Below, piece after piece: positions 1-64,000 of a stretch of 64,000 bases of DNA; the stretch's first letter is position 1, and each line of letters opens with the position of its first letter. Under the pieces are notes generated by a model. That model saw nothing but the letters and a program-made list of their open reading frames with translations. It did not search any database and was not told where the DNA came from. The stretch is taken from contig NC_091107.1 in the NCBI RefSeq assembly GCF_024713975.1, forward strand, positions 11,025,501-11,089,500, given 5' to 3'. Made by a program: the position numbers and the translations under genes. The DNA is from Paralichthys olivaceus. Taxonomy: Eukaryota > Chordata > Actinopteri > Pleuronectiformes > Paralichthyidae.

Positions 1-1928
1 CGGGGCGCAGGAGTGGTGCCGCTTTGTGGGCTCAGCTCCTCCGTGGCTGGGTGAACTTTATATCGAGGCATGCATTAACACTTTGTGGCCTGTTCTTCTG
101 TGTTTTTTTCTTCCTCCTCTAAAAGACTGGAGGACTCCATTTTGAAGGGACCGGGTGAGCAGCCTGAGCACTAACACAGCAAGTCGTCTGAGGGGGAAGG
201 AAAGTCATCTTGTTTTTCCGGGTACAAGCCTGCAGCACCATTTCACTGCTCCTCAGATGTTGGTGGTGATAGTGGTGGTGGACATTTTTTTATTTGTTAA
301 TCTTGCATCACTTCATTTATGTGTGTTTTCATCTCATCTCCAAGTGCGCGTCGGGGTGGATGAGGAGGATGGTGCCAGTTGTTGGCACAAGTTTGGGCAT
401 GTGACATGTCTTGGTGATGGCAGCCTGGTGAAGGTTAATTATTGATGCTGGTAATTAGGGGAAAGGGCGGGGCGATTTTTTCATTTGGAGGTGTCGTGTT
501 CTGTGCCTTTTTTAAGCAGTTTGAATTTATTTTGTCTTGTGGAGAGATTTACGGCCCCTTCCTCTGAGATCCACGCTGTGGGAGGGAGACGGTGGTGACG
601 GTGCGCACAGCAGAGGAAAAGAGTGACTTTCCTGGGGGGACAGGCGAACAGCTTCTCAGCAGAGCAAACATCCACAGGCGGTGGATTATAAAGTTATGGG
701 CATCATCACTGAGCAGTAACAAGGGGGAGTGTCGTTGGAAAGAAGCGCAACACTCTTGATTTTCTATTCCAGGGGCCGCTGGACCAGGCTTTAGCGCATG
801 TAGAGAGGAGGAGGGGGGTGAGGAGGAGGGTGAGGGAGTGAGGAGGAGGGAGGGAGAGTGAGTACGTTTCACAGGATCCAGGCCTAGTAGTATTGCCGCC
901 GGGACTCTCCTCATCCGCTTTCAAATTTTGGCAATTTGGCGCATTTAGACGCCAAAATGTGCGGGTTGAGGCCCGGTTCTGCGGCGGGCGACACCGGAAT
1001 GGTAAGATTCCCGCGACGGATCTCGCGTCATGTGGCGTTTTCTGCGTGATTTTTGTGTTGTTTGTTTGACACACACACACACACACATCGCCTGCATCTG
1101 TCGGAGGGGAGCCTGTAGAGGAGTGTGTGTCCGTGTCAGTGTGTGTGCGTGAACTTGTGCGTCGTCGTGTTTGCATGTTATGTGACGTTTGTGTTTGTGC
1201 AATCGTGAAACCGCTGCAACACGCGAACGACGCCCGGACACACACACACCTACACTCACGCATCACGCACACCTTGGCACACGCGCGTCAGACACACGCA
1301 CGCGCACGAGCGGGTCCATTTTATTTCCAGGTCGCCGGCTGTTTTTCAACATCGGGTTGACTTTTCACATGACGCGCCATAATAAAGATGATAACAATCC
1401 TCCTGCAGGAAACGTTGCGGATACTGTGAGTTTACAGGCTGCTGACCTTAATCGGGGTTGATGTCATTTTCATCATATCGCGGTATTTTCGTCCTGGGAA
1501 TGCTCTTTTTTCCAGCGGGGCTGCGGTGCTGCCGCAGAATCTCTCCAAAAATGTCACATTAGGCCGATCAGCTGGTCAGTAAGTGTGTTTGCGCTTTTAT
1601 TTTGACATGGTATCACGGTACATTGTCTTTACTTCTGTCTGAGCTGTGCATCTCTGCTGTCACTTTTTATTCCCAGCTGCTTCACATATGATTGAGAGAA
1701 AGACGGACTGTAGAAACATGCTTTGCCCTCTGATGGGAGCTACAACCTAAAATCACAACTGATTACCAGATATGATTATAGTGGAAGACCCTGAATAATA
1801 ATAAGTTTGGTGCAAGAAGAACCATGTTTACGTTTTAGATTCATCCAAACCGATGTCTTCCTGGTACCAGGAACGTCAGCATCACACTGACAACCTCTGT
1901 TCACTTTTCAGGAAGGAACCATGCCAGC
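1..1928 (+). promoter_or_regulatory. nsd1: 5' region of nsd1 with candidate untranslated first exons
   Basis: There is no convincing coding exon before 1929. The stretch is GC- and CpG-rich around 880-1330, as expected for a housekeeping promoter. Two good splice donors could end non-coding first exons: a GTGAGC at 155 and a GTAAGA at 1002. The acceptor for the first coding exon is a pyrimidine tract ending in CAG at 1911. A (CA)n run lies at 1069-1087. Which first exon is used cannot be decided from sequence alone. Confidence 0.55.
935..956. promoter_or_regulatory. E2F-like inverted repeat
   Basis: TTTGGCG (935-941) is followed eight bases later by its exact reverse complement CGCCAAA (950-956). 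The first arm extends to TTTGGCGC, which fits the E2F/DP consensus. The pair sits just before a candidate exon that ends at 1001. This is a motif match only, with no binding evidence. Confidence 0.4.
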
Positions 1929-4900
1929 ATGAGTGGGCCTCATGCAGGCCCTGGAAGAGACGCCCATCAGTCCATCTGCCCTTTGACCCCAGGCCGTGAC
2001 CTCTCCACCCACTCTCACTCCTCCAGACACCATGACCACAGGTTCGGCCTAACCATGTCTGCAGCCGCCTCTTCCCTCAAGCACGCATCCCTCTATGGGT
2101 TTGCACAAAGGGACCACCCCTCCTCCTCCTCCTCTTCTTCTTCCTCCTACAGTCCTCTGAGGAGGCTGCAGCATCTCACCTCCATGGTGAGCCAGCCTGA
2201 CCTGGTGCTGCCAGTAAGGGAGCCAGAGAGGAGCTGGGAGTGGGGGACACATAAGAAGGAGAGGGGGAAGGAGATGGAGATGGACTCCTGGGCTGATTGC
2301 ACCAGCAGGGATTATTCTGTAACCCAGAGCACAAGCAGGGAGGAGAGCTTTGGTCACTTCTCTGCTGGACGAAAACAACCTGAGGTCCAGAGTGGAAGTA
2401 GGGATACGCCAACAGCCAATCAGAGCGATCCTGTGACTTCAGAGAAAAAGACAGACAGTTGTTTCTCGGGTCCACCTAGCCCGGCCTTCTCACTCGATAG
2501 CAACAGCCCCTTCGCGAATGGCTTCCTCCATTTTGAATCCTCTCTATTCGAGGATGACGAAACCAATCAGGTGCGAGAGACGGTGTCACCCATTGAAGTC
2601 TTGCAAGAAAAAAATGAGAGGGCAGGGAATACTCCTCAGTCAACTCCTGGAGATGTAAATCTGAACTCCAAGGATGCCACCCTTTTGTCAGCCAAGGTCG
2701 TCACCCGGTCCCAGTCCTCAGGTCAACGCAGGAGATACTGGGATGGCTCAGATGATGAGTGGGACAGCGACACTGATCTGCTCCTGTTTATGGATAGTCC
2801 CTCAAAACATTCAATGGCAAGTTTGACTCCTACAGATGTACAGCTCTTTGTCTGGTGCAGAGAGACACAACATAGTCAAATTTCAATATTGCCCTTTGTC
2901 AGCAGAACATGTTTTGATGATCGCATAACTTTTTTCACACTAATCCTGTTCCATAACATGGAACATCTCACTGCTTTAGACCTGTTATAACAGAATATTA
3001 GTTATTGTAAATACAGACGTGACATACTGTTGGTCTGTTACTCATAAAAACTATTGTCTTGTTTTTACAGACAATAGTGATTCCTTTAACAAAAGCTACA
3101 CCATTATTGAGTCATTAGATTTTAGATCATACATTAGATCTGCTGCAACATAACATGTACTGTCTTTGAGATGGTTACAACATGTTTGGCCAAAACACTT
3201 GTAGCTCTGACTCAACACATTGCGTGAAAATACATTTTCACAGTTCTTATTGTTTTCCATGTTGTCGTCAGCAGAACAGTGTGAAGAAAAAGTCTTTGCC
3301 GCCTGTGAAGTTTTTAGAGGGCGAGATAATTTGGGCAAAGTTCAGCCGAAGACCTTGGTGGCCATGTGAGGTGATCATTGACCCCCTACAGGGAGTCTAC
3401 CATAGAGTGAAAGGTGAGCCTGGAGCATTGTTTACATACTGTTATTACTTATTGCTGACTGTTATCGCCTAGACTTGTATGTTGGTTGCTTTAAGGTGTG
3501 TGATATGTCCTATGGATTATTTTTGTCATTTAATCAAAGATGTAGATATTACATTACAAGAACAAATGCACAGCAATATTTTTCTGATAATCATATTGTG
3601 TCCATGTAGCAGCATTTATATTGTGTTATATTTATTATATTGAGTTGTTGCATTTTAAAGCTCCCTGTGCTTTGTCGATGCAATCATGTACTTCCTGTGC
3701 AGGATGGTGTGGTGTTAACTTGCATCTCATGAGGCTGAAGTTTTGTTGTTGTCCTAGAGCCCAGTGAACGTCCCTGTTGGCTGTACCACATCAGGACCTT
3801 TGGTGAACCAGTGGAGCACGTCTGGGTGGAGGAAAAATCAACACACACTTTCCATGGAGGCTTTGAATTTGAACAGCTCCTCCTACTGCGCCGGAGGGGG
3901 AAGCAAAGGGAGAAGAACTCTAAATATACTGTAATTATTATTTTACTATTAACGAATTGCAACTGGCATACTAGAATAAAATGTTAGTGAAAATCCTAAT
4001 AAATGTTCAACAGTAGAAAGCATGCATACCAAAACCAAATGTGTTTTTTGTCTTCTTCAAGCTGATACATCTGCAGTGTTATTCTTTGCCTGTCTGCAGA
4101 TCGCAAAGCGTTTTCAGGAATCCTGGAAATCCAGTGTGGCAGAAGCTGAATCTATTCTTCCAGAGAGACCCAAAATGTGTTCTTCCATTTCTGTGTCCAT
4201 TGATGATGGCTCCCACAACAGTTCCACACTGGAAAGGGAGAGCAAGGCCCATCCAACCTCTTCTCCATCCCCTTCACCTGTCTCCACCCTGCCTGAAACA
4301 CTACACGTGATCAATGGACCCCTTTCATCCCCTGTTATTTCATCCCCAATAACAACTCCAGCAAAGTCAAGCACTTTAAGGAAGTCTTCTGGCAAGAAGA
4401 AACCAAGTAAATCATCAAAGGACAAGAAGAGTAATCACTCTAAGGGATTGTTGCGGAATAGCCCTGACCAATCAGAGAGAGACAATGGAGAGTGTCCATA
4501 TTCTGACCTTGAGTCAGTGCCTAAGATTTTGTGTCCTAAAGCACTTGAACGTCAGTCTAAGCTAGTTCAGACTCAGCCGGCTGTTACAGTTGTCAAAGAG
4601 GTGAAGAAGCAGCCAGAGATTCAGAGTGGTCTTTGGTTCAGTAAATCAGGCAAAGACAGGCGACCTAAAACAACCAGTCCGATGCCAGACCGCACTCTCT
4701 TTAGTAAGGCATCCTGTAAGAAAAAGAGCCTACCTGCTGTTAGTAAAAAGATGCTGGTTACATGTGTCTCCTCTAGTGGTGGCATCAGTGACCAGTCAGG
4801 GATGTCAGACAAGCAGAAAACTCTGATACCTGCTGAAGCAAATCTGCCTGCTGGCCAGTCAGAACAGTTAAAGTGTAAAAACACTCCTGTTTCCAATAGA

Positions 4901-7900
4901 CCATTTGGTGCAACTGGCAGACTGGCTGACCACTCAGGACTGTCAGATAAACAGAAGTCCCCGGTCTCTATTGAGGCTGGTGTGCCCAATGACAAGTGTG
5001 GATACTCAAAGTTCATACAGACACCCAGTAATATAACTGACACTGTTATTGGCATGTTGTCTGACAAGTTTGGTAGCTCAGATGATAAAAAGTGCCAAGA
5101 GCACAGTATGAAAGTCAATGACCAATCCAGGTTTTCAGAATGTCTCAAGCGTGTCAGTCAAACTGAACACCCTGACAAGATGGAAAGTAATATAATCCAT
5201 GTAATTGATAGGATTTCTGATCAAGCAGAAGCAAAAGAGAGAAACAAAACTCCAAAGCTATCCACTTTAAGTCTTGACACCACTGACCCACTTGAAATTC
5301 TGGAAAAGCAAACAAGTCTTGTCTCTAAATGTAGGCTGCCTTTTGTCAAATTAGTTCGCAAGGAAATAGAGGGTAAGAAGTTTCAAAACTCCAGTGTAAC
5401 CATTAGTCCAGCTGACCAACCTGGATCCACAAAGAGGAAAAAGACCAGAGACAACAAAGAGACAAAAATCCCCTCTAAAAAGTCAGACTTGGTGGATGAT
5501 AAGAGAAGTGTCTCCATGGATACGACATCCAGTTCAGAAACCATTAATGTCTCAGTTGTGAGGTTAAAAACAAGTGGAGGGAACAGTATGCTTCAACTCT
5601 CATCAGAATCATCACAACAAAAAACTAATGCAGTCTCCAATGTGTCAAGTGTGTCTGCTGATGAGTTAGGTAGCCCAAAAGCAGAGAGGAAATCATTAAT
5701 AAATATTAGCCCAAGCAATGTGACGTTTTCATCCTCTAATCAATCAGACCAGTCCGAAAGTCAAAAGATTCCCTCCTCCAATGCAACAAGCATGTCTTCT
5801 GACCTGTCAGGTAGCTCAGCACAAACAATAACTTCTGTCACTAATACATCTTCCAATGCAAGTTCTGCTTCTCAAGGAAATTCGGTATCTGGGAATGCTT
5901 CTGTTTCCAAAGTCCTATCATCTGAGAAATCCAAGAAAGTTGTCCAGAAGTCAAAGCAGGTTCCAGATGAAGTGAATAAAGACATACTTGAGCAGCCTGC
6001 CCACCTCCCAGCCAGCAGTCGACTGCTGACTAGAGCCCTAAAAGCCATGCAGGAGGTGGAGCAGAAGAAGCAGGAAAAAGCTCAAAAGCAGGCTGAGCAC
6101 AAAGAACTCTTAGATGCACTTAGGGAAGTAGAACACTCTGTCTCTCATTCAGCACGTAACTCGTCTCGTGGTCCAAAGACCAAACTGAAAATTAGCACTA
6201 AAATAAAATCTTTTAAATCTAAAGACAATGGTAAGCATAATCAGGATACGTTTTCTAGCCGTAGCAGCCCCCCTGCAAGGTCTTCTGATTCAACTGACAT
6301 TGAAGCTGATGTAAAAAGTGAAGCAGAAGACCACTCAATATCCTCAACCCCACCAATGGACTTCATCCCCCTCACTTCCAAGGTGAAGGAAAAGAATGAA
6401 GATCATTCCTCTGCCTTATGCTCCTCATCCTCACCCTCTTCACCCTTCTCTTTCATGAATGCCTTTAAAAACGTGGAAGAGGTATCCTTCCAGTCTGTGA
6501 CAAGTGAGGGTAATGGTAAACCTGTTTCTTTCAAACCTGATACAAACTACAAGTTTAGCACTTTTCTCATGATGTTGAAGGACTTGCATGACACTAGAGA
6601 GCGAGAAGGGACCCCTTTAGAACTGGACATTGGGCCCCCAAGTGCACATGTCAAGGAGGAGCCCTCAGTGATGCCTGGGGAGGCTAAGCCAGCAGGGCAA
6701 GATCAGCAATTTAAACATCTTGGTACAATTTCGAATTCAGACAAAATTCTCATCACACACAGTGTAGACAGCAAAAGTCAGACTTGGAAGCGGCCCTATA
6801 ACAGAAGGAGCAACTGCACTAGAATGAAAAAGAGATCCAACCGCAAAGTGCCTTGTCGTCCTGCCAGGTCTGGACCTGGTTTCCCAGGACTGGAGTCCTC
6901 GTCAAGAATGGCATCCTTACCAACAGCTGACTCTTCATCACGCATGGACTGCTTATCACGAGTCCAGTCCCTGTTGGGCATGCAGGCCAGCAGTTGGGAG
7001 AGGCACCCTGGAGGCAGTGAAGGAGTGGTTCAAGATGAGGCAGAGGAGAGGTGGAGCATGGTTAATCTACAGAACATGGTGCCTTTGGAGCAGCAGGGAT
7101 CTGACACAACGCTACGTCTGGGACAGCCAAATGGCTTTGTCACAGGTTGCACCAAGACTAACACAAGCTTCATGCACAACGCTGGAGGAAGCGACAAGGC
7201 TACAACAGGTAAGTCTAGTAGGGTTGGCCAAAATGCTGAAGCACAATCTGACCCAAATTTGCAGGATTGCTACCTAAACAAGCACAAAGACCGGCTCACA
7301 ACATAGTAAATGCACACCACCCAGTGGGATAATAGGAAGGTATGGGCCCAGTCAACAATTTGACTGTTCAGTCAGATTTGATATGATTGGTTTGATTTCA
7401 TGGTAAACAAAAGTTATAATCCACAGCTAACTCACTGTTTACAAGAGGTTAGATGGAGGTGGTGTTAGTGGCACGTAAGTTGCAGACAAGTAGGTCACAA
7501 TATGAGTTACAACAAAAGCAGTGCACAGCACAATACTTAAACAATTTAGTGTTTGAACAGAGGAGAGTGGATGGTTCTTTAGAAGTTTACCCTAACCAGT
7601 AGAATCAGGCAAAGCCCTCAGCCCACGCTATGGGCTTTGACTTGCTTCTGCTCTTCTTGGTAAAGGGTTTTGTATGTCTTAGAGAAATGGTAAATGTTGG
7701 TTTAATCTGTTTAGCTATGTAACAGTGTTCCCCAGTTACCTAGTGATTTTGCACACAATGTGCTGTGCAACCTAATACCTCAGTCGTGCATGATTAAATA
7801 TTGAGATCATCCACCTCACGAGACTCTTGGCTTTCAAAGAAGAACGAAGACCAAAGGAATCACTTATCTATGGTTTTATACAGAAGACCAGCTGACTGTC

Positions 7901-10900
7901 AAGTGTCCTGATAAAGAAAAGAAATTGACCCCTTGTTGTTTTTTATCATTTATTAAATTGACTATTCAATTGTCATCCAGCATTCAAGTAAGCTGATAAA
8001 GGCGTATGTTGTTCAGATTAAATACACATTTTTATAATGTTTTGTACAATTAAAAACAACAACGCAAAGTTAAAAAAAAAAGTGTCTTTCTCTCTTTTCT
8101 TTTTTCCTTTTCAGAACATAAACGAATAAGAAAACCAAGCAAGCGGCTGATTGAATTGACTGAAGAGTACGATCAGATTTTCTCCACAAGGAAGAAAACC
8201 AAAAAGCTTCTCCAGTCAATTGGAAAGGTAAAAATCACACAAAGGTAGATGTGTTGAACTTTCTTATTACATTGTCGTTATATTTGCATAATGCTGGCAT
8301 TGGCATTAAGCATCCAATATCACGACATGTAAAAATGATCAGATTGACAATAAAATCATATTTGTTTTCTCAGGTCACTCAACCCATTACCTCCATGTCT
8401 GAAACCTCTGGATCAGACAAGAACGCACACGACCACCCATCCTTGAACTTACTTCCTGAAATACAGACGCCACCTCCTGAGGAAATAGCTGCAACAACGC
8501 CCTGTGAACTACAAATCCCCAGCACTGAAGACACGTCTCCCCAAGATGCACCGGTGCTTTCCATCGACACACTAACCCCTCCTCCTGAAGCTGAACCCTC
8601 GCTCTCAGGAGGCCTCGTCAAAGACAGCGGTGAGGCAGCGCTTGTGTTTCCTTCTGAAAGTCTTCTTGGTAAATGCGTGCACACTACAAGGCCAAATGTA
8701 TGTGGACAGGGCAGCCAGAGGGGCTACACATTGGCAACAGCTGTAGGTGGGGGCAGTGTGTTTTCAGGTTGTTCATCTACCATTCCATCAGCCCATCCCA
8801 CTCTTTAAAATACTATATCTGAAGACACAGTGAGGGAATTCATGCAAATTTTTCAGAAATTTACTTTTGGACACACGGATTAACTGAGTAGAATTTGGTA
8901 GTTAAAGGTCAACGTCACTTTGAATTCACAACCCACGTATCTTCAACCTTTTTAATATATTATCTCAAGGTTGTTTTGAAGGAATTTTTTGATCTTATGC
9001 ACAAACAATTATTTGGACTCAAAGATGATCAGATTCGATGTTGGTGATGTCACAAATCAAGGTTGCTGTGATCAGTATTTATCAGGATGGAGGAACAATC
9101 TGGATCTGGCACAATCAAGGATGTGCTGATTTGAATTTGGAGGTCAAAGTTCAAGGTTACTGTGACCTCACAAGTCATGCTATTGGCAACAACTCAAGAA
9201 TTTATTTTGTTTTTTATGTCAGTTTATCTTCAGTAGCACTACTGAAGTGTCTCGTACGAGTAAGGTACAATTGTTGTCTTTTTTACAGCTACGACTGAAG
9301 AGCAGGAAACCATCTACTTTGAAAGGCTTTAACCTGCAAATGTTTGTAATGAAGAAAATTATTAATCAGTTATCAAGACAGATCATTTTCAGTTGCTAAT
9401 TGTTGCAGCTGTAGTCCAGTCGTGATTTTTGCCGAATGGAATATGTGTCAAAGGTTTTGACATATTGTTTTGAAAATGTGGATGAGCGTCTTCTTGTGTA
9501 GTCTTAACCTGACTGTGACGCTCGGTTGACAGGAAGTGCTCCTCTGCTGGAGAAGAAGAGGAAGAGGAAACCCACTCAGAAGATCCTGGAGTACTGTCTG
9601 GAGGCCGAGGCTTCAACAGGCCCCAAGAAGAAGGTACAGCATGGCTGTGTTGTGTGTATAATTATTCACATGCGGTTTATCTGTCTCTGAGTAATTATAC
9701 TCTGAGGGACCAGCGCAGTACACACATCTGTACAATCCAGTGAGGTCAGATACAGTAGCTCTACAATAATTCCTGTTTACATGAAGATTTAAATAGATGT
9801 TTAGAATATCCTGTACCTTTCTTGTGTATAATTGTTTACTATTCACAGCAACAGTAACTGCAGCCTTCAAATGAACATTGAGGTAAATCAGCTCCTGTCT
9901 AACACAGTTTATACCCTCAACATTAAAACAGTTAATTCAATGAAGATGGAAAAACATTTAATAAATTATTATTAAATGATATTTAAATGTATTCTCTCTT
10001 TGTCAGACCAACAGATTTTCGTGGACTATCTTTGATTTTTGATGTTTCTCTTGTCACAGGTCAAAACACTGAAGAACAATTCAATTGCTGCCCCTCCATC
10101 AGGTTTGTAAATCATCTCAAAACAATATATATTGTGGTGGAGTTCTTAACAATTAAAGTTATTTCTTTTTACATCTCTTGAACCTTTATTAGTCGATATG
10201 TCTCGTCCATGATACCTGTTTCTAACATGTCAATTTCCCTCCCAGATTCAGGACCACCATCTCTGAAATTAAAGAGTAAGCAGATTACAGCATCCACCTC
10301 CACACCGACCACCCCAGAGGTTCCCACCTGTACGTCCACTCCCTCCATCCAGACCTCTCTCACTCCCAGCACTCCTGCACCCGCCACTCCAGCATCAGCT
10401 CCAGCCGAACCCGACCGGGAGGAGGTGGCACCTGAAGACGTTGATGCTCCTCAGCCAGAGGACTGTGAGGCTCAGGAGGTCAAAAGGGACACAGCAGAGT
10501 CAGAGGTCAGACATCTTTAGTTTTGTCAAAGATTTGTTTGTTAACTTAACTGCCAACATTTTTTGGAACTGCTGAAGATATAATGATTAAAAAATAGCTA
10601 AATGATCATTTCGTAAAACATGTGGGTAAAGTAGGTTTTTACAAAGAGAGAAAATAGTGCCTTTGTCTGGGAATATTTCATTCACGTATTTGTGGTGTGT
10701 GTGTTTGTTTACAGAATGTCAGCCTGCATCAGTGTGACTCATCAGAGTGTTTTTAAATAGTTTAAAACATGGATACAGTATCTCAAGTTTAGTTACATAG
10801 ACAGAACTTCCCAGCTGAATCAATTCATTATTATCTTCGTCTTTTTATGGGATTTGTTGATGAATTTTTGTTATTGAATGTAGAATTAGATCAGACTTAT

Positions 10901-13900
10901 CCTTTAATGAGAGCAAAGCCGGGTGTCATCTGTGCATTGGTGATAAAAATATCAGTAAAACTGGGTCTGATGATCCTTTTTCAGACTAAACATTTTAGTG
11001 ATGTATTATTGTTGCAGCGCTGTGTTATAGAGGTATTTTTTATCTTATTATTATTATTATTATAATAAACATAGTTTCCCTTGCTTATATGTTGCCCAAA
11101 AAAATCAACAAAGAATAAGACCAATGGTTCAAAATGTGTGTGATTCGGGTTATTCTATGCAGCTCAGTTCAGGCATGCACTGTTTTCCTTTGTTATTTTC
11201 TGCCTTGTGTCTGTACCAATGGCAGATAATTGAGTAGTGCATTATTTCTCCTCATCATCACATTTCCTTTTCATTTATGAATATTTTACATCCTCGTAAG
11301 GGCGATACGTCCAGCTTGGATCACAGTTTCTCCTCCACGAAGGACGACTTGTTGCTGTGTGACGACCCACATTTACCCTCAAGGAAGATCATAGGGGACC
11401 GAGGAGGCCCCGCTTCCATGAAGGAGAACATATGTCAGGTGAGTTCGATTCACTGAGCTGCCTCTACTTCAAACTTTCTGCAAAAAATTGAAACTTTCCT
11501 CTGAGTCTGATCTTCTCCTCATTCAGTTGTCTTTCTTTCAAACTTCTGGAACAGCTGGACACTGTTGTTTGTTTGAATCAGCTCTTCTTAGGACCTTGTT
11601 ATCTGATATGTATGTTGCTTTGTAACTCTGTACTGTGTCTTTTATTTAACCAGCAGAGTGTTGACCCAGGATTTATTTTAAAACACACTGAGAAAGTACC
11701 TGTGTTAAACTGCACTGGTTAAATAAAAGAGCAGTAGGTCACAGTTATCTTTTCAGTTTAATTTCTATGATACGACCACGCATTATGTCTCCAGGAGGAA
11801 ATGATGAAACCATAAAAGTCAAGCATTGTGATTTTTTTCTCGTGATGTAGGCTACAGTCTTCTGTTTTGGGAATTTGTAGATCCTTTAACAGCATTGAGA
11901 AGTTTTATAGTATAAAGCAGCTTCTTATGTCATGAGAAAACTTTTTTTTAATATGATGACTTACTGGAAAGATCCTCAGCAGACCTGCATATGGAAACTA
12001 AACTGTGATCTTGTGCAGCACTGCAGACATATGTGGATGCTTCTTTTCCACCTGAGCATCTAAACAATATAATATCATGTGTCATATGTCATATGTCAGT
12101 TTTAACACAACTGACCCCCATAGGTAAGTTGTGTAATAAAGTGAGACCTCCCTAGAAAAGGAAATTTGATTCCTTTTGTAAGTTGAAAAGTTTTTATTTT
12201 GGTCACATTCTTTAACAGAGCAGTTTCTAAATGACTTTACCCTAAGTACACATTTTACCAGTCTGTGGATCCCCAGTGAAAATGAAGAGATAATACCATG
12301 CTTTACCCGTCAGACCACAGGAAATGAAACCCAACACACAAGAACACTTTCTTAGCTACGCTGAAGCACTGTTTTTATGGCCTGTCTTTACAGTACGCTG
12401 TGTGTTTTAATGTCAGGTGTGTGAAAAGACGGGGGAGCTGCTGCTCTGTGAGGGCCAGTGCTGTGGAGCCTTCCACCTGGCCTGCATCTCTCTGGCCGAG
12501 GCACCAAGAGGGAAGTTTGTCTGTCCTGAGTGTAAATCAGGTTTGTCTGTGTTATTATACACATTTTACAGTTAAACTTTTATTACCTGAAAAAATACAT
12601 GATCCATAGTATGAAAGTAACCCAACTAAATAACATATATAGAGATACATTAATTAAGGCCCCTTTTCAGTGGGACCAAAGTATAATTTTTAAAATATAT
12701 AAATAATGATTTTATCATTCAAATTTCTCACCTGAAAGTTCTTGAGCTCCAGAACATTTAATTGAAAGGTTTAAGGAAAGGAAGTATTTCAAGAAACCTT
12801 TGGATTTCTGAAGTATTGTTCTGTTATACAAATAAATGAATCTGCATGATAAAAACTTTATTATATGGTGTTAACATGCACTGATGCAGTTAATTATACT
12901 TTTAAGGACTAAACTACCTTCATGATCCTTTTTTCTCTCCCAGGCGTCCACACCTGCTTCGTATGTAAAAAGCGCGGTGAGGACGTGCGGCGCTGTATGA
13001 TCCCTGTGTGTGGGAAGTTTTACCATGGGGAGTGTATCGCCAGCTTTGCCCCAACTGCGCCTGTGACCCGAGGCTTCCGCTGCTCCATCCACGTGTGTCT
13101 CACCTGCTTTATCTCCAATCCAAACAGCTTGTCCATCTCTAAAGGTAAACAGAGGAATACGATGTGATGACTCCTTCACCCTCTGCACTGTCCTTGTGCT
13201 CACCATCCACCTATCCTCTTGTTTTTGTCTGCAGGTCGTCTGGTGCGGTGCGTACGCTGCCCGGTGGCATATCATGCTACGGACCTCTGCATGGCGGCAG
13301 GCAGCGTCATCCTCTCAAACAACAGCATCATCTGTCCCAACCACTTCACCCCCAGACGAGGCGTCAAGAACCACGAACACGTCAACGTCAGCTGGTGCTT
13401 TGTCTGCACAGAGGGTACGACTTACAGTGGAGTCATTTCAGCTAAAAGTCTGAATCCTTAGATTAGAATAAGGGTAAGGAGTGCTGTTTGATGTTTTCCT
13501 TCTCCTGTGCTCCAGGGGGGAGTCTGCTCTGCTGCGAGTCCTGTCCCGCTGCCTTCCACCGGGAGTGTCTGAAGATCGAGATGCCTAAAGGCAGCTGGTT
13601 CTGCAACGACTGTAAGGCTGGGAAGAAACCTCGCTTCAAGGACATCCTCTGGGTGAAAGTTGGGCGGTACAGGTCAGTGACCTTGTTTGTTGATTGACTG
13701 TTGATATTTGCTTTTTGTCATTGTTAAACAAAATCATGTTCCTGTCTTTTCTCAAAGTATAAGATTTGTTTATCAGCTCATGCTGTTTTCAGGTTGCATC
13801 TGCTCATTAACTTGTTGTTAGATCTTTGTAACATCAGAAAACATTGAAAAACGACCATATTCTGAAGCACAGTGATCAATTAGTTAACTGATTGAAAATG

Positions 13901-16900
13901 TACCTTAAAAACTTTATGGTTTAATTAGTCCTACAATAGTAAACTGAATGTTTTTGGTTGTTGGACTCTGGTCAGAGGAAACAAGACATCTGAAGACATT
14001 ATTTTGGTCTTTCATCAACATTTCCATCCGTTTTTTATTTCGATCGATTTTTCAGCTAATTGAATAAAAAAGTAATTGATAGTGAAAATAATCACCACAG
14101 CTCTGCTCTACATACCAAATCATTCAGTTTAAATAGTTATTTTCTTCTGACAACATATAACTTTTCCTCGTCATAACAAATCTTTTTTAGGATTACACAA
14201 AATCAACACAGATCGCTTTATATAGTAGCTTTCAAAGAATATAGAGATGTACAGCATGAGCCATCAAAAGCTACAAACAACGAGGTGTCTGACAGACACA
14301 GATGCAGAGTCACTCCTGCATACTTGTCATTAAATTCTTAATCTACTCTCGTTGTACAGTTCTGTTTATTTATTTAGTCTTTGTCCGTCCCTCTGTAAAG
14401 GTGGTGGCCAGCAGAGGTCAGCCATCCCAAAAGCATCCCAGAGAACATCCAGCGGATGAGGCACGATGTCGGCGAGTTCCCTGTTCATTTCTTTGGCTCC
14501 AACGACTACCTGTGGACGTACCAAGCCAGAGTCTTCCCTTATATGGACGTGGACGCCAACAGCAAAGAGAAGATGGGGAAAGGTGTTGATGCCACCTATA
14601 GGAAAGGTATCCAGTGTCTTCAGCATGGTCTCTTTAGTTTATCGTGACAGTTTGTGTCTTATTTCACGTGTTTGTTTTAACTCGGTATGATGACTTTTCT
14701 CTCACCAGCTTTGGAGGAGGCGGCAGTGCGGTTTCGAGAGCTGCAGGCTGAGAAGGAGCTTCGGCAGCTTCAAGAGGACAGAAAGAACGACAGGAAACCT
14801 CCTCCGTACAAACATATTAAGGTCAGGGAGGAGATGTGTGATCTACTTTTTTTTTTTATTCGAAAAAGCTGCAACGTGCAGGGTTTCCTCAAATGTGAAG
14901 CAGTGTTTGAGTTTAAAGTTTAATTTTAAATTGTCTTAAATTGTATTCCTCCCTTTAGCTTTCAGCGTCTGTAGCGAGCCTTAAATGTGTTCATTCTAAC
15001 GTCATGTTTGCTTCTACTTTCCTCACTCATTCAGGTGAATCGACCAATAGGCAAGGTCCAGATCTTCACAGCAGACCTATCAGAGATCCCGCGCTGTAAC
15101 TGTAAGGCGTCAGACGAGAGCCCGTGTGGCATGGACTCAGAGTGCATCAACCGCATGCTGCTGTACGAATGTCACCCACAGGTACAGAAACACTTCCATC
15201 ACATTAGCACAAAGTCTCAGAACTAGAGAATCATAACACATCAGTAAAGTAAAATTGTAAGAACATGGTAAAGACTGTTGTGATCTTCTTTGTGTGCTCT
15301 GCTACTTCTGTCTTCATATTGTGTTTTTGGGTTGTCCGTCCGATTATTCTTGTCAGTGCGATGTGTTGGAACTTTCAGTACATCTGGCACAAACATCCAC
15401 TTGGACTCAAGGACGAACCGATTAGAATTAGAAAATCCTTTCAAATTTGGTACATATGTTCACACAGACTCACAGATTTGAGTTTGATAGTCAAAGGTCA
15501 CGGTAGCCTCACCAAACCTGTTTTTGGCCTTTTGAACATGATATCTCAGGTTTGTCTTTAGGGAATTTCTTTAAATTAACCGGTTGTCACTTGGACTCAA
15601 AGATTAAATGATTCGATTTCAGTTGCCAAAGGTGAAAGGTCACTTAAAAAAAATTATGTTGACCGAAAACTGCACTGGTCGATGGAGGCATACAACCACA
15701 AGGTGGTAATTCCAGTTGGATGTCGACCCTCTGAACCTGCAGGTTTGCCCGGCAGGTGAACGCTGCCTCAACCAGGCGTTCACCAAGCGCCAGTACAGCC
15801 AGGTGGAGATCTACAGAACACTATCCCGAGGCTGGGGGCTCCGCTGCGTCCATGACATCAAGAAGGTAAATACAACACTCATTAATGGTAGTACCACTAC
15901 TAATGGTTCTAATTACTGACACTGATACTTCTACTGTTGTACTGCTCAGCCACTGCTGTTCAGTGGGACTGACTCAGGCTAAATAATGAACGTTCTGCGT
16001 CCTATGTTGTTCTCTCAGGGTCATTTTGTGAGCGAGTACGTCGGGGAGGTGATTGATGAGGAGGAGTGCAGGTCGAGGATCAGACACGCGCAGGAGAACG
16101 ACATCTGTAACTTCTACATGTTAACTCTAGACAAGGTACGGTGTGTTTGTGTGTGAGTTTCACAAGAAAAGTTGTTTCAAACATGTTAAACTTGTGGGTT
16201 TTTTTATGTGTGTGTTTGTATTAGGACCGGATCATTGATGCCGGGCCGAAGGGGAATGAGGCTCGCTTCATGAACCACAGCTGTCAGCCAAACTGTGAGA
16301 CCCAGAAGTGGACAGTGAGCGGAGACACTAGGGTGGGACTGTTCGCTCTTGTCGATGTAGCTGCAGGTACGTGCTGCTTCATCTACATCACAAACACTTT
16401 TCACAAGTGGTTTGATCAACAGCTGCCAATTAATTCTATTGAAATGAGATGATGCTTTTGATTCAGAAACATTAGATAAACGCTGAGTATCTACAGGTTA
16501 AAACTCTGGAGTCTTCCTCATTCCACTTGTTAAATCCACTTTGAGAAAAACAACCTCTGATTTCAGAAAACAAGAAAATGATGGAACCTCATGTGTGGGT
16601 GTTCATAAAGATATTTAATTTCATTATTCTTGAAATATTAATATTGTTTTTTGGGGTTTGTCATGTTCATTGTGTGTACACACAAAAAACTTCACAACCC
16701 TATCTTTTCAACCATCGCTGTGCAAGCAGTTGATTGTATTTCTAACTGAAACGACTATGAGGCTCTAGAATCAAATCTTCGTGTGTGTCTGTTCAGGCAC
16801 TGAACTCACCTTCAACTACAACCTGGAGTGTTTGGGCAACGGGAAGACGGTCTGTAAGTGTGGAGCACCAAACTGCAGCGGCTTCCTGGGCGTCAGGCCA

Positions 16901-18114
16901 AAGGTGATGGCGATGACACAAAATAAATACCACTCAGTGTGATATATTGGTTAACAATTCATTGTGGTGGAAGTTCATTGGAAAAAAAAATGTCCCAGTA
17001 GTGAGATGTGAATTAGAGATAAAAAAATTCTCTGGACTTATAAAGAAAAATCAAAATACAAGTACAGCTATTAATCAACTCCTTTGTCCTCTGCAACCAG
17101 AACAACCCTCCGTCTGAGGACAAAGGTCGGAAGCTGAAGAGAAGAGGCAAGAGGAAGAAGAAGGTGGTGGTGGCCAAAGAAAGAGAGGACGAGTGTTTCA
17201 GCTGTGGAGATGGAGGACAGATGGTTTCCTGTAAGAGACCTGGATGTCCAAAGGTTTACCACGCTGACTGCCTCAACCTCACCAAGAGGCCAGCAGGTCA
17301 GTGACTCTGCACTCGTGTGTTTTTAATTAATTGTATCATGTTTTATTACATTTATCTTTGTATTTAAAATTGTACCCTCCTTTACATTCTTGTCTGTGCC
17401 TATATCATCGTTGCAGGTCGCTGGGAATGTCCATGGCACCAGTGCGACATATGCGGTAAAGACGCAGCGTCGTTCTGTGAGATGTGTCCTAGTTCTTACT
17501 GCAGCCAGCACCGCGACGGTCTGCTCTTCATCTCCAAGCTGGATGGTAAACTGTGCTGCAGCGAACACGACCCCTGTGGGCCTGACCCGCTGGAACCGGG
17601 AGAGATCCGGGAGTACACGCCTGAACCGAGAGCCCTGACCTCAGGCCTGGGCATGGCCGTCATCCCCTCTGCCGCTCCTAACGCAACCACCACTTTGAAC
17701 CCGGCTGTCAGAAGGGTCCAGGAGATCAGCACCAGCGCTGACACGTGTGCTTCCGAGTCATTTCCTGCCTTTTCCATCCCGGTGCCCATCACCATTCCCG
17801 TCGCCGCTCCTGCCGCTTCACCTCCTCACCCGAGCAGCTCTGATGCTCCCAGCAGCCCACAGGTGTTCGACCTGCCGCACTATTCGCCCATCTCTTCGTA
17901 TGAGGAGGAGAGGGACGTCTTGGAAGAGGAGGAGGAAGAGGAGGATGAGGAGGACGAGGAGGACGAACTGGCAGAGGTGGAGGAGGAGTTAGTGGAAGAG
18001 GTTGAGGAGAGGAGGCAGAAATCAGATTCTAATGAAGAGGATGGAGAGTCAGTGATGGACGAGGAGGAGGAGGAGGAATACCTGGAAATCAAAGATGACG
18101 AGGAGGAGGAGGAG

Positions 18115-18146
<32 letters not shown>

Positions 18147-18156
18147 GGAAGAGTGA
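1929..18156 (+). CDS. nsd1: Histone H3 lysine-36 methyltransferase NSD1 (23 coding exons)
   Basis: Nuclear enzyme that mono- and dimethylates H3K36. Coding exons: 1929-2816, 3272-3413, 3758-3930, 4100-7208, 8115-8227, 8374-8629, 9533-9633, 10060-10102, 10246-10505, 11301-11438, 12417-12540, 12944-13144, 13235-13414, 13516-13672, 14401-14606, 14709-14821, 15035-15181, 15743-15865, 16019-16135, 16225-16366, 16797-16903, 17101-17296, 17417-18156. They total 7776 nt (2591 aa; human about 2696). Order: disordered N-terminus; PWWP1 (RRPWWPCEV, about 309-400); a 1036-aa disordered exon; PHD fingers (about 1742-1960); PWWP2 (RWWPAEV); AWS (from about 2069); SET with [11 protein letters not shown] and NHSCQPNCE; post-[14 protein letters not shown] and C5HCH; acidic tail. 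NSD1 rather than NSD2/NSD3 is indicated by [34 protein letters not shown] and TEEYDQIF, all close to human NSD1. The first intron inside the coding region appears to be GC-AG. Neighbouring rab24 matches human synteny. The fish a/b paralogue cannot be assigned. Confidence 0.96.
4783..5820 (+). repeat. nsd1: Degenerate protein repeats in the large nsd1 exon
   Basis: The disordered part of the large exon repeats a loose motif of the form (S/A)D-x-(S/x)-G-x-S-x-x-x-K. Examples are [11 protein letters not shown] (from 4786), [11 protein letters not shown] (from 4924), [11 protein letters not shown] (from 5059), [33 protein letters not shown] (from 5410), [12 protein letters not shown] and SDLSGSSAQ (from 5797). 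The first two copies are the most alike and are about 45 residues apart. I know of no counterpart in human NSD1. Confidence 0.5.
8870..9290 (+). repeat. Dispersed fish repeat (family A), copy 1
   Basis: Lies in the nsd1 intron before exon 9533-9633. It shares phrases with copies at 15350-15715 and 19690-19860: TTGGACTCAAAGAT, a TTAACTGAGTAGA-like string and GGTCAAAGGTCAC-like strings. It has no coding capacity. Upstream, 8680-8800 also looks repeat-like (GGCCAAATGTATGTGGAC). Confidence 0.6.
15350..15715 (+). repeat. Dispersed fish repeat (family A), copy 2
   Basis: Intronic in nsd1, between exons 15035-15181 and 15743-15865. It shows the same sequence order as copies 1 and 3. It ends in a typical GGAGGCATACAACC string followed by AAGGTGGTAATTCCAG, only about 30 bases before the next exon. 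Confidence 0.65.
17905..18153 (+). repeat. nsd1: GAG/GAA-rich repeat coding an acidic C-terminal tail
   Basis: About 80 codons at the end of nsd1 are dominated by GAG and GAA with some GAT/GAC. They give an almost unbroken Glu/Asp tail up to the stop codon at 18154-18156. Human NSD1 ends instead in a long Pro/Ser/Gln-rich region. The stretch is purine-only over long runs and is likely to vary in length between individuals. Confidence 0.9.
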
Positions 18157-21100
18157 CATGTATGACATGTAGTGGATTATTATTTATAGTTGCACAGGAC
18201 ATGGAGGCAGAGCAGGCAGACGGAAACAAATGGCGATCAATCAGTCACATTACTAAAGTAGCCCAGTCTGTCACTGTTTGAATCCGGAGAGCAGGTGAGT
18301 GTACGGAGGAAAGGGACTCACTCTACGCTCGCTGACTTTGGTGCATGTAACCTGCTGTAGAGATGGTTCCTGACACAGTGACTTTGCACAAACTGGCTGC
18401 ACCTTCACATGTGAGATCCGATATAGAAAATTATCTGGAGCGTAAAACGTGGTGTTTGTGAACATATTCCACTCGGATGTTTTCTCACGTTTTTTTTTTT
18501 TTTTTTTACCAACTTTTACCTGCTGGTTTGTTTCCCTCTGAGTAGTAGTTCAGGTGTCATTTACTGTACGTCAGCTGAGTCGACCCACAAAAGCTTAACG
18601 TAGTTGGAGACAAGTTGTTGTATCTGGTGTGTCAGTGTTTTAGTGTAAGAAAAGACTTCACTGTCGGGGTGGAGCAAAAATCTACAGCCCGTGAAACCTG
18701 AGACACGATGATCACAGACAGAGTCACAGCAGCGCCCCCATCTGGTAAATGACTTTTCCTCAGCACGGGAAAAAAAGCATGGATTTGTCCGTAAATAAAC
18801 CAGTTGCAGTCTGTTTGTGCTTTCAGACACGACCATCGCTCCAAATTAAACGTGTCGAGCCTCGACTGGACTGAAATGTGTTGTTGGACTTTTAGTTCAG
18901 TGATGTGAAATATGGGTTTTATTGGACACATACAGGCTCAAGTGACTTCAATCTACAATAAAGCACCTCACGCAGGAGTCTCCACTTCACCTCCAGTTCC
19001 TCTGGACGTCTCAGATCATTAGATGGTGCTTAAACATCAGATCGTCAAGGAAAATGTGATAGTTGTAGGTTTTGGATCGAAGCTGCCAGTGGCCAGAACG
19101 AGGAGGAAATATTCTCTACACAATGTCATGCCAAAAAAAGTGTTAGACTGAGTCTTCATGTCAGGGTGGGAAAGACATTATTTAAACTGTAACGTAAAAG
19201 AAACCAGGATGTTGTTTAGCAGCTCCATGGCTGAGGCAGAGTGGACTGAAGAAAGTTTATAAACTATTCTGTGACGCACAAAGAGGGTGAGTGGGTGACA
19301 GTGCCCTCGCAAATCACTCTCCCTAAAAAAAAAAACGACCCAACAGAAACCGAAAAACGACGGACTGCTGCCATGATGCTTGCACTTCTGTATGTGTTCT
19401 TGCCACGTGTTTCACTCTTCAAGCTTCTAATATCGTCTGTGTGTTATCTGCCAATGCCTTAGAGTGTTTTTCTTTGGAGCTATTTTGAAAGAATGGTTTG
19501 GCCCCTGTGAGAGCCATGTTCCCCTACTAATGCCTTTTTACAGTTGCCCAACAAGCAATGTTTCATTCCAGTGTAATTATGACCTGTTAGATCTCAACCA
19601 TTGACCTGTTAAACTGCTATATAAATATATAAGAAGAAGAAGTTATAAAATAAGCACTTTGTCCTTGTCTCATGCTTCCTACACAGATCAGTTAGATCTC
19701 AAGAATGCCCTGGGGAAATATCTTCAGCTTCTGATCCGTTGTCAATTGGACTCAAACATTAACTGAGTAGATTTCAGTGGTCAAAGGTAAAGGAAAGTAA
19801 AACATACGTAGAAACTCAATGGTTGGCTGAGGCGTCCAACTGCAGCACTATGTTATATGGCTCAGCTGCATATCTTTCCTTTGGCCCTGTACTTTCAATG
19901 TAGTCTATCTAACCTGTTTGTTTTTAATTGTACAGAAAATCTACTATACTGCACTTCAGCTTACTTATATAGAGTAATATTGTATCACTTTGAATTAGAG
20001 GGGAAGATGACTAAGTTATTCTTATTTATTTAGTTTTGTTCCAGTGACAGTTGAGCTGGTTTGAGAGTTGTTTTTTGTGACCTATTTAAATTACCTCTAA
20101 TATTTTTTTATTACCTTTAATAAATAAACATATTTCCTTTTTAATCACAAAAATGCATGAAACTGCTGATTAACAGATAAACTAGCATAAAATAAATTGG
20201 GGATCAATTACTGTAAAACTTTAGATTCAATCAGAGCAACTTTCTTTCAATAACCTTTTAATTTTACAGAACATTTGTATTTTACACCAGTCTCTTTAAC
20301 AACCTTTGATAAAAAATATTGTGCATTAAAAAAAAAAATCAACACACAGAACATGAACACATCAAAGCAGCAACATGGAGGAAACTGAGATGATGTCTGT
20401 TTATTTTCCAACATCTGGCAGCACAAATTTAAAAAGGCAATAAATTAGTAGCTTGAGTCTTAAATAGAGCTGTAGATGCTGTTCTGAGAACATTGAGAGA
20501 CGACCGTTTGTACAATATCACAACATTCAGCCACAAGGCTTCTTCCTGTGTTGGTTAAATCTGTGGTTTCTCATCACAGCAGAGGGAGCTTTGATAATCT
20601 TCATTTCTGTAGAGGTGGAGTTTTGAAGCAACGTTTCACTACCAGAAATGAATTTAATCGTCATATTTCTAAATGTGTACCATCAATTCAGAAGTACAAA
20701 ATAGAAAATGTAGCGTTTGAATGTAGAAAACTGTCCCGGTCAGCTTAGCTTATGCTGCCAAAGATAACTTAGGTGTGTGTCGTACATACAGTCAGCATGG
20801 ATGTATTATAAGAGCCGGACTCTGTTAGAGAAAAATTTAACTTCCTGGTTTGTGTCTGTGTTGTTGGGCCCTGTGCTCAAGTATCAGTGTGTGTCTCCCT
20901 GACCCCATAGACGTAACATTGTGAGGGCATCACACAAACAGCTTTAAAGATTTTTAAATATTTCTAAGGTTTGTGGTTTAAAAAGTCTTAATACGAAGCG
21001 TTTGACTTTGATTGAACTGAACTTGTTTGCAGATGTGGGTGCCCTGTCCACAGTTTGACAGACATCTCTTTAATAACCCTCTGGTTTTTTTTCATTCCAG

Positions 21101-21908
21101 TGTCACAAGCAGCCAAAGGGGGGAAATTAACAGGAAGGCTCCATGACTGATCAGCGTCAGCTCTCTTATTACATCCATGACTGTCACGTGGTAAAAGCTG
21201 TGGTAAACAGTAACGAGCCAAAGCTCTAGAAAGCTCATTTTGGACACATGCATCGTCCTGTCATTTCTGCTACGCATATAAAGGCCTTTATAAAGATCAC
21301 TGGTATCCTTTCATTCATAAGTTATACCAGATTTGCAAATGTTTCGTAAAGGTTCATTTCAGTGAAGTAGGACTCGAGTCATTTATCCTCATCTTCACTC
21401 CATTCATGTAGGCATTGTTAAAGATGTGCAGGCCTGACAGATTGGTTTCCACTACAAGCTTAATAACAGTTTGATGTAAACAAAAATGAACTGCTGTAAA
21501 CAAACCATTCACCACCCTGTAGCACTGTTTTAACTTCCTCGCCACTGCAGGTCACTAAAACTTCATGTTCACTTCTATGGTGCGGTCCAGCTCAGAGCTA
21601 CAGTGACCAGCTGATGTGGGGATATAACACAGGACATAACTGAGTGAAACGTGGAAGTGTTGGTTTTTAAAATCCCTCCCCACCCAGAAACAGTCGCAGC
21701 TGTAGCAAATCCTGCTCCATAGTCTTGCAGCCTTTTGTCCTTATGGCACAAAAGAAATAAACATATCTAACAAAGAACAGCACTGTTTGACCTCTTTTTC
21801 TTCTGTGATTTGGATTCCAGATCCAAAGCGGAGATATCCGACACCCAGCCAGGTTTGACTCCAGCTGAGAGACGGTGGCCACTTCTGTTTCCTTCATGTT
21901 GCTCCACA
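18157..21908. other. nsd1/rab24 convergent 3' UTRs and spacer
   Basis: No gene is seen here. The nsd1 3' UTR probably ends after the AATAAA at 18957-18962. On the minus strand the rab24 3' UTR could run to an AATAAA at about 20400-20405, which would be a long UTR of about 1.5 kb. A dispersed repeat lies at 19690-19860. A poly-T run is at 18490-18507. Confidence 0.6.
19690..19860 (+). repeat. Dispersed fish repeat (family A), copy 3
   Basis: A shorter copy downstream of nsd1 with ATTGGACTCAAACATTAACTG and GTGGTCAAAGGT, ending in a GAGGCGTCCAACTGCAG string like the end of copy 2. Same orientation as the other two. Confidence 0.6.
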
Positions 21909-24900
21909 TCAGTTGTTGTGACAACAGGTGTAGAAATATGAGTCTTTCTTTTGGCCCAAGTCCACGCCAGTTTCTTCTGCTTAGGAAGAGAAAGAGCACG
22001 GTTGACATTTTGTTTTCAGCAGGTAGGTAGAAGAAAACCCACTCAGACAATCACACAGTCACATTTTATGAACACATTACTCATTGTTTAAAACCCTAAA
22101 CAACTGGATCACAGCATGTTAACCTGTTAACTTCAGAGGTGCAGATTTGGATTTGGAAAGAGTAAGGCTTGCTGTTTCCCCATTTCCTGTCTCTGCACAA
22201 AGCTAAGCTAACTGAATGCTGGCTGTAGCTTCATATCTAGAGATGTGAGTGTGTATTTCTCTAAACATCTCAATCTCAAAACATTTTATATTTCCAAAAA
22301 AGGTAAAATAATACACTGAGGTCCTGGATCTGACCTAGATTTGCTCCTATCGCGTAGCCAGAAATGTTTACCAGAGTAATTTTCCAAATCTGCTGTCTGA
22401 CAATGAGCTGTTACACCAATTTTTAGAGAGATGACCATAAACACTTGTGTGATTGTGCTTGTTTCAAGCATATGTTGGCCTTCAGTGGAAAAATAGCCGA
22501 TTTAAATTGCAATCTTTGCATGGCCTCTCTGCTGCCTCTAAATCGACACCACACCCGCTTGACCAACCACTGTAAATTACTTTTTAAGTATTTTATCCCC
22601 CCAAAAAAGGTGTAGCTAGATAAATTACTCACCTGTCATGTACTGGAAGGCCGAACTGTTGTAATCCTCAGCAACCCTCTGGAATAACTCATCTGACAAG
22701 CAGAGGGAGAATAAGGCCTTTCAGTTTCCATCAGTTCATTTACATATTATGACCTGATCCACTCAGATTCCAAAGATCTGGTTGGCAGTAAATCTGTGCT
22801 GCACACAACAACTACACTATTTTTAGCTGACATTGTGAAAGAGTCTCCAAAATATGCATCCTCAAAAAGATATTCTAATTACGGATTGTTCTTGTGAATA
22901 AAGAGCTAACACTGTTCGTTTTCAATATTACAATTGTGAGGGAAACCCACTTCCTCAATAGACAGACAAAAGAATAAATACAGCTTGATGACGCATCTAA
23001 CCATCCGTGTTAAATGTGGTCTGCAGATGACAGAAGTTGTGACTCACCCACATTATTTCCTGTTTTACTGGAGGTCTCAAAGTGTTGTGCACCGATCTCT
23101 GGGTAAGCAACAAAATCATTAAGGTTAGTTCGTCAATTATTCACTCACATACATTTTGACACAACAATACTAAAAATTAATTCTTTCCAGTTTTCAAATA
23201 TGTCATTTTTCTGCTAATTTTCCTAGTCTTTTATCACAATTGTATTTATTAAAACTAAATGTAAGTCATTTATTTCCTTATTGGTCATTAAAATGGCTTC
23301 AGCTGGCCTGTCAATGTTTTCAACATAAGGACATGGGAGTGATTTCATCTAAACTGGGTTGGAAAAAGAATAGAAGTGACCGGCCACCATATCAACCATA
23401 GATTATATTAACAAGTAAACTTCTCACTGTCCACTGTTCCTTATATAAGAAAAATAGGCAACAAAGACAGCAGGTTTTTAACAGTGCGGCTAACTTAGTC
23501 GAGACTTGGTTACCTTCAGCAAAGTCCTGAGCATCGTGGTAGTCTATTTGGCGCAAGCTCCGGTCTCCTTCAATCAGATCACTCTTAGTGCCACACAAGT
23601 AGATTTTACAGTGCTGAGGTACACACAGAGATAAAATACACAAAACAAAAACAATGTTCTTAAGAGACTTGGACCTTTACATTTCAATGTGAAGAATCTG
23701 AAGTTAGACTGAAAAACTATCTTACCTCCTCACAGTTTTGCAGCTCTTTCACCCAGAACCGAACTCGCTGGAAGCTGCTGCTGTCAGTCAAATCTAAAAA
23801 TCAAAAATGACTAAACTATAAGTCACCAACAGCAGACTTTTATTGTTCTATAAAGTATTTTATATTGCCCAGAAGATACGTACAGCCTATAAACAAAACC
23901 CTGCTAACAGCAAAGAATGAGTGCAGCATCAGTTAACTGGAATCCACAACCTGTCTAATAATTGACTAGTCAAACATTAAATAACTTGAGTAGCAGGCAC
24001 AATCATCAGTTTGTGCAGTTGTGGTTAAAAAAAACCCAGATGAAATCAAATACTGGTGAAATAAAACTTACAAAAGACGGAAGGTAAAGAAGTGGGCATT
24101 TATATGTATGACAACAGTGTGAGTAATGGACGTCAGCTATTTTCTAACAGGCAAAGTTCCCCAACATGGAAAAAAACACAGACTTTAAAACCATTGACAA
24201 GTGAGTCTACCAGTCAGTCTTAAAAAACAAGATTTACAGTATTATTACATATTTACTGATAAGATTTCCAGTTTGAAAGACCTTTGAACAGAAGAGTAGA
24301 TTTACCATAGCAGACTAGGGCCGCTCGGGCTCCTCTGTAGTAGATTCTGCTCATAGCTTCGTAGCGTTCTGATCCAGCTGTGTCCTGAAGAGAAATAAAG
24401 AGGACAGGGACGGATGTAAGAAGCTGACATTCATCTGAATGGAAAAGTAATGTGATCCAGGAGAGAAACCCCTGCTTCCTTTTAAACTATGTTAACAGCT
24501 TAAATGTAGTCATGTGTGTTTCTGGGCAAATCTCCCCTCACAACTACAAAGTCGAGCAATGACCCAAAACTGTGATTCAGAAATGTTCGATTTTATCAAG
24601 TCATGGTAAAGAAAAGAGGAAAACATAATCATCATTAATTATTTAAATCGTCTGAGACTGTTATGCAACAGTAAAATTGGCCTTTTTTTATTTCCTTCAC
24701 AAATTTCACATGAATACAGTGAGATGGGCGTTGTTGTGCACATTTACACTGATATGACTAATGCATGTGAATGCAATCTTTTAATCAATATAGTATAGAA
24801 AAATGTCATAAATGTTATCTTCAATAAGGTTTATGTGTAACTACTACTTAAAAATATGTGTAATGCTGTATATTAATATTGGAAGTTCAGAAGATTATTA

Positions 24901-25828
24901 TATTGCCAAACAAACTGGAGTGACTGCACATTTGTTTAGATAGACACTATTAAACATCATCATCAAATGAGATATTTTTGAAAATGCAGAAGACTGAACC
25001 CTGAGTAGTTAAGACAAGCTGTGTTTTGGCATTGACAAATATTTGTCAGGCATTTAAGATATTAGTATTGGAGATTTTTATAACACATAAAGAATACAAT
25101 AACATAATCTCAAATCAAACTGACGAAAAAACACCAGCTAAACTTTTCCTACTAAACGTTAACTAAGATAGCTAAAAGAGTATTGACGTGATTTAATAAC
25201 ATCCGCGAATCATAGATTCAAAATATATTTATCAAAGATTGTTTTACAGAACAAGCTGATGAAGTCAAATGTGCAAGAGAAGACAAAAACAGAATTTATT
25301 TGTGAATGTGTTTTTCAAACAAAGAGCATAATATCAGCATAAAAGGCATAAAATTTAGGTTTTACATTGACATATTATTGGCTATAAGGGTGTTACGGGG
25401 TCACTTTTTTAGATCTCACTTGGCTACATTCTGGCACTGACGTCAGTACAAAGACTCAAGGTCTTATGATATATATATATGTATATATATATATATAGAT
25501 CATAGGCACGTTTAAAACGTAGCCTCTAACTCACCCATATTCCCAGGGTAACCACTTTCTCTCCCACCTGGATCGGTTTGGCAACAAAAGCTGCACCAAT
25601 AGTCTGTCAGGAAAAGGAGAGAACGGGGAATATAAAAATAATGCTTGTCATTTAGCGAGGGAATCAGCAACGCGCAGACATGGATATGGAAGCGGAGCAG
25701 CTGACACTCACGTTCTGATAGGGGCCGACCAAGAAGCGATGATGAACATATCTCTCCACCAAGCTGGTCTTCCCCACGCTCTCCTTTCCTAGCATCACTA
25801 CTTTGGCATCCACGCGCATTGCAGTCAT
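21909..25828 (-). CDS. rab24: Ras-related small GTPase RAB24 (8 coding exons)
   Basis: Atypical Rab GTPase linked to autophagosome clearance. Minus-strand exons from the start: 25828-25712, 25603-25535, 24384-24306, 23793-23726, 23613-23514, 23098-23048, 22692-22633, 21976-21909. They total 612 nt and 203 aa, the same length as human RAB24. The P-loop is GKESVGKT. Switch II reads [11 protein letters not shown], with Ser where most Rabs have the catalytic Gln, which is the RAB24 signature. The base-binding motif is TKSD rather than NKxD, followed by ETSSKTG. The C-terminus is CCHNN, a non-standard prenylation end as in human CCHH. The start is the ATG at 25828, followed by [13 protein letters not shown]. 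An untranslated first exon ends with a GTGAGT donor just below 26925. It is convergent with nsd1, the same neighbour as in human. Confidence 0.97.
25468..25497. repeat. (AT)n microsatellite
   Basis: Alternating AT run interrupted once by a G, inside the third rab24 intron. Confidence 0.9.
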
Positions 25829-26924
25829 ATTAACAGAGTCTGGAAAAGGTGAGACGAGGCCACAGCCAGTGGCGGTCAACCTATGAGTCTAGGTGGGCTG
25901 GTCAGTGTGCTGAGTGATGAAAAGACAGGATACACAACATCACAATAATATTAAAGTCATTAACATAATTTGCATTTAGTTAGAAACATATGATAATTTG
26001 AAAACCAAACATTTTGACAGATGTGTACTCCATAATGCAAAACTGCTTGAAATAACCTCTCTGGTATTATTTACAAATATTTGACTTCCTCTAACTTTGT
26101 CAATCTGACAATTTGTTGTCTGCAGATATCTAATCTATTTTCATACTTTACACAAGAATCACTTCATAATTAAGTGATTACTTATTAAGTCTACAAAATG
26201 TTATATAGTGGCAAAGTGGCCATGACGGTATTTTCTTGTGTCTGAACAAAAATCCAAAACCTAATGATATTCAATTCGCAATGCTATAGAGAAAAAGAGG
26301 AAATCTAGGGAAATCTTTTTTTTCCTTGAAATGTCCATAACCTACAAACTATGACAAACAACTGATCAAGTGTCCCATTCTTTAACGTATTGCTGCCACT
26401 GCATATACCTACTTAAAGTTAACAAAAGCATGTTTACATCACTGGATTTGTGTAACGATTCAAACTCCTGAAGTATTCACTTTATAAATTAGAATTGATA
26501 TGTCTGACGTTTAAATGAATATAAGAAGAGTAGTAAAAGTTATATAAGCAGAGTTTACAGCTGATAAATAAGTAAATTATACGGAGGATGACAAATAAAA
26601 TGTCTTTCATCAGTTTTGTTTGACTTTAATTAACAACACTGTTTTGTTCTATCTATCACACAATGGTACACCTCGTACCTTTGTATTTTCTACTCATAAT
26701 ATCACGAGAAACAAGCTTTTAAGTTTCTATGCTCTCTGCAGATTATTCAACTCCTTAATCTGAATCAGCTCCATGGAAACAAAAAGTGAAGTTTCATTAA
26801 ATTACATGAAAACGCGAGTCGTTCAGTTAGCTCAACGTGACACGGCCACAAGCAGCAGCACTGCAGGAGATCTGGGAGCTAGCCTAGCTAACTTCAGCTG
26901 CGTACACAAATACTGGGAACTCAC

Positions 26925-26990
26925 CTTGTAGCTAGCTTGACTCAACGGATCCTCAGCACCGGGAGCCGAACAAAATGGATCAGTCATCCG
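26925..26990 (-). promoter_or_regulatory. rab24: rab24 untranslated first exon / promoter area
   Basis: On the minus strand a GTGAGT donor preceded by CTAGCTACAAG lies at 26924-26919. It would join the acceptor just before the coding exon (CAG ending at 25840). The area is less AT-rich than its surroundings. The transcription start is not defined. Confidence 0.5.
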
Positions 26991-27083
26991 TGACTATCAC
27001 TCTTGTTTTAAAGAGAAGACTGTCACCGACCCGCTCGTCATCTCTGCCCAGCTCAGCTAAAACAGTAAATAAAAGCCGGGCTG

Positions 27084-27084
<1 letters not shown>

Positions 27085-27135
<51 letters not shown>
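27085..27135. repeat. (TG)n microsatellite
   Basis: About 25 perfect TG units just upstream of rab24. Potentially polymorphic. Confidence 0.97.
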
Positions 27136-27137
<2 letters not shown>

Positions 27138-27721
27138 GGGCTCAGGCTGTACAGAGGCAGCGAGCTCAACCCAACCGACACAGTTGAGCAATGGTTGAAA
27201 TCAAGAGCAAGTTAGATACGGTGACAGACAGAGACGCCAAACACCGTCTGTGGTTTACAGGGGCTCCATCTTCTGGAACTGTGTCCGGCTGACAGCAGAC
27301 AGAGCTGCTAAGTGTTTCTGAGGAGACACAATGTCCAGCTGAGCTTTGTTTGTTTGTTTGGGTGGGAACCACAGAGGCGAGAGATGCGGTTTCCAGGAAC
27401 AGGAAGTGTCCCAGTTGAATGACACAATTACCGGATGTTACATAGCCGCGTTGGTCGGTATCAGAGAGGTTAGGATCATAGACCAGAATGAGATAACCAG
27501 GACAGGGGGCTTCGAATAACTGGAGTTTACTTTACACAGTTAATCACTATGTTAAACATGCAGGAGGCAGTACTGTAATAAGACTGGGAGAGAACAGAAC
27601 ATTTGTTCACAGCTCAGAAAAATCGAAATGATGCAGAGAAAGTACTCACAGCACAAACCCCAGGATGTACACATGAGAGGGCTGCAACAGGGGATGACTT
27701 GGATTTATCATTCAGGATATT

Positions 27722-27936
27722 TTTCAATTGAAGAGAAACAGTTCTAACGCTCGACAGACTTTTCGAGGTAAAGATGAAGTGTGCTACAGGATGTTAGATC
27801 AGAAGAGTGATAGCACACTTAATGTAGTGTTACGAATATTTAGTAAAACATGTGATACAGGCATAATCCCAACCAGTTGGAAGCAGTCAGTTATAGTTTC
27901 AATACTTAATCCAGGAAAAGATCCAGTATTATCTAG
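27722..27936 (+). mobile_element. Non-LTR retrotransposon (LINE) reverse transcriptase fragment
   Basis: The frame reads GKDEVCYRMLDQK, then LNVVLRIFSKTCDTG, IPTSWKQSVIVSI and LNPGKDP. This is the order found at the start of LINE reverse transcriptase domains (G-D-x-I-x-Y-x-M-L, then W-K-x-A-x-V-x-P-I-x-K-P-G-K-D), as in Jockey/I-type elements. Only about 70 residues remain. The proline expected after the V-I-V segment has changed to serine. The fragment stops at a GATA tract. It has no endonuclease and no rest of the polymerase, so it is a dead relic. Confidence 0.75.
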
Positions 27937-27968
27937 ATAGATAGATAGATAGATAGATAGATGGATAG
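27934..27968. repeat. (GATA)n microsatellite
   Basis: About eight ATAG units with one variant, directly after the LINE relic. Confidence 0.95.
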
Positions 27969-28489
27969 ACCACCAGGTTGTGAGAGAGAACTTACAATTG
28001 TAGAGGAAGCAAAAGTCTGCTTTCAAAAATGGAAGAAAGAAAGATGTTTTAGCCCTTGTCTTGACATGCTTGACCTTATTTGGCCCTTACACAAAGTATT
28101 TGATGAATGCTTCTCTAGAGAATCATATCAGATTGGAGTTGCCAGCAAAAGATACAAGCTGTAAACTCAGAGCAAAAAGATGGAGAAGTGGTTGATCAGC
28201 CAAATGGATTGTTTGTTTAGAAGACTAAATGCCATTGACTATATAAAGGTATACACTGGGCTATGTGCGGTCTCTGTCTTTAAAGGGGCTTGCCTGTTGG
28301 TAAACTAACAAAGATCAAGCGACCATATAAAAAGGAGGAAATGATGGAGACAAAAATGAAGCGTAAGAGGCAAAGGAATGAGAAGGGAGAAGGAATTTAG
28401 AAAATGAGTAAGGAGAAAGAAATGTAAATGAAAAAGAGAAGAAAGCTGTGTTAGACTAGTTTAATCTAGGTGCTCCAAATCGACTGACA

Positions 28490-28800
28490 ACAAATAATAA
28501 TTAACTTTATTTATATAGCGCTTTTTAAATATAGAATTTAGAAAGTGCTTTGATATTAAAGCAAGAAAAGTACATATAAGAGAAATAATGAACAGGATGC
28601 AATGTGACAAGGGAACAGTAATCCACAGTTCCACACACATCCACAAGGTAGAGTTACATGGATAAATGTAGAGCTGTGTCACATGAAAACTTGAACACAT
28701 AAAAGCATTAATATGACAATGAAAATAAATGAACAACATCACATGAAAGCAAGTCGATAAAAATGGGTTTTAAGAAGTGATTTAAAAGTCACACTAAAAG
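28490..28800. repeat. Dispersed fish repeat (TTTATTTATATAGCGC type)
   Basis: Begins CTTTATTTATATAGCGCTTTT with a following AAAGTGCTTTGATATTAAA. It ends AAAATGGGTTTTAAGAAGTG. This is a familiar teleost dispersed repeat of unknown mobility class. It has no coding capacity. Confidence 0.6.
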
Positions 28801-29059
28801 AAATAGTCGATCAACAAAAAAAAGAAAAGAAAACATTTTAATAAATGATTGTCTAAGTTGTTTCAGTTATTTGTATTCTTGGACTAATCACATAATCAGT
28901 GAACCATAATAATAATGGACATATTAAACAATAATGACACTTGTAAAAGAGCAGCACTGAAGTATAGACATAATACAGATGTAGTGTTGTGAATATATGA
29001 ATATATAAGTATCACAGACTTTCTAATAAATACTTCAGTAACTAGCTCGCAGTGAGAAG

Positions 29060-29186
29060 AGCCTGATTGGTCTAAAGAGTTCACCGTTGGCCCTGAGGCT
29101 GCAGCGGGGATTGGTGCAGGATCCGTGAGATCCACCCCGACACTCACACGGTGCACACAGAGGCGCCGCTGCACAGAGGAACTAAA
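29060..29186 (+). promoter_or_regulatory. pgrmc1: pgrmc1 proximal promoter with inverted CCAAT boxes
   Basis: ATTGG at 29066-29070 and again at 29110-29114 are reverse-complement CCAAT boxes, 75-120 bases upstream of the start codon in GC-rich DNA with no TATA box. They suggest NF-Y-type housekeeping expression. Confidence 0.5.
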
Positions 29187-31492
29187 ATGGCTGAACCAGA
29201 GGGAAGCGAGCTAACTTCAGCTGGCATTTTCCAGGAGATCTTCACCTCCCCGCTGAACCTGACCCTGCTCAGCCTCTGCTTGTTCCTGCTCTACAAGATC
29301 TTCCGCGGGGACAAAGCGCCGGATGTCGGGGAGGTGGAGCAGCCGCTGCCGAAGCTGAAGAAGAGGGACTTCACCCTGGCGGAGCTGAAGCCCTACGATG
29401 GGCTGCAGGACCCGAGGATCCTCATGGCCGTCAACGGAAAAGTGTTCGACGTGACGCGGGGGAAGAAGTTTTACGGGCCAGGTGAGAGGTTAGCAGCTCT
29501 TCCGGGGTGACCTACGCAACGGCAAGCTCGCGGGAGGCGGGGTTGTTGCGTGACATTTTGCGTGAGACTTAATTGAGAATACGATCAGACGTGTTTTAGT
29601 TGACTTTTGTGACTGGACGCTGACGCCACACCCCCCTCCAGCAGATCGCGTTTCACAACACATGCACCGCTGGAGCCTTGAAGCCGCAGATCGTCTATGC
29701 GAGAGGATGGGTCACTCCGGAGGAAAGGGAAAATTATAACAATTTAGCCGTCGCCATGTTTTCAAAGGTGCAGTCAGAAAGTGAGCTATGGTCGTGGCCT
29801 ATTTTTTAAGTGCATGAAATATCGCGATGTGATTCGCTCTGAACCAGAAACTGTATAGAAAGGTGACACGACAGCTTCCAAAAGTGAAGCCACAAAATCT
29901 CGATTGCCCCCTGGTGGCTGACTGCAGTGTAGATCATAAACACAGCCTCAATGTTAGCAGATGGGACACAGACCAAACTAAGAAAGTTACATACACATCC
30001 AGTATTTTTAAGTCTTGAAGTCTATTTTTTCTCGGATAACTTGATCATCAGAGACTGACTTGGGTGAATGGGAGAGACCTTTATTTCGCTTTTACAGATT
30101 CTGGCTCCACATGACATCACCGAGATGGCAACGCAGTGGGAGGAAGTACAGATGCATCATCCATCTTTATGTAGAACATTATGTTATGTTCTATACGTGG
30201 TAGACTAGGTTTTCTGTGTTCTCGAAAAAACGATCAATGTTGGGTATCAACCGTATTTCTTACCGTTCTACCCTATTTGATATGAATAGTTTGGTGTCCA
30301 GAAGGTTGAGGATGAGGCAGAGGTACTGCGGTCAAAAAATAGTAATACTTCTCAAAGTCGTGACTCAGCAAATCTGAAGACACAGGCATGAAACATATGT
30401 TAACATTCCACTGAGATAGAATTGTTTCTGGTGTCAATTTAAAAAAACTGCGTTTCCCTCCTTAGAAAACAAAAGAAAAGACATATTAGAGCTTGCCTCA
30501 GAATGCTCTGGTTTTAAGTTTTCTTCATTTTTAAAATAAGCCAGTGTTGCATCCAGTAGTTAATCAATCAGGGGGGTTTTGCCATTTTTCCACTGTCAGA
30601 AGTTCTCTGAAATAACAAACCTTTCTGTCGTGCTTCATTTCTGTTCACTGGAAAGAGACACAGAGTTAGACCTCTCTGTTACTACCTTATCTCAGCTTGT
30701 AACCTCTGTTATGCGTGACCTCTGACCAACATGATAGCTCACAATCCTGTAAATTTGTCAGTGTACTGCACACCCACTGAAATGCTGCATCTGCTTGCTG
30801 GGGGGAGGCACTGTAGTTCTAAGCATATGTTGTTCAAACAGGCGTTGACTGTCTTGTGTGTCTTGCAGAGGGACCGTATGGTGTGTTTGCTGGCAGAGAT
30901 GCTTCCAGAGGTCTGGCTACATTCTGCCTGGAGAAGGACGCCCTGAAGGATGAACATGACGACCTATCTGATCTGAACGCCATGCAGCAGGAGAGCCTCT
31001 CTGAGTGGGAGGCTCAGTTCACATGTGAGTAGAGATCTTCACATTTTCATATTAGAAATAAGCAAGTTTCAGAAGCGACATGCAGATGACTTCTGAGAAT
31101 TTGGGGAAGACTTAACCAGCAGTTTGCTTTTCACACATACGTAAGATGTGTGTGACACTGCTTGTTCAGGAGATATTTTTTTCGTTTTTGTTTTTTTTTT
31201 CACTTTTGCGTCTGTTGCTTGTTAGAAGCGTCATGAACCCCCCAACTCGCTCACTGTGAATCCAGCGAAAAAAATCATGGTGTATATATATGATATATAA
31301 TTTATATAACTGCCTTATGAAGCGCTTCATAGTGCAATCGAATAAATGATTATTATGATTAATATTTGCTTATTTTCTTTATTCTTCACCATTCCAGTTA
31401 AGTATGACTACATCGGCAAGCTTCTGAAACCGGGAGAGGACCCCTCAGAGTACACAGACGACGAGGAAGGAAAAGACAAGAAGTCGGACTAG
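29187..31492 (+). CDS. pgrmc1: Membrane-associated progesterone receptor component 1 (PGRMC1)
   Basis: Membrane-anchored heme-binding protein of the cytochrome b5-like MAPR family. It is known to interact with cytochromes P450 and to act in sterol metabolism. Exons 29187-29481, 30869-31024 and 31398-31492 total 546 nt (181 aa; human PGRMC1 has 195). A transmembrane helix lies at about residues 22-38, after an N-terminal [14 protein letters not shown] that matches human PGRMC1. The b5-like domain starts at RDFTLAEL (about 60). The heme-site tyrosines are kept (KFYGP, Tyr96; GPYGVFAG, Tyr102), as are [12 protein letters not shown] and DDLSDLN. The C-terminal PSEYTDDEE keeps the acidic tyrosine site, although [14 protein letters not shown] reads more like PGRMC2. 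I chose the ATG at 29187 because MAEP starts the homologous N-terminus. Intron 1 contains a dispersed repeat (29840-30200). Confidence 0.95.
29840..30200. repeat. MITE-like dispersed repeat (family D), fullest copy
   Basis: Carries AAAAGTGAAGCCACAAAATCTCGATTGCCCCCTGGTGGCTG and later CATCATCCATCTTTATGTAGAAC. Reverse-complement versions of the same pieces occur at 46930-47295 and 54535-54605. The ends are roughly inverted. It has no open frame, so a non-autonomous DNA element is likely but the class is uncertain. It lies in pgrmc1 intron 1. Confidence 0.55.
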
Positions 31493-33674
31493 AACAAAAA
31501 AATGTGACCAAGTGGGAAAGATGATAGATGCCTTAATGTTTGAATTCAATGCTGGTTGCTTCCTGTTGGGGCCATTCAGAGAGAACTCCATCTTCTTTGA
31601 TATGCATTCTAGTGTTTATGGATCATGACAATCCTGGATTTGATATGCCGGCTCCATTCATCTCCATGTAAAGTTATGTGAAGGTTTGATGGCATAAGTG
31701 GTTAAGTATACGGCTTTCTGATGAAGATATGAGCACGCTGTCAGAGCTCAGATTAGGTAATGTAAATATGAAGCTGCTGATGGTTAAATGTTTGGCAGGT
31801 TGAAGTTAGTTAGTCTCAAGTAAGAGATCTGCTTTGTTCGGCTCGCATCAATATCAGCCCTTCACATCAGTTTCATCATCCCACATCCACAGCTTTGGCG
31901 TACACTTTAATATGGCTGCGGTTTTGTTGCAATTTGTACACATTCCTTACATCCTGTCATTCATCTGGCTCAGTTTGCTTGGAAATTAATGATCTCAGGA
32001 GGTATTTTGATTCAACATTAGGGCAAATATGAATGCAGATATTATGGTTTATTCTCTATTTGTGTCTAATCTGAGTATAGTCATGCTAACTTTGCCATTG
32101 CCACTTCTGTAGAGATATAGGGAATTACAAATTTGAAACAAAAATACAGAAAACAAAGTTTATCAGATCAAGCAGCACAAGCTCCTTAAAACTTACCGAA
32201 TAAACTTTTGTTTCACAGAATTAATTTCAAACGCTGATTTCTGTTGAGAACATTTCTAAACTAAACCTGACATTTCATTCTGTGAGTTTAGTGTTTCTCA
32301 CAGTGACAACCCAGGTTGTTAGTCTTGGATTTTGAACTCCCCATTGGGCAATGAAAGTAACGTGCAATGATTTTGTCAAAATAAAAATCATCCACAGAAT
32401 TGGCTTCAGTAAGGTGACAAGATAGTTTCTGAAGATAATTAGATAACAGATAAAACTGTTATCGATAATCACATCTTTTTTCAGCAATATGTTAAAGTGC
32501 TAGCTGGAGTTCAAGGCTGCAAAAAATAGAACAGCCTGTTGCCACTTTCCATTCAAACAAATTCAATGAGGGAACATCTACACTATGTATGTACATACAT
32601 AAAGTACTATACTGTCAGACTGTTATAATCCTGACTGATGTTTTTGGTTTAATAAAGAAAAGTACAAAAGGAGGGCGAGCCTGTCTGTTTATTTAAGCGC
32701 TTTACAAAAGTTTTATTGACTTTGTTACAACTGAAAATGATTCTGATGCAAATGACTTCCTGAATCCACACATAATAATCTGTCCAAACAGAAAGAGTTA
32801 AGATATTACAGTTGGTTTAAAAGCAGACAAAGGATTACAAACTATATCTGAAGTTGCATCTTGACTTTCCTTAAAAAGAGATTTTAAATGTTGAGATAAT
32901 GTATTCAAATATTACACTACACGGTAGAAATACTCTTTCAGGCACAGTTTGAAAAATAAGTAGCAGTACGCTTGTGTTTCCATAATATAAAACTTGAACA
33001 ACTGCAGACAAATGACACATTACACTTGGACCCAACAGTTGTTGGAAAGTAGTCAAAAAAAATACAATAAACAGTAACTGAAATGTAACAAAACAAGCAG
33101 AAATACTTGTTTGGTGGTATTAGTTAAAGATCGCAAATTGCAAATGTAAATGACATGTTTGTCAATATGACATTTAAGCAGTGCCTCTGTAAATCCAATG
33201 AACAGATTGGAATCACTGAAAATTTAAGTGTGTGGTCACACACATATTTGATTTAAAAAAGTAACCTGTTTGTCAAAGCATTTATTCATTTGTATTGATT
33301 TTGAACATGTAAATATAAAAATAAATAATACAAACAAGTGGGGAAAAACATAAAAAATATATAATTATAATAGTATTATTACTAAAAATTACTACTAATA
33401 ATATATTATTTGTATTAAGTATTATTTATAAACAGTGTTGAGGAAAAAGATATGAGACGCTAAATGATTTAATCTACATATTCGAAAAGAAGAGAGATGA
33501 AGTAAAGTAAATCAGTGGAAATAATTCACACATATTATTTGAATCGTTACAGACTGATAACCTCTGTACCATATATATATATATATAATAGTATAATATA
33601 TTATTAATTGGATAAGCACTGATTGATGAGTTTTATCTTTACTTTAACATGAGGAATCTAAAATAAAAAAGATG
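31493..33674. other. pgrmc1 3' UTR and spacer
   Basis: The pgrmc1 3' UTR plausibly extends to the AATAAA at about 32650. The rest (32700-33660) is AT-rich, with an (AT)n run near 33571-33587. No gene is seen. Confidence 0.6.
33665..33670 (-). terminator. RNA polymerase III terminator of tRNA-Leu
   Basis: Six consecutive A on the plus strand (T on the transcribed-sense minus strand), four bases beyond the tRNA 3' end. Confidence 0.9.
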
Positions 33675-33785
33675 TGTCAGAAGTGGGATTCGAACCCACG
33701 CCTCCATTCGGAGACCAGAAGTCCCGTCTATGCGGAAGGAGATGATCCTTGAGTCTGGCGCCTTAGACCACTCGGCCATCCTGAC
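33675..33785 (-). tRNA. trnL-CAA: tRNA-Leu(CAA) with intron
   Basis: The reverse complement begins GTCAGGATGGCCGAGTGG (D arm/A box) and ends GGTTCGAATCCCACTTCTGACA (B box, acceptor stem and discriminator A). The anticodon arm is CCAGA-CTCAAG, then 27 extra bases, then T-TCTGG. The anticodon is therefore CAA, with an intron one base 3' of it, as in known vertebrate tRNA-Leu(CAA) genes. A long variable arm typical of leucine tRNAs is present. A run of six T on the minus strand (33670-33665) four bases past the 3' end is the RNA polymerase III terminator. Confidence 0.97.
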
Positions 33786-33989
33786 ACGGCGTTCAATTCG
33801 GGAGCGTCAGTGCTCCTTATGCTTCACTCTCTACATCCCATGACACACACTAATTATAATTCGCAACATATAAATAATTACTGCTTCTTCTGCGTGTGTA
33901 TTTTACTGCCCTGCGTTTCGGTGTAGCTCGCCCACACGCTCGCATTTTTACGCGTAAATGCAATCGTCACATCCGCTGTGTGTGTGTGT

Positions 33990-34054
33990 ACGTGCGGCGG
34001 CCATATTGGACTTCCGCTCTTCAAGGGTATCTGAAGACACCAGGCGAGACAAAC
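33990..34054 (+). promoter_or_regulatory. cox7b: cox7b promoter with YY1/ETS-like sites
   Basis: GGCGGCCATATTGG around 33996-34009 contains a YY1-type CCAT core. ACTTCCG at 34010-34016 is an ETS (GABP/NRF-2) site. This pairing is typical of nuclear genes for cytochrome oxidase subunits and sits about 40 bases before the start codon. Assignment is by motif only. Confidence 0.45.
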
Positions 34055-36488
34055 ATGTACCGGTTCACTAAAGCTGCGGTCAACGTTACCGGTGAGTGAA
34101 GCGGTGCTTTGTAGAAATATATTCCGAGTGTACGTGTGGAGGTCAGGCGGTAGATTACTGTTGTTCTGCTGCAAGGTTAAACGATCTCTGTTCGATCCGT
34201 GACCGCGGCCGGCGTGCTACCTACTGCTAACTTAGCCAGCTAACGTTAGCATCTCCCCTTTAGAAGTCGTTATACGTCCCAGTAAAGAGATTTGTGTTAT
34301 GAAATCACGTAAATTATCTCCCACATTTAAGATACGTGTTAATGTTCAATTAGTCTTTCTGTTTTGATGTTCATCTTCGAGATGTCATTGTCCGAGACAT
34401 TGACCTGTACAACTTATATTAATGATGAGCTAAGTTGTTGCTCATATTTTCCTTCTCGAGTAGTAGACTCTGCTTTAACTGTTACTGAAGTTCAGGTGAG
34501 GCCTGGGAAATAGGAGGGTCAGATAAAGGAAGGACAATATTCCCAGTTTGGTAAATAATCCAGAAGCTATTTTGAAGGGATTTGGTCTCACGATGACTCT
34601 TATCCTGCAGTATAATCGTAATTAAAAACAAAGATCTAATATGTTAATTTAAATGATACAGTTGTTTATTGCCCTGAGTCGACTTTACATTTTATGGAAA
34701 AGCAATGTGAGGATTATTTTCATTACCTGTTAACTTCCTGATTATTGTGTCAGTTTGTCTTTCAATCTAATAAAATATCAGATAGTTGTAAACATTTTTT
34801 ACAAATTTCCAAAACCCAATTTGACGTCCTCAGATGTGTTTTATTGACTGACAGTGCACAGGTTTCACTTCACAGCGATTTAAAACAGAGGCAATGTGCT
34901 AAAGTTTAGTAAACTATTTTGAAAACTGCTATCATTATAGTTGCAGTTTAGATTAATGTTCTATTGAAATTGTCCACAAAGATATTGGAAGTATGACTTT
35001 TAAAGACATACTCCTCAACCCAGATTTGTTTTGTTGATTCATCCACAAATGTATTTGCTGTTGATATGCAAGTGGTTAAGTGTAAAAAAAAAGGTAATGC
35101 AAGGTCATGCTGTGTCATCATAATACATCCTGAATTCATCTGACATTTGGTTAATAGAAGATGATACACATGTCTGCAACTGATGAGTTTCACAATAAAT
35201 TAATCTATGGATTAGAAATTGTAAAATTTTGGAAATGAAAGAAAATGACTGAGAAAATGGCCATCCGAGCTTTTTAAGGTCAAACGTGACATCAGATATC
35301 CTGTTCTAACCAATGGCTTAAATCCAAACATACCATTTTCAATATTGTGAAAGGCAGCAAATTCTTTTCTCCGAGAAACTGGAACGAGATCATGTTGGAG
35401 TTTTTGTTCAAATAAAGATTTGAGTAATAATTAGATTATCGTGGCTGATTGTTTTTCTGTTAATCATCTAATTGATTTATTGACTGATCAGTTCAGCTGT
35501 TCAGACATCCTCATTAGAATATCCAGCATCATTTATTTCAGCTCCTTTTATTTTCCACCTTTGAGCTTCATATAATCCATAGTTGTATAGAGTCTTCATA
35601 AAGGAAGTGTTTATATACTTGAAAGTTTGAATTCATAATATTAAGTTAGTACTAGTGCAGTGTATATATGCTTGTCATCACCATGAAGGCTGTGTTTTGT
35701 TGTCATCCAGGTCAGGCGGTGCGACAGGTGAGACATGGATCCACCGTCCGCCAGGACTTCCACTCCAAGTACGGCAATGGCCTGATGCTCGGTGGAGCTG
35801 TCTTCTGCACGACTGTGTGGTCATATGTAAGTAGTTCTGTCGTGTAGGTCCACATCAGGTTTATATATATAAGCATGACCTTAACTGACAGCTTGCTCAC
35901 ATAGTGGTTTATGGAGCAACCTGAGTGAAGGTAAAATGGGGGTTGCATTTACAAAGGATAAATAAATGCTCGAGTCATACTTAGTGAAGTTAAGTTTAAC
36001 CAGAAGGTCGCATTTAAATTGAATAACTGTGGACCGTGCATTTATCTGTTTTACCCTGTTGTTTTATAGAGTTCTTATTTTGGTAGTTTTTGATAAATTG
36101 ATTAAAAACCCAACTGTCATAACCACTGGAGGGCGATCTGAGCTTGTTTATTGTCATGTTACATAGCCCATTTGACCTAATATAACAAAGATGCATGTTG
36201 GAGAAAATATTTATGTGTCTGTCTGTGTATTGTTTCAGTTTGTAAGCATTTAAAAATACTGATTCTTAAATATTTGGCTTAAATTTTATATTAACAAGAG
36301 TTTTAAGTTTGTGAGCAATACTGTTATCTATCAGCAAACTGATCAAAGTAAAAAAAAAAAAGCTATGTTTTTGATTCATTTCTGTGTTTCTTGTTTTTGT
36401 GCAGGTGCTGACTCAGACTGGCATCACCTGGAATCTGTCACCAGTCGGAAAGGTCATGCCCAAAGAATGGAGAGAGGCTGAGGAATAA
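34055..36488 (+). CDS. cox7b: Cytochrome c oxidase subunit 7B
   Basis: Small single-pass subunit of mitochondrial complex IV in the inner membrane. Exons 34055-34091, 35711-35826 and 36405-36488 total 237 nt, giving 78 aa (human COX7B 80). The N-terminus (MYRFTKAAVNVTG then RQVRHGS) is basic and hydroxylated like a mitochondrial presequence. The mature part has DFHSKYGNGLMLGGAVFC, a membrane segment, and GITWNLSPVGKVMPKEWR, which matches human GIEWNLSPVGRVTPKEWR almost residue for residue. A polyadenylation signal (AATAAA) lies shortly after the stop, near 36515. It lies 0.9 kb upstream of pgk1 on the same strand; the human genes are also close neighbours on Xq21. Confidence 0.97.
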
Positions 36489-37377
36489 CGAGCCACTGAT
36501 TTTTGTGTCACCTAATAAACCCTCTGGTTGTACAGATGAATAATTAATATCTGTGTTCAGACAGTGAATGCCTGCTGTGCTTATTCCAACATGTTACTAT
36601 GTTCAAATAAATTAAATGTGATTATACTGACTGATTGTTCCTTATTTTTTAAGCACAGAATAGCAACTTGACCATAATCAATTTGGGAAAACTCCTTAAA
36701 CATGTTCATGATAATAACTTATGATATTAATATTTTAATGATTTGAATACTTTAACCACCAATTTAAAATGCATATATTACAGGGATCAAGATATTGGAA
36801 TCTGTCACAATTTACAAGCTAAAACCGAAAAATGTACTTTAATTCGTTGAAGTGTGTTAGCTAAGAGCCTTTCAGATTTTTTATTCTTAACTAATTTTCT
36901 CCAAAATCAAACAGCATAACTAGCAACTATCCCAGAAAACAATTTACATGATTTGTGTATTTGATTTTGATTTATTTGCAGTCAATGTGTTTCCACTTCC
37001 TTGCTGCAGTTATGTAGAATAAAATATAGATTAAAGATACACATGACTATAATAATATAATTCAGCATAAAACTGAATTAAACTGTTCAAAGATCCAATA
37101 ATTCCACATCCATGTAAAATGAGGGTGGGGACAGCAGCGGAACACCCGCCTACGTCAGATAACAGACAGCCACTGAATCCAATCAAATGTACTGCCCTCC
37201 CTGCGCTGCAGCCAATCACGTTACGGGGGAGTGTTCTCTGCCCCGCCCCGCCGGTGTCCCTCCGCGCTGCGCTAAGGTCAGAGGTGTCATTCGGTGTTTT
37301 ACCCACAAGCAGCCGAAGGAAGCGGAGGAGACTCAGCGAGGAAGGTGCAAGAACCAAGCGACTACAGCAACAACAAC
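36489..37377. other. cox7b 3' UTR and pgk1 upstream spacer
   Basis: The cox7b 3' UTR has AATAAA signals near 36515 and 36605. After that the DNA is AT-rich and featureless until the GC-rich pgk1 promoter at about 37130. Confidence 0.7.
37150..37377 (+). promoter_or_regulatory. pgk1: pgk1 TATA-less promoter
   Basis: Shows a CRE-like TACGTCAG (37151-37158), CCAAT boxes at 37179-37183 and 37212-37216, and overlapping GC boxes CCCCGCCCCGCC (37241-37252), all in CpG-rich DNA. This is the arrangement expected of a constitutive glycolytic gene. I did not see a clear hypoxia element (ACGTG) in this stretch. Confidence 0.6.
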
Positions 37378-46017
<8,640 letters not shown>

Positions 46018-47725
46018 ACTTTCCATCAGCCCACTGGTGTGTGTGTGTGTGTGGGTGGGTGTTGCTGAGTGAATGTGTGAGAGGTCGATAGGTTCCTGTT
46101 TACTCCTGAAACCTTCCCCACCCTGCAAAAAAACACCTGCTTTCTCTGCCATTTCATCTTGTATTCAGGCTTTGTGTTTAAAGTAATGTCAGCTGTGGTT
46201 CACGGAGGAATCATGTCCCTTGCCTCTAATCCTTCAATGATGGCTGTAACAAGTAGAGCCCTCTGCCTTATTTCTCAGAATTAAGACTAAAACTGATCAA
46301 ATGGCTTGTTATGGTGGAAGTTGTTTCTTTGCTCTGGTGATACATTTCCCTGTTGACCTACGACTGAAACATCGAAAGTGTTACCGTCACACGGTGTCGG
46401 AGTTCTGCTTAGCTTCTCTGACTCATCTGGATTACTGCTGTATAAGTGGAGTCGTCAGTTCACCCCTGAGGAACTTAAACACTGGCTCTTGAGTATATGT
46501 GCGTGTATGAATGTGTGTATTGCTGCGTCACTTTTCCATAGCTGCCCCAGAACATCAATGCACCTCCTTTGACAACGTGGTATACATTCGGTATATATAT
46601 ATAGAAATGGTTAATGTGTGTGTACCTTGACGTAATACTTTCTGTCTGTTCACACTAACGTTGGCTCGGTTCTCGTCTTCTCTGGCTGTTGGTTTGAGCA
46701 GCGTCAGACTGAGATGTGTTGATCTCAGCTGATCTGTTCAGGTTAATAAAACCGTCTCTGTGTAAAACTCCTGTCCGACCTGTTTCTTTATTCTGAAGGG
46801 CTTTGCATGATGTAATGTTGTCACAGTGCAGCGTATTCTGTGATGTGTTATCACCTGCAACACAGTTATCTACCAGCTAAGGTACAATGAGAATTCCTTG
46901 TCTCTGTATAAAGTTGGATGTTGTGTTGGAATTTCCTCCCACTTTTCAGAAAAGAAGCCAAAATATCCTTGGCATATGCGCTGCCATCTTGAACCAATCA
47001 CGTCATGTCGAGCCAGAATTTGCACAGCAGCAGTCGGGGGCTGGACCAATCGAGTGTGAGTCTCATGTCAATAATGACTGTTTTCATAGCATCAACAAAT
47101 TAGAAACAAAACTGGACAGAAATCAGTGTGAAACTACCTGAAATGAAAAATGTATGACGTGGCCTATTAGCTTGAAACATGTTCCATCCACTAATATAGA
47201 GGAGGCAGGGTTTAGGACCTAGAATGCAATACTACTTTGGTTTCACTTTCAGGGAGGAGTCATGTCGTCCATCTTTATGTACGGTCTGTGAAGTACATGC
47301 GCAGCTCCCTCCATTTTTAATACACTTACTATGTCTATAAATATCTGAATCAAATGTAAAGTCATCTCCATCTTAAAGCACTATTCTGTTCCTGCAGTTT
47401 CATAAACTCTACTCTAAGACGTAGTGCTCAATTTTTCATACCCAGGAAAAAAAACGCACAAGAACATCAAATATAAACAACAACGTGTCTTTCATAGGAA
47501 ATGGCAGTTAATTACTTTATATATATTGTATGTTTAACCACTAGATGGCGCCCTCTGTTTTCACAGACAATACACAATGAGGGTTCATGAGTATTTATTC
47601 ACACAGCTGTCCACATCATTTGCACATCATACAGCAGAGACACAATAAAACTGAGCAACTTGTACTTTCAGGTACGGACAGAGGCTGTCTGCATCATTCA
47701 CTGATGTTTCTGATGAGGGTCCTCG
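46018..47725. other. pgk1 3' UTR, repeat and LAT2-like 3' UTR
   Basis: The pgk1 3' UTR contains a (GT)n run near 46036-46052 and a poly(A) signal at about 46743. A family D repeat lies at 46930-47295. The LAT2-like gene on the other strand has an AATAAA (minus) at about 47599-47594. No further gene is seen. Confidence 0.65.
46930..47295. repeat. MITE-like dispersed repeat (family D), copy 2
   Basis: Contains GAGGAGGCAGGGTTTAGGACCTA, GGTTTCACTTTCAGGGAGGAG and TCATGTCGTCCATCTTTATGTAC. It is homologous in reverse complement to 29840-30200, with an internal deletion at the CCCCTGGTGG segment. Confidence 0.55.
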
Positions 47726-50700
47726 TCAGGTGCAGACCTTGCTTTCATTCACATAATCGGACTCTGACTCAGCTGTTCCAGAAATAAAGACATTTCACAT
47801 TCAGTGTAATAAGTGAATACGGCAAATTAGCAGCTTTCAGAATGTCTATATATTCACTAAAAAGTATAAAGGGTTTTATGCTAAAGTTATTGTGTGTTAC
47901 ATTGTGTATGAGTCAGATGTAAAATCAACGTAAAAAGGGTTAAGTGTTCTTAGACATTTTTAGGGTATAAAAAAATCTAACAAAAGTACAAATACACATT
48001 ATCTCTATTATTCCACAGGCAGCAGTGTTAATGTCATGAAGTGTGTCTTTTTGTGAAGTATAGGAAAACATTTGATTCGATTTCTAGGTTTTAACGCTGC
48101 TGATGACCTCTGCACAAACTCCGTGACAGAGTCGTCATCACTGTAAAAGACTAGCAGAGGCATTCATCAGCATTTTAACAAGCGTATTATAACTGGCCTT
48201 AGATGTTATGCAACACTCGACAGAAATGAATGGATTTGTGAAGAAAACCCTCTGGATAAGCAGCTGGATGTTTGACTGTTGGCTCACGTTAAGCTGTTAA
48301 AGAAAAGTTTGGACGATGGAATCTGATTGGCTGGTTGTTAGGGTTGGTGCATGGCCCCGTTTCTATGGTGTTTCTAGGTAGTTGAAAGGATTGATTTTGT
48401 GGTTGCCGGGGTGATTCAGGGTGATTGCTAAGGACGGGTGAATGATTTCAATGTTCAATGTGTGTTTTGTTGTAGAGTTCACTCAGGTACGATTTTCTGC
48501 AGCAGGTTTAACTACATTAACTACTGTACATGAGGCCTCTGCTGAGGCACTGGTGCAGTTATATGTTCTCTCTTTTTCTACCTCAGTCGTTCCAGTTGGT
48601 ACTTACATTACGATATTGAATATTTTTAGAAGGAGAAGAAACAGCTTTAATATGTTTGAAAAAGCAGCAGTTTCACTATTACTGTACTAACTCGTTTTTA
48701 AACCTTTAAAATTTTCGGATCTGTTTTTCAACTCTGATTTCAAAGTTTCACAATCACTTCCAGTAAATACCTTAAGGCCAATACACTGTATTCAAGGAAA
48801 ACACGAAATACCAGTGATTCGTTAAACTATGATGTAAAAGAATCTCTCTCCCTCTCTCTATCACTATCTCTATCTATCATTATACAGATAAACCTTTGAC
48901 CTCTCTTCTTAAAAGGTGATTTATAATATATATCACAGTTGTAATAATTGCCTGTGAGTTTACTTCAGCTCAGGCAGGCTACAAAGAGTTTGTAATTTAA
49001 TGTAAATTACAGATTAATACTCCATTAAAAAAACAACACTGACTGTTCTACTCACAATCTTCTTGTTGTTGCTGAGTTTGCTCTAGGAATTCCGAGTTTT
49101 CGTAGTCATCAGCATCTGTTGGAATGAGTAGAGCTTTAAGGCACTGGAGCCCATGAGCAATAATGTCTGTCTACTAGATATGTTGATACAGAGGACAGTG
49201 GACATACCATCTTTTATTGGCAATGATTGGAAAAAGTTTTCATAAACACTGAATGGTTGATCAGCACCTAGACAACAAACAACAACAATGTGTAATTAAT
49301 GTTGAAATGAATAAAATATGTCATTTGGAGAAACTGGTGACAAACACATTTCAGTTTTAAAGGGTAAAGAAAAGAGGAGCAAATAAAAATGCTCACCAGC
49401 TTCAACTTTTGTGATCTGTTCATTTCCATACACTGCGGCCGGGAGTGGAGATCTAAAGACAATACACAGACCTGACATTTGTGAACCCACTGTTCTGTAT
49501 GTAAGTAGATTTATACTTGAATGGCCACGTAGCCACATCAAGAACTTCATACAGAGTTCAGTCTAAATGTTTAAATGTTTCTCATGGAGTTTGATTCACA
49601 CTGACTCCACAGAGTTATTCAATGTAAATACGAGCTAAAATAATAAAGCTCATTAAATACAATTATGTAGTTTTGGTGAATGTTTTTTTTTATTCTTCTG
49701 AAGCATCTGGAAAACCAAAGTTTTAAATGAAAAATAACATTTAAAGAAACCTTTTTTTTATTTTTAAAAAGGTCTAGACTTCATACTCAGATGAATTATT
49801 TAATTTTATTTAATTCTTAGACAAAAATTCCATTAAATCTTTAGGAAAATCTATATTCAAAAAACGTGATGCTGAAATAAAGTATGTTTCGATTTAGTAC
49901 TGTTGGAATAAGGGAATGAGCAGAGCTGATGTACTTACACGTATGTATGTTCCAGTTTCCTTGTGTGAGGTGCAGCAGTGCAGACTAATACAGAACAGCA
50001 ATGATGCAGTCAGACAATAACAAAAACACAAATACTTGAAAATGAATGTAATTCCGTGTTTTATGTGCGTGTTGTGTATGGAAAGTTACCTTGTTTGACA
50101 TTTTCATAATCTGACTGTTCATCAGCTTCGTCTGTAAAACAGGGTGAAGGATTAAATCTTCAGATAATTCAGCTCACTGCAGGTTTATGTAAAATGAGGG
50201 CTGCTAAATCTTGCGAAAATAAAAGATAAGCTTACTAAATGATAGTTCCTCTTGAATTTCACTGAAAAAATACATGAATTAGTGGTTTTCTGCATAGACT
50301 ATAACATCCAATCTTTGAGTTTAGTTTATTTTTAACTTGTGTTCATAAAAACAAATACAAACTGCAATACACAGAGATGAGATTAGTTTATATATTGTTA
50401 TATACATACACTGTGGTTGAAGTTATCTGATTGGTTCTGGTGACTGGGGGAAAATATATCAGAGTTGGTTAAATATGCAAATTAAAAGTGAATAATAAAT
50501 AGGAATCCCTGCGGGAAATATCTTTGATAACTTGTCATCAGCAGATACGGTGTCTGAAGCTGGAACTGTACTTTACCTGGTCTTGACTGCATCACCGCAA
50601 AAATACTTCCCCCACGTTGGCTGTTGAGACAAGAGTATTTTAACGTCAACTTTTTATACAGTAATAGAAAAATGTACTGTAATGTCGTAAAGGGATCAAT

Positions 50701-51645
50701 TTTACACTGTGATAGCTTCAAAATAGAAGGTTTTGATAATTATTTGAACAGTTTATCTTTGACTAAATTATATCACAACAATTAAACTGATGTGTTTAAT
50801 ATAATCTTGAACAACAGAAATTTGTAAAAATGACAGTAATCTGTAACGTGGCTGTAGGAAAGTGGACAGAATATTAGATTCTTACAATGTCTGCAGGTCA
50901 TATGTGTGATGCTCCTCCTGTATGATCTCTGCAACAAATAAAACACAGTGAAAACTCAGTATTCAACACTTTAAACTAAGTTGCATACAAGAACTCAGGC
51001 TCGTGTGTTTCTAAAAAACTGAATATGTTCTGTGCAATGGAAGCAGACAGTGAACTAGAATGATATTCAGAAGAGCACAGACCTCCAAGGCTGATAAGTC
51101 TCCTTGAATTCAAATCAAACTGCACCAAATCACACTCACTTGTAGATCTAAGATCCCTAAATGTGTCTGTTTTTTAATCAAGATCCATAAATTACTCGCC
51201 AGGAAATGATACAAATGTCGAAACCCTATCTCACAAAGTTAAAAAAAATCGGATCTGCCGCCTGATCCAGATCTGCACATAAATCTGATGAGTTCTTCCT
51301 GACCCAGGTTTCCTTCCACCAAGGATCACTTGGACAGAGGCTGAAAGGAGGAGCAGCAGCAACATGAGGAAATAATGTGTTTACTGAACATCAGAGGAAG
51401 TAAACCTTTTCAAGTAATAACTCAAATTAAAACAGCGAGCCTGAGCATGAGCTGGATCTCTTTTAAGATGAAAAACAAAAAAACAACGCACAAATTCAAT
51501 GTGTGAGTGAGGCTGCTGTTTTCATCTATCGGCTGTACTTACTGGTCTTCCTTTTACAGCACAGACACAGAAAAGACAGGAGACTCAGTGACACCACTGA
51601 CGCACCAGTCAGGACTGCACCCGACACACTGGAGTTTCCAAACAT
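47726..51645 (-). CDS. lat2: LAT-family transmembrane adaptor, LAT2/NTAL-like (11 small coding exons)
   Basis: Predicted palmitoylated scaffold that, like LAT2, would recruit GRB2-type SH2 proteins below immune receptors. Minus-strand exons from the start: 51645-51543, 50928-50886, 50620-50577, 50443-50410, 50261-50236, 50131-50090, 49984-49939, 49452-49397, 49267-49208, 49115-49056, 47772-47726. They total 561 nt (186 aa), and every junction has GT-AG sites in matching phase. The protein has a very short ectodomain (MFGNSSVSGA), one membrane helix (about 10-27), then CLCCKRK, a juxtamembrane palmitoylation motif. The tail carries tyrosine motifs YDLQ (44), YENV (92), YVVS (112), YGNE (121), YENF (140), YENS (156) and YVNE (178). 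The order SDYENV, DDYENSEFLEQ, DYVNES parallels SYENV, EDYQNSASIHQ, DYVNGE of human LAT2. Neighbouring kctd7 fits, since both human genes lie on 7q11. LAT itself is the alternative. The start is the first ATG after an acceptor, so an untranslated exon lies upstream. Confidence 0.82.
51060..51325 (-). repeat. Dispersed fish repeat (family E), copy 1
   Basis: On the minus strand it ends in GGAGGTCTGTGCTC and contains AGATAGGGTTTCGACATTTG-like text and GGATCCTTGGTGGAAGGA. This resembles the common teleost repeat whose start reads CCTCCGCCAAGGAGGTTATG. Intronic in the LAT2-like gene. Confidence 0.55.
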
Positions 51646-53554
51646 ACCTACAAGACGCACAAAAGACACACATGACCGACTGTCCTACATGCACCCACTG
51701 TCATCACTGCTCAATAACTATCAACCAGCACAGAAGTGGAGTGATGTGTTATTCATTTAGTGAGGCGGTTATTGAGAGTTTATCACTGAAAACACTGCTG
51801 GTCAATGAGTGTACTCTCCTCTTCTCTGTCATGGTTGAGGTAGTTGCTGTTTACTGTTAATAAAACCGAGTGAACAGGAAGTGGTCGACTGAAACTGAAA
51901 CACAGTTTAGGTTTTATATACAAGACAAACGCCTACTTGCCAGTCCTCAAATCATTAATGTGGTACAGAAACATTAAAACAGCTTTAGAGTAATTATATA
52001 CAGCTTTATCTACAGGCAGGGAATTCAAAAAGGTCTCGTACGGTTAAGCTTTTGGTTGGGATTAAATTGAGTCGTACAAAGACTGATAAATGTCAAATGT
52101 TAGATGTTCACCTTCACACACAATTGTTACACCATTTCAGTCCCAGGGCTTTGTTTCGAAAGTGACGGAGGAAACACTTTAAAAAAATACTACATATCTT
52201 CAGTGTAGGTACTTCTGCATTTATCAGCTAAAAAAAAAATAACAAAGTAAAAATAACAATGAACATTAAAACATTAGAAATAAGAAAGGAGAGACTACAT
52301 CAGCAGAAATGGTCGCTGGCTTAAAGGAAACTATTGGTAAAAGTCTTGATTCTTGATTGCCGTCCTAATTCTCTGCATTTATGTTATGCAACAGGGTCAG
52401 AAAGTTTGATCCACTCCCACGTGTCTTTAGTTTTTAGTTTATCTTTGCCGCTCTGCTGTAAAGCTAATGGTGTCTGATGTTACAATACATGCACACTATG
52501 TCTCTGATCGACTGCTGCCATACGTCTCCTGATGACTCAATCAGCAGACAAGACGTCTTGTCACTTGAACGAGTCTGTGAAAATTATTCTGTTCACTGAC
52601 AGTATTTTTTAAATGTCAAATCTATAATATCTGTGAATGGCAACAACAGTATGGTTAATGTGAGGGAAAGTGGTGAGTTGTTTGTCTGTGATGGGACACA
52701 GACATGTCCCCAAACTGCAGTCGTTTCACATGGGTTTAAAGGCAAACTGTCCTGGGTGTAGCCCACCTCTCGTCCAATTTCAGCTCCAGTCTCACTGTGA
52801 CCCTTGAAGGTCAAACAGTATAGATGACAGATGGGTGGATGCTTTTATAGGCCTGACAGAAATGTTAGTGTCTCCATCAGGAACATCATTTGCAGGTCAA
52901 ACACACATACATATTAAATACATTGTGAATCTATTTTAAAGGCACAGACATTAATCAAACATTATGATGTGTGAAATGTTGGCGTACTACCTTCAGTGGT
53001 CCTGCTGCCTTCATTCTTCATATGAAGCAGAGCAGACTGTACTTCCTCTTTCAACACCTCACCACATCCGCCTCTCTCAAGACAAATGAGAGAAGACCTC
53101 CCCGAAGCACATATCTACAATCTCCGTGTGGTTTGAACTGGACACATCTATAACACAGCATTTAGCATTCGGTAGTTTAGTTTGCAGCTAACTTCTCAGA
53201 GGCTGATCTTTAGAAAAAGCCTTAGTGGTGAGATCAAGTTTCCTGTGTAGCTGTTGTTCCGTTTTATGAGATATGAGATAAAAGAACAGCATTAAACTGT
53301 TGTTACCGTGGTCCTGCCTCTTGAGGTGAGCTGGTGTCTGCACAAAAACCAGTCAGACTCTGAGAAACCAAAATTGAACAGTTTAGCCTGAACCGCGAGC
53401 ATCATAGAAAACCAGGCACCGATAATTATCAACCGATCAATACCAGTCCATCGGAGAAGAATGCTGCTGTGGGATGTTTCTCAGCAGCAGGGACAGGGAG
53501 ATTTTTCAGGGAATGCTGAGCAAAGTAAAGAGATGTGTTTAATGAAAACCTGGT

Positions 53555-53760
53555 CTATAGTCCTCAATTTTAATTGTATAGCCCCGAATCACAACATACA
53601 TCATCTTAAAGCACTTTACATAGTAAGGTTTGGACCTTACAAAATTATTAAGAATCCTAAAAAGTTCCCATAATAAGCAAACACTTGGAACTGTGGAATG
53701 AAATACTCCCTCATTAGGTGGAAGAAACCTCTGAAATATTATCAAAGTTACCAGAAAATG
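53555..53760. repeat. Dispersed fish repeat (family B), plus-oriented copy
   Basis: TTTTAATTGTATAGCCCCGAATCACAAC, then CTTAAAGCACTTTACA, AAGCAAACACTTGG, ACTCCCTCATTAGGTGGAAGAAACCTCTG. This is the order of a very common teleost repeat (TTTATTTGTATAGCGCCAAATCACAAC...). An inverted copy lies at 63030-63253. Confidence 0.7.
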
Positions 53761-53764
53761 TTAT

Positions 53765-54480
53765 GCCGCATTCTATTAAACTTTGGAGCTCGTAATTTCT
53801 GACCCCCATGTCAGAAGCTGCAACTGGGAAACCCCCACAAGTCCGAATTTCGACATGGCAAGCTGGAGGAACCTCATACCCCAGAGTTCGAAATCCGAGA
53901 TGGCCCCTCCTTATATCAAGAGTAGTTTTACTGTTTATAGCACTTCTGTCATTAAATGTGTTGTACATGTAGTGCTGTCCAATTAAGGTCTGTGGATGCT
54001 TTACTAGAGTATGAGTATACGTGAAACGCCACGTTAGTATGAACTGGTTGTTTGGGTGTGACGTCATCCCAACGGCTGACCTCCCAGGTGTAAAACAGAA
54101 ATACTGAGTCTTAACAGGGTCATAGAAGAGGTGGGCGGGGTCTGTTACAGGTTGTCGGATATTCTGACTTGAAATTTCCGTGATCCGACTTCCAAGCGCT
54201 CCAATGCACAGTGATGGCTCGTGATGAGACAATTCAACTGGGACCAGTGCAGTGGGAAAACAATGCATGAGGCAATAGACGCCATTATACAGTTTATTTA
54301 TGGTGTTTTTATACTTGGAAACACATTCCAATACAGGAAACAAGAGTCCAACTGAGGGTAGACGGGCCTCAGTGCTACAGTGTCTACGTCTCCATGAGCG
54401 CTGCCATTGTTGTGTGACATCAGACAACTGCTGGAAGATGAATTCCCCCGAGTTTGGAATTTGAAATTTGAGTGGCGTTC
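53765..54480. repeat. Unclassified repeat-like block with a long open minus frame
   Basis: The left part has AACTGGGAAACCCCCACAAGTCCGAATTTCGACATGG, the right part GAATTCCCCCGAGTTTGGAATTTG. Both are of the TCCGAATTTCC type seen at the ends of a fish dispersed repeat. On the minus strand 54427-53714 stays open for 237 codons, but the translation looks like no protein domain and has no splice or codon support. Confidence 0.35.
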
Positions 54481-54534
54481 CATTTCATTTTTTCGAATTG
54501 TCTGGAACACAGCATGGGACCGGTCCTTCATCTA

Positions 54535-54605
54535 GCCACCAGGGGGCGGTGGAGGCTCTTTGGCTTCACTTTTGGGGGGGGGGCTGTCACGTCGTCCATC
54601 TTGAT
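54535..54605. repeat. MITE-like dispersed repeat (family D), short copy near kctd7
   Basis: CCACCAGGGGGCGGTGGAGG, GGCTTCACTTTTGGGGGG and GTCACGTCGTCCATCTTGATT match one end of the repeat at 29840-30200 in reverse complement. It abuts the kctd7 promoter region. Confidence 0.6.
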
Positions 54606-55123
54606 TCCCAGACCACAGGTTCTCCACTGAACCCTCTCCTCTGAGCTGCCTGACGTCATGACGGCGCTGACACGTCACACCACGTCTGACAGCAGACATG
54701 ACGGGCTCGGTGCTCTCGGCTGTGGATTGTCCGTGTCACCACGCTCGCAGCCTGGGATGTGTCCCCACTGTCCCGGTGTGTTGGTGAAGGCGCTGCCTCC
54801 ATGTTTGCGGTGCCGGGTTAAAGTCTGGGTGTGTCCCTGCAGCGGCTCGCGCTGCTCCCTCTCCTCGACATCTTCTTTTTGTTGTTGTTTTTGTTTGTAA
54901 GTGTCGCGCGCTGTGGCTCGTGCTGTCAGCCCCGGTCTCGTGCCTGGACGCGCGCATGCATCAGAATGGCTCCGGCGGCTCCAGCGGCTCTGACGGTCTC
55001 GGTGGCGGCGGCAGCGGCGGCAGGGAGCGGCAGCAGGCTCCGTCCTTCAGCCCGCTGCCCTCCGCCACGACTCGGGTGAGACGCTTCATTCAGGAGAGAC
55101 GCACGCTGCCTCTACCCAGAGTG

Positions 55124-58100
55124 ATGGTGGTGTTCTCGGCCGCGGGGGACACCGACAAACCCAGCGATGCCATGTCCGGCTCGGACTCTGCGGAGGACGA
55201 GCTCCGGAAGCCGCCGGCCTCCCCTTCGCCGAGCCGCAGCCTGAGCAAGCCGCTGCGCCCCGCGCTGAGCGCACAGGAGCAGGAGGTAGGCCGCTCCACG
55301 GACCCGATGGACGGGGACCAGCACCACGTCAAAGAACAAGCGAACACAGCACACACGAGCTAACAGTCTGAAAACAACACTCACATCATGTCCAGCTGCA
55401 GATAGAAAAGCGACACAGTAAGGAAGTATCCACGTAAACCTACTATTTACCAGTGAATAATAACATGTGTCATCCATGACACCAGAAAAGTACTACACAC
55501 GCAGTTCCACAGTCTCCATGTTACACCAGTCCTCACAACCACAGTGTCCAATACATAGTGTTATGACAGCTTGTCATATGATCACTATCACCTGAATCTT
55601 CCCCTGATGAGAACTATAACCTTCCCATTCTTTTATTTCACTCCTTATTGTAAACTACAAGAAACTTTATTTGTATGAAACAAAGTGCTTAAGAAAGAAA
55701 CTCATATATCTAGCCTAAATGATGAAATAATGATTATTCTATTCAAAATATTTGCTGCATGTGGATACTGGTCACTCCTCTAATTGATGCTGCACACATA
55801 GTTTCATAGTCTGATGTATGGTAACAATATGTACAAGGAGTGCTTCAAAGATTGTCCACAGATGATTCTGAAATATGTCACCTGTTTTGTGGTTGGTGTG
55901 ATTCAGCTGGGCCCTGATTCAGGTCAGGATTGGCTGACAGTTGTGTCACCTGACTCGTGATAATGAGCCAACATATGATGTGTCCTAAACATGGCTAAAG
56001 CAGAATAATCCTCTTATGGTACTCTGGTGTGTGACTGCAAAGTAACAGCTGACCAGACGCTTGGAGTGGCATGTTCTTCCTCACATAGGAACACACAGCT
56101 GTACGAACAGAGCAGCATTTTTACTCGGTTTCTTTTGGTGACATACAACAACACAATGCTTAAAGATTGCACATATGCTCTGCGGAGGCTAATGCTCTGT
56201 CTCACAATGTAACAGAACATGAAAAAGTATTCCTGCATCCACATGTTTATCAAGATTCGCTCCAAAATGTAATGGGTTCTTGTTTGTGTCATGCCCCACC
56301 CCTCCACAACATTTCATGGGAATTGCTCCAGCAGTTTTTGCATAATCCTGCTAATTAACAAACACTGATGAAAACATAACCTGAGGTAATTAGCTGCTTT
56401 ACTCATGTAAGAAAATGTGTTCATAGTGCTAAAGTACAGCGGGAGGGGGAGTTATATCATTTAACCACTATAATGTAGTTACATAAGAGTAGTCGGTAGT
56501 ACTACACTACACTGATGCTGTTTAGTTATGTACATTTTACCTGATAATGGTCTGAGGACTGAAACAGCACTAAATAGGATGGCACGTTTTGTTCATTTTT
56601 CTAAATTTTGTTCAGTAAGTTGTTTATGTCTGATGTCTGTGGACTTTTAGTCTTGTTCACTGAAATTAGTTCCATTCTCATCTCAAGTTTCCAGAGGTCA
56701 TCTCTCTGAACGTTGGGGGCATGTACTTCACCACCCGTCTGTCCACGCTACGGCGATACGAGGACACGATGTTGGCTGCCATGTTCAGCGGGCGTCACTA
56801 CATCCCACGTGATGCTGAGGGACGCTACTTCATTGATCGGGATGGAACGTATTTTGGGTGAGCAGCAAAAGTATTCATAAATTTTTTTTTCTTTAACCCC
56901 CCCCCCAAAAAGATGTGGCCCTAATCCTCTTCAATAGAGATCCATCAGTGTCCAGACAAAACTAATAATATTTTACAGAGTATGTTTTTTTCTTATTTAG
57001 TGCAAAATAACAAACATACAATCTGTGAAAAAACTGATTTACATAAACAGGGACAGTAACATACAAAATAATATAAAGCTGTGACTTAAATACAAATTGT
57101 AAAGATCCATATGTGAAATACACAGAAAAAAGAAATGAATCACAATATTCCTCAACAATCTAGTCCTTAATGTATCACAATACCAGATGTAAGGAATTAA
57201 GAGGCAGGATTAAGATAAAAGCTTTTCTTGAACCAGGTTGTTTTGGTGGATGAGGATTTGTAGCACCTCCCAAAGGGCAGAGGATGAGAAGTTGAGAAAT
57301 CACCATAGTGACTTCATCCTTACAAGCAGGCGGAAGGATTCGTCCTCAGGGGACCACAATGTGTGTGCTGATTTTTATAAGATATAAACCGGACCGACAT
57401 CTTCATCATCCCTGGAGCCACGTCGCTTTCAAGGCTAAAAAGGAAAAGCAAATTACTTTTAAATATGAATGAGATAAGAAGATGTACAATTTAAGACACA
57501 AGGAGTTCACAGAATCACAGTTAACTACAAAAAGCTAAATATTAAGACCCCTCAGAGGCTGCCAGCCCACTGCAGGTGTACAAATATTCTGAACGAGCCT
57601 TTAATTTGGGATATTAGTCCTGGTGCTCTGGGGGGTTATTGTCTTGCTGGAAAATGAATCTTCTTTCGTGCTGCTGTTGTGTACACTGCAGCAGCTTTTC
57701 CTCCAGGACCTCTCTGTATTTTTCTGCATTCATTTTTTCCTCAGTGTTCACAAGCCCTGCAGGTTCTGCTTCTCAGAAGCAGAAGCGAAATCTACTTTAT
57801 CGGCCAAGAATGTTGATGCATACAAGTTAAATGAGAACCATCCTCAGAAGCTCTAAATAAACTTACTCACAGAAGTAAAGGCAGTGACTAATATAGAGTT
57901 ACAGCTACATAAAGATAGTTAGAACTAGACATGTAGCTTGTATGTACAGGTAAATAATAGGCATGAAAATAGATGAATTAAATACATTTCTAAATTTAGA
58001 AACTGTAAAGGGGCTCGAATATCCAGCACATGAAATATCTGAGAAACCAAGACAGTGTGATGCTTTAAATTTATTTTTTGTTTTTGTGTGTTGTTAACCT

Positions 58101-59883
58101 GGTTCCTCTCCCCATCAGGGCACCTCTGTGTTTATGTGATTACTAGAAATGATTGAAAAGTAAGTTTTGTTAAAATCTGTTTCCTGACTATTTTTATTGA
58201 TCAGTGTAGTTCAACTAATCACTGCACTGTCATCATCTGTGTTATTTAAAGAAGGATTCATCAGGTGGGATTATAGTCATGTGTGGACATGTTCTTCTCC
58301 TACCGTTTTCCACCCAAAGGGACATCCTGAACTTCCTGCGAGAAGGCGAGCTTCCCCACAGGAACCGAGTGCGACCGGTGCACAGGGAAGCTCAGTACTA
58401 CTCCATCGGCCCGCTGCTGGACAGCCTGGAGGACATTCAGCCGCTCACGGGAGAGAAGGTTCGACAAGCGTTCCTCGATCTGATGCCCTATTACAGAGGT
58501 AACTGAGACAAGAGTCATTGTTTCAGTCTGTTGTCCAGGGAAATATTACAAAATGAGCATCAAAGCTTCATCTGTGTATTTTAAGGGTTAGGGTTTTTCA
58601 AAGTCAAACACTATTAACTACAAATTAAGTGACCTACATCGTGGCTTACAACTTGAGTCCAATTGTTTTAGCTGATATTTGTTCACATATTGGCAAACTG
58701 GCACCATTGAAACTACACAGAATTAGCTCATATCAGCTCCATCAATAGATCAATAGAAAACTGACTTCTGATGATGCTCGTTCTGCTGTTATAAGTAGAG
58801 TCTTTGTCTAAGAGCATATATTGATGTGCATTTATGATGGACATCTGTGGTATTAATATCTTTAAAACGCAATTTAAAGTATGTGTTTCATGTGTGCGTG
58901 TTACTATTTGATGGTTCAGAGAAAGAACAATTTTGATGTGAATAAGGTATAGCTCCCCTGTTTTAGCAGGCACCCTTTGCACAGGTTCTAACCCTTTACT
59001 GCATGTCTTCCCCACTCTTTCTCCATTTCATACTTAATTCTCTAAAGAGAAAATGCTCTTAAAAAAAACTTGAAATAAAAGAATTGCAGCAGTCGCATTT
59101 TGTTGCTTTAACTTCATTCCAGGGTCAAGTCAGCTGGTCAACCTTACAATAACTGACTTCCTGTCGTTTTTAGAGCACCAGCATCCTTCTCCCCTCACAC
59201 AGCATATTTTCCTTATCTCTCAGACGCCCGCTTCAACTCTCCTGTGTGTTTAAAAAATCTCTGCATTATTTCAAAATCCACACTGCAGCACATTTCTCAT
59301 ATAAATTATAGGCTTACTCGTTGCAAAGGGATTACTGCTGAGTACAGTGTTCACTTTGTAAGTTTCCCAGGGACGTGGATTTAACAGCACATGCAATCGA
59401 TCCAGTGGATTTTGTTTTGTTTTGTTTTGATACATGACGATTCAGGATAAAAAGAGAAAAACTGCAACTAAAATTGCATTAATAAATGTCATTCTTTTCA
59501 TTTCAGACAATCTGGAGCGCATTGTAGAGATCGCCAAACTGAGGGCCATGCAAAAAAAGGCACGATTTGCCAAGTTGAAGATCTGTGTCTACAAGGAGGA
59601 GATGCCCATCACGCCGTACGAGCGTCCTCTTTTTAACTCTCTGCGCTTTGAGCGCTCGGACAGCGAGGCCAAGCTCTTTGAGCATCACTGCGAGGTGGAT
59701 GTCTCCTTCGGACCATGGGAGGCAGTGGCGGACGTTTACGACCTGCTGCATTGCATCGTCAGTGACCTGGCCGAGCGGGGCATCACTGCCGAGCAGCAGT
59801 GCATCGGTGTCTGCGACAAGCACCTTATCAATCACTACTACTGCAAGAGGCCCATCTATGAGTTCAAGATCACGTGGTGGTGA
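55124..59883 (+). CDS. kctd7: BTB/POZ protein KCTD7 (4 coding exons)
   Basis: Cytosolic BTB (T1-type) protein. The human gene is mutated in a progressive myoclonic epilepsy, and the protein binds cullin-3. Exons 55124-55285, 56688-56857, 58320-58498 and 59507-59883 total 888 nt (295 aa; human 289). After a Ser/Pro-rich N-terminus the BTB domain runs from about residue 55 (FPEVISLNVGG, RLSTLRRYEDTMLAAMFSG, FIDRDGTYFGDILNFLR). The rest, including MPYYRDNLERIVEIAKLRA and the C-terminus HLINHYYCKRPIYEFKITWW, is nearly identical to human KCTD7. I chose the ATG at 55124 because MVVF and the later AMSGSDSAEDE parallel human MVVV and AMSSSDAEDD. The first exon lies in a CpG-rich region whose upstream GC-rich open frame (from 54920) is probably untranslated. 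Confidence 0.97.
56215..56400 (-). repeat. Dispersed fish repeat (family E), copy 2
   Basis: On the minus strand: GGTTATGTTTTCATCAGTG, TTAGCAGGATTATGCAAAAAC, TTCCCATGAAATGTTGTGGA, AGAACCCATTACATTTTGGA. This is the start of a repeat well known in teleosts, here in kctd7 intron 1 and in the same orientation as the 51060 copy. Confidence 0.75.
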
Positions 59884-62323
59884 AGGAGGGAGGCACTCGT
59901 GGCCGATTGAACCAAAATGGATGTTACATTTCTTTCTATAACTCGGCCGATATTGGTTTTTGTATCAAAGCGCCAATATTTTTTGCTGATGTCTTTAAAA
60001 TGTGACCCTTTAAATCACATTCTAATTTTTAAATATTCAGTTTCCCCCCAATTTATTTTTTATTTCTGTCTCATCAAAGTTTAAATCACAATGAAGCAAA
60101 AAAGAAATACACATGGTTCAGTTAAGTTGGAACATGTAGCTGAAACTTATGGAGCAACACAAACCTTCAGCCGCTAAAATTCTCATTTAATTGAATCAAA
60201 ACTTCACTAAAACAGTTTCAACAAAACCAAACTGATTTAAGTGGATGTAAATACCAACACTTCCACTGAGATCCAGGCCAATTCTAAACAGTACTATTAC
60301 TTGAAACTGAATATCCCGATGTTGCTGACGTATGCATTTTGATTTCCTCCACCCGAGTCTGCACTAGACGAGTTCAGGCACATGTTTTTGCATTGCAGGG
60401 AGCCTAGCACAGTCCCAGTAGTTACATGCAAGCTGACGACCCAATGGCAAAAAATACGCCCCCAAGTCACAGCTACTGTATGTGTGAATGAAAGGAGGAT
60501 CACTATTCAGCTTCTGTAGACAGTTGTGTTGATTCAAACTGAAGTGAATTTGTCAAAAAACACGAAACATGTAGATGTTGACAGTTTTTTGTGCATCTCA
60601 CGTACCAGATTTACTTTTATTGAAATCAATACAACTGTCTACTCCAGAGATGTCATAAGTGAGAGAGACGCTGCTGTATGGATAAGCCTAAAACCACCTA
60701 AAGCCATGTTTTATGACATATCGTGCACCTGTATCAAGGTGCCAGATGTCTGCTTTACGAAGGCCAAATGGGATCAAGCCCATCGTGTTGGTGCATACTG
60801 CAGGGACGAGAAACAGTTCAAATGTTTCCAACCAGTCATAGAATGGCTTAGTGCTAACACATGTCTGACAATAGAAAAATCATATAAAAGTTTGACTGTA
60901 AGTGCCATAGTTTTCCACACTGAATGTCGAGCAGTGCTGTGGCTAAATAAGTGTAGACACTGATGAAGAATCGAAGCTGTCGCTGGCATCTTGCTTTGCA
61001 GCAAATGTGAACAAGGTAACAGTCTGAATGTGCAAAAACAATCTAAATCCTGAGATGATTGTCGCATCAGGAGGTAACATAATTGACCTATTTTAAAAGC
61101 CAATCATAAATGTGTTTATCTTGTTGCCATTGTTAAAATTAGTATCGTTATCATCTCCCACTTTCATTTATTCATAATTGATTTATCAGTTGCTTTGCCC
61201 TGATGTGGATTGATATGTGGTCGCATCACACATTTCCAGTAAATATTATAAAGTCAAGTATAGTATTTTTAGGACTAATGTTTGTTTCAGTATACAGATG
61301 AGTAACTGTGGACCTGTTCCTTTTGGAAAAACAGTATATTTTATTTATGCAACCTCCTGAGGAGTGTTTTTTTTTACGATTTAAAAGAGGTTGGGTGGTG
61401 TCTGTTTTTCTCAGAACAGTCATCACATTTGACGTGGTTATGTAGAATCACTCAGTTGTAGAGAGTTGGAGATTGAAGGAAGACAAATTTAAGGAAGCTG
61501 AATTTGTTGCACACTAATGAAAATAAGCAGTTGTAGCTGAAATATACAAGCGAGAATCTTAAATCAAACAACTTAAGTAGTTATTTAATGTCAACTTCCG
61601 CTTGCAACATTACATACACAAGTTAAGTTAAATGGGTATTTCCTACCGTACTTGATGATGAAGTCTGAGCACCTTGTGTTTGTCACCGAGATGTTTTTGT
61701 GTTTACCTCAAACCGCTCTGTAGTTATTAACTGTAGAGTGGAACAGCATCGACATCAGTTCATTTATTCTTCACTAAGAAAGAACATGCAGTTTGGAGCA
61801 CTAGGTTTGAATGTTTTTTATATTGTTCTAACATATATTTTCTGTTAGCTTCTAGGAAGCTATAGATCTATTGTTCTCTATGTGTTCAGTTAGTTTGTAG
61901 TGAAAAAGCAAAGTGTGATTTTTATTTATCTAAAATTAAAAATTACTGTTAAAAGGTGAATGTGTCCCCATCTATTTATGAAAATACTGCTTGAAAAAAA
62001 GCATTGACAAGAACAGGTAGACATAATAACTGAATGGATAAGAGTCGATTTGTTATGCAGGTCCAGCACATGAATCATGAAATCTGAAACATCTAGATTT
62101 CACTGTTTGCAGCTGTTTGGTGATAATCAGCTCATTGGTCTGTGTGAACTCTGAACACAGCAACATACAGTCACTTGAACTATTTATTAAATACGTCGCA
62201 TTAGGATGAAATGCATAAAAAACTGTACTTGGTGAGGGTGACCACAGTAAAACTTGAACCTGCTTAAATTCAGCATGTTAGCATTGCCACTGCGAGTGTG
62301 TTGCCTCTTGCCTGCTTTGTAAT

Positions 62324-62369
62324 TGACTGAATGACTGACTGACTGAATGACTGACTGACTGACTGACTG
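62324..62369. repeat. (GACT)n microsatellite
   Basis: Eleven or so GACT units with GAAT variants. Confidence 0.93.
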
Positions 62370-63029
62370 GTGACATGATAAGACGTGAGTATTGAGGATA
62401 GCTCCCAGCTTCAGCACCATGGTCAGCTCTTTATTAGCAGTTACTGTATTTTAATCCATCACAGCATTATATTTTTGTAATATTCTTGTGTGCAGTAGAA
62501 ATAAAAATGAAAATAATATACTTGCATAAGAATATAATTAGTTACAAGCTCAAATTTAAACTTAATTAAACATAATTAATGACAAGTTAACAGGAAATGT
62601 ATTGGTCATTTTTAGGAAAACATTTCCTGGGACCAGCTTTTCACAGGTAAATATTTTCTTGTGTCCCAGTATAGTAGTGAACATAATTTAGTTTTCACTG
62701 TTATCCAAATATCTGTGTTTATCTGCATTATTATCTCACTATTATCTGATGTTTTAAAACCAAATAATTAATCAACTAACCAATTATCAAAGAAAGCAGT
62801 CATCAGATGTAACTGTCAGTGAAACAAATTGATGGTTTTAACAGTTCTCTTGACAAACTAATTCAAGTTTTGCTCTGTGTAAATAATTGTTGACAGTAAC
62901 AATAATGGAAGCAGATAAAAAACAATGAGCTAATTTAAATAAGACCCATAAAGGCTTTAGGTAGTTGCAGCTGGATTTTGCAGGGTTCCTCTCAGGGCTG
63001 GATAATATGGCCAAAAATCATATCATCAG

Positions 63030-63253
63030 TCAAAAACTTGTCCTTATTGAGCCTGGTTCTGCCAGAGGTTTCTCCCTGTTAATGAGGGAGTTTTTCCTCT
63101 CCACAGTCGCCTGTGCTTGCTCATTGTGGGAACTGTTGGGTTTCTCTATGTTAGTATTGTTTTAAGGTCTTGACCTTTAAATGTAAAGTGCCTTGAGATA
63201 ATGTAAATTATGAATTGGCGCTATTTAAAAAAATTGAATTGAATTGAATTGCA
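63030..63253 (-). repeat. Dispersed fish repeat (family B), inverted copy with (AATTG)n-type tail
   Basis: GAGCCTGGTTCTGCCAGAGG, GGAGTTTTTCCTCTCCACAG, AAAGTGCCTTGAGATAATG, AATTGGCGCTATTTAAAAAA, then TTGAATTGAATTGAATTGCA. This is a classic teleost repeat. The short GAATT direct repeat at its end resembles the 3' tail of a non-LTR retroelement. Confidence 0.8.
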
Positions 63254-63485
63254 GAGGGTGACAACCTTGATAAACAGCAAAGCATTTCATTACTCTGAGG
63301 TATAACAATGTGTTAAACATCCTCACTGTGCACAATGCATAATAATATAAAGATGGATGTTTAACTTTTGAAATATTGATGAAAAACATGTTTCGCTCCC
63401 CCCAAAATTTTAAGGGCCCCTGATGGCCCCTGGGCAATAATCCACTTCTCCCAATTGCTAATCCAGCTTTCATCAGACATTCTCG

Positions 63486-63510
63486 TTCTCTCTCTCTCTC
63501 TCTCTCGCTC

Positions 63511-63548
<38 letters not shown>

Positions 63549-63583
63549 GCTCTCTCTCTCGCTCTCTCTCACTCTCTCTCTCC
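63486..63583. repeat. (CT)n microsatellite with G and A interruptions
   Basis: About 98 bases of CT repeats broken by occasional CG or CA. Confidence 0.97.
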
Positions 63584-63639
63584 TCGTTGTTCCTCCATGT
63601 CTCTCTACCATTGTGAGGGGTGGAGGCTGACGGCTGATG

Positions 63640-63812
63640 CCTCTTCTGAGGAGAGCAGGATGGAGAACAGGGGGAACTAGAAGCTCGTTCCTCGGTCAGA
63701 TCTCACTCAGCGTCTCGATGATCACAAGCTACGACCTCGGTGGAGATTTTCTTTTCATGGGAGCAACGCGGGTGAGGATGAGCCGGGGAGTGATCGTCGA
63801 TCTGCTGCAGCA
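63640..63812 (+). other. Possible 5' exon of an unidentified gene at the window edge
   Basis: GC-rich DNA ends in CTGCTGCAGCAG followed by a strong GTAAGA donor at 63813. The open frame ends VRMSRGVIVDLLQQ. I recognise no family, and no second exon is inside the window, so it may equally be an untranslated first exon or chance. Confidence 0.25.
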
Positions 63813-64000
63813 GGTAAGAAGCCCCCCCCCCCTCCTCGGCCGCTCCTGGCGGCGATCATCGCTTGTTAAATTGGATCATTTGTTACATGGGGGGGCGGTG
63901 GAGGGGGCGGATGGTTACATAACAGTGCGAGTCACAGATTAATTGGTAATAATCAGAATCCAGGGAAAGACGCATCTGGATGTGCATCGTTAATGGTTGT

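Follow-up and report, generated by a model that had tools for sequence, protein, structure and literature searches.

A LAT2 (NTAL/LAB) adaptor gene of eleven short coding exons in the flounder Paralichthys olivaceus

The window analyzed here is a 64,000-nucleotide stretch of the Paralichthys olivaceus genome (assembly GCF_024713975.1, contig NC_091107.1, positions 11,025,501 to 11,089,500 of the forward strand). Matches to solved structures served to name PGK1, KCTD7, a PGRMC1-like protein and an NSD-type methyltransferase in it, and when eight open frames were compared to Pfam, five matched at E≤0.001, two of them (PWWP and Cyt-b5) below the curated cut-off. The NSD-type histone methyltransferase gene occupies 3170-18156 on the plus strand and includes a Cys-His-rich region. 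Its best structure match is an H3K36/H4K20-specific enzyme, a name that designates NSD1, followed by NSD3 and NSD2; the 1108-amino-acid open frame at 3980-7306 of this gene showed no Pfam domain. The gene that is the subject of this study, lat2, lies on the minus strand. The nearest identified genes are PGK1 on its 3′ side, in a tail-to-tail arrangement, and KCTD7 on its 5′ side, head to head. The C-terminal coding exon of KCTD7 (59431-59880, plus strand) has a solved-structure match with an E of 2.7e-75 that extends to residue 297 of 297, while a candidate first exon at 55124-55330 had no solved-structure match at E≤1.

The lat2 coding sequence was rebuilt exon by exon. It runs from 51645 to 47726 and adds up to 561 nucleotides including the stop codon, which encode 186 amino acids. 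The eleven coding exons measure, from 1 to 11, 103, 43, 44, 34, 26, 42, 46, 56, 60, 60 and 47 nucleotides; all 10 introns are GT-AG, with phases 1,2,1,2,1,1,2,1,1,1, the reading frame is kept across all junctions, and the chain has no internal stop codons or frameshifts. A preliminary description of this DNA, made by a reader without tools, had proposed this same model, including the range of 26-60 nucleotides for ten of the eleven exons, and the reconstruction reproduced it exactly: the eleven short exons had been spliced correctly. The remark that the gene is invisible to open-frame scans was borne out too, as the minus strand of this region has no open frame of at least 100 amino acids. The term micro-exons was accurate only in that the exons are short. 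The usual cut-off for a microexon is about 30 nucleotides, and exon 5 alone falls under it.

Coding exon 1 (51543..51645) carries the start codon, a tiny ectodomain, a transmembrane helix recognized by eye and the juxtamembrane cysteines of the motif CLCC. Exon 2 (50886..50928, phase 1-2) includes Y44 in the context HTYDLQ, which is opposite human Y40 in the alignment described below, and is followed by exons 3 (50577..50620, phase 2-1), 4 (50410..50443, phase 1-2) and 5 (50236..50261, phase 2-1). The remaining exons each contribute a tyrosine motif: Y92 (YENV) in exon 6 (50090..50131, phase 1-1), Y112 (YVSP) in exon 7 (49939..49984, phase 1-2), Y121 (YGNE) in exon 8 (49397..49452, phase 2-1), Y140 (YENF) in exon 9 (49208..49267, phase 1-1), Y156 (YENS) in exon 10 (49056..49115, phase 1-1) and Y178 (YVNE) in exon 11 (47726..47772, phase 1 to the stop). 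A probable polyadenylation signal, AATAAA, identified in the sequence only, is found at 47594..47599, also on the minus strand. Being symmetric (phase 1-1), exons 6, 9 and 10 preserve the frame, as do the pairs 3+4 and 7+8, so that skipping of these units can alter how many sites the protein has while the frame stays intact.

The gene is already known, as public records exist for flounder lat2 and for many relatives. A deposited P. olivaceus protein of 197 amino acids (P0001) contains all 186 residues at 100% identity and differs from the window protein in having 11 additional N-terminal residues, MKNEGSRTTEG; it is labelled 'uncharacterized protein', although a precomputed LAT2 domain, calculated with another model version, is attached to the record. 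A protein search with the 186-amino-acid product found 25 proteins at E≤10, among which those of the flatfish relatives (plaice, halibuts and turbot) share 66-79% identity; one turbot gene model that is missing some exons is lower, at 46%. A profile search, in which the 7993 best candidates were scored, found 169 proteins at E≤10; among the best 120 of these 169, the recognizable names are those of ray-finned fishes, with one cluster also labelled ferret. After pairwise mapping of the flounder exons to 121 other fish records, mean identity over aligned residues was 37-67% for each of the eleven exons, the lowest value being that of exon 5, mean coverage was 76-100%, and each exon was missing from 0 to 4 records. 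Compared with P0005, turbot model P0024 has two gaps, one of 78 and one of 102 nucleotides. Flounder exons 3+4 and 7+8 have exactly these lengths, and their positions, judged by eye, agree as well. The lat2 junctions are thus supported by gene models, as distinct from reads. The preliminary description had considered a chain of such junctions very unlikely to arise by chance, and the identical deposited protein and the conservation of all eleven exons in other fish agree with this. The eleven-exon chain is a real gene. The 186-amino-acid protein had no match at E≤10 among solved structures. No study of the fish gene was found in a literature search on fish LAT2/NTAL, as judged by the titles and abstract openings among the matches listed, several of the matches for LAT2 concern amino-acid transport instead, and lat2 is absent from the main text of PMC11426453.

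The top Pfam match of the window protein is LAT2 (PF15703), with an E of 1.4e-05 and a score of 25.5 bits, 1.5 bits under the 27-bit cut-off of the family; beside it the list has a single further entry, ATP1G1_PLM_MAT8 (E 0.29), and the LAT profile gave no match at E≤10. When P0001 and nine relatives were scanned, two of the ten passed the PF15703 cut-off (29.3 and 32.2 bits), P0010 and P0023 matched no Pfam family at E≤1, and P0025 matched SIT alone and weakly (E 0.052). In the larger set of 122 fish records, LAT2 was matched at E≤0.01 by 64 and not by the other 58, GAPT by three (best E 3.8e-05), and HORMA, DUF5679 and TIP_N by one record each, whereas none of the 122 matched LAT, LAX, PAG or SIT at that threshold. 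A search with human LAT2 found 307 proteins, and the best 120 of these 307 were all mammalian as far as named, with no fish name. Fish and mammalian LAT2 profiles, built from 17 fish records and from 16 mammal records drawn from 120 listed, were aligned by hhalign nearly end to end, over 175 columns, with a probability of 97.8, an E of 7.7e-13 and a score of 88.0. Forty column-shuffled controls reached a probability of at most 0.66 and a score of at most 18.0, and one reversed control a probability of 0.06.

Comparison with human LAT2 (P0123) showed the same architecture: one N-terminal helix, a C-x-x-C pair, a membrane-near tyrosine, five Y-x-N motifs and a Y-x-x-P motif, all colinear. Identity in the alignment is 20% (20-25% when six mammals are considered), and the flounder protein is 57 residues shorter than the 243-amino-acid human form, which is the one used for human numbering. 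When 122 fish records were aligned jointly with 120 mammal records, the seven cytoplasmic tyrosines of the flounder protein proved colinear with those of human LAT2. The outer juxtamembrane cysteines, C27 and C30, are each present in 121 of the 122 fish records, and their columns hold a cysteine in 115/120 and 109/120 mammal records, respectively. Where human LAT2 reads CVRC, the flounder sequence reads CLCC, with a middle cysteine shared by only 6/122 fish records, flounder included. The overall design also resembles that of LAT, as outlined in PMC4861716. The LAT-family design that had been recognized at the outset holds for the tiny ectodomain, the single helix (both read from the sequence), the juxtamembrane cysteine motif and the Y-x-N sites, with LAT2 as the family; the surplus of Y-x-N sites attributed to it does not.

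This surplus, five Y-x-N sites against three in mammalian LAT2, had been taken to mean that the fish protein may bind more GRB2-like partners. Human LAT2 also has five (YQNF, YYNW, YENV, YQNS and YVNG), so the fish protein has no surplus; the figure of three agrees with the main proven sites alone, Y136, Y193 and Y233. Flounder Y92 aligns with human Y95 (YQNF), Y140 with Y136 (YENV), Y156 with Y193 (YQNS) and Y178 with Y233 (YVNG). Flounder Y121 is opposite human Y119, the second tyrosine of YYNW and one residue past the Y that opens the human motif, so that YGNE and YYNW are one residue out of register. The four sites that align without offset are kept in 109-120 of the 122 fish and in 94-117 of the 120 mammal records. 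Five motifs were counted in 95/122 fish and 58/120 mammal records, and four motifs in 46/120 mammal records, where the records are cluster representatives that include isoforms and fragments and are not independent of each other. PMC4861716 describes the five motifs of NTAL as putative GRB2-binding sites and NTAL as lacking a PLCγ1 motif. The idea that the fish protein has more GRB2 partners than its mammalian counterparts was rejected on these counts. None of the seven flounder tyrosine contexts is a YLVV-like site, YLVV being the PLCγ1-binding motif of LAT, and in this the flounder protein differs from LAT.

In Pleuronectes platessa, two isoforms (P0002 and P0008) differ in that X2 is missing, as seen by eye, 14 residues that include YENF. 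Judging from these two records, how many Y-x-N sites the protein carries may depend on splicing in this species.

Flounder Y112 (YVSP) is opposite human Y110 (YIDP) in the joint alignment, and a Y-x-x-P is found at this column in 117/122 fish and 103/120 mammal records, a conservation similar to that of the Y-x-N sites. Y-x-x-P is a motif of CRK-family SH2 domains. A literature search for a link between CRK and NTAL found nothing, going by the entries listed.

The public record implies that the transcript has a further exon ahead of coding exon 1; the 3′ end of this upstream exon is at 52991, and splicing joins it to 51647. The upstream exon, which is probably untranslated, was followed over 52991..53069 on the minus strand (donor GTAGTA), where 53069 is the start of the compared stretch as opposed to a 5′ limit. 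Joined to 51647 it yields the MKNEGSRTTEG extension of P0001. It contains, at 53040..53051 of the same strand, the candidate element AAAGAGGAAGTA, which we take to be a PU.1/Spi-B-type ETS motif. The pattern AAAGAGGAAGTR, chosen only after the site had been seen, has one exact match in the window, at the AAAGAGGAAGTA site, where 0.08 are expected, and was present in 8/100 shuffles.

Twelve of the 122 fish records have a similar N-terminal extension, and 11 of these 12 reach far enough upstream to be examined for AAAGAGGAAG. For nine of them the frame that could encode AAAGAGGAAG is KEEA, and for the other two, P0074 and P0076, it is a different one (ERGS), as compared to 9 of 1083 background pieces of 40 amino acids that could encode it; the extensions are homologous and vary in length, and these counts are therefore no independent statistic. 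By eye, halibut record P0011 starts out along flounder frame 1 and changes over to frame 2. The frames of the other fishes were deduced from their proteins. In favor of a translated extension, the flounder frame leading into it has no stop between the last one upstream and the splice site, and the first ATG in that frame is the one that starts MKNEGSRTTEG; against it, this ATG is found in only one of the 12 extended records, that of flounder. Because the frame switches across fishes, the upstream stretch looks conserved as DNA, in the manner of a 5′ untranslated or promoter element, and not as protein. The N-terminal extension was judged unlikely to be real protein, given the ATG unique to flounder among the 12 records and the two frames used for AAAGAGGAAG. 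The extensions in flounder and some related fish records are probably mis-annotated untranslated sequence, and from its sequence the fish AAAGAGGAAGTA would be a binding site for PU.1 or Spi-B.

Short exons, a large choice of GT-AG pairs and the many alternatives that were enumerated could by themselves favor a chance assembly or a pseudogene. However, with an identical protein deposited, all eleven exons conserved in other fish and no stop or frameshift in the chain, either explanation has a negligible probability. It is somewhat easier, yet still highly improbable, to suppose that the gene is a fish LAT, GAPT, SIT1, LAX1 or PAG1. These adaptors are of the same design, each combining a single helix with a short ectodomain and with tyrosines that dock SH2 proteins, and the three GAPT matches and the weak SIT match mentioned above point in that direction. 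Against them stand the 64 records that match LAT2, the lack of any match to LAT, LAX, PAG or SIT at E≤0.01, and the tyrosines colinear with those of human LAT2.

The gene order bears on a different question, whether the locus holds a one-to-one orthologue of mammalian LAT2 or a paralogue derived from LAT2, for example by the teleost genome duplication. EIF4H and RFC2 adjoin human LAT2 at 7q11.23, and in the gene-order comparison with this region the nearest identified flounder genes were PGK1 and KCTD7 instead; some of the fish records, moreover, are named si:dkey-183i3.6 and not lat2. Human KCTD7, however, is located at 7q11.21, close to LAT2, so the lat2-KCTD7 neighborhood may be an old shared block. 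We regard a paralogue as unlikely. The window gene is an ordinary LAT2, and we are highly confident that it is a functional teleost LAT2 (NTAL/LAB) gene.

The gene structure, the homology and the conserved sites come from the comparisons described above, and a mode of action can be outlined on them by carrying over the palmitoylation, phosphorylation, partners and cell types of mammalian NTAL. The 186-amino-acid product would be anchored in the plasma membrane by its single N-terminal helix, exposing a tiny ectodomain, and C27 and C30 would be palmitoylated. Upon firing of an immunoreceptor, Src-family and SYK-type kinases would phosphorylate the LAT2 tail. The five Y-x-N sites would then recruit GRB2-type SH2 adaptors, and Y112, in its Y-x-x-P context, some other SH2 protein, and LAT2 would in this way scaffold and tune signaling in B and myeloid cells. 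The short exons may act as docking-site cassettes.

These observations led us to a joint proposal, which we advance tentatively and to which we assign slightly less than an even chance. The PU.1/Spi-B-type element, kept as DNA and not as protein across several percomorph families, would place the transcription of lat2 in B and myeloid cells under the same ETS control as that of mouse Lat2, a gene whose promoter Spi-B binds. Y112, in turn, would be an ancient site, so far overlooked, at which an SH2 protein other than GRB2 docks, of the CRK type or another. The candidate element would mark the lat2 promoter region, and the Y-x-x-P site, common to fish and mammals, deserves a search for its partner.
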